DNA from: Chondrosia reniformis | Taxonomy: Eukaryota; Porifera; Demospongiae; Chondrillida; Chondrillidae | NCBI GenBank assembly: GCA_947172415.1 | Contig: OX359199.1 | Location: forward strand, 4,552,001 to 4,616,000 | Length of the DNA stretch: 64,000 bases | Direction of reading: 5' to 3' | Part shown: piece after piece, positions 1 through 64,000 of the stretch | How the letters are laid out: each line of letters starts with the position of its first letter | How positions within the stretch are numbered: the stretch's first letter is position 1 | Program-made: the position numbers and the translations under genes | Notes under the pieces: model-generated | Databases searched by the model: none | Told to the model about the DNA's origin: nothing | What the model saw: the letters and a program-made list of their open reading frames with translations, nothing else

Positions 1-3000
1 GCAGTGTATTGATTATACACACACTCGCCCTCAGGTATTGATACACCGCAAAGTGACATTGAATAACTATTACATATACACAAATATACATATATAGTAC
101 ACAGGGACAACCATGTATATCCTGTTTTGGAAACCTACCCAGTCTCATTGGCTGCCATTACATCCTTAGTGTATTCTGTGATTTCAATGGAAACTGTATA
201 TGTTACCTATATATGTATGTAAACAAAGAATGGTAAATAGAAGACAAGATATCTACACACTTGTGTACAGAGAAATTGCAATAAGATTGGATGAGCAGAG
301 CTTACAATCTGTCATAATAAGGATATTACAATAAGGGGAAAAAGCTTAGCTTACAATCTGTTCGATCTTTACACCCAAACAAGTATTTGGATTTTCTGGG
401 TCAGGCCTACAGATACAAATATTTGAAATTATTTGTTACACTTACAGATCACTGTAAATAGCTCTTAAACACTGTATAGACTCACATTGAACCATCTGGA
501 CACACTCTATCAACCACTTTGATGACAAGACCAGGAATTTGGTCAATTACAAGGGAGACCGTCTGAGATATTTCCTGTAACATTAGGAACAGAATAAGAT
601 TTAACATACTGTACATGTAAAATTATGTATCAATTTTACTACATCAAGCATTTTCCACTTACATTGTATTGATCTTGAATCAGTTGAATTAGATTACTTG
701 AATCTCTTTCAAGCCTTGCAGCTACTGATCCAGGTATAGCTTGAACAAGTGTCTACAGTAAAGTTTTATATATCTACATAAGTCCATGAATAATTGAAGT
801 GATAATCAAACCACAAGTAATGATAATCAGTCAAACATCATAAAGGGAAAAACACGAAGAAGCAATTGCTGGGAATCGAACTCAGGACTATGACTTACCA
901 GTTGCTCTGTCACTGAGCTACAATTGCCACAGCAATGCCTCACTCATGTTTTCCCTGTTAAACCATGTATTAAGTTGGTATACGAGAATTTAATGTACAT
1001 TTAGGGCTAAATGGAAAGATATGAAGCTAATACTTGGTGTCAGCATTTACAGACAACTATAAAGCATGCCCAATGAGTTTTTGAAATTTTGAAGTATGTC
1101 AATATTTGCCCTATCTCTCACCATGCATTAACTTGTTTACACTGATGGACGTCTCAATTCTGATTGAGGCTGTATTATATACACTTAGATATGTAAGCTG
1201 ACCACTGGCTGGTTTGAGTATAATATTTCCAACAATTTTTCATTACTTATACTTACTTCATATCTGGGAAGAAAATCTTCAGTGCACGCAAATATTGTAC
1301 TTATTTCGTTGACTGCTAGCAAGTGGTATATTGTGGAAACGGAAGGATAGTCAAAATATTCATATGCATCATATGTTGCTGGTATAGTAGCAGTGTTGAG
1401 TCTACATTGCCCATTGTTTGGGTGAATTGATCCAGATAACTGGAGAAACAGGAGACAGTTTGAAGGTGCAAAGATAGGAATGTCTAAGTCTAATGAGGTA
1501 GCTCTAAGTGTGGGGATAGGAATGTCTAAGTCTAATGAGGTAGCTCTAAGTGTGGGGATAGGAATGTCTAAGTCTAATGAGGTAGCTCTAAGTGTGGGGA
1601 TAGGAATGTCTAAGTCTAATGAGGTAGCTCTAAGTGTAGGGATAGGAATGTCTAACGAGGTACGTAGCTCTAAGTGTAGGGATAGGAATGTCTAAGTCTA
1701 ATGAGGTAGCTCTAAGTGTAGGGATAGGAATGTCTAAGTCTAATGAGGTAGCTCTAAGTGTAGGGATAGGAATGTCTAACGAGGTACGTAGCTCTAAGTG
1801 TGACTTACTATCCCATCACTTCCCATATGAAAACCAGCATCAGTTAAATAAATAACAATGTGGTGAGCATTCTCCCTCCAACCAATTTCCTGAAAATGTG
1901 CAGCAATAATGTTACTAGGAACCAATTTATGCATAATATCATTTACTTTCCTTAGTACATATACACATAAACACGTAGTTTACCTCTTTACATGCTAATA
2001 CTTGGGCAAATGCATCAAAACCTCCTTCTGGATAGTCATGATTCCAAGAATTCTTTTGTACATTAATGGTAGCCTTCAGATAAAGAAGTACTTTTTGTAT
2101 TTACATGCAACTTGATGCAAAGTAATTTGCCCAATTAGTTACTGGATTATTGATGCATTTTTGGTTAATCAAAGCTAATAATAACTTAATATATGTTGAT
2201 ATCATGAAGAGGGAAAACCAGGTAACAATTGTTAAGAATCAAACCTAGGACAGCTGGTTTTAGTCATCAGAGCTCCACTGCATTTACCTGTTGTTTAAAT
2301 TATTTGAATCCAAAACTTACCCTGAACTGGTTTGGATCTGATGTAAGTCTCAAGTGATGATAGAAACTGTATGGTGCATCTAGATCATTTGAATCACACA
2401 CTCTATAGCAATTAACTGCTATTCCATATAAATATTGGACAACACAACATGGCCATGGAAACCAGCCTTGATCAGTTTGCCTGAAAAGTACAAAATGAAG
2501 CAAATTCGATCAAACTAGCACATTTTACCAAACTCATCATCACTTACACAAATGGAAGAGTTTTCTTATCGACAAAGGATCCAAATCCTAGTCTGTAATC
2601 CATTGTAATACTGCTCATCACATCAGCTATGTACATACACAAAAACCTCTGATAGTAGGTACCCCAAAAGAAACAAAAGTTGGTATTAAATGACCATGGG
2701 GTGATACTCAATATCCCTTAGGAAACATTTAACTTAAGGAATTATAGTATAGTACCTGCACTATACAATGACAAAGCAATACAATTATATGCATATATGT
2801 TTGAAATATACGTTTGAAAAAGAAGTGTATTAATTAGGCTATGTTTCATGGAAATATATATTCAGCAAAAGGGAACAACTGCTTATTATATGGTAATAAT
2901 TAATTGGTTGACTGGTTGATGGTTCTCAAAATACATTATATATACCATGAGTGTGTATGTATTGTACATACATGTATCTAAAACTCACTTAAATATAATT

Positions 3001-4472
3001 ACTGCAGATATACGTATATAGGGAAGCAACCAGCATGTATATTAAATATCTGTAATTTAGATCATAGCATTTGAATAAATTGACCAACCAATGTCATTGG
3101 CTAAAGCTTTCATGGTCTCAATGTCATCTGTTGTTGAATAAGATAAATCCATCAGAAAGTACACGTCCAGTGGATAGTCTACGGGTGATCGTACCTCTAA
3201 AGTGATATTCTCTATGTAACCTAAGAAAACAAAATGTAAATAAATCCATATCCAACCACATATGACTAACATAACACCATATATTAATATTACAAATATA
3301 TACCAGCAATGGTATTGTAATGTAATTCACATGCAGGTCCTATATGGAGGATCATAACTACGTACATACGTATATATGTATGTGCATACTCACATGAGAC
3401 ACTTTATAATGAACTGTTTTAATAATTGAGGTTTTTATTTCCATGTTAAGTGACAAGTTTATTGTGATAACATATAGTGTGTAAGGCTAGGCTATTTTGT
3501 AAATAGAACTGGGTCAAAAATGACAGGAACAAAATAGAGGCCTGGGCCTCTATTCAGATTTATCGATATGTAAGATATTACTTATACACAATTGGCAAAA
3601 TGTAATGGTCTCCCCCTACAAGAAGCAGGCCCCACCAACCTGGTCTCAAAATGGCATCAATCCTTTGTGGAGTAACTAGTACAGTGTTGTTCAGTTCTTT
3701 ATGCTACATAAGTAAAGTGTGTTTTACATAACAATATGATATTTGAGGTAAATATAATACTTCAGTGTAAGTAATCTCTGGTTGTGGGTCCTCCATGTCA
3801 TCTCTGTCACATGTAGACCTCTCACCTAATGAGAGACATCGCTGACCAACATAATCCTACAAAATGCAGTGATTACAGTGATTCAAATGCACATCATTTT
3901 GTAGCCAAGTTGCTCATCTGTGGAGCAATAGTTAGGATGTAATTACAGGGAACTGCAAAATGTAGCAGATTAGCTATAAAATCTCCAATACTATAATTTT
4001 GTATTATCAGTGAGGTAAATGTAAAATTGTAAAATGACACCAAATATTACAACCCACAAGTTGGACACTTACTGTGGCAGAGCACCAGAAGCAGCCACTT
4101 GAGGCGGTTATGCATTCATTGCAGTCATTATGGACAATGCAATCCTCTGAAATAACGGAAAATTCGTAAAAAGGTTTGACGAATCTGATTTATAGTACTG
4201 TATATAGGTCTAGTGGATTAAACAAGTCTACATAGTAGAACACAAGGCGTTTTGCAATTGGTAAATATACTATGAAAACAATTTAAGGCCAAATTATACT
4301 AGTAGATTACATGTGATGAATACTCTAATTTGTCGATCTAAAGGACAAGCTAGCGACCGATTACAACTACCGTGAAATATCTACAGTGTTTTGTCTGGAG
4401 TTGGTAAGACTTACCGCTGTTGATGCTTCCAAGCAGCGAGAGAGCGATGATGAACGCCACCTCCCTGTTCAT
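1..4472 (-). CDS. Integrin beta subunit, N-terminal part (gene continues off the left edge)
   Basis: Cell-surface adhesion receptor subunit that pairs with an integrin alpha chain and binds extracellular matrix. The start at 4472 opens a hydrophobic signal peptide (MNREVAFIIALSLLGSINS) ending at a GTAAGT donor. The next exon (about 4070-4147) is a cysteine-rich PSI domain (EDCIVHNDCNECITASSGCF). The exon at about 3065-3220 carries the betaA/I-like domain core with the MIDAS motif DLSYS inside DYPLDVYFLMDLSYSTTDD. Further betaA pieces follow at about 2550-2610 (LGFGSFVDKKTLPF), 2300-2480, 2000-2060 (PEGGFDAFAQVLACKE), 1810-1890 (IVIYLTDAGFHMGSD) and 1255-1440 (PNNGQCRLN, then ISTIFACTEDFLPRYE), with weaker exons at 665-755 and 480-575. 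The hybrid, EGF, transmembrane and tail parts lie beyond base 1. Exon edges are read by eye. Integrin beta identity is firm; the paralogue is not assigned. Confidence 0.93.
790..932 (-). mobile_element. tRNA-derived SINE, copy 1
   Basis: On the minus strand the head reads like a tRNA: an A-box (TAGCTCAGTGACAGAGC, 904-920) and a B-box (GAGTTCGATTCCC, 871-883) at tRNA-like spacing. A non-tRNA body follows, ending in TGTGGTTTGATTATCACTTC. Related copies lie near 2207-2285, 28870-29015 and 62563-62672, all in the same orientation. It sits in an integrin intron. Confidence 0.75.
960..1140. repeat. Dispersed MITE-like element fragment
   Basis: Blocks such as CCCAATGAGTTTTTG, TTTGCCCTATCTCTCACC and ATGGAAAGATATGAAGCT recur in the inverted-repeat element at 49345-49690. 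Located in an integrin intron; no coding capacity seen. Confidence 0.5.
1474..1800. repeat. 42-bp minisatellite, about 8 units
   Basis: Tandem units containing GGAATGTCTAAGTCTAATGA and GGTAGCTCTAAGTGTGGGGA, two of them shortened variants with AACGAGGTACGTAGC. It lies in an integrin intron immediately beside the exon at about 1805-1895. A 71-residue open frame across it is repeat-derived. Confidence 0.95.
2205..2285 (-). mobile_element. tRNA-derived SINE, degraded copy 2
   Basis: Shares with copy 1 the GAGGGAAAA…CAATTG…GAATCAAAC…AGGACAGCTGGTTTTAG…CAGAGCTC order, but both promoter boxes carry substitutions. Intronic. Confidence 0.55.
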
Positions 4473-4740
4473 GGGTAGTCTAGGTATACACACCTCACTG
4501 ACACACCCCTTTCCGCTACACTTCACGGGTTTGGTGCCACCTACGTATATATATACGTCTTAACAACTACAGTGTTCCTTTATCAAGAGCTCCCTATTAT
4601 AGCATGTAACTTTTGTAGTTGACTTTGGCGCTAGATACTGGATCAGTAAATTCAATAAAATATCATTGTAAAAAGAAATTGAACAATTAAATCAAAATGA
4701 ACTTCTTTGGCATGAGAGAAAAAGGGTTTTTGTGTTTCCT

Positions 4741-7700
4741 CTATTTCACACCAATCTTAAGTTTGATGTTCATGGCAGCAAGTTCTGCTACAAGATACCT
4801 GAACACATATGGCACTATAATCACATCAATTTGGCCACCGTCCTCACAAGTGCTGCATTTCCAAAGTCTCTTCACATGGTGGAGAGCTGAGAGCTTGGAA
4901 ACAGGCTTATCCAAAACAGGAGAAATCATGCTACCACACTTGATGCATAGATGACACTAGAAATGGGAAAAGGGGTACTTTGCAATGCATATGGGAGAGG
5001 AGAGAGAGTAACCTCAGACAGGGTGTATGGGAAAGGAGAGAGAGATATCTCAGGGTGTATGGGGGAGGAGAGAGAGATACCTCAGGGTGTATGGGGGAGG
5101 AGAGAGAGATACCTCAGGGTGTATGGGAGAGGAGATAGAGATACCTCAGGGTGTATGGAAGAGGAGAGAGAGATACCTCAGGGTGTATGGGAGAGGAGAG
5201 AGAGATACCTCAGGGTGTATGGAAGAGGAGAGAGAGATACCTCAGGGTGTATGGAAGAGGAGAGAGAGATACCTCAGGGTGTATGGGAGAGGAGAGAGAG
5301 ATACCTCAGGGTGTATGGGAGAGGAGAGAGAGATACCTCAGGGTGTATGGGAGAGGAGAGAGAGATACCTCAGGGTGTATGGGAGAGGGAATATGGTACT
5401 TTGGTGTGTGCATTATCAGATTTAGTTGTTGAGAAAATAATACTCAGCTTACTGTAGATTTATCAGAACAATTGAGAAGTCTGTCTTGCAGTAAAAAGGA
5501 GGCGCCATGTGCAAGCAATGAATCTCTTTCCATCTCACCAAAACGAATACCGCCAGCTCTCTTGCGACCCTAATAAAAGGTCAAAAGAATGACATTCAAA
5601 GTAGCTTGGGAGGTGGAGCAGGAGTCTCTTACAATGATACAAACAGTCATACACACATGGAATGCCTGCACACAGAGTACATGCCAAACTCAAGGTTACC
5701 TTCACTGGTTGATGAGTCACTGCATCAATTGGACCAGTAGTACGGACTTGATATTTATCTGATACCATATGACGTAACCGTTGGTAATAAATGTTCCCAA
5801 CAAAAATGTCTGCCTCAATTTCCTCTCCATTAATCCCACTATACATTCTTTCGTTGCCATAGTAATTGTAGCCAGCTATGTAAATAGCAATAAATACAGT
5901 GATCCAAAGGGGAAATCCTCATCATTAACAGCCAACCTTTAACCAGCAGTTCAGCAAAATATTCAACTGCTGGTTGCTCCTCAGAAAAAGTGAAGGGAGT
6001 ACAGTCATGACACAGACCATGTAAACAAGCAGATTTCCCAGCCATTGATTCAATCATCATACCTTTCAAAAGTAAAGAGTGCAAGAAAAGGGCAAATAGG
6101 AACAGGTATAACTTTTAAACTCAGGGTCAGTTTACACCAATCTCACAGTACCTATAGTCATTCTTGAAGGGAAGCCGTGAGGGTTAAAGATAATGTCTGG
6201 TACGAGACCTGATTCAGAGAAGGGCATGTTGACTGTAGGCCACTTTTGGCTACAAATGCCCTTTTGACCTGCTCTACTGGCAAACTTGTCTCCTATGATC
6301 GGATTCCTCTGAGTTGTGATGAAAATGAATGGAAAAAAGAAAAAAGGATAATGGAATGGACTCACCACAACCCTTAACTTAATGATGGCTTGCTGAAGAA
6401 TTTCTTGTCCTGTATCTCCTCCCAGTACCCTCACTTGATCCACATAGGCTTGCTCCATATTTAAGTACTGCTGAACTTTGTACTTACCAGTAGCTATTTC
6501 CACGTAGCTAGATATTACATAAACAAACAACACTCAACTCTAAGCAAGAACAGTGCTAAAAAGAGTTCACCTCCAAAGTATGCTTACCTGTAGTAGGGTT
6601 CTCCCTCTTTCAGTAAAGTGCCCAGTTTAGGTAACCCATCCACATCCAATGTTGCAGCTGTCTTTGAGTCACTTGGGTCAAGGCCAAATTGGAAAAGGGG
6701 CTTCCCCCATTCTACTCCCTTTTTCATAAGGTCAATAAGGTCACACTTGTATACAGTGGCATGAGCAAAACCTCTCTCAACTGACCCTTTATTTAGGATC
6801 ATTGCATCCTCCATGTCATATCCCTAATAATAAGTAACAAGTCACATGACTGTCATGTGATAACCACAAGATTAAACAAATACATACAGTATATGATATT
6901 ACAGCTACTACAGCATTGGTGCCCAGTGGAAACTCATCTACTCCAAGCTGCTCGTATGTAGCTGTCCTAACAACCGGAGACTGTGGCGTCTATAGGGTTG
7001 GGGAGGTAGGGTGTAACCAGCAAGTTCTCATCTGGGGTCTGGTCCACTTACCATTACCCGGTAGAGTTTGTTGTCTGTTCGAAAAGGAAGGCAGTGGGAG
7101 GGCGTGCCCATAGTCTGCTTGCCCATCTGACACTGGTACATGTTACGTGGACTCTGGTTGCAGTCTGAGAAAGGTGTCAGACTAGCGATGGCACTCAGCA
7201 CACTGCTTTTGCTTAACTCCATATGAGTGGTAATCTACAGCACATACATATACAAAGATATACACAGATACACATATACAAAGATACAGATATATACATA
7301 TACAAAGATACAGATATACACATATACACATATACAAAGATACAGATATATACATATACAAAGATACAGATATACACATATACAAAGATATACACATATA
7401 TACATATACAAAGATACAGATATATACATATACAAAGATACAGATATACACATATACAAAGATATACACATATACACATATACAAAGATATACACATATA
7501 CACATATACAAAGATATACACATATACACATATACAAAGATATACACATATACACATATACAAAGATATACACATATACACATATACAAAGATACAGATA
7601 TACACATATACAAAGATACACATATACACATATACAAAGATACAGATATATACATATACAAAAGATACAGATATACACATATACAAAGATACACATATAC

Positions 7701-10700
7701 ACATATACAAAGATACAGATATATACATATACAAAGATACAGATATATACATATACAAAGATACAGATATACACATATACAAAAGATACAGATATACACA
7801 TATACAGATATACACATATACACATATACAAAAGATACAGATATACACATATACAAAGATACAGATATACACATATACAAAGATACACATATACACATAT
7901 ACAAAGATACAGATATATACATATACAAAAGATACAGATATACACATATACAAAGATACAGATATATACATATACAAAGATACAGATATACACATATACA
8001 AAAGATACAGATATACACATATACAGATATACACATATACACATATACAAAAGATACAAAGATACACATATACACATATACAAAGATACAGATATACACA
8101 TATACAAAGATACACATATACACATATACAAAGATACACATATACACATATACAAAAGATACAGATATACACATATACAGATATACACATATACACATAT
8201 ACAAAAGATACAGATATACACATATACAAAGATACACATATACACATATACAAAGATACAGATATATACATATACAAAGATACAGATATACACATATACA
8301 AAAGATACAGATATACACATATACAGATATACACATATACACATATACAAAAGATACAGATATACACATATACAAAGATACAGATATACACATATACAAA
8401 GATACACAACTCATAGGTTATCATCGGAAAGCCTAGCAGGTCAATTGATGTGCAAAATAATAAAGACTTGCTCAATCATACCTATATACAATGCAAATCA
8501 GGTCTCTCTATAGTCTACTGTATATCAAAGACAGCACTAAAGGCTACATATGCAAACCTGTGACACAGGTCTTTGGTGCTGGACGGACTCACATTTTTGT
8601 GTACCTCCGATGGTTCCACTGCTATATCCATGTAAACCTGTTCCAGTGAGCCAATTGATTCTACTGTGTTTGTTGCTAGGTTACAAACAGGTCGCATCAT
8701 TCGAGCAGGTGTTGTAAAGAGAAAAAGGCCAGAAAATTGACCTCCTTTAATTGGAGGAATATACCCAATTTCTAAGGTAGATGGAACCTGGAAGATATAT
8801 ATAGCATTTATGCATGCACACTCTCTAATGTAAATTCCTGTACCTTCTCAAGCCCTTTGACTTTCATAAATCTAAGTTGTGTAGCTAACTTGGCGGCCAT
8901 ATTGTAAGAAAGTGTTCCCACTACTCGTCCATCCAGAACAACATGTATAAATGGTTCAGTGTGATGCAATGTGACATCATAAGCTGTCATACCCAGTGAA
9001 GTCAGAAGACTGACCATGTGCTCTGTAGGCAGTTGCTTAGTAATAACCTATATATGTACACGCATACTTAATACATAACACAAACATAAAAATGACTAAA
9101 ATTCATTACTGGTGGGGGGGGGGGGTCAAGGTACGTAGATATATTCCATTACACTTATATCTCAACAACAACTCTATTTCATAAAATGTCTACAGAGGGA
9201 TTGCACAATGGAACTGTGGTAACAATACCTACCCGACAGGGAGCAGCCAGGTGATTAAGCAATCCGCAAGGGGCACCATCTGGAGTGTGGACGGGACAGA
9301 GGAAGCCCCAGGCCTCTGGAAGCAGCTTCCTGACTGAAGTGGTCCTCATTTGACTGAAGAAGGCACCTCGATGAACACAGCGAAAGTGGGAGAGGTAACG
9401 GAAAAAGTTTAGTTTGTCAGCAACCACAGTAAAACCAGATTGCTAGTGGAGACAATCAAGATATCAATACGTACATACATATGCAGCATACAGCAACTAA
9501 CTACGTACTTACTATACAGCAGTGTTATTGCATCGGTACTGGCTGTTAATATCTCTCTTACCTGCTGAAGACTAAGTCCAGATCGTGACTTCAGATTACC
9601 AGTAGCCAGAAAGTATTCCATTTGCTTTCCAACATCTGCCACCTTCCAAGATGCTTTCTCTACAGCTGAACCTACGTAAGTACACGTATATATCTATGTA
9701 GATACAATAAAATGATTACTACTACAGGTAACACTGCAATCCAGATGGTATGTAATATTGTTATTTATCATTTTAATCAGTGTGTGATCAGAAGAGGCAA
9801 GTGAAGTACGTACGTACTGTTATTCCCTTCAAACTTATTTGGGACAGTTTTGGATAGCTTTTCAAGTTCCAATCTAAGAGTCACTAAAAACGTTTCCAAT
9901 TTCTCCTTCAAGACAGCCAGGTACAAGTGACCACCAAGAAGAATCTCCTGGTTCATGGGTGAGTCAGGCGCATCTGGAATACACTCTCCAGACACAAGGG
10001 CAAACAGTTTTCTAATCATTAATCTGTGCAGTAATTGATATACAGTGTCACAGCATACGTATGTATCAAGTTAGTGCTCATGTATAAAACATACATCAAC
10101 ACATTGCACTTGTCAATGTTCCGTGTTACGTGGACACAAACCAATTCTCTGTACATTCAAAATGGAAATACGCACCACACATTACTCAAACCTGTTACTA
10201 CTACTAATATACCTATGTACTTAATAATATATCTTGCTACATCCTCATTGCTGGTAGATTCTGGCAACTCTGCTTTTAATCTGAATCTTTCACCTACATA
10301 TACAATGTACAGCAGTACAAGTATAGTATAGTATAGCACAAGTATAGTATAGTATAGCACAGTACAAGTATAGTACATGTATAGTGGCTATAGATATGTA
10401 CATAAAAAAACAGTATATAGAGTATAAACATAGTAAAAAATACATGTATGTATACGTACGTACATGTCAATCTTGTGACTTACGTATGACATACGTACGT
10501 ATGTAGTTAGTTGTAATACATTCTACTTGTGAGTAGCCTAGCATAGCACATAGCACAGTATATACCTATGTAATTCAGTATTCTCCTCTGACTGGTCAGT
10601 CCAAGCTCTGACAGGTTGTTCAACATGTTTTCAACTCCTCCCTTTACAAAACTGTTGTTTTCTTGTCCTTTAAGTATTGCCATGAAGATGTCCACATCAG

Positions 10701-12927
10701 GTACATCAGTGAGAGACTACCCACAAAGGATAGGAATCAAGGAAGACACTTGATGAAGCAGTTAATGAATGGCCTTCCTACCTTTAGTATCATAACCACG
10801 GGTACAAAGAACTGTTCCTTGTTCCTTGCAAACATCAGATGACATGTTCCATCAGAGAAATAGTGAAGTGTCATATTCTAATGAAGGGTGAGACAAAGAG
10901 GAGGGTGGCAGTAGATGAGTTGAGGTGAAAAGGAGGGTGGCAGTAGATGAGTTGAGGTGAAGAGGAGGGTGACAGCAGATGAGTTGAGGTGAAAAGGAGG
11001 GTGGCAGTAGATGAGTTGAGGTGAAAAGGAGGGTGGCAGTAGATGAGTTGAGGTGCATAGAGATGAGTTGAGGTGAAGAAGAGGGTGATAGTAGATGAGT
11101 TGAGGTAAAGAGGAGGGTGACAGTAGATGTGGCGAGGTGAAGAAGAGGGTGATAGTAGATGAGGTGAGGTAAAGAGGAGGGTGATAGTAGATGAGTTGAG
11201 GTAAAGAGGAGGGTGATAGTAGATGAGGTGAGGTGAAGAAGAGGGTGACATTAGATGAGTTGAGGTGAAGAAGAGGGTGACATTAGATGAGTTGAGGTGA
11301 AGAAGAGGGTGACAGTAGATGAGTTGAGGTGAAAAGGAGGGTGGCAGTAGATGAGTTGAGGTGAAGAAGAGGGTGATAGTAGATGAGTTAAGGTGAAGAA
11401 GAGGGTGATAGTAGATGAGGCGAGTCCTACTGAGGCAGTCTGGTCCATTCTGACACTTCTCATAGTCACACCATATTCAGTAAAAAGAGAGCCTTTCTGT
11501 TTCCAAGAAGGGCGAACTATTGCCATTGGCTAAGGTAATAGAAAACGGATGTATTATGCTTGAATGCATACACATTTTGCTGATTTCACATAACTTTATA
11601 AAAAGAATGGACACTAATAAAAAGTACTTCTCATCAAAGCCTACTCATTATAGACACTTCTCAGACATCTAATGAGACACACTTTGAAATCTATTATACA
11701 GGAAGAAGATTCCCAGTATCACTGATGAAGGGTGGAATTCCCAGAAACAGCTGTCCAGCCTAATGTGAGGAGAATCAGTAGGAGATTACTCATCCAAACC
11801 TCTCACTAGGTTTATTCCCCAATAGGCCTGCATTCTAAAGTAGATATAGCATGTAAGAAAAATGGTGTGTTAGATTAATCATGGATAAGTCACTGAAGAA
11901 GACCCACAGGGTCGAAACGTTTGACAGCAAGAAGAAGCAAGAAAAACTGCATCTTTAGACGCTCAAAAAAGTCGGAAGATGGCCCTTTCTAAAGATAATC
12001 ATGGATACATTGTACATACGTACATAGTTTCTCCTAGGCATAATCAGCATCCTTATGATTCGCTCATTGCCATTGACAATAAAGTAGCCACCAAACTCTT
12101 GGACCTCCTCATGATGTTTGACCAGGTCCTTTGGTTTGGCATTCGCTAGCCTACAGTTCTTTGACTACAAAGTATACAATATACAATATGAAGCAGCCTT
12201 GTATTACTTGAATGTAACTGGCATGAGAGGCGATAATCAAACCACAACTATTTGTCTGCCATACCTTAACCATAATTGGTACTTGACCAACAACCTTGGT
12301 CATATTACCAGAGATGTGTCCTTCAATGTTCCATGATATGGAGACACTTAGTTTTGCCTTATAAGTACTGGCTCTTTCTCGACACTAACACACAGAAAGA
12401 ACAAAATTTAGACTGGTAGACCAGGCCAAGGTTACACTTCTTGCAATTGGTCATATATTGCTCTCTTACGGAGAATTGTGAAAGACATGTTAATTATAGG
12501 GTTTTCCCACCCACCTCAGAAGGAAATACTTGAACTGATTTAGCATACACATTCTTCTCATCTACAGTAGGCAGACCTATGTAGGCAGATTCTATTGCAA
12601 GCACCATCTTCCTTCTATGTGGGTCCATCATTTCCTGAGGTCGAATATTCTCCACGGCACACGCGAGACCTTCATCCAACATAAAATTGAAGGATTCAAC
12701 ATGGTGCTTTACAAGCTCTTGAAGTTCCTACAGAAACACAAGTGACTATATAACAGCTATAAGTGTTAATCATAGAAAAAGCGACACTTCAGATAACACT
12801 ATGATCAAAATGATTAATGTGTCAACTGCACACAGGGGCTACTAACTTGTATAGGGGCTTCTGGTATCTTCCCATAGCCTACGGCTGTCAGATGTTTGAA
12901 AGAGTTCGTGCATGTGGATGCAGCCAT
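4741..12927 (-). CDS. POLR1B: RNA polymerase I second-largest subunit (POLR1B/RPA2), about 20 exons
   Basis: Beta-type subunit of the nucleolar polymerase that makes pre-rRNA. The start at 12927 ([20 protein letters not shown]) is followed by exon 12517-12727. Diagnostic segments in order are the fork/lobe region [20 protein letters not shown] (about 12035-12160), [20 protein letters not shown] and [20 protein letters not shown] (about 9180-9420), [20 protein letters not shown] (about 7090-7160), [12 protein letters not shown] (about 6790), [12 protein letters not shown] (about 6270), GFPSRMTIG (about 6165), [11 protein letters not shown] (about 5990) and [16 protein letters not shown] (about 5750). 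The last exon holds a C-terminal zinc ribbon (CHLCIKCG, then WKCSTC) and ends [16 protein letters not shown]. Pol I rather than Pol II/III is chosen from the segment wording and C-terminus. Three introns carry long tandem repeats. It is head to head with CDK5. Confidence 0.96.
4985..5392. repeat. 32-bp minisatellite, about 12 units
   Basis: Units contain GGGTGTATGGGAGAGGAGAG followed by AGAGATACCTCA. The period is not a multiple of three, so open frames in all three phases are artefacts. It lies in the last POLR1B intron. Confidence 0.95.
7238..8405. repeat. 1.2-kb compound microsatellite (TATACACA/AAAGATAC type)
   Basis: Almost pure mixture of ATATACACATATAC and AAAGATACAGATATA motifs in a POLR1B intron. 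It produces open frames of around 400 codons on both strands ([10 protein letters not shown] on plus, [10 protein letters not shown] on minus). These are low-complexity artefacts, not genes. Confidence 0.97.
10318..10382. repeat. Short tandem repeat (AGTATAGTATAG / CACAAGTATAG)
   Basis: Simple repeat in a POLR1B intron, flanked by ACGTAC-rich sequence. Confidence 0.8.
10880..11420. repeat. 32-bp pyrimidine/purine-skewed minisatellite, about 17 units
   Basis: Plus-strand units read GAGTTGAGGTGAAAAGGAGG then GTGGCAGTAGAT. On the transcribed (minus) strand this is a pyrimidine-rich tract. The array fills the POLR1B intron almost from donor (about 11422) to acceptor (about 10874). Confidence 0.95.
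11700..11762. repeat. Dispersed element fragment with CTGATGA…GAAAC core
   Basis: Shares CACTGATGAAGGGTGG, CCCAGAAACAGCTGTC and flanking wording with 55970-56035. In a POLR1B intron. Confidence 0.6.
11879..12003. mobile_element. MITE-like element with GACCC/GGGTC hairpin core
   Basis: Contains CACTGAAGAAGACCC and GGGTCGAAACG around a 3-base loop, then an arm ending ACGCTCAAAAAAGTC. Related copies with the same core and arms lie at about 15098-15300, 34255-34400 and 43131-43268. In a POLR1B intron. Confidence 0.6.
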
Positions 12928-12986
12928 CTTCCAGTAAAAGCACCGGGCTCTTGCCCCTTAGGAAAGGGGGCTCTTATATTTTCAAA
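12928..12986. promoter_or_regulatory. Divergent promoter region of POLR1B and CDK5
   Basis: Only 59 bases separate the two start codons (POLR1B at 12927 on minus, CDK5 at 12987 on plus), so the two genes must share a promoter region and their 5' leaders are very short or overlap. No clear TATA box; a GGGGGCTCTTATATTT stretch is present. The promoter role is inferred from geometry. Confidence 0.6.
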
Positions 12987-15900
12987 ATGGCCGAAAAGTA
13001 TGAAAAACTAGAAAAAATTGGTGAAGGTAAGGTAGCCTATTGTTAGATTGCCTCATTCTGGACGGATAGTCCATGCACTTTGCATGAGGTACAAGTTGGG
13101 TCACTAAGCCGGTCAGGATACACTGACCAGTTCAAATTTGGAATGTACAAAATTCAATTAAAGTGACATTGCGTCGTGGCGTGCATCTAACAGTAGGTGC
13201 AATTCTATTCTATAACCAGGCACATATGGTACTGTTCATAAAGCGAAGTTACGAGAGACCGGAGAGGTAGTGGCTCTGAAGGTGGTCCGTCTAGATGAGG
13301 ATGATGAGGGCGTGCCCAGTGCTGCACTCCGGGAGGTGTGTCTCCTAAAGGAACTGAAGCACAACAATATAGTAAGGTTAGACATACGTGTTCCATCAGG
13401 GTATGAACACCTCAGGATATGTGTATATTGTCAAGCAGCCCTAGTGTGTGGTGTGCTACTTGGCCCATATTGAACTGGACAAATATACAATACTTACGTA
13501 TATAGTATGGTAAAGACTCGGTTCTATAATTGCCCAATATAATTAGATTATCTACTGTTCTCGTGACTATCAGAAGCTCAGTTGGAACCTCTTGTACTAT
13601 ATCTTTCCACTGCCTTTCTCACCCTTGACTGTCTTTATCATCTCTAAGTCTTCAAACAGATCTATCCTTTCTCATTCTCCTACTACTGTTACTTCAATAG
13701 AAGGTGTTCCACATCTTTTTTATCACCTTTACTGCAAAGGTGTATAAATACGTATGTGTGATTGTCTTTGAGCCCATATTACTTGATTGTAAATTGCCAA
13801 AAAGGATATTATTATCAATCTTCATTTTAATTCTACTGTGAATTGTAGATTAATAGATGTAGTCCATAAAAACCTCAGTTTGACAATGGTGTTCGAATTT
13901 TGTGATCAAGTGAGTTTTCAATATTACAACTGTCCATTAACAATTGAAAATGTCTTCTTGTCTCTGCTGTAGGATTTAAAGAGATTTTTTGATTCTAGTA
14001 GAGGAAAAATAAGTCCTTCCACTGTACAGTCATTTTATTATCAACTTTTGGAAGGACTTGACTTCTGCCACCAGAAGAATATTTTTCATAGAGACTTAAA
14101 GCCTCAAAACATTCTAATTAATAAGGTAGAGAGAGGCATTATGATAAATGAGTAACCCCTACCTGTCTACCCTGCAGTCCACTTCAACCATTAAATGGAC
14201 CAGCTAGTCATCCACATTACTACCTAGTAGTCCAGGGGGCAAGGGGCATTTGTCCCCTTTGAAAATATTTTATCCCCCAAGAAGAAAGTCAAGTTCCCCA
14301 TTTTGACAACAAATACATAATGTCTCATCATTTGACTCTGGATTTGACCCTGCCACTTTGGTTGGCTAAGGGGAGACTCTGGTTCCCATCAAGTGAACTT
14401 CAGTTCCACCATTTACTTATTACGCTCCTCAGGAGACATGAGTGGGTGGGGTAAAATCCAGAATCAAATGATGAGACATTACAGCTTTAAGATTAGCTTC
14501 AGATCTTAAAGTCCCCTATTTTTTCAGATACACAATGAACTGGGTTGCCCATTTAAATGTTTACTATATTCAATCAAGTTTCTCTCGTGTGATAGATCTA
14601 AAAGATACCCTGCATGGAATATTTACTTTATCCTGTTAACACTTTGATTTTCCACGTATATATGTGTATATGTCTGTGCATGCAGAATGGAATTCTGAAA
14701 TTAGCAGATTTTGGTTTAGCTAGAGCATTTGGGATTCCAGTCCGGTGCTACTCAGCGGAAGTGGTTACTCTCTGGTATCGTCCCCCAGACGTCCTCATGG
14801 GTGCACAAGTCTACACCACATCCATTGACATGTGGTCAGCAGGCTGTATATTCGCTGGTGAGTTAATGTTACTGCCACGCCCACTTTGTGTTGCCATAAC
14901 GAGGATGCTCCCTTTATTCTCTGCTAGAGATTGCAAACTGTGGAAAACCACTTTTTCCAGGCAGTGATGTAGATGATCAGCTAAAAAAAGTGTTTCGTGT
15001 GCTGGGCACTCCAAGTGATCGTCAGTGGCCAGGAATGACTAAGCTCCCTGAATATAAGGTACGTACTCACCTATGTATATATGTACTTACATGTGAGAAT
15101 AATAGAATAAGGATTCCTTCTAACTGTGTTGAACTTTTCTTTTGAAAGGATCATCTTTTGACTTTTAGAGCATCTAAAGACGCAGTTTTATTATCTCTTC
15201 TTGGCTGTCAGACATTTCCACATTTCCACCCAAGGGTCTTCTTCAGTGACAGACGCTCTAAAAGTCGAAAGATGATTATTTTAAAAGATACTTGTGAGAA
15301 ATTGTGTATTAAGGAAAGTCTTAAATGGTATTTTGGGCATTTTATGATCTAAAACACCATTTTCCTGTAGATATGGTTTATGTGCACACACCTTAGTACT
15401 GGAAATGCATGCATATTATGCTAAACATTACATAAATATGTATGCACACACCATATAGTTGACACAATAAAGTGTATATGTACATGTATGTAGTTCTTCT
15501 TCTATAAAATTTGCATAATTGCTGAATTGCTGAAAATGCCCCAATTTGCATGTACATATTACACTCACATGAATTTCCAGTGTTATGGCTATACAGGCCA
15601 ATACAAATGGAATAGCCTACAAAAAGCACTATCATGAATAATAATATACTCAAGTTTAATAACTGTTTTAGGAGTTTCCAATGTTTCCACCGACCCCTCT
15701 CAACATGATGGTGCCTAGCTTACCCTCCTCTGGAGCGGATCTACTGAAAGTAAGTGGTCATGCTATGCACATATGAATAAGGAAGGGAGTTAATGGCTCA
15801 ATCTTTGTGATTCAGTGGAAGTTACTACACCAATTAACTAATCGAAATATATGTACCTATATTGGGTTGGGAGACTTTAATCAGCATATATGTACGTATA

Positions 15901-16084
15901 TATGTATGCATGATTTGGCTTATGAAAACATTCCTGAGATGGTTTCTTTGAGGATGAATAAATTTAGTTTCAAATACTCTACATCCTCTCCTTGTAGAGA
16001 CACCTAATGTGCAATCCAGATCTAAGGATATCAGCCTCAGTTGCTCTGGGACATGAATACTTTGCCAGTCTGAATGAATTTTAA
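12987..16084 (+). CDS. CDK5: Cyclin-dependent kinase 5 (CDK5), 8 exons, 292 aa
   Basis: Proline-directed Ser/Thr kinase activated by p35-type partners. Exons 12987-13026, 13220-13376, 13849-13909, 13973-14125, 14686-14857, 14928-15058, 15672-15749 and 15998-16084 join to 879 nt, giving 292 residues, the length of human CDK5. Visible motifs: glycine loop [15 protein letters not shown], catalytic lysine in VVALKVVRL, a PSTAIRE-like helix PSAALRE, the [10 protein letters not shown] loop, DFG in [20 protein letters not shown] and APE-equivalent PPDVL. The [20 protein letters not shown] wording and PPDVL point to CDK5 rather than CDK1/2. The intron between exons 4 and 5 holds an inverted-repeat element, and the one between 6 and 7 holds another. 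Tail to tail with RETREG. Confidence 0.96.
14322..14478. mobile_element. MITE-like element with about 30-bp terminal inverted repeats
   Basis: Left end TGTCTCATCATTTGACTCTG and right end CAGAATCAAATGATGAGACA are near-perfect inverted repeats in CDK5 intron 4. The interior GCTCCTCAGGAGACATGAGT recurs in diverged form near 41540-41800 in LRRK. Confidence 0.75.
15098..15300. mobile_element. Foldback element with GACCC hairpin core
   Basis: Arms ATCTTTTGACTTTTAGAGC (about 15151) and GCTCTAAAAGTCGAAAGATG (about 15254) are inverted. The centre, CACCCAAGGGTCTTCTTCAG, is the minus-strand version of the core at 11891-11920. In CDK5 intron 6. Confidence 0.7.
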
Positions 16085-16245
16085 TTTCATTTTCCATGAC
16101 CAGTCAGACATTGTGTATATGATAATTTTATAACATTATGGTGGCAAATATTTATTTAATGTGAAATACATAAACAATTACACAACTCAGAACAATGTAC
16201 TTATACAGTCGTTGGGATTGCTATAAAAGTAATTTTGCAATTACG

Positions 16246-17938
16246 TTATTGCCTCCTTTGCTGTTGGTAAAACAAAGCAACATTTTCTCCCTCCATTTGC
16301 AACACATCTTCATAGGATGGCGGCTGGTCTGAAGGTAGCTGGTCTGAAGGTACTGGAGTTGAGGTCATGTGATCTTTAGGTGAGGGTGTTAGCTCTGGAT
16401 AAGGATAACCCTTGTTACCAGCTTCCTTAGCATCCCCTTTCTTGTTCATTGGTAACAAGGGTAAATGCCGCTTCTTTGGTCTCCGGCCTTGCCTTGGCAT
16501 GTTATACTTGGCACTGGCAAGGTCAGGGAGGTTATCAGTGCTCTCCTGATCAAACTCCTCAATAGTTGTCAGGTCGCTAGATATAGACGGCATCTCTTCT
16601 AGTCCATAGGCCAAGTCAGCCACCAGGGAGTCATACTGAGGGTCCAGGCTCATTGAGGCTGGGTCAAAGGCTGGGGAATGGGACCTTTCTCTACCTGAGC
16701 AAGTAGGGATATCACACCTAATTAGCCAGATTACAAAATATCGTGAATCCATTAAACAACCAACTTTTAGAGGTTCTTTGCTCCTCGTAAATTGTAGGGT
16801 TCTCCTCATTCATTGTAGGTGTGTCCCTCGGCTCTGCACTAGCATTCCTTGATGACCTTCGCTGCCTCTTTGGTATGTACTTTCCAGAGATTGCCATTGC
16901 AAAAGCTTCCTTAGTAAAATGCTCATCAATCGCAAACTCATATTCTTCCTCCTCTTCAGGTCTAACCACTGTAGTGTATATACAGTACATTAATATACTA
17001 CTATGACTGTAATATATTGTGGTATACTATATAAGATCTTGAAAAAAGGACTTTTATGCAACACTGACATTTTTGCTTGATGTGGCTCCAATCTATTTTC
17101 TGATACCATGGGGAGACTCTCTCAATAAATGAATCCAATGCGTGGTAACATTCAATGTATGGCCAGGTTAGTACGCCAACAACTACACAATGAAAAGGAA
17201 ATGAAGCCCAACACCAAGTGTCACGGTAACAGGTTGTCATAGCAATGCATCACATACCAAAAATATAGCTAAGCACTATTCCTGGAATTAACTGAGCAGT
17301 TTGGGACACTACAAACCCAACCACAATGAAGACGACTGCTAAATGGCTTGATCTCTCTGTAATCTTTACTCTCAAACTAACAAGAAACATGTCCGCCCAC
17401 AGCCACGCCTGAGCAACTAGCAGGACCAGGTGAGGATAGCTTCGGAGAGTCCCCAGGGGACGCTGGCTATTGGACTCAATCAGAGCATCTTCCAATGATA
17501 CGTATGGCAACTTTGAGTTACGGCGAAGGCGCGCACTGAGAGTGCTTCGTTCATTTTTGACCTGTTTCGCTCGAGTCATTTGCCATAGAATGTCTCCAAA
17601 GAGGAGAACAATTGCTGTTTTTGTCAGAATGGAAAGAGCTCCGTCGTCCCCAACAGCAAGCTGGCTACATCAAAATTATACATACACGTAAACAAACACG
17701 TGAGGCCATACCAATCTCTACAAATCGTGTGTGCTATTATTGTGGCGGCGGCTTACTAGAATAGCCAGTGGATTCCAATATACAAAACTAAAGAAAACAG
17801 CGGTTTCTTCCATGTGAGGACCTCTTGAATTAAATGAATGGAATCTTTCCACGAATATAGCTTCTTGTAGACTTCTTTGTACTTTTTGTCTAGTTCCTCT
17901 TGAGCAAAGCGTAACATTTCAGAGGCCTCGGACGCCAT
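16246..17938 (-). CDS. Reticulophagy regulator-like protein (RETREG/FAM134 family)
   Basis: FAM134 proteins curve ER membranes with a reticulon-homology domain and recruit autophagy machinery. The start at 17938 gives a helical head (MASEASEMLRFAQEELDKKY), then LTWKKPLFSLVLYIGIHWLF, matching the family's WEKP hairpin entry. Exon 17258-17664 holds a second hydrophobic hairpin ending SQTAQLIPGIVLSYIF, the family's IPG signature. The next exon reads LTWPYIECYHALDSFIERVS (compare LWPLVVYHEL in FAM134). The acidic tail includes RPEEEEEYEFAIDEHF. The C-terminal exon (16246 to about 16700) is disordered with PPSYEDVL, a PPxY motif with a possible YxxV LC3-interacting site. The classic FAM134 LIR (DDFELL) was not seen. 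The third donor, possibly a GTCAGT site, is uncertain. Confidence 0.75.
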
Positions 17939-18024
17939 TTTATAATTAACACCAACTTATAGTATATCATCATAATAATTGAGCCAAATACAATCATATT
18001 GCAGAACATTATTGTTAACCAGAG

Positions 18025-18867
18025 TTATACATCTGCCAACTCTCTTAATCTTCGAATGGCACTTCTGACTGTAGCTCCTGCAGTTGTGCTGTAGAAGGAT
18101 AAACACCTCCTTACAACTCATATCCCAGTTCATATGTATGAGTGAGTACCATAGTACGATAGATATATGTCTTACCTTCCCATATAACAACATGGAAGCC
18201 CCCCTCTTTTCAACCTGATACTTATGCATTACTACAAGGGCTAGCAATCATAAGAAACCCGGGCGTTGAGGGTGGATTAGATGCTAATGCTTGCTTTAAA
18301 AGGGTCACTTGGCAAAAACAATTACCGCCACCCATCGCACTCCATCTCAGTGGAGGTACACTGGAGTACTAACCAGTGCATAATGAGGTAAAGCTCCATA
18401 TTAACAAAATCACCAATTTAGGACTCACAATTCAATGTGACAACTTATAAAACATTCCAACTTACCTCGGTACATAGGCCCCTCCAGCAATCGTCTTTTT
18501 ACAGCCCTTACAGCGCCAAATACCAACACATGTTCTACTCAACTTTTCCTGTAGAGGTCAGTAAAGGTTTTATCATGACACAGTCACCGCATCGCCCAAA
18601 GAGTTTATTTACCGTTCCACAGAACCAACACAAGTATTTTCCGTGCTGCTGTATTTCTATCTTCTTTACCATCTTCCTTAAACTGGCACCGTACCTTGTT
18701 CCGTATTTCCCGCAAACTCCTACTTTCTTGGTCCTTTTGGCCTTAAAAAGCAACGGGAAACACAATAAGGACACTCATGCAACGAATTAAGATGCTGTCT
18801 GTGATAAAGAATGCGCAATTAAGAAAATATATAGCGATTGAAACTACAGCTTCTTTCCACTCACCAT
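18025..18867 (-). CDS. RPL37A: 60S ribosomal protein L37a (eL43), 92 aa, 4 exons
   Basis: Zinc-binding protein of the large ribosomal subunit. Exons 18865-18867 (ATG alone), 18613-18741, 18466-18548 and 18025-18088 join to 279 nt, giving exactly 92 residues, the usual length. The sequence runs [20 protein letters not shown], then [20 protein letters not shown], and the zinc finger is CWFC…CKGC. The end [13 protein letters not shown] matches the family. The start codon sitting alone in exon 1 is typical for this gene. It lies 87 bp upstream of RETREG and 160 bp downstream of FTSJ3, all on minus. A splice-site-flanked 39-nt segment in intron 3 is described under findings. Confidence 0.97.
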
Positions 18868-19026
18868 TTTATCTTTTGGAACGCACGTGGAATTAGGTGA
18901 ATTCCCTACGCGTCCATTTTACCATCACACTTTACATCACTTATAGGTATACAAAACGGACAAATCCATAATTATGTATTAAAAAGTTCATTTTTTCTAA
19001 ATAATTGATTCTAGTTTTCAGAAGTA

Positions 19027-22000
19027 TCAAGATTTTCTTCGCTTCTTTCCATGTTTTGACTTGCTTTTATCTTTTCTTTTCTTAGCTCTTGTTTCCTTCT
19101 TCATTCTTGGATCAACCACTTTGTAATGACCAGTAACCCCCTGGGGTCGGGGGACCCTTTTACCAGCTCCTTTCTTTGCTACCACATACTGAACAGACTT
19201 TTTCCTCTTTGCAATTCCAGCTTTCTTATAGATGGCCCTTAATTGCTGCAGTTTCTCCTTCTCTGAAACATCAACACTGTCTGAAATAGACTCAGCCTTC
19301 TTCCTAGCTTTAAGCATTCGCTTTAGTAACTTCTTCTTTTTTCGTGCTTTTGCCTCAACAACTTTCTTAATTGGACGTGCATTTATTTCAGTAAGTTTCC
19401 TACAGTATTTGACAGTTGGGAATGAATTCAATCTTTGGGAACAATACAATCTGGTCCTATAACAGTGGTTCAGCAACATGTCTAATAATTACATTACAAG
19501 TAATATATCTACACTGCTCAAAGAAGGATGACTATCTAGCCATCACGTACGTAAATCCTCCCCCACAGACCAAATGGTCACAGAAAGTCTAGGGCAACCA
19601 AACCTAGCCTAGCTTAGTTAGGGGGAGGATTTACATGATGGCTGGATAGTCATCCTTCTTTGAGCAGTGTAGATATATAACTTGTAACGTGACGATAACC
19701 TGCTCACATAGAACTTATTGATGTCTAATATTGTATTACTTTACCAAGAAAACCTCCTACAGGTTATTAGAAAATAAGTGCAAATGCTACTTACTTGCGA
19801 TATTCCTGTACCATATCTTTGGTGATGGGTATCTGTTTCTTACAGTGCTTTGCCTCATCTTCAACAAACCAGTCAGGAAGGTTGGCATCATTACTGGTCC
19901 ATCTATTGAAGGAACTATCAATTAATTCTTCCTTTTTCTTTTTGGAGGACACCAGTAATGACCCCATGGCAAGACCTTCTGGAGTCAGCTTTTTAATCTT
20001 CTTACTTTGAGGTACTATCTCCATGGAATCATTTGCAGTATCATTCTTCATCTCCCTCCTCAGGTTACTGTAATCTGATTGGTCACTGCTCTCAGAGTCA
20101 TCTGATTGGTCAGATGCTGAATCACTAACATCCTCATCTTCTTTTCTTTTGGGAGAGGTCGGGGACAAACTGTCCTTCTCATCTGTCCTGCTTGTAGTCT
20201 GCAATGGTACTGTGTTTTTCTTGTAGACAGAAAGCATATGCTCCACTTCTTGGTCCTCATCCATTTCAGTTGTCAGGTCTGCAAAGACATCCTTGTTAAA
20301 CCATCTTTCAGTCTGCATCTTTCTGCTTGCAGCCTCTTTTTCTTCTGGAAACTGATAAACAAGAGGGTTTTCATCATCATCGCTTCCTTCATTTAGGGTG
20401 TCCGCCATATTTAAACCACCATCTTCTTTGTCAGGATCACCTTCACTCTCATCTTCTTCAAGATTTTCCTCTTCTTGCTCCTCATCAGAGTTGCTAATAG
20501 ATTGTTCTTCATCTTCAGTATCTGACACATTGTCTTCATTACTGTCCTCTGATTGGTCATCTGAGCTCACAGCACTATCATGAGACAGTTCTTCTACCTT
20601 TTCTAAATGCTTTTGATTTTTAATAGCCTTCAACTTAAACAGTTCTGTGTCTTCATCTAGCATGGGGCCGCTTGCATCAGCAGCCTGGAGCTTCATAGCA
20701 AGTCGTTCTCTAGTCTTCTTTAAGTGCTTTCTTAACAACTTCACTTTCCTAAGATGTACGTATACACAAAACACTGCATTTGACTCGTAATGACACAGCG
20801 TAACCCAAAAATATACCTGTAGACAATGTGTACATATACCTGTAGACAATGTGTATATATACCTGTAGACAATGTGTACATATACCTGTAGACAATGTGT
20901 ACATATACCTGTACACAATGTGTATATATACCTGTAGACAATGTGTACATATACCTGTACACAATGTGTACATATACCTGTAGACAATGTGTACATATAC
21001 CTGTAGACAATGTGTACATATACCTGTACACAATGTGTATATATACCTGTAGACAATGTGTACATATACCTGTACACAATGTGCACCATGTATGTATAAT
21101 AGGGGACATTAACCTTTTTGAGTCTGATAACTCTGTACGCCGCAACTCTTCAATTCTTTCATCCATGTCCTCCTCCTCCTCCTCCTCCTTCTCAGATTGA
21201 TCTGCTTCATGTTTATTACCAGCTGCAAACTGTTCTAACTTTTCAGCTTCTCTTAAAAACTCTTTCATCTTTTCCCTCCACTTGAGTATCAACCGTATCT
21301 CTCTCTTCCCCAAAACTTTAATATCTTCAAAGCAGTTCTTCACCTCATCTGTGGTGAAAGGATGCTTCAGGAACATGCTGCTTTCCTTGGTACACTTGAG
21401 TGAGTGTACACTGCCCAGGAGACCAATGGGGTCAGCAGAAAGGACAAAGTCGGCCAAAGAAATCTCTTTATACAGTGTTGTGGATCCTTCTTCATAGCCT
21501 TCAGCCACCTTCTTCTTTGTGCTCTATGGGATGTATAGAGTTAGCATTCACTACATATGTACAGCAAATGATGTTGGTACCACTAATCAGTGTGACACAA
21601 GAATTAAGTCATGTGATTGGACTAGAGCTGAGATGTTTACTTGAAGTGACTGAAACGACTGCCTCTGCTTTCCACCTTCTTCTATTTCACTAAAGACATG
21701 TTTGGGGTCCAGCAACTTTGGGTCAATCTTATCTGGAGCTAGGTAGCCCTACAAACAAGAAAACATCTTCCATCTGAAGTCACATGCCAAAAAAGGCCAC
21801 AATAAAAAGTAATAGGAAATAGATGCTTCAAGTTATTACGTACATAGACACAGGTGGACATACGTACATAGACGCAGGTGGACATACGTACATAGACGCA
21901 GGTGGACATACGTACATAGACGCAGGTGGACATACGTACATAGACGCAGGTGGACATACATACCTGACACAGGTGGACATACGTACATACCTGACACAGG

Positions 22001-23022
22001 TGGACATACGTACATAGACGCAGGTGGACATACGTACATACCTGACACAGGTGGACATACGTACATAGACGCAGGTGGACATACGTACATAGACACAGGT
22101 GGACATACGTACATAGACGCAGGTGGACATACGTACATAGACACAGGTGGACATACGTACATAGACGCAGGTGGACATACGTACATACCTGACACACTAC
22201 AAATATTTCTGCTGATTCCATCCTTGACGCTTGAGGTTTAGTACAGTATACCTTTTTAAAGAGCTGCTTAAACACCCAGACAAGACTTTGGTAATCCTTT
22301 GATCTAAACACCTACACATGTAGTATATTTAAAATTACAATTGTGAGTGACCTTTGACCTCTACAATGTAGCTTACCTTTGTCACAAACCACCCATCCGG
22401 CCTTAGAAACTGAGTGGCCAACTTGAGTGCACTTAAGGTCAGTGTCGACTGTGTGTATGCGTCCTGAGCCCAGGAAGACCCGACATTGGGAGCACCATCA
22501 TTTAAAAAGCAATCCACCTTCCAGTTTTTCAATTCTTTATTTAAAGCCTAAAACCAATATCAAATGACATTCAGGAGACATTCATGTTTATCTTGCAGGC
22601 AGTTCTGCAGGACATATAGTGACTACAATTACAATTAATTGTGCCTGTGCAAAGGTTAGGGATTATGAAATGATTAATTACTGGAAGATGTTACACCGAC
22701 CATACAATCACACACTGCCTACTTGTCTGCACTTTTCTGTGGTAATGTCCTCCTGCAGTGTTATGACGTTTTTGATTGGCCTTATGGGTACGAGGTCCAC
22801 CCCGACGATGACACTGGAGATGGGCATGGAGTTGGCCGCCACCTGCAGCCAGCCCCCCGGAGCAGCACACAAATCCACTAGAACACGTGACTGCTGAAGG
22901 AAGGGATATTTCCGATTTAATTGGATCAGTTTGAAAGCAGAACGTGCTCGGTAACCCGTCTCCTTAGCTAGATGGTAAAACCTGTCCTTTCGCCGCTTTC
23001 CAAGCTTCGCTTTCTTCCCCAT
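19027..23022 (-). CDS. FTSJ3: pre-rRNA 2'-O-methyltransferase FTSJ3/SPB1, 7 exons, 812 aa
   Basis: Nucleolar methyltransferase needed for 60S maturation. Exons 22723-23022, 22377-22547, 22189-22311, 21641-21748, 21114-21523, 19795-20748 and 19027-19399 sum to 2439 nt in frame. The start at 23022 ([20 protein letters not shown]) matches the family; an ATG three codons upstream is less likely. The FtsJ domain shows the SAM-binding motif [35 protein letters not shown] and LNDGAPNVG. The middle is acidic and lysine-rich. The Spb1 C-terminal domain has [53 protein letters not shown] and a basic tail. Introns carry two minisatellites and a long palindromic element. Head to head with ZNF622, also a 60S factor. 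Confidence 0.97.
19489..19692. mobile_element. Palindromic element with about 65-bp inverted arms
   Basis: Left arm includes CTGCTCAAAGAAGGATGACT and AAATCCTCCCCC. The right arm repeats it inverted (GGGGGAGGATTTACATGATG, then AGTCATCCTTCTTTGAGCAG). It lies in the last FTSJ3 intron and would fold into a long hairpin in the pre-mRNA. No coding capacity. Confidence 0.85.
20811..21085. repeat. 23-bp minisatellite, about 12 units
   Basis: Plus unit CCTGTAGACAATGTGTACAT + ATA, with a CTGTACACAATG variant. On the transcribed strand each unit begins GTATAT and ends TACAG. In FTSJ3 intron 5. Confidence 0.95.
21838..22192. repeat. 24/27-bp minisatellite containing copies of the FTSJ3 exon 3 donor
   Basis: About 14 units of GACGCAGGTGGACATACGTA + CATA. 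Three units carry CCTGACAC instead, which on minus reads GTGTCAG followed by GTATGTACG, the same wording as the true exon 3 end and donor at 22189. In FTSJ3 intron 3. Confidence 0.93.
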
Positions 23023-23122
23023 TATTGCCACCTAGCGTGGTTGGTATATTACGCAATGTAATATAGATACACGGGATGTTTCCGTAAAAGTTCGTATTCT
23101 CTATTAGATTACATCAGAAAAA
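23023..23122. promoter_or_regulatory. Divergent promoter region of FTSJ3 and ZNF622
   Basis: A 100-bp interval between start codons of two 60S-biogenesis genes on opposite strands. Co-expression is inferred from geometry and shared function; no specific factor site is claimed. Confidence 0.55.
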
Positions 23123-24334
23123 ATGGCTACAAAGACCTTCACTTGCATAGGCTGTAGAGTAATATTTCCAGATGCGGACATGCAAAGGGAGCACTACAAG
23201 ACTGACTGGCACAGGTACAATCTAAAGAGAAAGGTGGCAGAACTCCCTGCAGTCACAGCAGAAGCTTTTAAAGAAAAGGTTCTTAGTTATCGCGCAGTTG
23301 CCGAGGCCGAGGCGTTAGCTTCCGAGAAGCATCCATCTTATTGCGATATTTGTAGGAAGCACTTCTCAACAGACAATTCTTATCGAAATCATCTCAGATC
23401 GCGAAAGCACCGTGACGAGTTGAAGGGAAGGATTGTTCACGAGGAAGAGTCGATTTCCGCTCTTAATCAATCTAATGTAGAAGAGATAACGCAACACTTA
23501 CTGACTGATAACGTTCATGAACAATCAACTGATTCCATCCCAACTACAGAAACAGCTACTGCACAGGATCAGTCATCACAGACAACTGTGGACCAGGGTC
23601 GCTCTACAGACCCTGCAGAAGATGGCGGTGACGAGGGAGAGTGGGAGGATTACGAAGGGTTGGAAGTGACAGAATGCTTATTTTGTAGCCAGCAAAGTGG
23701 AGATGTGGAGGCCAACTTGGATCACATGTCAATTAAACACTCCTTCTTCCTCCCAGATGTAGAATACATTAGTGATTTGAAGGGCTTGATTAAGTACCTT
23801 GGAGTTAAAGTAGGAGTCGACTATCTCTGTCTCTTCTGTAATGAAAGGGGTAAAACGTTTCATTCGGTGGAGGCAGTTCAGAAACATATGTTAGATAAGG
23901 GGCATGCAAGGATATTCTTTGAGGGTGATGCTCCATTGGAGTATGCAGATTTCTATGATTACCGTTCCAGCTATCCTGATGACAAGGAGGGAGACGATGA
24001 GTTGCCAGATATGTCAATCTCTATAAACAGTAATCTTGAGTTGGTTCTGCCCTCAGGAGGAACAGTGGGACATAGAACATTTAAACACTACTACCGACAA
24101 AACATTCCATCCAGCAACTCCCAGTCTCTTGTTTCCAGAAATACTTCAAGTATCAATAAGATTATGGCCAAATACAGGGCTATTGGTTATCATGGTAACT
24201 CAGTGGAGGAGATTCATAAAAGAAAAATCAAAGGAGAGGCTTTCTGTAGTCGAATGCGTAAACATAAGGAGTTAGGGTTGGGTCTGAAAACAAACAAATT
24301 ACAGCATCATTTCAGAGCCCAAAATCCAATTTAA
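23123..24334 (+). CDS. ZNF622: Cytoplasmic pre-60S maturation factor ZNF622/REI1, single exon, 403 aa
   Basis: Zinc-finger protein that acts late in cytoplasmic 60S maturation. The start MATKTFTCIGCRVIFPDADM leads into a first C2H2 finger with the family's long spacer (CIGC…HYKTDWHRYNLKRKV). The second finger is YCDICRKHFSTDNSYRNHLR. After an acidic linker comes the REI1 tandem: CLFCSQQSGDVEANLDHMSI with FFLPDVEYISDLKGLIKYLG, then CLFCNERGKTFHSVEAVQKH. The C-terminus has KIMAKYRAIGYHG and a basic tail. It is intronless while its neighbours are intron-rich, so an old retrocopy origin is possible. A polyA signal AATAAA occurs near 24419. It converges on EAF with 126 bp between stop codons. Confidence 0.95.
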   Translation: MATKTFTCIGCRVIFPDADMQREHYKTDWHRYNLKRKVAELPAVTAEAFKEKVLSYRAVAEAEALASEKHPSYCDICRKHFSTDNSYRNHLRSRKHRDELKGRIVHEEESISALNQSNVEEITQHLLTDNVHEQSTDSIPTTETATAQDQSSQTTVDQGRSTDPAEDGGDEGEWEDYEGLEVTECLFCSQQSGDVEANLDHMSIKHSFFLPDVEYISDLKGLIKYLGVKVGVDYLCLFCNERGKTFHSVEAVQKHMLDKGHARIFFEGDAPLEYADFYDYRSSYPDDKEGDDELPDMSISINSNLELVLPSGGTVGHRTFKHYYRQNIPSSNSQSLVSRNTSSINKIMAKYRAIGYHGNSVEEIHKRKIKGEAFCSRMRKHKELGLGLKTNKLQHHFRAQNPI

Positions 24335-24460
24335 AAATCAGTGTTTATGCCATGAATTTGAAGTGTAATTGAAGATTTACAAATTCTTTGTACATTTCTG
24401 TACATTTATTGGCCTTTATAAATAAAAAGCTTAATTTATTTAAAGTTTATGAAGTGCCCT

Positions 24461-26555
24461 TTAATCACTTTCTGACAGTGAACTGATATCCAAATCCTCA
24501 TCTAGAGAAGATAGAAAAGGAATAGGATAGGATATAATATTTAAACTGAAGATATAGGATGGGATACAATATTTATTTCAATAAGACATATAGAATTATA
24601 GGATAGGATTATGTATGATATAGCTTCAATCAAGACCTTGTACAAATAAATACATCACAACTTGCTTCTTATCCACATACAGGTAATAACTTTACAATAT
24701 CCGAATGGCTACACTCATGCGTGCTTACGTATATGTGACACTGTTGACAAGATATAAATACAATTACACTCCACTTCTAAAACTTACTTAGAACAGATAT
24801 TCCTCTGCTGATTGAAGAAGATGGATATTGGCTTGATGTGGACACCTTTTCCTATTTGGTTGGAGGAGAGAATTTATTTCTTACATGGCATCTATATATA
24901 CAGGAATGATAGTGACTATCTCAAAGATCATGACAGATAAACTAGAAGTCAAAAATGTCATAAAATGTTTCAAAGCACACACTCATATGTATACTTGCTC
25001 ACCCAGGTCTGAATTGCATTCTCTGAAGACGAAGAGGAATCATCACTTTCTGATGAGCTGTCTGAAGAGGATTCACTAAGTGAACGACCCAACTGTGAAG
25101 TGATCATGGAGTCAAATGTTGACTGCACCACATTCTCCTTCACCTGTGGCATGTCACATTCCACATGGGTGGCTGGAGGGGATCCCCCCACAATTTGATC
25201 CCTTGCTAAGAGATTGTCACTACTTTCTTCTTCACTTTCAGAAGAAGAACCAGATGAAGAGGACACAGGAAGTGTAGGTTGCTGAAGCGGTCTCTTTTGT
25301 GGTGGAATGTCTTTCCTCAGTTGCTTCACTCTATCTGTAGCTATCACTGGATCTGATGGAGGCTTTGGTACTGAGGGCCTTGTAGCACTCGGCGCTGGAG
25401 CAGGGACAGGCTGGTTGCTGTTCTGACTATCCACAGCTGCCTTCTTTAGTCTTGATTGGCGACCTTTGCTTGACTGCTTCCCTTTTGAGATTGATCCAGC
25501 TGTTGTTGCCTAGCAACATCAGGAAATGAGGAACCAGAAGGATGCAATGACATAACATATTGCAAACTCACAGGCTTTCCACCTTGCATGTATGGTGACA
25601 CTGGTCTAACTGATGTTTGCATTCTGTCTTTGTCTTTGGAGGTTCTGGGAGACAGATGTAAGGGTAAAACATGATAAATATCATGAAAAATTGTCCATAG
25701 CCCAGTGAAGTAGCAAAACCATTTTGCATTTATTAAGTTTTTCCTGCTCAGATATAGCTCTTTAATTAGATTTTGATTGGGTACTAAATGTTATGTAGTA
25801 AACACTATTTTATTATTTTAACTTAATATTTTATCCACCTGTTGTAAATTTTAAATTTATGTTAATACTGTATTGTAATTTCGGGGTTTAGTATTCTCAT
25901 CCCACTAATCTAGTCTTGAAACTGACATTTTTAAATTAATAAAATTGTCAACATTTGTATGATATATTTACACTTGCCTCGTATTCTTAAAGTTTATTTT
26001 ACTGGTAATACGTTCCAATGAAGCTTCCTACACAATAGACATAATTCCAGACTGATATGTGGGTATGTATCATATTATTGTACACAGTGATTGCCGTCAA
26101 ACATACTCCAGTGGAGGGGTTGATAATAAGGATATAGTCCTTCTGTGGGGGCTTGTGGCATCCTCTAAATATGGTAACATCATCGGCTGTCTCTGCCTAC
26201 AAGAGGAAAAGGAAATACTTAATGAGGACCAAATATGGACATTGTGAATGACAAGATACACGTCTTCTTACCTGTACATTCGGATAGGCAACCTGTATTT
26301 CATCACCTAAAACCTTTAGCCTTGCCTGCTTCGAAGTATCCACCGATTTAGGTTTAAAATCATCTAAGAGACAGCGTGAGAAATAAAAGTAGTTTGCGTC
26401 AAAACTTTAGAAATCAAAAGTTGAGAACACCTAAACTTACAATTGATAGCGTGAAATGCGTGATTACATTTATCGCCGAAGCTTTTCCCAAGAGACACTT
26501 GAAATTGTCTTCCAGTTAATTTCTTGTACTCAACGTTTGAGCTACTGTCGGCCAT
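24461..26555 (-). CDS. ELL-associated factor (EAF1/2 homologue), 8 exons, 343 aa
   Basis: EAF binds ELL and stimulates Pol II elongation. Exons 26441-26555, 26272-26363, 26107-26196, 25978-26027, 25572-25644, 25003-25509, 24788-24851 and 24461-24501 sum to 1032 nt. The EAF N-terminal domain shows LGKSFGDKCNHAFHAINYDF with KPKSVDTSK, DEIQVAYPNVQ and KPPQKDYILIINPSTGE. After a proline-rich linker come serine/acidic runs (SSSSGSSSESEEESSDNL, SSESDDSSSSSENA). The last residues NEDLDISSLSESD match the family's acidic end. Intron 4 uses a GC donor (AATACGAG|GCAAGT), supported by frame continuity. Start codons of EAF and sorcin are 104 bp apart. Confidence 0.92.
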
Positions 26556-26659
26556 TAGTGTTTACCACGAGGGTATGGGAGTTTCCCTTCTTAGGTCATC
26601 TACTCAGCCACGCCCTATACAAAGACCATAGTCTAAACTGATTGATCAAGAACTTACAA

Positions 26660-28389
26660 ATGGCTTATCCCGGATATGTGAGTTTTAGTGTACGAGTAAT
26701 CGGATGCGTAGACTGTTATTCAGTTCCAAAAGGGTCAAACTGGTTTGCCCTACTAAGTGGATCTATAATTACTAAGCTACGTGGCATACCTACGTAAATT
26801 GTTTCCGTCCTATGACCAGCCCTTCGCTTTGCCTCCCCAATTATTAGCTCGTGCAAGTACATTAAAGGGTCCTCACTATTCGAGCGCCTAAAACTTGCTT
26901 ACAATGTCACGTGCGCGAGGCATGGTTGAGGGGTCACAGCTGATATTATATAGTTGTTATGGACTTTATGTAAAGTTTTATTTCTCTCTTTCGATAGCAA
27001 CAGCAGCCGGCGGTCGATCCTTTGTGGGGATACTTCGCAGCAGTGGCTGGGCAGGTACGTGTTTGGCAGCCTGTAATCTTACGAAATCAGACCCTGTCAT
27101 TGCATAATCATCCTATCTTTGGCGATGAGGCCTCAGGTGGCATAGAATAGGTGCAGATATAATGTGCATACCAATCTGTAGGATCAGCAGATTGATGCTG
27201 AAGAGCTGCAAAGATGCTTGACACAATCTGGTATCAGTGGTTCTTTCCAACGTAAGCAGTGGGAATGACTATTGTGTTGGTTTTTGTTCTACGAATGAAT
27301 GGTGAAAATACTTCACTTTGTGTTTCTCTGTTTCAGAATACTCTGAATTTCACTAAATTGTATGTGTATGGTAATGCTTTTAGTAATATGTTAAATGGCC
27401 AACTTTAAGTGTTTCATTTACTGTTTCACTATTAAATTTGTCTATTTAGCTTTCAGCAAGGAAACGTGTCGTGTCATGATTGCCATGTTGGATGTATCCT
27501 AATATTAATGGCCAATTGATACAGTTGTCAATCGAACCACAATTGTTTAGGCTCTCTACTATCTCACATACTGTATTGTGGAGGTGCTGCATGTCAAAAT
27601 TAGGGTGGTTTTCTCTGTTAAGGATATTATATATGATATGGCATACATCATAGGCTGATACCCATATCATATTGTACCACTACATAAGTAAAGGGATACC
27701 CATATCATATTGTACCACTACCTAAGTAAAGGGACCTTGACTTATTTGAAAAGCGTGACAGAAGTGGTAAAATGGGATTTAATGAATTCAAAGAGCTTTG
27801 GACTGTTTTGAATCAATGGAAGGTATTTGTAATGTATGGAAGTGTATACTCTATTATAAGTTGTTCTTATGGAAGTGTATACTCTATTATAAGTTGTTCT
27901 TATGGAAGTGTATACTCTATTATAAGTTGTTCTTATGGAAGTGTATACTCTATTATAAGTTGTTCCTATGCTCCCATTCTGGCCTCAGGCTACCTTTATG
28001 GGTGTAGATAGAGATAGGTCTGGATTTGTGGATCACGGTGAGCTTCAGACAACTCTGACTGGATTTGGGTACAGACTCTCTCCACCGTGTCTTGGTATTC
28101 TGATGGCTCGCTACGGAAGCAATGGAAGGGTTGCCTTTGATGACTTTGTAGCTCTCTGTGTTAAACTTAGAGTGCTGACTCGTGAGTTGTATTTTTGTTT
28201 AATGATTGCTGATTTTCATGCAAATACACTTCTTTCTCTCTCAGAACAATTCCAGGCACGGGATTCACAGCGTAATGGAACAGCCACCTTCCAATATGAT
28301 GATGTGAGTGCTCATTTGCTTCCGTGACAAGTTTAAGTCTTGAAAATATTCTCTTTTTGTAGTATATTCAGGTTTCAATGGGAATATAA
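26660..28389 (+). CDS. SRI: Sorcin-like penta-EF-hand protein, 8 exons, 178 aa
   Basis: Calcium-responsive PEF protein that translocates to membranes. Exons 26660-26677, 26998-27054, 27182-27251, 27450-27493, 27754-27822, 27989-28181, 28245-28303 and 28363-28389 sum to 537 nt. After a short Gly/Pro-poor head (MAYPGYQQQPAVDPLWGYFA) come EF-hands: DQQIDAEELQRCLTQSGISG, DRDRSGKMGFNEFKELWTVL, DRDRSGFVDHGELQTTLTGF and NGRVAFDDFVALCVKLRVLT. The C-terminus DDYIQVSMGI is comparable to DDFIQCVMSV of sorcin, placed in a 27-nt last exon. The head is much shorter than in vertebrate sorcin. The last exon is the least certain. Grancalcin-type PEF is the alternative name. Confidence 0.9.
27836..27966. repeat. 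33-bp minisatellite, 4 units
   Basis: Units GGAAGTGTATACTCTATTAT + AAGTTGTTCTTAT, starting 13 bp after the sorcin exon 5 donor. In intron 5. Confidence 0.95.
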
Positions 28390-29262
28390 AGGAGTTCCAG
28401 CTCAAGTGTGACATACGTATGTAGGTAGTATTTTTGGGTTTAAAATGTAACTTAGTTAGAATTTCATTAATTAGTATCTTGTTCACCTCACCAATATTCC
28501 TTCAGACATGTGCACACGTTAACAGACAACCTGTAGTGGTCTGCAGGTCAAAGCAACGGATCTTATTAGCTTTCCCCTTAAAATAAGACTGTATACAAAT
28601 AGTGCAGATAAATTTAATTTCTCAGAAGAGTATATACATACGAATGTGTCTCATTGTGGCTTTTGAAGCAACAGAAAGTGGTTGTGATCTGGGAGGTATC
28701 AGTGGTTACATTACAATGCGAGCTAAGATGTCTCTAAATTGGTTTGGTATTGATTGGTATGCATGCTAATAATAAAATTTTTGAAATACATCAATGGACT
28801 AAAATTGAGAACCACAAAGTGATCTTTGAGCCTTAAAGGGTTAAATTGATTAGATATTATTGCATGACTATCAAAGTGTTAATCAAACCACAAGTATGTA
28901 ATCATGAAGAGGGAAAATACAAAAGAAGCAATTGCTAGGAATTAAACCCGAAGACAGCTGGTTATGACCACCAGTGCTCTACCACTACGTACATGAGCTA
29001 GGATTGTCACTGGAGTTCCTTGTTTCTCCTCTCATATTAACTACAAAGAAGTAATTACTCTTCATTTACCAATTAGCTTTGTATACATTAGACTAATATG
29101 TATATGCTAAATGATTTTAAAGGTGTTTGACTCAATTTGCTATATATACTGTATTGAACAGCCCCATAGTAGAAACACATACATTAGCACTCATTAGAAC
29201 AGCTGCTGTAGTGAAATGTACATTACATAACTGTAAATTAAGAAAAAAGGAAAACTGAAATG
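28390..29262. other. Intergenic gap between convergent sorcin and WDR12
   Basis: Holds 3' untranslated sequence of both genes and SINE copy 3; nothing else recognised. Short open frames here lack splice or homology support. Confidence 0.7.
28868..29020 (-). mobile_element. tRNA-derived SINE, copy 3
   Basis: Tail AATCAAACCACAAGTATG, body AGAAGCAATTGCTAGGAATT, then AGACAGCTGGTTATGACCAC and CAGTGCTCTACCACTAC match the other copies in order. The A-box region has an insertion. Lies between sorcin and WDR12. Confidence 0.7.
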
Positions 29263-31596
29263 TCAAAGAGATTCCATGCCATGTAGTCTGAGATAGCCAT
29301 CAGCCCCTCCACTGGCTACCATATTTGGAACTGTCCAATCAGCACACAGTATTTTGTCATCATGCGCTGTCATTACGTAGAGAGGTACCTTTGGACTGAA
29401 TGGATCAAAAGAAACACTTCACATAGATGCGAGAGGTGTAGTGTAGGTATGACAGTTACCTTCTAATGTCACAAAGTCTCAAGGTTCCATCGTAAGAAGC
29501 TGATAAAAGTTGATTTTCATCCGAGGGAGACCATTTTACTGACTTGACCCATCCATTATGAGCAGATAACATCATCTTAACTACAGAGTCTATGGAAAGA
29601 ATATAGTGCCATTTCATTAATATAAATTTAAATTTTATTCCCATTCTTGTACATAACAAATGGTTAATTTATATACGTATACTACCGCAATAAAGCTATA
29701 TTTAAAGGCTAACCTTGTTCCAATCTAGGGTCCCATATTCTAACATAGGGATCACTACTTGCTGTTGCTAGGAGACCATTTTGAAAATTCACATCAATAG
29801 CATGCAACGCTTTGCTACCAGACTGCAGAAAAGAGAATTAGAATAAGAGAATGGTTACCTGGTAACATTACAAAGAAAACTCACCAGTGTTGACTTGTTT
29901 ACCATTGTTTGGGTGTCCCATATTCTAATGCTGTGGTCCCACCCACAAGTAATTATATCATTTCTCTCACTCCAAACCACACCCACTATTGCTTGGGTGT
30001 GTCCACTTAAGGTAACTAAAGGTGTCTACACAAGTGAACAATCACGTAACCACATACTGTAATAAATACTTTACTATTAAAAAAAGATTCACTTTTGTAA
30101 CATATTTTGATTTTTTGAGTCCCTTATGTTTCTTTGATCTTTCCTCAATCACTTCTTCTTCGTCTTCAGATAAAGACCACACCTTTAAAAGCTTGTCCCA
30201 TGACACACTAGCAAATCTAGAACAATCTGGACTAACAGACACACCCTCCACAGACTGGGTGTGGCCTTTGCATATGTACTGCAATTCACAGGACATTGGT
30301 TCGCTGTTCATCTGCACATAATTACACAACAATCCATTAGCTAGTGGTATTGATTGTCAAAATTTCATGAACCTCTTGCACCATACTTGACTCACTTTCC
30401 ATATAAAGATGTACTGGTCATGTGATGCGGATAGCAAGGTTCCTTTTAAACCTATCCACTGGACAGCCTTGACTGGTCCTGAATGGTTATCTAATGACAT
30501 TAGCTGGTTGCCATGGTGATCCCAAATGTATACTTTGTTGTCATAACAACCTGTAACAATACTGAAGATGATGACAGAAAAAATAAATATGATCTAACAC
30601 TATACATCCTCATGGGATGGGAAAGGTCTAAGTAATTGAACAGAGTACATACGTATCATTGCTAAGAATTAAAAAATAGCCATGTCTAGTAGTTGATGTT
30701 ACAGTTGTAAGGATTCTTTGATGTGCTCAGATCTTTTCAGACAGAACATGTGAGAGATCATAGCATACGCTCATAATGAGCTGGGATATGTCACATTCTT
30801 CACAGCACACCACATCCACACTCTATGGAATGCCGTATGCAACAAGAGTCCAATAACATAATATTATATATATCCCTTAATTGATTAGATTGATATTTCA
30901 TTGGAATACTCTTGTCACACACAAGGTTCTATACTAATTAGTATAAACACAATATTGATTCAGCTATATAATACTTGGAGGCATGTGAAGGGCTTTGGCT
31001 CTACTAATTGTGTGTGATTAGCTTCACAGAACATTGTAAGTGCATTCATATAACTAACTATTCTTTACAGCAATGTACTCCTCCAACCCAGTTGTCATGG
31101 TGACAAGAACAATCAAGCGATGGAGGTGGAGTTTGTCTAATGCACTCAATGACAATTACATTTTCCTACAAAATAGAACAACGAATGAGACTTACACAGA
31201 AATACACAAGAGCATCCCTCACAGTTGAAAGTGACTGGCTCTTAATGTGCTCATCAAGTGTTAATCTCAGCAGTGTCCCATCAATTAAAAAGTCAAAGGA
31301 TACCTCCCGCCACTCCTCGTCTTTTGCCTTTAGAAGCTCATTAACAAGAATACTCAATCCAAGAGGGTCCAATGTTGTTGGGACCGATAAGGGATGGTCT
31401 GGTAAGCTGTAACTGCAAGAGAATTGGTAAGAGATAGAGGCGCTAAACTTAATAATGCAGAGCCATGCACATGTCTTGATTACAACACGTGCCAACATAA
31501 AACTACCAACCCTGTGGATTTTGTTGTAAACTTGACTTGCACATGTGATACTTCGTCATAATATGTACTGGTCTGGTCTGCATTTGTGGAGGCCAT
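29263..31596 (-). CDS. WDR12: Ribosome biogenesis WD-repeat protein WDR12/YTM1
   Basis: Part of the PeBoW (PES1-BOP1-WDR12) complex for 28S/5.8S rRNA processing. The start at 31596 (MASTNADQTSTYYDEVSHVQ) leads into exon 31191-31414 with the NLE domain: SLPDHPLSVPTTLDPLGLSI, then VSFDFLIDGTLLRLTLDEHI. Later exons carry seven-blade WD40 wording, for example YICKGHTQSVEGVSVSPDCS and RFASVSWDKLLKVWSLSEDE with a lysine-rich insert. These are followed by MMLSAHNGWVKSVKWSPSDE with LLSASYDGTLRLCDIRR, and the final MTAHDDKILCADWTVPNMVA with GGADGYLRLHGMESL. The order (NLE, WD40 with insert after blade 3) fits YTM1/WDR12. Exon edges in the middle are approximate. Head to head with LIN9, 307 bp between starts. 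Confidence 0.93.
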
Positions 31597-31903
31597 TTTT
31601 TAATCAGCAACATGTGAAGAAAAAGGCGTCATTCCGTACTGCGCATGCGCAACTCTTTAGACACCCGGCAAAATTAAAGAAGCCTCTTTCGCCCTGTGCG
31701 CCATTGTTTACGAGTACTTTCAGCTCTCTTGTAAGTTTAACTCTTTCACTATTGTACACGGAGCTATGGTTAATGTGATAGACAACACTTTTTCTCTAAT
31801 GTGCAGTGCAAGTTTCTTTTCGCTAGGGGATTCTTTGGTGTTAATTAGCCTTAATTAGTTGCTCATTCTAGTTTAAGGTAGTTCTTGCTAGGATTTATGC
31901 TCT

Positions 31904-34900
31904 ATGGAGGGCAATCAGCAAGGAACAGCTGCCGAGGCATTGGTGAAACTTAGCGGTTAGGGTTTTGGCCATTTCTATCAAAAGTGTATGAATGTTCTTT
32001 GCCTTTGAATGTCTTAGATTCAGTTAGGAAACGCTTTATTACTGGGACCGCAGCTAGCCCAGGAAAGAAGTCAAGAATTAATAAATCCCCCAAAAAGTCA
32101 AGAACGGTATGGCTTTGCATGCATGTACCCTCTGTCCACCTCAGTCTTGTATGACCTTGCTAGGAGCTGACATTTAGCGAGGAGGAGCCACTGGAGCCAG
32201 ACAGTGCTAAACGGTATTGTACTTTGTACTTTTATGTGTCAGTGTGCTATAAAACGTACATTCATGCCTTTCTGGTGACAGTTACAGTCTAAGGCTTACA
32301 CCAGGAGCTTCCAGCAGTTCACTGACACCAACAAAGTCTAAAAAGTCACGAAAGCAGTTAAAGCCCAAAGTCTTGGTACATAAGTCTAATTTGTACAGGC
32401 TTGTCTTCTCACTGTAAAAATCCAATATTTATAGGTTGTTGGGAGTTCATTGAAAAACTTTTTGAAGTTTCCAAAGGCTCATCAGTGGTGTTTTCATGAA
32501 TGGTTCTACTCTGATATTGACAAGTATGTGTGCAATAGCTAAAGACACTCTTTTTTTAATGTGTATGTTTTTGATTTCAGACCTCTATTTGAAGGAGAAA
32601 ATGAGTTTTGTCAATATTTGGATGAACTCTTTCCTAGCCTAAAGGTAAGTGGCTCCAGAAATGTGTTGTTAGGACTTTGACAAAGTGCCAATCCTCCATT
32701 ATGTGTTACTTAGACCAGAAATCTGCACCAAGTAGAATGGAGACAGTTAAGAAGATTAATGGGAAAGCCACGAAGGTATACATACATATTTATTTGAAAT
32801 GTTGTATCTCTTGCTTACATTGCGTGTGTATTTCACTTCAAAGCGATTCTATGCAGCTCTTCTCTCTTTATGTGACTTAACTTTTGTCAGGTGTTCCTCA
32901 GTATTTTTTGAAGGAGAGCGTCACTTGTTGCATGAAAGGAGAGACAAGATACGACATATCCAACAGGGATTGGTATCAGACTTCACTCAATACAGAGACC
33001 TTCCTGACAATATTCCCCAATCACTGATAGTTGGAACCAAAGTAATAGGTACGTAATTAAACGTATATGTGTGTACGTATTTGTTTCATTTCTTTAAGCC
33101 AAACTTGTGAGTAGATACAGACGCATGTTACCATTCTAGCTGTTTCGTTAATGCAGCCCTTCTACGGAAGCCTCATATCACCTCATGTTACTCTGGTAGA
33201 GTTGAGGCTGTGCAGTACAGTAGCAATCAGTACTTGGTGTCATTTGACCGCCCCGGTCTTGGTAAACATCATGTCTTGGATACAGAAGTCAAGGTGGTCC
33301 TACATGCTTACAAGCTGCTGTGTTTTGATAACCCTTTGACGTTAAATGTAGAGTCTAGACCCACTGTTGACATATTCAATATCTGAACTGGAGCTTGAGC
33401 AACAGAAACAGTGGAAAATCAGAAGTTCAAGGTTAGTGCTGCTATGTATATCGGAGCATATGGCAGTACTCTCTTTGTAGGGATGTATGTATATACGTAG
33501 CAGTGACCGTGCACAGAATGTATGTGTTCTCTGCTGAGTGTGAAGTGTGACACAGCAATTCTTCTCATTGTTAGTGGTTATACGCAACCAGCTCAATCTC
33601 CAAAGTCAGTATTACCATCTCCTTACAAAAGTCTTTGGGAATCTCCATCTCGAGATCAGATACTCTATGATGCCATACCAAAGTATAGTGGTGTACTACG
33701 TACATATATAATGGCTCATTTGCACGTCCTCTGGACCTGCTATATGTCTGTGTAGGTCTCCTGTGGACCCCCTTCCAATGGCTTCAGAGAGAGCAAGCTA
33801 CAAGTTACTAATACTGCATCTCTCCCGTCTGGTGAGCTCAAAGCAGAGCCACTTGAAGGGACTGTCGCATCTCAACACTTTAGCTGAGAAGCTAGAGGCT
33901 CGTGGACAAGTAATATCAGTTGACTTGCAGCGACAATTTGCAGAATGTATTGTTAAATTGGATGAAATTAATAAAGTAAACAAAAATTCTTAATGTAAAC
34001 TATTATTTATTGTTTCATTTTGAAAATTTTCTCAGCAAATTAATAATAGAGTATCTGAATTAAAGAAGCATCCCTTTGAAACCAAGGCCTCCAATGGATC
34101 TATGGAAGATAGTGTGCCGTCTGATGCCAGTACTGTGGAGGCACGTCACGAGTTTAGTCAGACTGCAACTGCCATGATGCAAGTTCAAGCAAAGAAAGCC
34201 AAGTCAGCTCCTGTGCATACCTAATATTAAACACATATATGATGTAGGTTTCTTCTAACTTATCTTTGAAAGGGTTCTTCTGACTATCTCCTTTGAGCAT
34301 CTAAAGACACAGTTTGTGGTTTGAATTTCTTGTCACCAGATGTTTCAACCCTGGGGAGGTCTTCTTCACTGGCATTATAGGAACCAAACTATATGAATGT
34401 CTAATACATGTATACAAGCATACGGGTATATTTGAAAGGGTTTCTCTTTTATGCATCTAGATATGTACGTTTATTTGACTGACTAGGATAGGATCTGGTT
34501 TCCTAATGATTGCAATTCTTCTTTGATAACAGTACTTTGATATGTGATATTACTGTAGACCTGCATGACTGCACTGTTATGTCATGAGGAAGAGAATGGA
34601 ATCACATGTAAAATGTTTGTTATCCATATATAGAGTTCGAGTTAAATCTGAAAAGGTGCTTAACTTGATAACTCAAATGGCTTCCATCTTACTTCAAATT
34701 GAGGTGTGCTTGTGTAAAATGCACATACATATTTCTGTACACAAACACCAAAATATTCTTATATTATGACAGTGTACATTAAGTATGTCTCCAATTCTTC
34801 CTTAAACAAACTTTGCCCCTGTATGCATGTATGTATTATGCTGAGTGAACATGCAACAATGTGCATAAACATTTTCGTCTATGGCTACTTGTACGTGTAG

Positions 34901-35223
34901 TGATAAGTGTTGTCATTAATTTTATTTGAATGTTATCTGTTAGTCCATTGCCAATGGTGATAGAAAGTTAGATCTTTCCAGTCTGGCATCGTCTGTTCAA
35001 GAGCTTGGTCTTTCTGTTTCATCTGAAAACTACAAGTATGTACCTATATGTAGTTACAAGTGTCTGTAGCTCTCTTGTGTTGACTTTAACTTTTCTTCTC
35101 TACAGGAAATATGAAACTGCTGTTGAACCTCCACTGAGATATATTCTAGCTGGACTGAACCCTTCGGACAACTTGCACGCATTTGCTTTAAGCGATTTAA
35201 CTGGAAGCACCTCTGCACATTAA
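31904..35223 (+). CDS. LIN9: LIN9 / MuvB core subunit (DIRP domain)
   Basis: LIN9 is the scaffold of the MuvB/DREAM complex controlling cell-cycle genes. The start MEGNQQGTAAEALVKLS ends at a GTTAGG donor at 31956. The basic second exon (VRKRFITGTAASPGKKSRIN), a linker exon and KSKKSRKQLKPKVLVVGSSL follow. The DIRP domain reads KNFLKFPKAHQWCFHEWFYS, DIDKPLFEGENEFCQYLDEL, FPSLKTRSLTRVEWRQLRRL and GKPRRCSSVFFEGERHLLHE. Next come the tudor-like GTKVIARLRKPHITSCYSGR and LVSFDRPGLGKHHVLDTEVK. A C-terminal coiled region (33763-33990, 34036-34225, about 34944-35035) ends YILAGLNPSDNLHAFALSDL. The stop is only 90 bp before LRRK. Middle exon edges are approximate. Confidence 0.92.
34255..34400. mobile_element. 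MITE-like element, diverged copy with GACC hairpin core
   Basis: Minus-strand wording CCAGTGAAGAAGACCTCCCC then AGGGTTGAAACATC, plus the arm TTTGAGCATCTAAAGACACA shared with the CDK5 and LRRK copies. In a LIN9 intron. Confidence 0.6.
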
Positions 35224-35313
35224 ACGCCCACTGTGCACTTATATCATTTGTTAGTTTTACAAACGGGATTTTCCTAGAAACAAGATCATGGGTCTAAAAG
35301 AAGCATTTTAACC

Positions 35314-38300
35314 ATGACAGACGTATCAAAGAATGCCGAAATATTAGGCTTTCTAATTAGAAATACCGTGGAAAAGAAGTTTGAGAAGGTAAAATCGCTC
35401 ATCGATAGTTTTCCAAAGAACGTACAAGCGAGAATTATAGACCACAGGAATGAGAGATGGTTTGGCCACACGGCAATGCACTTGGCTGCAGCGGAAGGTA
35501 CTCATCAGATTCTAGATTACCTTGCAGAACACGGAGGTATGCGCTATTCACTTTTCGTAATGAATTAGTGTTGTAAAGAAGGAATCAAAATTACATGTAT
35601 ACGATTGCTTTCTTTGTATTTAGGTGATCCAAACAGAGAATGCTTTGCTTCAGATCTTAGACAAGTAAGTTTTTATACCAAGGCCGCGCGGAATCGCACA
35701 ATAATAGTGTAACGAACTAGTTAGTACACACACAACTGGTCGTGATATACCTAAAGCTTTTAGTCTCCATATTTGGCCCGCCCTGCAATGATTTGCCATA
35801 ACACAATTTGGGTGGCTACTTTACTGTTTGACTGAACAGTAATGGGTTTCCGATACTTAAAAGGCTTTTAAAGCTGCTAAGTGACCAAGGCATAAGGCAT
35901 TTGGACTGACTTTTGAACCTGTCAGAATTATTTGATCAGAAATAACCAATGGGTGTCAGTTTAGGTAGTTACAATAGTATCTAGATGTAATAGTTTTATG
36001 GTGTTCTATAGCTAGGGAGGCATTTGCCACACTTGAAGAAAGTTAAATTGCCAATTTTTGATAACAAACAAACAAACATTAAACTAGGGTTGCCACCTCA
36101 AACGTTCACTATATTGTTGTCCCCCTTGTGATTTAAGGACTTTGTGTTGATTTAGTGACAATCTGGAAGTGGAGTACCACTGATCTATATTCACCCACCT
36201 AGGACTGCTTAGATCATATTCATTTGTCATCAGCTTAGATTGTGTCCTCTAGATTCACCCCTAAATGAGTACACTAGGTGATAATTAAACCACAATTATT
36301 TATACTCTTCTGTATTTTAGACTCCTGTTCACATTGCTGCTAAAAAGGACCACCCCAGGTGTCTACAAGTTCTCCTTGGTCACAGTGGTTCCCTGGCAAC
36401 CTTAGATCAGCAGAGGCGGACCGCAAGGGAACTGGCTAGGGGAAAACCTCAATGTGAAGAAGTTATAAAAGCACATTATGGTAAGTTCTGTAGGTAATTG
36501 TTTGCTTGCTTATCATTAGTAGCATTTCCTCTTCACAGCCAAAACAAGAATTCCAGAAAGGAAGGAAGCTGATGAACAAATAGTGACAAGTGAGTGCAAC
36601 AGTGCACACTATAGAGTTGTATGATGTAATGAGATGTCCCAAAACTCCCCCTGTGGGTAACTAGGTTAAGTGATTCTCTTGCTGGATGAATCCATTTTTA
36701 TGAATATTGCCTGGATCAGCTTTTTTAGCTTAACCCAATCTCTGACACTTGGGCAATCTTTTAATGTCTCACACAATCCTTTTGTATATAAAGTGAAGTT
36801 TAGTATCAACTGTAATAATGTACGTAGCATACGTACACATGTATATAATATGTAGCTGTATAACATATAGCCCATTTCGCATTTCATATTATGCATTTTG
36901 TATGTATATACGTACGTATCATGACTGTGCTGATATAATTGAAATATGTATGTGTTAACTTAGGCCCATGTATACATGTCACTTGCTATTGATGAATATG
37001 AACATACTCCAGCTCATATCTATTACTTTACTGTACCTCTTATACAGGTCTCCATGACTGCTGTAAAGTAGACACTGAAAAGAGCCTTCATGATTTCAAA
37101 AACATATTTCACTATCAGCTTCCCTTAACCTGGCAAGATTTGGGTACTAGGTTCACAGATTTGAAAGACAAGAATGGTTCAGCTGTGACACTACTTTACA
37201 GGTGCCTTTCTTCACAGTCCAACAGTTCAAAATTAACATTATGCTTTCATTATTATACATATGCTGTAGCTTTCATTGTGTATAATATATGAGACTATAT
37301 CAGAACGGTTAGGTAAATAGCCTATAATTTGAACGATAGTAGCTCTTAATTCTTGTGACTCATGGTCCCCAGCAGTGTAGTTATATACTTGTCAAATAGA
37401 TATGGTTTTGAAATTTATCTTTATGTTCATAGGGTTTGTCACCATGGCAACAAGAGAATTCTTGACCACCTGTTGAGTCTTCCTTCAACTTCAGACCCAT
37501 TGGCCAATTTGTCAGATGGCTGTAACCCGCTTCATGCAGCATGCACTCGAAATGACATAGAAACTGCAAGTAAATTACTGAAAAGATGGCCTCAGCTGCT
37601 TCTGCAATCTGAGAATAAGAATGAGCGAAATCCCTTACATATAGCTTGCCATCGCTGTTCTCCTGATATGGTAGCTCTTTTTCTGTCTGTAATCGATGAT
37701 ATTTTATCCAATGGCCACTATACAGAGGACAATCGATTGGATTTAAACATTCCAGATCACTCTGGAAATACACCTCTCCATTTTGCTTGCTGCAATCCAA
37801 AGTGCTTGCAGGTTGTTCCTAAGTTACTTAAATTTAAGCCACAACGAGCTAACTACCACCCAATAGATGTGAATGCAAAGACCACTGATAAGGAACGCAC
37901 TGCCCTTCACATAGCTATATCACGGCACAAATGCAGGGAGTTGCTATCTCTGCTGCTACAGGAAAAAGGGGTGGATATATCCCCAGAAGGTTTTCCTGCC
38001 AAATCAACAGTGGAAAAATTCACTGAGTCCATAGCAGATCTTTCTAAGAGTCCTTACTCAGGACACATAGTTTCGAGGAGTGAGAGCAACTCAACTCCTA
38101 GTGACCTGGCCACACCTACTCCATTAAACATGGATGGTGGCAGCCCCGATGAAGTTGTGGATCCTGGCATGCTTGATGGAGATGAAGAGGAAAGTAAATC
38201 ATGTACAGTGCCCAAACAACCAATGGAAAAGAAAGTATCAAGATTTACTGCTGTGCCCAGTGATGGTGTTCGGATTGACCGGCCCAGAACTAGCACTGAT

Positions 38301-41300
38301 ATCAGTAATGCTGGTGATTTTAAAATTAATCCACTACTTTATCAATTTGAAAATAAATTTGAAGTCCTACTTAAAGGTACTGCCCCAAAAGAAGCAGTCC
38401 CATTTAGTGAGTTGAGTTTGACTCCCCTTGCGGAAGCCTGTGCCATACAGAATGCTGAGGCAGTAGAGGTACTACTGATGAATGGTGCAAAGGATGCCAT
38501 AGGCATTGCTGTTCTTATTCTACAAGCTTTGAAGAACAATTTATTGCTACAGATGCTGCTTAGCTTCCATTCAGAACTTATTCATAAAGATTCAAAGTCC
38601 AGTTCAAGCAAATTGCAACATGAAAAAGTTGGTTTGCAAGTGAAATGGAATAAAATGAAGATAAAGGAAGTGGATTGTTCTTGGCTATCAGAAGAGGCAG
38701 ACTTCCATCCCTTGGGAGAATGTTTTGAAGATGTATCCAGTTTGCGTACCACTATGGAGTGGCATAATCTCCCAAATGTCTCCAGTGATACAATTACTCA
38801 TATTGATTTGAGTAAGAATCTTCTCTCGTCAGATCTCCCAATCGAAATATTCCAACTCCCTCACTTGGAAGAGGTAAACGTAGCTTCTAATGAGTTGAGT
38901 AGGTTACCAATATCCGAGAATCAACCTAATTCCATATTTGGATGGAGATGTTACAGCTTAAAGAAGCTGACATTAGACAACAACCGTTTTGTCAAGCTCC
39001 CACACCATATTTGGTTTTTGCCTCGATTGGAACACCTTTCTGCTAAAAGGAATCAGTTAGTTGCCCTAGACAGGATTGAGAATGTTGATGAACTGTCTTC
39101 AGCTCTGGCTTATGTTGATCTGTCAGAAAATATGCTGGAGTATGTATCAGATTTTCCCTTTCTCCTCCCAAATCTAAAGAAGCTGAACTTGGCTAAAAAC
39201 CAGCTACCCTCGCTCTCACCCACATTATGGAAATGCTTGTCCTTAGAAGAGCTTGACATGTCACACAATAAATTAAGGGATCTCCCCCTCTGTGAGCTGG
39301 AGGCCACTATGGATAATTCGAACACCCAAGCTGTCAATATACCAAAACCTCTGAAGGAGGGTCGTATAATGGTTGGCGCAACAGGTTCTGTTTCAGTGAT
39401 GCAATCACCTGGAATGAATCCTAGATATGGGTCCTATAGGACCACTTGGACAATGTCAAGCAATTATAGAGATGGCCCTACTGCAGAGATCGTTCAGGTG
39501 GATGGCTCATGTTCCCTAAGGATACTTAGGTTGTCCTTTAATCAACTGACCTTCTTCCCTGAGGCCCTGCCATGCTTTACCCCAAGCCTGAAGGAGCTCT
39601 ACATTGATCACAATAAATTTGATCACATTGATGTCAGCTACCTTTCAGACGGTCTGCAGAAGCTTGATGCTAGCCATTGTGAATTGAGCAAGTTTGGCTT
39701 AGCATTACCACTTGTTACGCGAATTGCCCTGAAAACCCGATGCAGGTATCCAGCCAAATTTGGACAAGACTGTATTCACAGAAAGCATCTTGCCTTGTCT
39801 GGCCTAAAATATCTTATCCTCACACACAACAAGATCCAGCACTTTGGGTTTTTAAGGAAAAAGCCATCCAAAGTGTGCCAGCAGCAACAAGAACCTGCAG
39901 CTGCAGTGGAGAAGGATCAGGTTCAGACAGATAGCGCTCCAGGGACTGGTTCAAGTTTATTAGATGTATCTCAGCTAGTAGACTGTGAAAGGGAAGCCTC
40001 AAGCAACACAGGGATAGATGACCTTCTGTTTCCCAAACTCTGCAACTTGGATCTCTCAAACAACAATTTGACTGGACAATTTAGTCCAAATGTTGGCTTC
40101 CATTCCAGTCTACAATCCCTTAAATTAAGCAACAATCCAAACCTGACTCACTTGCCAATAGAACTGGGGTACCTGAAGCGACCAGGCAGGAAGATGGAGC
40201 TGAATTCAATAAAGCTTGATGGGAACAGTAGCCTACAGGACCCTCCAAAGGAATACTGGAACAAGGATATCAGCACGCTGATCCGTTATTTCAGATCAAG
40301 ACTAACCGAGTAAGTTAATCCATGGGACTATTTAAAGTGTTTCATCTTCAGCAACAACAGAATCCATTTAGGTTATCATAAATTGAGAATTAATTAGTAG
40401 ATGTGTACAGATTCTACATTTCCTCCTTGTAGTTCAGTATACAATCGCACTATAAAGCTGATGGTAGTTGGTTATGAAAAAAGAGGCAAGTCCACCCTCT
40501 TGAAGCGCCTGAGAAGAGGAGCAAATGATCCAGATATTGAGAGAACTGAGGGGATAGACATAAGTGATTGGTCCTTTCCAGATTTATACTCCAAGATACG
40601 AAAGTTTTCTCTCTCTGGAGAACCTGTAACCTTTCTGACTTGGGACTTTGGAGGACAAGTACGTATGTATGGTTGAATCTTTTAATGAGTCCCCTGTTGT
40701 TATTTAAGCTCTTAAGCGTTGTGTGCTCTTACTAATGCTTTGTGTGCTCTTACTAATGCTTTGTGTGCTCTTACTAAGCCTTTGTGTGCTCTTACTAAGC
40801 CTTTGTGTGCTCTTATTAAGCCTTTGTGTGCTCTTACTAAGCCTTTGTGTGCTCTTACTAAAGCTTTGTGTGCTCTTAAGCTTTGTGTGCTCTTAAGCTT
40901 TGTGTGCTCTTACTAAAGCTTTGTGTGCTCTTAAGCTTTGTGTGCTCTTAAGCTTTGTGTGCTCTTAAGCTTTGTGTGCTCTTAAGCTTTGTGTGCTCTT
41001 AAGCTTTGTGTGCTCTTAAGCTTTGTGTGCTCTTACTAAAGCTTTGTATGCTCTTAAGCTTTGTGTGCTCTTAAGCTTTGTGTGCTCTTAAGCTTTGTGT
41101 GCTCTTAAGCTTTGTGTGCTCTTAAGCTTTGTGTGCTCTTACTAAAGCTTTGTGTGCTCTTACTAAAGCTTCGTGTGTTATTCCTAAGCAGCTTATTATG
41201 TGCCTTCATATTTGTATTCTGCTTAGGATGACTATTATGTCACTCACCAGTGCTTTTTCTCAAAGAGGTCTCTCTACTTGGTTCTCTTTCGTTTGGATGA

Positions 41301-44300
41301 AGACAAGAAGGGTATCAACGAGCTGGACTCATGGCTTAGAAATATTCATGTAAGTATGATTGCAGTAGTCTTACCACAGTTGACTGAATGTATTTGGTAG
41401 ATTTTCAACAACTGCCTCTTTATATTTTGGAAGTTTGAAGTGAGCCTAGACATTGGGAAATGTTTAGACAACTACGTATCTCTTTGACTGAAATAATAGG
41501 GGACTTTAAGATCTAAAAGTCATCTTAAAGTTTTAATTATCATCATCACCTGGCTCTGGATTTTACTCCACCCACTCATGTCTCCTGAGGAATGCAATGA
41601 GCTAATGGGTGGAACTTAAGGGCAACCAGTGTCTCCTCTTTGCCACTCAAAAAGATGGTACTCCCAAAACTAAAAAGCTTGTGGTTCCTTATCAGCAGAT
41701 ACAAGGACAGTCAAAGTATGACTGACCACTATTTATTAAAAAGAGGGACTTGAAAAGATCTCAAGAGACGTGAATGGGTGGGGTGAAATCTAGAGTCAAA
41801 GGCTTCTTTTGGTTAAATCCTTAAATCCTTTGGTTGTTCCAAATCATCAGCTTCTAGCCCTGTAGCTAAGATTGCTGGCAAAGCATTAGTACGTACACTA
41901 ATGCCTTTCCTATATATTCCTGTAGATAAGAGCCCCAGGCTGTCCAAGTACACTAATGCCTTTCCTATATATTCCTGTAGATAAGAGCCCCAGGCTGTCC
42001 AGTACACTAATGCCTTTCCTATATATTCCTGTAGATAAGAGCCCCAGGCTGTCCAGTACACTAATGCCTTTCCTATATATTCCTGTAGATAAGAGCCCCA
42101 GGCTGTCCAGTACACTAATGCCTTTCCTATATATTCCTGTAGATAAGAGCCCCAGGCTGTCCAGTACACTAATGCCTTTCCTATATATTCCTGTAGATAA
42201 GAGCCCCAGGCTGTCCAGCACACTAATGCCTTTCCTATATATTCCTGTAGATAAGAGCCCCAGGCTGTCCAGCACACTAATGCCTTTCCTATATATTCCT
42301 GAAGATAAGAGCCCCAGGCTGCCCAGTACACTAATGCCTTTCCTATATATTCCTGTAGATAAGAGCCCCAGGCTGTCCAGCACACTAATGCCTTTCCTAT
42401 ATATTCCTGTAGATAAGAGCCCCAGGCTGTCCAGTACACTAATGCCTTTCCTATATATTCCTGTAGATAAGAGCCCCAGGCTGCCCAGTGATAATCGTGG
42501 GTACACACATGGACAAAATTAAGAAAGGGAAGGTTGAAAGTCTCCTCAGCTATGCAGAGGAAACCTATAGCAGGAGTAGCAGCACTTATCCCAGCTTGGC
42601 GGGAGTCAGAGCAATCAGCTCTGTTAATAAAATAAACAATGGAATGGAAGAATTGAGGCATTTCATACTTAAAGTTGCCTGCCACCTTTTTGTACAAGCA
42701 AATGGAGAGTGTAAGTGAAACATAATAAGAGCCTGTCAACCCTAACCTAATCTTGGGCAGTAGGGTAATAAGAGCCCCTTAACTTTGTTAGTGCTGCCAA
42801 ATAAGAGCCCCTTAACCCTAATCTTGTTCAGTAGGGTAATATTGTCAAATAAGAGCCCCTTAACCCTAATCTTGTTCAGTAGGGTAATATTGCCAAATAA
42901 GAGCCCATTGGCCACACTCTTGGTTACTAGGTTAATGATATCTAATGAGAACGTTACGTTTTATTTTATCCTACAGTTTGATTAAAACAAAACAACAATT
43001 AAAATTGTATCTGGAATTAGCATTCAGAAGGTGCTGTATACACCATACAACTATTTCCGCAAACTTGTGGACATGCACCTTATGTCAAAATCTTTTCCGT
43101 AGTGATGACATACGTACTGTATATCTTTGAAATGGTTCATCTTTAGCCTTTTGGGTGTCTTCAGATGTAGTTTGTTTCTTGAGAATCGGATGTTTCGACC
43201 CCTAGGGGTCTTCTTCATACAAACTGCATCTCTAGATGCTCAAAAGCCCAAAGATGAACCATCTCAAAGATGAGTTTGGCACAGTTAGAAGAAATCCCTA
43301 TCATCTGACTTTGAATATGTTAATGCAAACTTGTCCTCTCCTTGTTTCCTTTAGTGCAATATCTACCAGACAAACCTGAGAATGATCCAAAGGCCCTCTT
43401 CAAACAAAAGATACCAAGAACATACTTAAATTTGCAGCATGAGATCAGAAAGACTGTGCAGGATTATAAGAAAGAGAATAAAGTACCTGTTTTCACTCAA
43501 GAGGAGTTTAGGTGAATAATAGTTGTTTTGTCTTTTTATATACGTATGTATTCGATAACATATAGTAAATGTGGGTAATGTATAATAAAGTTTTCTGAAA
43601 AATCTACACTAAGTAAAAATAAATTTATCTATCAATCAATATTACAATAACTTATAAATACAGAGATTGCCTAATTTTTCGATAGCTGAACAGTTCCATA
43701 GATCTAGAAGTATATTATGTTCATGTGACCATCATGTGACCATCATGTGACCAAACACACTTCTATTCTGTTAGGGAAACCTATCATAAAATCATCGAAG
43801 ACAATGAAGAGTTGGAAGAAGCTGTGAAATATCTTCATGATCAAGGCACAATGCTACATTACAGTGACCCTTCTCTTAACTCCGTATATTTTCTGGACCC
43901 ACAGTGGTTAACAAAAATGATGGCTCAATTCATTGGACCCCCAAAATCTGCTATGGAGCCTGGCTATTTCACTAATGGTACGTACACACTTTATGTAATA
44001 TCTGATTCTTTAGAATGCAAATTTGTTTTTAATTGATATAATTTGTCAACTTTCATTTAATAGGTGTAATCGAAATTGAGAAGCTGTTGGAACTGAGAGG
44101 TACAGAAATTCCCAAACAGTTTCAAAAGCAGTGTGTCTTACTTCTGGGACGATTTGGAGTAATCCATCAAATTGATGAAGAGAAAATACTTATTCCCTCT
44201 TTGATGAGTGGATGCGTTCCAATTCTACCAGGACTCAAGCTTTCAAAACAAAATACAGATGAACCAGTTTTTACAACCTTGAGGAGATTCTGGTTCACCA

Positions 44301-47300
44301 ATAGCATACCTCCAGGATTTTGGCCCAGATTGATATGCAGGGTCATAGCTGACCGAGCACTCCGCAGAGAACTTCAAGAAGTGACCCCCGGCTACAAATC
44401 TGTCCAATCTCCAGAGTCACCTTCATTTGACACCAGCCTTTCTTCTATGAGTTCACTATCCTCAGACCTGTTTCCATGGCGCATTTGGAACCAGGGGATG
44501 GTGTGGGCTCATCAGCACAAGGTTATCCTTCAAATAAAAGAGATTCCAAATGAGAAGACAATCCATCTCACTGGAGATATGGAGAAGGAGTTACTGTCTG
44601 GAGATTACAGAGTTGAGGTTCACTTTCATGTTAGTGAATGCTTTCAAATTTCAGGCAATGAACAATTGGATAATGAGAGAAGTAGGTTGATTGAGTGTGT
44701 GTAGCAATATACATATTAAGAAGACTGAACCATCTCAAAGATAAGTGTTTGTACATATGTGTGTAGTAAAATATTACACCTTGACCTTCTCTAGAGCGTT
44801 TCTTTCTTGCTGCTGGAACAAAGATCTTCCTCATGGTGAAGAAGCACATTGAATCTCTGGTGGGAGACTGGTTTAGTGGACTATTTCTTGGCAGCAAAAT
44901 TGGCAAGTTTAATGTTCCTTCCTACACCCCTTGCTGGAAGTGTTTGGAAATGGCCTGCCCACTGTCACCAGAAAAGAACTTGAAAGTCCATGGTCTTAAA
45001 AACATTATCAGTCTGGATAATCATCCTGTGTACTGTTTCACTCTTGAAGAGTGCATAGGACCTGCTTCAAGATATGAAGAAATTATTAGTTGTCCATTTC
45101 ACGAAGAGTTAGAGCTAGTTCATGTGATGCCAGATTTGGTAAGTATGTACACAAAGATGTGTTACAATTATCTTTAAGGAATACCTACCCTAAAGGCTAT
45201 CTATTTTAATGAAAGCCTGTTTATTTAACATATGTAAATGCATATTAAGTGCTAAAATTGCTAATGGAAACATGTGAAAGAGTTTCCTCTCATTGGGAGA
45301 GTCTTTTTTATCTCCTTAAATGTCTTTATTTTCCCCTTTTGTACAGGTATTTTTTGACCTGTATAATGAGTCTACGGCTGACTATAAGATGGAGATTGAT
45401 AAACACAAACCTCCTTTGGGAAGTGGGTCTTTTGGGTTTGTGCTAGAAGCCAAGTGGGGACGTGTAAGTAATGCTTTTATCATTAGCTTGGAAAGAGGTG
45501 CCCGAATAAACTTTGCTCTCACAAGTTTTATGTGCCTGCATCTGTAGACTAATGTGGGAGCCAAGTTTTCTCTCATGCAAGCCAATGAAAAGACACAAAA
45601 TTGCAAGATATCAGAATTACTTGCCAAAATAGAATCACAAAATGCTGAACAGTACTTTGATACCTACGACCAAATAAGGAATGAAGTGGACTTTTTCTGC
45701 AAATTACGTCACCCTAATCTTGTTAAAATGGTGGGCGTCAACATTAAGCCAATATGTCTCATGTTAGAGCTAGCTCCAAGAGGATCACTCAGACGTATAC
45801 TCAAGGAGTATGACAAATCAAGTGCTTCATTACAACCACTTACTATGAAGAAGTGTGTACAGCAGGTTAGTAAATTATATTTGACTTATTACTTTATGAC
45901 CTTGACTTAACAATTTGGATAGTCATACAGTGCAACCTTACTTATCCGAACCCCTGTGGTCAGTTGAATTGAAACAAGTGTTTGGATAATTGAAAAGTTC
46001 GGATAACTGAAGATTTGTTCTACCATTGATTATAATAACATAAATATGTTTATGCATTACATGTAAAGACGACAAATAAGGATTAATATTGTGCTCTTTA
46101 TCCGCAATTACCGTCAACGAATACTTTTCCAACATCTTAATACAGTGGGCCCTGGTTTAACCGACCTTGAGTTAACCGACAACTTTATTTAACCGAACCA
46201 AATCGACTGAAACCGATCTAAATCGTATTCCCCGTAATACTTTAGGCCCTCGTATATCCGACCTCGGTTTATTCGTATCCGTATACACTAAAATGGCAAA
46301 TGCACTGGGCTCATTCGGATAAACGAGGGTTCAGATAAATGAGGTTTGGATAATCAAGGTTGCACTGTATTACCATTTGCAAAATGTAAGACACAAATAT
46401 TGGAATGAATTATTTGCATCGTAAATTTCATCATGTTAATCTGTATATATTTTTTGTATTTTCCCTGTAGATGGCAGCTGGTCTGTTCTATCTGCACAGA
46501 AACAGAATAGCTCATTTAGACATCAAATCAGACAACATCTTAGCCTGGCAGTTCCCATCGGCTCTCCTCTCGTACAGGGAGCAGGTTGCTAGGGCCGAGG
46601 AGGTGGACCTCCGAATCACAGACTATGGGATAAGTAAATTAATAGAATACAGTGGAGCCATGACTGATACTATTCACGGTACACCTGGGTACACTGCCCC
46701 AGAAATGGTTTCATTTTATGGCGCTCAGCTTGATTTTGAGAAGGTAAAGGCAATATTCTAAAATGACTAGGCAGTAATCAATATACAGTATGTAATATCT
46801 ATTCCTTGCTACAGGGTGATGTGTTTTCATTTGGCATTACATTGTCAGAATTGGCTACTTTGAAGGTACCTTTCTACAAAAGGCCTCACCAAGAGTTAAA
46901 CACATTGGTAAAGGAGGGGATAAGACCCTACTTGACACAAAAGGTACACAAAGTATAATAATAGAGGGAGTGTTTGTAGTGAACATTGTACTGGTATATG
47001 ATTTATTGAGCATCAGCAACATAAGTTTGATGGATATTTCAATCCGGAGGTCTTCATCAGCAATATGATGAGGAGATGTTACATTAATATATTAATATAT
47101 AAAGACCTCTGGATCGAAACATCCATCAAACCTATTAAATAATCACTAATGCTCAACAAATCATATACCAGTGGATATATAAAGTACGTATAAGAATTAC
47201 ATTATGGAAGAGCACATAGCTAGTTATATTGTAGCTGCATGATCTAGTGTTTTGTAAGCATCTTATTCCTTGGTTCCTCAACTCAGGATTCACTGAGTGC

Positions 47301-49166
47301 ACCTATCATCTTGCAAAAACTCATGACTTGGTGCTGGGACTCGCTGCCACAGAACAGACCTTCTATGGCAGAGATTTGTGAAATCTCCAAAAGACCTGAA
47401 TTTCACAGACTGCGAAATCAGATCAATGTCCGAGGACTAAACTCAATAACAGCGTCCTGTGTCTTCAGGATGGAACCTAGCCCCATGTTATCTCTTTCAG
47501 CTTCTCAATCGGTTGAAGCATCTCTAGATATGGAAGTCACTAAAACCAACCTTCCTACTAGACTGCAGCCACACGGTGATACCCTTAAATTCCCCAGAAA
47601 ACGGTCTACTCTCAAGTCATACTCTTCCACCCAACAACTTGAAGTCCGTAAGGATAAAGTTGAACTTTCAACAAGCTCTGAGTGTAGTAGTGGCCTTACT
47701 AAGAGCATGGCCGTAGTCAGGACAGAAGATGGAGATCCCACGTGGCAACTTGATGACTCCATCTACACTCAACCTCACACACAAATGTGGATTTGTGGTC
47801 GAAACCACACTTTTGCTACAGGAGACACTACTGATGAAAAAGGGCTGACAATTTTCTCTATTCCTGATGGAGAACACAACTTTACCGTGAGTTTCCTTAT
47901 AACTAAACTACTCACCTGATCTCTATACATAATGGTCCTTTGACTGATTCCTGTGTATAGGTATATAGCAGCCCAACCCCAGGGGCAGCTGAAATAACTG
48001 CCATGTGCCAATATGGCCGCCTCATGTGGATGGGGACTAGCACTGGAGAACTACAAGTGTTGAACATTAATAACTTGATGGTCAGGTTTTCCTGCTACCT
48101 TGACCCTAAAGAAGTTTCCCAATCTGGAACCACCACTAAACTTCGCAACACCTCATCACATGAGGACTTGCGCTCATCTGGTAGGAGGAGACAAAATAGA
48201 ATTCTCTCCATCATTTCTGTACCAGAGGAGAATCATGTGATTGTGACAACCAATAACTCGCAGATTTGGTGTATCTGGAGTAACCTTTGCGATTTGAATG
48301 GTTCCAACCACATTGAGATTGAGCAGATTATTGAACTGAAGGACCAGCCACCCATATACCAGATGTGCAAGGTGGTGCAGCCTGATGGAAGAGTAGAAAT
48401 ATGGGGAACCAGTGAAGGAAAGATTGCAGTAATTTCATACAAAAATGAAGACTGTAAGCTGATAGTTGAATATTTGGAGTGTATCTTCCCCAATGGTCTT
48501 AGGCTTCCTTGTCAGTGCATCACCAATGCTCACTTCTTGACTACCGACGGCCACATCAAGGACCATGTATGGGTATCTACCACACGGAGGAACAAGATTA
48601 TATGTTGGGATGCTCAAGATCGAAAGCAACTGCACATTGTTGAAGTAAAAATGTTAGACCCAGGTAAGCATTGAATTAACCTGTGATATTTTTGTGATAA
48701 TTGTAGTATTTTCTTTTTTCTTTAAAACATAGAGAGCTCTGTGATTGCTGTCCATTCTATTTTAGCCAGTGGCCATGACCTCTTTGTGGGAACCACTACA
48801 GGTGTGATTGGAGTCTTTAATGCTGAGTCAGGTGACTTCATTCACAAGTTCCATTACCACTCTGGGAAAGTTAGGGAAATCTTAGAGGTTCCCCTGGCAA
48901 CTATGGCCTCCTTGTGTACTGAGATACCCTCAGATTTTCTGAAAGAGGAGGAAGTCTACTTTGAGAGTCTACAGACAGCCTCCTTGAGAACTACACTAAA
49001 TAATTTATCAGATAAGAAGGTTGGAACTCAGCCAATGATCCTCAGTATAGGAAACGGCAGCTTGCCCTTGAAGAGAGAACAGCTTAATTCTTCACCATAT
49101 TCACCAAGATCACCAAAGGGATTCATACAACAGGAAGAAATATGCCTTCAGTGTTGGACTAGATAG
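35314..49166 (+). CDS. LRRK1-like kinase: ankyrin-LRR-ROC-COR-kinase-WD40, 20 exons, 2664 aa
   Basis: Multidomain ROCO kinase. Twenty exons, first 35314-35536, largest 37433-40309, last 48733-49166, sum to 7995 nt without a break in frame. Ankyrin repeats fill residues 1 to about 550 (GHTAMHLAAAEGTHQILDYL, TPLHFACCNPKCLQVVPKLL). LRRs span about 640-1165 (ALAYVDLSENMLEYVSDFPF, CNLDLSNNNLTGQF). ROC has P-loop GYEKRGKSTLLKRL near 1181, G3 TWDFGGQDDYY near 1239 and G4 VGTHMDKIKK near 1295. COR follows, then the kinase: GSGSFGFVLEAK, lysine in GAKFSL, HLDIKSDNILAW and DYGISK (DYG for DFG, as in LRRK1/2), GTPGYTAPE. A C-terminal beta-propeller has GTSTGELQVLN and GTTTGVIGVFNAESGDFIHK. Ankyrins plus KSDNILxW favour LRRK1. 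Exon 9 begins at 42467, the last of eleven repeated acceptors. Confidence 0.95.
36960..37975 (+). repeat. Paralogous near-identical tract, copy A (in LRRK)
   Basis: Matches 51535-52430. Exon 6 here (from 37433) and its counterpart (from 51886) differ at only about five of 540 nt, and the end of the preceding exon is identical. Identity stops abruptly after GGGGTGGAT. The intervening intron is partly shared but longer here (231 versus 117 bp). Confidence 0.93.
40715..41175. repeat. 17/20-bp minisatellite, about 25 units
   Basis: Units CTTTGTGTGCTCTTAAG and CTTTGTGTGCTCTTACTAAG in LRRK intron 7, between two ROC exons. It supplies a pyrimidine-rich run just before the exon 8 acceptor at 41226. 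Confidence 0.95.
41897..42490 (+). repeat. 54-bp minisatellite carrying eleven copies of the LRRK exon 9 3' splice site
   Basis: Each unit contains a polypyrimidine stretch CCTTTCCTATATATTCCTGT, then AG, then ATAAGAGCCCCAGGCTG, the exact start of exon 9 (I-R-A-P-G-C). The final copy runs into the true exon at 42467. One copy has GAAG in place of GTAG at the acceptor. In the ten upstream copies the ROC reading frame is not preserved: nine hit TAA after ten codons and the first is shifted by an extra A. Confidence 0.93.
42726..42906. repeat. Irregular 47-bp tandem repeat, about 4 units
   Basis: Units with AATAAGAGCCCCTTAACCCT and TTGTTCAGTAGGGTAATATT in LRRK intron 9. The ATAAGAGCCCC part also begins exon 9, which may be coincidence. 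Confidence 0.85.
43131..43268. mobile_element. Foldback MITE with GACCC hairpin core
   Basis: Arms GGTTCATCTTTAGCCTTTTG and CAAAAGCCCAAAGATGAACC are inverted. The centre TTTCGACCCCTAGGGGTCTT is itself palindromic. The right flank (AAGATGAACCATCTCAAAGA, then GAAATCCCTATCATCTG) recurs at 61975-62020, and a shorter part at 44728-44750. In LRRK intron 9. Confidence 0.75.
45928..46367. mobile_element. pogo/Tigger-like non-autonomous DNA transposon
   Basis: Ends are inverted: CAGTGCAACCTTACTTATCC at left, GGATAATCAAGGTTGCACTG at right, flanked by TA on both sides (45926-45927 and 46368-46369), the pogo/mariner target duplication. The interior has a second TIR-like block, CAGTGGGCCCTGGTTTAACC at about 46144, suggesting nesting. 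No transposase frame. In LRRK intron 15. Confidence 0.82.
46989..47172. mobile_element. Foldback element with 24-bp inverted ends and paired CTGATGA-type cores
   Basis: Ends CTGGTATATGATTTATTGAG and CTCAACAAATCATATACCAG are inverted. Inside, the minus-strand wording GCTGATGAAGACCTCCGG and plus-strand AAAGACCTCTGGATCGAAAC face each other. In LRRK intron 17. Confidence 0.75.
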
Positions 49167-49850
49167 CCTGCCATATTTACATGCATTATTCCCTGCATTA
49201 GATAATAACAAAAGCACTATTGAAAATACACTGTATATTTAAATTTGTTTTTGGTTCAACCTAAATCAAACTTTTGATTGGAGTGATAATTGTACAAACA
49301 TTTTAAGTATACTCAAGAACATCCATAAAATACATCTATTTAATGCCCAATGAGTTTTGCTAAAAATATTTGCCCTATATACACCTCTCACCATATATAT
49401 GCAACTTCATATCTATCCATTTGACAGAGTTACAGCACTAATAGTACATTAAATTACTGGTATACGAAGTTAATGTATGCATGGTGAGAGATATAGGGCA
49501 AATTTAGGTAAATATCAAAATTTGCAAAACTCATTAGGAACCTTTCAAAGAAGCTTGTGAATACTGAAATAAAGTTTGTGTACCAGTATTTAATGTCCAT
49601 TTATATAGTGCTGCAATTAATGCCATCAAATGGACAGATATGAAGCTTAAACTATACTGCCATTGCGCTTTAGCCATATACTTCAACTTTTATCACATAC
49701 TGTGGTCACCTATAGTACATAGTGCAAGGGTTAATCATTATAGATCCGGAATTAAATATATAAGTGTAACTCTAAAAGAAAGCCTGATCATGAGTTACAA
49801 AGTAATGCTGTGATATCTAGCTAGACAAGGGAATAAGGATCCAGCTAGCC
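49167..49850. other. Gap between LRRK and the ankyrin-GTPase-death gene
   Basis: Holds LRRK 3' sequence and an inverted-repeat element at 49345-49545: left CCCAATGAGTTTTGC with TTTGCCCTATATACACCTCT, right GGTGAGAGATATAGGGCAAA with GCAAAACTCATTAGG. A further flank to 49690 recurs at 960-1140. No gene seen. Confidence 0.75.
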
Positions 49851-52800
49851 ATGACAAGTATTCCGGATGTGGCAAAGAAATTGGGGTGGTTGATTTGTAC
49901 GTACGGGGATAAGGAGTTGGCGCAGGTTAAGTCGCGTATTAGTACCTTACCAAAGGACATGCAGCTGCGGATTATTAACCACGGTAACGAGTATTGGCAT
50001 GGCCGCACGCTAATGCATTTAGCTGCGTGGAAAGGAGCCTACCACGTCCTAAGCTACCTCGCTGAACACGATGGTAAGATTTAGTGCACCACACGTAATT
50101 CACTCGCTCCTAAATATATTGAGCCGGTTCTATTGTTACTGTTTTATTCTTAAAACTATATATGTGGGTATGCATGCGTTCAATCTACAGGACTTCGTTA
50201 TAAGGGTGCGATCGAGGGGTCGCCACTTCGGTGCTCCCAATTCTGTACCATGCACACCGATGACGTCAAACTACAAGTTAATTTAAGTTTCTGTGTTGAT
50301 AAAGTTGCATATGACGTGGAATTTATAATAATCTTTAGGATTGCAATTGTATACAGACATGACCATGCAAAGTATATAATTTCATTGGGATGGCTTAATC
50401 AATTAAGGATTTGCAAATTATTATTATTTGCCATAAATATTTGTTTTATATATGTATACACAAAGGGGCAACCAAAGCAAATTATATCCCACAATTGCAA
50501 CTGGTGTATAACTATAATAAGAGCCACTATGGCCTCTTATTAATGTGATATCCTGCCGATAACTCAGTAAATGCTTGTGTTATCCTACAAAAATGCAAGA
50601 AAAGCCTAGGGGCAGATCTATAGTGTATAACTATTATACATATATGTAGCCTGCATTGAATATATTATATATATACTAATCTGACTTCTTACTTATATAT
50701 TAGGTGATCCAAACAGAGCTAGTTATGGTCCAGACCTCAAGCAGGTATGACTTTTTGATTTTCAATAATGATTCAACTAAAATATTGATTACCTAATGCA
50801 TGCATGTAGCTAGGTTAAAAAACCTTACACTAAATAAAACCGTGTCCCTCATTTTGGCTACGTATATATACAGTATTAATAACTAAATGTATTACTATAT
50901 AGGTCATATTATTTGCTTCATGATGATCACATGATGATCACATGATCAAGACATGATATTGTCATTGTGGTTGTTAATATTCCTTACAATGTTTTGCTCT
51001 ACAGACATCTGTACACATTGCTGTTTGCAAAGATCACCCAGAGTGCCTAAAAGTTCTTCTTTACCACAATGGCTCTCTTAGCACTCGAAACCTAAATGGA
51101 CTATCACCCATGGATATTGTTAAAGGAAAGTGTAGGGAAGTCGCCCGCTCACATATTGGTTAGTTGACAACTAAGAGATCATATATTTTCTACTGCCCCT
51201 ACTACAATATATACAACTGCACATGCATGCATGCATGTAGAATACTACATAATTACTGTACATGTCTTGTTTCCTCTTTAGACATGGCTAAGAATGGAAA
51301 TGTAGTAGCAAGTGAGTGGATGCATCAGCTAAACAAATATGTACGTAAATGGGATCCAAACTACCCTTGTATTCATCAGCTTATAAAGTGACTTTAAATT
51401 TGTATTCTCGTTCTGTGAATCACATACATATGTATGTATTATGCAGCTATATATAACCCACTTCACATGTATTCATGTACCTTGATTTTGCTGATATTGA
51501 AATATGCATGATATTGTATTACGTAACTTAAAATTATACATGTCACTTGCTATTGATGAATATGAACATACTCCAGCTCATACTATTACTGTACTGTATG
51601 TACCTCTTATATAGGTCTCCATGACTGTTGTAAAGTAGACGCTGAAAAAAGCCTTCATGACTTCAAAAACATATTCCACCATCAGCTTCCCTTAACCTGG
51701 CAAGATTTGGGTACTAGGTTCACAGATTTGAAAGACAAGAATGGTTCAGCTGTGACACTACTTTACAGGTGCCTTTCTTCACAGTCCAACAGTTCAAAAT
51801 TAACATTATGCTTTCATTGTGTATAATATATGCTGTAGCTGTATACTTTAAGATATAGTTTTGAAATTTATCTTTCTGTTCATAGGGTTTGTCACCATGG
51901 CAACAAGAGAATTCTTGACCACCTGTTGAGTCTTCCTTCAACTTCAGACCCATTGGCCAATTTGTCAGATGGCTGTAACCCGCTTCATGCAGCATGCACT
52001 CGAAATGACATAGAAACTGCAAGTAAATTACTGAAAAGATGGCCTCAGCTGCTTCTGCAATCTGAGAATAAGAATGAGCGAAATCCCTTACATATAGCTT
52101 GCCATCGCTGTTCTCCTGATATGGTAGCTCTTTTTCTGTCTGTAATCAATGATATTTTATCCAATGGCCAATATACAGAGGACAATCGATTGGATTTAAA
52201 CATTCCAGATCACTCTGGAAATACACCTCTCCATTTTGCTTGCTGCAATCCAAAGTGCTTGCAGGTTGTTCCTAAGTTACTTAAATTTAAGCCACAACGA
52301 GCTAACTACCACCCAATAGATGTGAATGCAAAGACCACTGATAAGGAACGCACTGCCCTTCACATAGCTATATTACGGCACAAATGCAGGGAGTTGCTAT
52401 CTCTGCTGCTACAGGAAAAGGGGGTGGATGTGTATGCTAAAAGCTTTCCTAGCAGCTCTACAGTAACAAAGTTTACACAAGCTGTTATAAAATGTTCTAG
52501 ATGTCCTTCGCCCACGAGTGTATCACCAAAAGGTAGACGAGGCTCATCTGGTGATGGTGAACAGACAACCTCTCGGCATAATCTGGCCAAGCCAAAAAGG
52601 AATGAACGTTGCTACACTCCTCCTTTGCCTAAAAGGAATTCTAGAATAGCAGCAATCAAAAATGATAGCCAAATAACCAGACATCAGTCAACTCCTGATT
52701 TGAGTAGCTCTGAGTTATATCAATTTAATGCCAGATTGTATTTTCTCAAGAAAGATAGAAGGTTTGAAATATTCTCAGCCAACAAGCCACCCCTAGATGC

Positions 52801-55800
52801 AATACCCTTTAGTAAAGTAAAGCTGACACCCCTTGCTGAAGCCTATGCTTTGGATAATTCTGAAGCAGTTAAACTGCTAAAGAAAGCAGCAACAGATAAG
52901 CCAGAAAGAGACCCTGACTTACTAGAGGATCTTTCATTCAAGTTTTACTCACAGTTTCATGACAGCAATCCCAGTGCACCTAAGAAAAAAGTAAGTTTGC
53001 CCATAAGTGTTTATATGTACATGTGTGTGTACAGTACATTTTGGGTCGGTTGTCCAGACTGGATATTGCAATCGGTAATCGTAAAAGGTTATCATCGCAT
53101 GCATGGTGACGTCATTCTCGTAGGAAAGTTTGTTCAAATGGTAGTTGCGAGTTACTGATTGCAATGTCCAGTCTGGACAACCGACCCAAAAAGTACTGTA
53201 TATATATATATGCATGTAGATGTACACATGCATATATAAGGTCCTGTATATAAGAGGTACTCACATGTTTTATATGCGTTTTAGTAACTATGTTAATTGT
53301 TTGCCATTTCTGTCTTTAGGATGATTGGGTAGGACTATACCACAAAGCAATTGAACGACATGGCTCTATTACCATTAAAGTGATTAGGTGTATCATGACT
53401 GGGCCACCAGAAGTTGGAAAGTCATCCCTCAAGTATCTTCTCATTTTCAATGAATCTAAGGAGGTAAAAATCAGTACTGGAGTTGCAGAAGCTCCGAAAA
53501 TTGTGATTGCTAGCTATTTGGCTGAGGAAAAGAATGCAATTCTCAGCTGGAAACCAGTTGATGACAAAGTAATGGAAAACATAGTCAGGACATGTACAAG
53601 TCAGAAGACATACAAACACAACGTGTCCTATCCAACTCCCCATATGGAGACAGTCCCACCTCAAAAATCAACAACAAAGGCCCCTGAGCAAGGCATTGTA
53701 GTGCCCTTGCCAATCCCAACTGTAACAGTAACAGATTCTCCTGAACCAATCGAGTGCCCTATATTACCTGAACCAGATCATGAGCTGCTATCTCCATTGG
53801 ACCAACTTAAGAGTATACGTGATGAACTCCTTAGTTCAAATGATTTCGGTGATCTGGACCTCAAAGAAGCAACATTTGTTCATTTCATTGATAGCGGAGG
53901 CCAGCCAGCATTTCAGGATTCCCTGCCATTTCTATTAACACTACCATGTACTTACATCCAGGTTTTCAATGCTGCAGAAGACCTTGCAAAGGAAATTGAG
54001 GTATCCTTTCGTTCCGCAGATGGTCAAACCTACACAATTCCATCAGGCCATGGTCTAACAACCATTGCTTTGATGTTAAGATCACTTTCAAGCATATACA
54101 CAGCATCATCCAAGTCTATAGACAAGAGGCTGGGTGAAATTCTAAAACATTCCCCTCAGCTTCGTATGTTCCTTGTTGGAACATTCAAGGATAGGTTGCT
54201 ATCTTTACCTGAATCTGATATGAAAAGAAAAATAGAATCAATGATTGCTAATCTCACTTCTTTAGAGAAAAAGCCATATTATTCTCTGATTGCTGATAAT
54301 GATGCAATTTCCAGAACTAAATTAGCAGAGGTACTTGAGAGGGTCGACAATCCCCCAGCCCCAGTATACTGGCCCTATCTGATAAACAACATGATGACCA
54401 AGCAGAATCAGGTATCCAATGAGGATGCTGAGACCATTGAAGCACTAAAATCAAAGATTTTAAGCAGTCTAGGAAGCCTGGGATCTAAAAACTATTTTGA
54501 GCTTGATATGCCCCTAATGTGGTTTCTCCTTCATGTAATTACAAGTAGGCTAAAGCAGAAATTCCTTAAATATGATCTTTTGAAGCAGTTCTGCATCCAA
54601 AGTCAGTACCTTGATGCAGAAAATGCTGATGATCAATTCCAAGGCATGTTATTGCTCTTACACAAGCTTGGTTTTTATGCCTACTTTGATCTTACTGAAA
54701 AGTCCCGGGAGTGGATATGTACTGATGCCACTGCCTTGTATAATGAAGTTGCCAAGGTTCTGACCATACAGTTCAAGAAGCCATTGCAATTGCATGCGGC
54801 TAAGAGTCGAGAATTCCAGACCACAGGTATATTATCTGTCAACCATCTTGATGTAGTCTTTGACGACTTAGGCATCAGCAAAGATGTCCCAAAAGAATGG
54901 CTACTGGAGATACTGTATCATCTGGGAATATCAGCTAAATACCAGTTAGATCCAGTGGAATATTTCATGCCCTTGGTACTGCCTTATGGAGGGGTGGTAA
55001 TTCCCCAGTGGAATGAAGCCAACATTCTCTGCTTTTCCTACAAATATTCAGGTAGCCATGCTAAGGCTGATCTTATGGATCTTCCTCGAGGCATATTCAC
55101 TTGTCTTGTGGTTCACCTTTCTGAAATGACAAAGAGCCAAATTCTAAAACCAAAACCTAGAGGTAGTGATCGTACCACAGCCTGTTTCTGCTATTTGGGT
55201 ATAGATGTCTATCTGATGGAGGAGCAAGACCGATTAGAACTGCTGCTTGCACACAGTGATGCAGACAAAAGGGGAACTCCCTTTTGCGAGAGAAATTGTC
55301 ATGACATACAATGTCTAGTGAAGTCTACCCTTAAGAATATTGGGTCCAAAGTGATGGAAGGAATGCCTGTGGAAGAGAGACCAGAGCTTCAAGTTGGATT
55401 TCTATGCCACTGTGACTCTGTCAAATCAGCACACCTTGCTCTCTGGGAGAGCAGTCACCCAAGATATCTTGAATGCCAGTTGGGTGGGAAGAGATTAATG
55501 GATTGTTCTGAAAGTGTCTGGTTTCCCGACCAATTTGTACCAACTGACCTAGGTTTAGTTCTGAAGGTGCTAGGCTACAAGCTGTATGCTAATTGGAGAG
55601 ACCTCGGTGTGCAACTTGGTATTGAACCATCAGTGCTTGATGCAGTAGAAAAAAACCAACATTATAAGGTGGAGGACTGCTTCCCAGCAATGATAGAAAG
55701 ATGGCTACTAAAGAAAGTGGGCACAGGCAGGAAGGGGAGGAACTGGAATGTGCTTTTGTATGCCATTGAGGTAGTTGGACCTGAGTCTGTTTATGAGGAA

Positions 55801-56344
55801 ATCAAGATGGATTGTACCATGAAAGGTATGCTATTTGTGCTTAACCTGTACATATGACATGATTAGAAATATTGGTCCTTGAATCAGTGTATACTGGTTA
55901 TTATAATCTGGAACCAAAGTGTTTGTGTGTATATATGTAAAAGCCAAGAACTTATTAAAGATCAAGAAGACCGAGACTCGATCCCAGGGTCACTGATGAA
56001 GGGTGGTATTCCCAGAAACAGCTGTCTGGCCCAGTGGAAAAGAAGCATAATTGTATCCTCACCCATAATTCTATAGGTTTGCCCTAAGTTGTTAGTCTAA
56101 GAAAATTTCTATTCTTTCTGCTTCACGGGCACAATAACCATAGTTTTATGTATTACAGTGAAACCCCTCTAAACTGATTCCAACTACAAAGTTCCATTTA
56201 GAAGGGTGTTCAGATTAGTGAGGTTTCACATGGTACTACTTTAAATATATTTGACTGAAAATGTAATTCGATTGAGTTTGTATCAATTTTTTGTGAGAAT
56301 GCATACCATCAGGAGTTTATTTTTTTATTTTAGGATTTTGTTAA
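49851..56344 (+). CDS. Ankyrin-P-loop GTPase-COR-like-death domain protein, 8 exons, 1407 aa
   Basis: Unnamed ROCO-like signalling protein. Exons 49851-50073, 50704-50744, 51005-51158, 51282-51311, 51615-51768, 51886-52990, 53320-55825 and a terminal 56334-56344 sum to 4224 nt. Residues 1 to about 540 are ankyrin repeats paralogous to LRRK. The GTPase has G1 GPPEVGKSSLKYLL near residue 596, G3 HFIDSGGQPAFQDSLPFLLT near 759 and a weak G4 LVGTFKDRL near 855. A COR-like block starts MPLMWFLLHVI near 965. Residues about 1312-1400 look like a death domain (GYKLYANWRDLGVQLGIEPS, then CFPAMIERWLLKKVG). LRRs, kinase and WD40 are absent. If the last donor is not used, the frame ends at 55857 instead. 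Function unknown; apoptosis-like or immune signalling is inferred from the domains. Confidence 0.85.
51535..52430 (+). repeat. Paralogous near-identical tract, copy B (in the death-domain gene)
   Basis: Partner of 36960-37975. Upstream exons 1-3 of the two genes have diverged to roughly half identity at protein level, and the coding sequence diverges again after 52430, so the tract is an island of much higher identity. Confidence 0.93.
53030..53200. mobile_element. MITE-like element with about 42-bp inverted repeats
   Basis: Left TTTTGGGTCGGTTGTCCAGA and right TCTGGACAACCGACCCAAAA are exact inverted repeats, continuing with small mismatches. In intron 6 of the death-domain gene. Confidence 0.85.
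55970..56035. repeat. Dispersed element fragment with CTGATGA…GAAAC core
   Basis: Partner of 11700-11762. In the last intron of the death-domain gene. Confidence 0.6.
56157..56232. mobile_element. Short pogo-like MITE
   Basis: Ends CAGTGAAACCCCTCTAAACT and AGATTAGTGAGGTTTCAC are imperfect inverted repeats of the type seen in pogo/Tigger elements. No internal coding sequence. Confidence 0.55.
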
Positions 56345-56816
56345 AATGAAGAGTTCATGCAGTGTATGTTGGAGCCAATCATCTAACAATTCCTACAATA
56401 CTGACACACTTAACCTTACACTTATAATATAATTTTCTAGTATCTCTCAGTGCATGCGTGTTGATTTAGCATTAAGGTCAAATCATTATAATGCCTGATG
56501 TACAATATATGTATTCTGAATCAATGACTGCAATCAATAAGAACAAATCAATGTATGTATTGACAATTCATGTACGTAATGTATACATTGATTCATAATT
56601 TAATTATTAAATAGAAAAAGAAAATATTATTCAATTGTGTGTATGCATTGGTAAGGGATAGAGATGAAGCTGAAACTGTTCATCAATTCCTACACTGTAT
56701 AGCTTAGATTTACAGCATTCATAGTCAACAAAAGAAAAAGCTATAATATGCGTACTGTTATATACCTCGCGACGTACGTAGACTACACTTTACCTAGCTG
56801 TCAATTGAGTTTGAAA
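56345..56816. other. Gap upstream of the TIR-TIR-SLOG gene
   Basis: AT-rich; contains the presumed 3' end of the death-domain gene and the promoter of the next. A repeated ATGTATTGACAATTCATGTA-like stretch is visible near 56550. Nothing else recognised. Confidence 0.5.
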
Positions 56817-59345
56817 ATGGCGGAAGGAGAAACCCTAGTTTGTATTGCTATTGCTCCGGAGTTTGGCCTAAAGCCTGTTTACCAACTTGGTACCTTTTTA
56901 TTTAGAAAGGAATTGACGGTAAAGGAAGCAAGAACAGCGTTAGAATCCAGCGATACAACTACAGCTATTCCAAAGAAGTTTCAGTTCCTTTCTCATGATG
57001 GATTTTGCATCGAGTCTTCTTTAGAGGCTAAAGTACCCATCTCTGATATCCTAGTAGGATCTAATTTAATATATGTACGCATTCTATTCGAAAGGACTAG
57101 AATTGGTATAAGATTAAAGGTGAACGAGAATGATTTCTCCTCGATTGGATTTATATTCTGCTCTGCAGCCTGTACCTTGGAAGAGTTCCGAGCCGAGATG
57201 AGGAGTCAACTTACTCATCTTCCCGCCTCTGTTCACTCTGCCGTCCTGCTGGACCACAACCTCTGGCCCGTTGCCAAGCATCAGGAGTGTGATCTCAGCC
57301 TGATGGATGTCTTGATTAATAACGAAATACACATGTTTATGCATCAGGAGTCCAAACACCCAATCCTAAATTCGGAATGGAAACCACCAGATCCAATGGA
57401 CCCAAATCAACATGTAAGCAGCCAAAGCTATCAGAAGAAGCAAAAGCATTCAACCCAGTCCCCAGAAAAAGACCTAAATATTGAAGAAGTGAACTGCTCA
57501 GTGGTTGATACTCTGGAGGCTCAACCTGATCATCCAAGGGAATTTGATGTCTTGATCAGCTATGTACGCATGGAAGCCTCCAACTACGCCACCAAGTTGA
57601 AGGAGGAGCTTGTGGCTTTCGGATTTTCAGTTTTCTTGGACACAGATGAGATTTACAGTGGCCTGGATTGGCAGGACTGCCTTAATGATGCCATCTCTTC
57701 ATGCAAATTGTTTGTAGCCCTGATAACTCCACGCTATGGAGAAACTCTTTGGACAAATAGAGAAATTAAATTGGCTGACATTCTGGCAAAGACTATCATT
57801 CCAATTAATTTCCTCTCCACCTGGCCTCCCAAATGCCTTGCCATCCAATTTGCTACCACCCAGTTTGTTCCCTGGAAGAGAGATAGCAGCCAGGAGGCAT
57901 TAGAGGCTATGGCCTGGGCAGCCAATCAGATTGCAGAGAAGTACAAACATGCCGGAGAGGAAGATGGTCTGAATGGCCCTGAAGTGCACTCTGAGATTAT
58001 AGATAAGGAGACACCTCCACAAAGAACAGTCACACCCCAGCTAGCAAAGGTACCCACCCTACGTAGCTGCCCCACTGCCTTGCCCAATTCTACTGATCAT
58101 GATCTGGTGCAGTTGTTGCGGCAACCAAGAGAGGGCAAGGAGATGGTAGTCTTGATAAGTCATCCTAATGAAGTAGCATTAACACAGAAAACCACTTCCA
58201 TACTCACCAGGGCCGAGTATGAAGTGTGGGAAATGAAGTGTTGCAGCGAGAAAGATAAATCTATAATGAAGTCCTTTCAACAGAAGGCTGATGATGCTGG
58301 AGTGGTGGTTATTTTGATTACTAAGGAATTGGCTTCATCCTCACTTTGCAAGGAGCAGATCTTCTATTGTGAGCAGCGAAAGAGGATTGTTCCAGTGATA
58401 TCAGGCAATATTCAGATGCCCTCCTGGTTGTCAATGCTTATTGGAAGCAATACCTTTGTCCAAGCACAGAGTGCTACTTTTGAGGCATCTCTCAGACAAC
58501 ACATAGAGAAGGCTCTTCATGCAACTTCATCAGAAGAAGAAAGATATGTAAACCCTTCTCAGGAAGATGAAAAAACACGCTTTATGAAGAATAACCTGAT
58601 TGCACAGTTGCCATCCGATGGCAAACATGTGTACATTTCAGGCAGTACTGTCTTCTTCTCTGATAAAGGAGAGGAAATCTGTAAGGAATTGGGGAAGGCC
58701 CTGGCTCAACAACCAGATGTGCTATTGATAACGGGAGGTTTCTATGGTGTGGGTGATACAGTTGGAAAGAGTTTCTATGCTGCTCGTAGAGGCCAAACTG
58801 CCAATGTGTGGCACATCACAGCAGTAAGGGATCCTGCTGATAAATCTGCTCAAACCAGACAGAATGAGGATGGAAGCTTCCAGAAAGTGCCTTATGGGGA
58901 AACAATTTTCATTGGTGACAGTATCAGAGAGAGAGAGGCACTTGTAGCAAAGGTCCTAGGAGTGTGTGTCTTGATTGAAGGAGGCCCTGGTGCTGCTTAT
59001 GAAGCAGAACAGTTTGCATGGAACGGTGGAGTAGTGATACCTGTGAGGGTCACTGGAGGTGCTGCGGAGGGAAATTTCAACACTCCTGATTCCATTTTTG
59101 AGTGTCCATGTACCGTTGATAAGAAAGATTGGGAAACTCTAGGAGACAAAACAGCTGCTCCTGAAGACATAGCTTTGGCCATTGTAAGAATCATACAGAG
59201 CATAACAGGCTCTGGCTGCGGTGTGCCAACTCTGAGACTGAGTCAATCCTTCGTCTCCAGCCAAAGATCTCCAACTGCTCCTAGTTTGAATGGCAGTTGT
59301 CGTAAGAGGAGGTGGTCAAATTCCAACAGTGAAGAGTTGTTATAA
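56817..59345 (+). CDS. TIR-TIR-SLOG (STALD-like) protein, single exon, 842 aa
   Basis: Start at 56817 (AAAATGG context, MAEGETLVCIAIAPEFGLKP); an in-frame ATG at 56748 would add 23 residues. Residues 1 to about 190 look like two diverged copies of one small module (FQFLSHDGFCIESSLEAKVP against SAVLLDHNLWPVAKHQECDL), possibly beta-grasp. TIR 1, about 243-352: FDVLISYVRMEASNYATKLK, SVFLDTDEIYSGLDWQDCLN, TPRYGETLWTNREIKLADIL, with E316 at the position of the NADase glutamate. TIR 2, about 443-560: MVVLISHPNEVALTQKTTSI, ITKELASSSLCKEQIFYCEQ, with E513. SLOG, about 603-805: VYISGSTVFFSDKGEEICKE, LLITGGFYGVGDTVGKSF (GGxxGVG), RERE near 705 and GGPGAAYE at 722-729, the nucleotide-binding signature of LOG/SLOG proteins. 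In bacteria TIR plus SLOG form Thoeris. The role in this animal is inferred, not shown. Confidence 0.88.
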   Translation: MAEGETLVCIAIAPEFGLKPVYQLGTFLFRKELTVKEARTALESSDTTTAIPKKFQFLSHDGFCIESSLEAKVPISDILVGSNLIYVRILFERTRIGIRLKVNENDFSSIGFIFCSAACTLEEFRAEMRSQLTHLPASVHSAVLLDHNLWPVAKHQECDLSLMDVLINNEIHMFMHQESKHPILNSEWKPPDPMDPNQHVSSQSYQKKQKHSTQSPEKDLNIEEVNCSVVDTLEAQPDHPREFDVLISYVRMEASNYATKLKEELVAFGFSVFLDTDEIYSGLDWQDCLNDAISSCKLFVALITPRYGETLWTNREIKLADILAKTIIPINFLSTWPPKCLAIQFATTQFVPWKRDSSQEALEAMAWAANQIAEKYKHAGEEDGLNGPEVHSEIIDKETPPQRTVTPQLAKVPTLRSCPTALPNSTDHDLVQLLRQPREGKEMVVLISHPNEVALTQKTTSILTRAEYEVWEMKCCSEKDKSIMKSFQQKADDAGVVVILITKELASSSLCKEQIFYCEQRKRIVPVISGNIQMPSWLSMLIGSNTFVQAQSATFEASLRQHIEKALHATSSEEERYVNPSQEDEKTRFMKNNLIAQLPSDGKHVYISGSTVFFSDKGEEICKELGKALAQQPDVLLITGGFYGVGDTVGKSFYAARRGQTANVWHITAVRDPADKSAQTRQNEDGSFQKVPYGETIFIGDSIREREALVAKVLGVCVLIEGGPGAAYEAEQFAWNGGVVIPVRVTGGAAEGNFNTPDSIFECPCTVDKKDWETLGDKTAAPEDIALAIVRIIQSITGSGCGVPTLRLSQSFVSSQRSPTAPSLNGSCRKRRWSNSNSEELL

Positions 59346-59456
59346 GAAACAGTGTCAAATTCCAACAGTGAATAATACTTGATTTATATATTGTCACTAT
59401 TTGTACATAAAAGTATAGTTTATCTTTTTATACTACCTATGTACATATATATGTGT

Positions 59457-59462
59457 AATAAA
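59457..59462 (+). promoter_or_regulatory. Polyadenylation signal of the TIR-TIR-SLOG gene
   Basis: AATAAA lies about 110 bp after the stop codon at 59345, at normal 3' UTR distance, and just before the tRNA. Confidence 0.5.
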
Positions 59463-59518
59463 GAATTGTAACATGGTCACTGCAATGATTTGAAAGAAAA
59501 AGAAAAAAAAACGAAAAA

Positions 59519-59600
59519 CGCAGTGAGCAGGATTCGAACCTGCGCGGGCAGAGCCCATTGGATTTCGAGTCCAACGCCTTAACCACTCGGCCATCACTGC
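59519..59600 (-). tRNA. tRNA-Ser (anticodon CGA), 82 nt
   Basis: On minus: acceptor stem GCAGTGA pairs with TCACTGC plus discriminator G. The A-box reads TGGCCGAGTGG. Anticodon stem TTGGA/TCCAA encloses loop CTCGAAA, so the anticodon is CGA (codon UCG). The long variable arm GGGCTCTGCCC is typical of type II tRNA-Ser. B-box GGTTCGAATCC. No intron and no encoded CCA. Confidence 0.97.
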
Positions 59601-60680
59601 TAACAGCTTATGGCTAAAAAGGAAGAATTTATAGGTAGTTATAGATACCTCATAAACCAGTTCACATGTAATTGATTAACCTCAAGCAACTTCTTCAAGA
59701 TCTCTTACTACCATTGACATCATTTATTAATGAAAAATCTAATACACCATTTTCCTACATGCTAATCCCCTGGAGAGAGCTTTGGATGAAGATACAGGAG
59801 TCATTTTTTCTTCTTCTGCTCCACTGGATGCATGCATATAACACTAGTACTATTGCAATTGTCAAGTAGCTATTTCCAAGAGTTAAGAGGGTCTCAGTCA
59901 AGGAGTTACGTCTAGCTTTATGTAAATATAGATAATAGTCTATATATAATCAACAGTTGTTAGAAAACTAAATTATGAATTAATTGCAACAAAATATACA
60001 AGTATGTGGCTATCAAGAATCCATTGCCATCAACTATTGAGAATTTTTTTTATAATGGGGATCTTGAATTGCATGTTCCTAATCTCTCCATTAGCAGTGA
60101 CCATGCTTTTTCAACCTATATGGGAACAAGTCAATACAGTAAGCATCACTGAAGGAAATATAAAACAACTCATTTCTTCTTATAATCTAAGTAGTTGATT
60201 TGATCTGGTATACCATGAAATTAGCAATTCATTCCAGTAATTTATTCACTCCTTTCAACATAGTAATACCCAAAGCTCTCTAATGGGGTTTACCTACATA
60301 CGTAACTTGAAGGGGTCCTAGATTAGGTGACTGTAGTCAAAAGTAATTTTGTGTTTACATAATGCTGCACGTACGTACATAGTTACATAATACTTGTTTG
60401 CTATATATCCTGAGCCTCTGCAAACCGGGAGATTTAACCAAAACTGTACATTTCAACCCAGAGATTCAATAAATGTAGATTTACCCATGATGTAGTTATA
60501 TATACGAATGTAGTTACATGCATGTGTGACACTTTCATTAGGGGCTGACTTAAAGGACAGTTACTATGAACCTAGCACAACGTGTGTAATTACTGTATAT
60601 AGCTGTATTGTTGGGAGGCTGGATTAGTAGGATTTAAATGTCTATAAAAGTACTTAAGAGGCAATGTTCATACATGTAGA
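59601..60680. other. Gap between tRNA-Ser and COASY
   Basis: AT-rich, only short unsupported open frames. It could contain a further 3' COASY exon if the donor-like site near 60745 is used. No repeats of the families seen elsewhere were recognised. Confidence 0.5.
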
Positions 60681-63639
60681 TTAGTACATGAAAATAAATG
60701 GACTGAAACAAGCTTTAGAGCTGTGCAGAATATTTACTTGTTTCTGTGTCACTTCAGGCTCCCAGTGTGTTGAAAGGACTACAGATGCATAGCTCATCCT
60801 ATCCCTACTTGACATCTGAGCAACGATTTTTCTTTCTGCAACTTCTTGACTCACTCCATCACGCTCCATTATTCTTTTCAAAGCCTAAAGTTTCAAGATA
60901 ATGTTATATTTTTTCTTCTCACATCAAGACACCTGTTGCCATGTCAACAGAATACAGTAAACTTTAATCATACATTTCCTAACCTCCTTCTGTGATAGAA
61001 TACACAGCCAGACTTCGTGACAATACCTATCCCACTCTGCCTCCAGTAATACTGCAGCATCCAGGACACATACCTTACAACCTGTATACAACACATCCAG
61101 ACTCAAATGACGACAATATCAAAGCTTTAAGATCAGCTTTAGATCTTAAAGCCCCCCCCCCCCCCCCCCCATTTCATGTAGAATACTTTGCAATGTGAAT
61201 TTCAACCTTCTTTCCATGCCTGACTGATCCTGTCAAAAGATAGCTGTCTTATTTCTGGCCAAACTATGTCAGTAAGTTTCTTCATTTCGTTCTAATGGAT
61301 GCACATTAACCAGAGTCTTATTGTAACCAGGCAACATGTCACATGATATGATGTACCTTATCCTTTAGGACTATCGGGCCAAGTATCTTCCTATTGATCC
61401 GTCCATCCTCCCCCACAATTACGGGCCCAAAACAGTCTACCACCTTAGTGTAGGCTGTCGTACCAGGCTCATAGGCTGCGTGACCCAACTAATAGGGAAC
61501 ATTGGAAGGGACTCAACTACCATTTCAGTAATTTTTTTGAAAATAATAATGAAAGACAAAACAATGATTTACAGTCTAGCAATCCTACCAAAATGGCTGC
61601 CAATTAGTTACCTTGTCACAATCAATCACATGTGCTCCCAAGCCAGCCAACCTTCTACACACAGAACTCTTTCCACTGGCAATCCCCCCAGTCAGGCCAA
61701 TTATAAAGGGACCATCTTTCTTCCAATGAGAGGTCCTGTTGGTGTCAGGTGATCTCAATTCACCAAGCATATTCTGCCTGATTTGGGTGGAACTGAGTTT
61801 GGCTGCCACCATTTCAGTGAGTCCTCCCTCAAAGGCTACCATATCAACACACTCAATGTGCATCTCCGGGAGACCCTAGTAAACATAGGAACACGATATT
61901 GTAACTAATAAATGATTAATGATTAATGTGTGGCACAATAAAATTGTGATCGTATCATATTAGAGACACTGAAAGATGAACCATCTCAAAGATAAGTTGG
62001 GTGCAGAAATCCCTATCATCTGCAGGGTTTCTTTCGGGGGGAAGGGGGCAGAGGGGGAAATGTGCCCCCCCTTGAAACATTTGTGCCCCCCCTTGAAAAT
62101 GACAAATGTTATATGCTATATACGTACGTATATGAACATTGGTGCACTAAATATGTTTGCCCCCCTTCATTTCTATTATCATCATTTTGCCCTCCCCCCC
62201 TTGCTAAATACTCTGACTGATCTGCATGTCACTGCATTGGTCAGCAACTAAACAATACATATCAATGTCAATTAATTAGAGCAACTAATTGTAGGAACTT
62301 ACTCTTTTCTTCCTCTCCTGGTTTACAGCTTCACTTCCTTTGGAAGAGTCAGCAGTGATCACCAAACAGTCTAGCCCTGCGTCCCAGGCTGTAGGACCAT
62401 ACACATCTGTTATGGGGACCACATCAATCTGCACTTCTGGCCGCACATCCTGCAGAAAGCCCTTCACAGCTGCTATTCGCTTGTCAAGAGGTTCAATCAG
62501 TTCAGCGAGTGTCTTGTTCACTAGTAGTGGACCATCTGCTATACCAACTAATATACACCAGAATAATTGAAGTGATAATTAAACCACAAGTAATTATAAA
62601 CAGGAAAGAAGGAATTATTGGGAATCAAAACGAGGACAGCTGGTAAGACCACCAGTGCTCTGCGATGCGATATCATTTATGGTTGCTAAAATGTTTATTA
62701 TTATGCATGTGCAGTAGTGTGGAGTAAGTATTTACAACAAAACGTTAAATTTAATGGACACTAATAAGTCATATACGGTAAAACGCTAAATATAATAGAT
62801 GTTAATATTAAGGGTTTTACAGTACATTCTGAAAATAAAACTACTAATTTTAGTGTTATCAGTATTGATGAGGTAGCCTGGCTGATTGGGATATACTATA
62901 CATATGTACATGCAAATAAAGGGTGCTTATTATACTATATACTGAGGTATATACAGATAGGTGATAGATGAGTGGTCAGGTGTGGGAAGACAGAGAAACA
63001 CGCAAGGACTCAAAATGATGTATATTAGAATATTCATGAAGGCAGCTAAATAGATTCTGGTGGTACAATTGTCTTACTTAGAATACGTTTTCTTGCTATT
63101 AGTATGCTTTGAGACAGAAAAAGGCGATGTCCGTTGTGAAAGTGGTCAAATGTACCTCCTACAGCCACTCCATTGAAGCACTTTCTATCGCTTTCCTCTG
63201 TTACCGGTTCATTCTTGCCATCTACTTCAAGGTCCAGTTTGATGATGGATGGACGCGGGACCAATACTGGTTGCCTCTGCAGTATTAACTTGTATACAGG
63301 CAACGTTTCCGGGTCCTTGGTGGAATGAGCAACAAATACAGTTTCTACGGCATGACTCAATTTTTCACTTGGTTCCTTTGGCGGGCTAGAGGAATGCAAC
63401 AATGGCCTCAAGTCGACAGTAACGGCGTGCTTTGACGATAGACTATACAGGGATGTAATACATCTGGACACGGAGGACAACGAAAGCTGATGTTTAAAAT
63501 CACTGATACTATTTTCACAAACCAAAGGAACGTATAATATTCCGTTTACATGAGAGGAAATACTTTGTATCAGCTGCGGAGTCATTGAAAACAAATGAGC
63601 TGTGTTTTCCATTACTAGAGCAGCTGATCGGGCGGCCAT
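60681..63639 (-). CDS. COASY: Bifunctional coenzyme A synthase (COASY), 7 exons, 529 aa
   Basis: Carries the last two steps of CoA synthesis: phosphopantetheine adenylyltransferase (PPAT) and dephospho-CoA kinase (DPCK). Exons 63078-63639, 62303-62547, 61612-61875, 61357-61488, 61207-61291, 60984-61081 and 60681-60884 sum to 1590 nt. PPAT shows VAVGGTFDHFHNGHRLFLSQ (nucleotidyltransferase TFDxxHxGH). DPCK shows the P-loop FIIGLTGGIASGKSSVCRRL, GAHVIDCDKLGHAAYEPGTT, VCVLDAAVLLEAEWDRYCHE and RIMERDGVSQEVAERKI. The start at 63639 gives MAARSAALVMENTAHLFSMT; a second ATG nine codons on is possible. The C-terminus after VTQKQ differs from the family, and a GTAAAT donor there may lead to another exon. 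Its start nearly touches that of the plus-strand neighbour. Confidence 0.94.
61110..61172. repeat. Repeat fragment with 19-bp poly-C run
   Basis: AAGCTTTAAGATCAGCTTTA, GATCTTAAAGCCC, then cytosines to 61170. The wording recurs near 14484-14515. In a COASY intron. Confidence 0.7.
61965..62215. repeat. Dispersed repeat with G/C-rich runs
   Basis: Begins with the GAACCATCTCAAAGATAAGT flank shared with 43250 and 44730, then TGCCCCCCCTTGAAA tandem stretches resembling 14225-14290. In a COASY intron. Confidence 0.55.
62563..62672 (-). mobile_element. tRNA-derived SINE, copy 4
   Basis: Tail AATTGAAGTGATAATTAAAC, body GGGAATCAAAACGAGGACAG, head CAGCTGGTAAGACCACCAGT. The 5' end is lost after GCTCTGCGATGC. 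In a COASY intron. Confidence 0.65.
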
Positions 63640-63652
63640 TTTTGCAATTAAA
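63640..63652. promoter_or_regulatory. 13-bp interval between divergent COASY and VPS41-like start codons
   Basis: If both starts are right (63639 on minus, 63653 on plus), each 5' leader must run over the other gene's coding start, so the transcription start regions overlap. Geometry only; no promoter motif is claimed. Confidence 0.5.
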
Positions 63653-64000
63653 ATGGCGACTGCAAATAATACCCTGGAAGATGAGCTCAGTAATCCCTCT
63701 GTAGAGGAGGAAGAAGATGAAGAAGAAGAAGAATCAGAAGACGAGGAGCCCATTTTTAATTACAAGAGATTTAGTGAGGATCTTGTCAAAGGTCTAGGTC
63801 CGCCCAAAGATGCAAATCTACAGAACTTTCGCGGAATTGCTGTGGAACTGATCAGCTGTATTGCAGTCCACATGAGAGTATGTTGTGAATAATGCTGTAT
63901 ATATGTATGTAGTTATATAGCTGTGCGTGTAATTTTAACGATATAAGTGACCCATGTGATAAGCACACTAGGTAGACTACACACTAGGCTAGACTACACA
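63653..64000 (+). CDS. VPS41-like N-terminus (gene runs off the right edge)
   Basis: The start at 63653 gives MATANNTLEDELSNPSVEEE, a long acidic run, then EEPIFNYKRFSEDLVKGLGP and ELISCIAVHMR before a GTATGT donor at about 63878. VPS41 (HOPS subunit in late endosome-lysosome fusion) begins with the same pattern: an acidic stretch, EEPxxxYER, and SCxxVHxxF opening the beta-propeller. Only exon 1 is in the window, and the stretch KGLGPPKDANLQNFRGIAVE is not typical of VPS41, so the call is tentative. Other acidic-N-terminal WD40 proteins are possible. Confidence 0.5.

Follow-up and report, generated by a model that had tools for sequence, protein, structure and literature searches.

Two TIR domains and a SLOG domain in one animal polypeptide: a conserved protein family represented in the sponge Chondrosia reniformis

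INTRODUCTION

In bacteria, signals that TIR domains make from NAD are read by SLOG domains, and the SLOG domain of ThsA is reported to bind TIR-made cyclic ADP-ribose (cADPR) isomers (PMC10022894, PMC11204291). The pocket of this domain is given as Ser288, Phe357, Arg371, Lys388 and Glu403 (PMC7272460, PMC10022894). Among animal SLOG proteins, TRPM2 was seen with ADP-ribose (ADPR) bound, its R358 contacting the ADPR phosphates (PMC6759353); human TRPM channels are described as having SLOG-like domains, and a response of calcium channels to SARM1 products has been raised as a question (PMC11025887). A paper on TRPM evolution credits the definition of SLOG to Burroughs et al. 2015 (PMC13143021).

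The pairing of TIR with SLOG is already known, as STALD owes its Pfam name to an association with Sir2 and TIR. ThsA combines Sir2 with SLOG, and SARM1 combines a metabolite-sensing ARM domain with TIR; active TIRs operate as oligomers.

Here we describe a gene of the sponge Chondrosia reniformis whose product carries both kinds of domain. It lies in a stretch of 64,000 nt (C11:4552001-4616000, hereafter ‘the window’) of a genome that spans 117,379,552 bases over 15 contigs. What is new is the animal architecture, built from known kinds of domain. A literature search over titles and abstract openings found no description of an animal TIR-TIR-SLOG family, an earlier mention being possible; the family is apparently old and unstudied in animals. 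It would add a new architecture for the control of TIR NADases, among them the axon-death enzyme SARM1, and with one recombinant protein it makes TIR-SLOG nucleotide signalling in animals directly testable.

RESULTS

The gene and its surroundings

The TIR-TIR-SLOG gene is real, intact and conserved across animals. Its open frame extends from 56703 to 59345, and translation from the ATG at 56817 yields the protein described in Table 1; for random codons with the GC content found here, the chance of 842 open codons is ~1e-21. The MAE opening of the Chondrosia protein recurs in 3 of the 12 homologues inspected, and most others start nearby. In the 117.4 Mb genome the gene was found at full length once: a full-length paralogue was rejected, the sole other protein match being a TIR stretch on contig C7 (34% over residues 244-332). 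The genome's best TIR_2 match (E 1.1e-17) is a 206-aa TIR frame on C7 (L005:1399-2019), in which SEL, by eye, lies close to the place of the glutamate.

The order TIR, TIR, SLOG had been proposed in a sequence-only reading of this DNA, and it stands in both sequence and fold. That reading missed the wide spread of the architecture in animals as well as two N-terminal ubiquitin-like domains (UBLs). The N-terminus of the Chondrosia protein models as UBL folds; this stretch had no Pfam match at E <= 1, and the UBL profile had none in the PDB sequence search. Comparison by fold with tandem UBL proteins (OASL, ISG15, USP7 and linear di-ubiquitin) gave low TM-scores by query (0.27-0.50), as the halves are placed differently or fit loosely. 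Unlike in those proteins, the Chondrosia pair is fused to TIR and SLOG domains. Two further short stretches, both outside the domains, seem conserved by eye: an LRSCPTALP-like motif between the TIRs (residues about 411-425) and, in some relatives, the basic RKR.WS close to the C-terminal end (about 829-834).

Upstream of the gene, the window contains an ankyrin-repeat frame followed by one with matches, both below cut-off, to COR-A (E 0.004) and, in a single search, to Death (E 0.12) (51839-55857), and, farther upstream, an ankyrin-LRR frame of 984 aa (37359-40313). They are possibly ROCO/DAPK-like genes beside the TIR gene. The tandem array in Table 1 explains six long overlapping frames, three per strand. 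The minus-strand pieces at 61585-61863 and 63049-63759, with the P-loop, are perhaps exons of a CoA synthase-like gene.

Table 1. Features of the window and, in the last line, of a LOG-containing gene elsewhere in the Chondrosia genome
Feature	Position	Strand	Basis or remark
Coding sequence UBL-UBL-TIR-pseudoTIR-SLOG (domains as predicted)	56817..59345	+	single open frame, 842 aa + stop
Ubiquitin-like domain 1, residues 4-90	56826..57086	+	predicted model
Ubiquitin-like domain 2, residues 92-178	57090..57350	+	predicted model
TIR1, putative NADase, residues 242-385	57540..57971	+	
WTNRE motif with putative catalytic E316	57750..57764	+	59/59 rows
TIR2, probable pseudo-TIR, residues 443-567	58143..58517	+	TIR_2 alone, E 8.9e-6
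E513-Q514, place of the NADase glutamate in TIR2	58353..58358	+	column counts, profile alignments
SLOG domain, residues 603-798	58623..59210	+	
GGFYGVG nucleotide-loop motif, residues 640-646	58734..58754	+	conserved glycines
R706, conserved pocket arginine	58932..58934	+	R 141/147, K 5/147
E729 of GGPGAAYE, conserved pocket glutamate	59001..59003	+	E 139/147
tRNA-Ser (CGA)	59519-59600	-	directly behind the TIR gene
Tandem array, periods 8, 24, 146	7246-8408		
Frame with GLTGGIASGKSS (P-loop)	61585-61863 and 63049-63759	-	weak CTP_transf_like match, E 0.0058, below cut-off
Adenosine deaminase-LOG fusion, 541-aa frame	L003:424-2049 (C12:277208-280579)		PF00962, E 1.1e-82

Relatives and their distribution

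At E <= 1e-3 we found 136 relatives in a first search (best 120 of 136 considered) and 166 in an alignment search (best 120 of 166), each of which scored only roughly 8,000 candidates sharing most words with the query. A search with SLOG only gave 53 proteins within its length limits, all 53 with TIR_2. The main conservation set (n = 147) consists of the Chondrosia protein and 146 others from the whole-protein, SLOG-only and alignment searches; the motif counts below refer to the same 147, with the database copy of the Chondrosia protein (P0001) standing for it. Gene-model quality differs between rows of this set. Identity to the Chondrosia protein is 32-48% in alignment A1. The relatives are labelled uncharacterized, hypothetical, unnamed or TIR domain-containing, and one (P0054) is labelled a predicted Rossmann-fold nucleotide-binding protein.

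The listed names belong to what we take to be Porifera, Placozoa, Echinodermata, Hemichordata, Mollusca, Annelida, Nemertea, Priapulida and chelicerate Arthropoda. Among the listed matches that carry names, none is from a chordate, insect, nematode, cnidarian or bacterium, which is not proof of absence. Similarly, tblastn of bacterial and archaeal contigs, queried with both the SLOG and the full alignment (two short patterns each), gave no relative, absence again not being proven; against plasmids, tblastn of SLOG gave three matches with E 0.07-0.09 over half of the query. For one EukProt transcript (P0095) a choanoflagellate source was rejected, since its 65% identity to Oscarella lobularis P0136 points to a homoscleromorph sponge as the probable source.

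In a midpoint-rooted tree of 48 chosen sequences, Chondrosia included, the Chondrosia clade joins two homoscleromorph sponges (support 0.88), which supports a sponge origin of the gene. Echinoderms, hemichordates, chelicerates, molluscs, nemerteans and the two homoscleromorphs each group together; two annelids are separate, the support for Trichoplax is low (0.17) and several deep nodes are weak. Such grouping favours, without proof, old vertical inheritance over repeated transfer. Local duplication is hinted at in some relatives, e.g. P0043 and P0064, both on contigs of 300,724 bases.

First TIR domain

The sequence-only reading had placed E316 at the position of the NADase glutamate, and this residue is conserved in the larger sets. 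The stretch W312-T313-N314-R315-E316 does not vary in the smaller alignment of 59 rows (the Chondrosia row included), and W[TS]N[RK]E is found in 145 of the 147 sequences. The two exceptions are P0129, with K replacing E316, and P0143, whose gene model is without the WTNRE stretch; P0100, on an equally long contig, has the motif. P0079 is misaligned in the 147-row column counts yet carries it. In an alignment of TIR1 to SARM1, E316 falls on the glutamate of WVHKE, presumably the catalytic E642 of SARM1; the title of PDB entry 7cm7 (E642A) agrees. The NADase-type glutamate is thus present in TIR1 as it is in Thoeris ThsB and in SARM1-family TIRs, and V250 stands where SARM1 has an arginine in the SYRR stretch.

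The best NCBIfam model for TIR1 was the Thoeris type III ThcB4 TIR (E 7.7e-18), with 64.5 bits for this domain versus a full-length cut-off of 220. At the level of >=95%, TIR1 also shows the highest proportion of strictly conserved columns, 48 of 144. From its sequence, we regard TIR1 as a putative NAD+-cleaving domain.

Second TIR domain

The second domain, judged by its sequence, is a TIR as well. TIR_2 is matched by this domain in 15 of the 15 rows given, and profiles of TIR1 and TIR2 match each other with E 5.7e-5 (probability 66%) in one direction and 3e-4 (40%) in the reverse. Strands and helices alternate in its predicted model; the list of fold matches for the whole-protein model mainly covers TIR1 and SLOG. 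A PDB sequence search with the TIR2 profile gave as best row 2lr0 (u31393, a ‘P-loop ntpase fold’ beside designed proteins; E 0.02), with a Toll-like receptor chimera at E 0.029.

E513 had been read as a second glutamate at the NADase position. We rejected it as a catalytic residue: glutamate is rare at position 513 (9/147, and 6/59 in the smaller alignment), where glutamine prevails (125/147), and both TIR1-TIR2 profile alignments pair E316 with Q514, a position with Q in 125 and E in 11 of the 147. The TIR2 pattern was readable in 141 of the 147 sequences. Since the glutamate place is changed in most sequences and E513 of Chondrosia is the minority state, catalysis by TIR2 is unlikely, and the domain has probably lost activity.

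SLOG domain

Residues 603-805 might have turned out to be an unrelated Rossmann enzyme; what we found is a SLOG fold with the GGxxG and GGxGxxxE loops of the SLOG superfamily. The fold match runs end to end, from residues 603-798 to residues 283-476 of ThsA. The Pfam STALD score of the Chondrosia protein (17.5) is under the cut-off of 24, while that of its relative P0049 (29.3) is above. Genome searches for the STALD and LSDAT_euk families had no match in Chondrosia and none in control genomes either, and are thus uninformative. With the Chondrosia SLOG as query, a structure-sequence search at E <= 10 gave three distinct matches, all TRPM2 (E 0.027-0.028); for the family profile TRPM2 was at E 0.094, level with an unrelated dehydrogenase (0.10), and the P0049 SLOG had no match in the PDB sequence search.

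The nucleotide loop is highly conserved (G640 145/147, G641 147/147, G644 146/147, G646 125/147). R706 and E729 are both kept in 134 of the 147 rows, in 131 of these 23 residues apart. The end-to-end fold correspondence suggests, at the level of predicted models, that S608 (S in 105/147) stands for ThsA Ser288, and R706 and E729 for Arg371 and Glu403. The spacing differs: 23 in the animal SLOG versus 32 by the ThsA residue numbers given in PMC7272460. E729 is absent from 8 and R706 from 6 of the 147 rows; the SLOG pocket looks changed in some lineages though TIR1 is kept. Within the family the pocket is conserved, yet its ligand is not readable from sequence.

DISCUSSION

Possible mechanisms

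We tentatively favour, at a chance a little short of even, a cytosolic switch in which TIR1 would act as a NADase controlled by the SLOG domain. TIR1 would cleave NAD+ through the SARM1-like glutamate E316; SLOG would bind an NAD-derived nucleotide, either ADPR or a cADPR isomer, and would control TIR1 within the same chain or oligomer. The catalytically dead TIR2 would help assembly, a role proposed because active TIRs work as oligomers, and the two UBLs would recruit partners and place the protein in a larger complex. The switch may be likened to ThsA with TIR in place of Sir2, or to a SARM1 whose ARM sensor is exchanged for SLOG. A TIR NADase under in-chain SLOG control would be the most economical model. 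The largest share of conserved columns, together with the few relatives that lose the SLOG arginine or glutamate and keep TIR1, suggests that TIR1 carries the output. The sequence-only reading held that the output must be another protein; this does not follow, because a TIR NADase may act as the effector, as SARM1 does. Against the switch stand the R706/E729 spacing, which is that of a LOG domain and differs from that of ThsA, the rows without E729 or R706, V250 and the position of TRPM2 R358 on G748 (see below), and fold likeness does not show function.

A SLOG-gated TIR NADase, a TIR with a SLOG nucleosidase, and a producer and sensor in one chain all fit the same data. The last of these, put forward in the sequence-only reading and considered unlikely by us, would have TIR1 make a cADPR-type signal that SLOG, in its own or an adjacent molecule, senses as positive or negative feedback, a partner protein being the output. 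Both domain types with conserved key residues occur in one chain, and the SLOG of ThsA, of the same fold, binds TIR-made cADPR isomers as reported in the two sources cited at the outset; on the other side, the loss of NAD through TIR1 could be the output in its own right.

Rather improbable is a SLOG that works as a LOG-like N-glycosidase, cutting between adenine and ribose in the TIR1 product or in AMP-type nucleotides and so limiting or changing the signal. Degradation of cADPR by N-glycosidase action has been proposed for viral SLOG domains (PMC9503650). The Chondrosia genome has a purine deaminase-LOG fusion (last line of Table 1), with a C-terminal LOG domain (PF03641, E 1e-8) containing PGGVGTLGE; the spacing of R and E in this domain is the same as that of R706 and E729, and GGPGAAYE can be put in register with PGGVGTLGE by eye, though the automatic local alignment did not place the two domains so.

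That the protein is only a scaffold, with adaptor-type TIRs, a structural or ligand-independent SLOG, and UBL and TIR contacts building complexes as MyD88 does, has little chance: the TIR2 glutamate is gone in most sequences, UBLs suggest protein-protein contacts and animal Toll-like receptor TIRs are described as acting through direct protein contacts (PMC10022894), but the near-invariance of the TIR1 motif is what one expects for an active site, and less clearly for a scaffold.

We also put forward, as a wider and more doubtful idea, a one-protein NAD-nucleotide circuit kept by animals from close to their origin, in which TIR1 would write an ADPR-type signal, SLOG would read or destroy it, and the pseudo-TIR and UBLs would link it to ubiquitin-based immune or death signalling. 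If true, bacterial Thoeris would have a counterpart in animals, one possibly lost in chordates, insects and nematodes; these groups are missing from the listed names, which is no proof of loss.

Comparison with known systems

LOG and PpnN nucleosidases and TM1055 (1rcu) have GxGT, whereas the Chondrosia SLOG has GxGA (GPGA) and is part of a TIR protein. PF03641 (LOG) had no match in the Chondrosia protein at E <= 1; in the genome only the fusion gene on C12 matched.

The TRPM2 chanzyme is also matched by fold to the Chondrosia protein, and both SLOG domains have an ER and an EGGPG stretch. In the ungapped alignment, however, TRPM2 R358 falls on G748 of the Chondrosia SLOG, and R302 is outside the aligned stretch. 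The Chondrosia protein had no Pfam match to a TRP channel domain at E <= 1 and no clear TM segment.

The likeness to Thoeris put forward in the sequence-only reading holds for the parts, in fold and in sequence, and fails for the system. In Thoeris, thsA and thsB are distinct genes of a single prokaryotic locus, whereas here there is one animal polypeptide; Thoeris ThsA comes with a Sir2 or TM-macro effector, and the animal protein is without one and has a probable pseudo-TIR and two UBLs in addition. The same reading had noted that a Sir2 or transmembrane part was missing, and rightly so: Sir2 and macro had no Pfam match at E <= 1 and no TM segment was clear. With neither such an effector nor separate genes, this is not a Thoeris system.

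Pfam at E <= 1 gave neither ARM repeats nor a SAM pair. SARM1 and TIR-1 have ARM and SAM; the Chondrosia protein has SLOG and UBLs instead, together with a second, degenerate TIR and V250 in the place of the SARM1 arginine.
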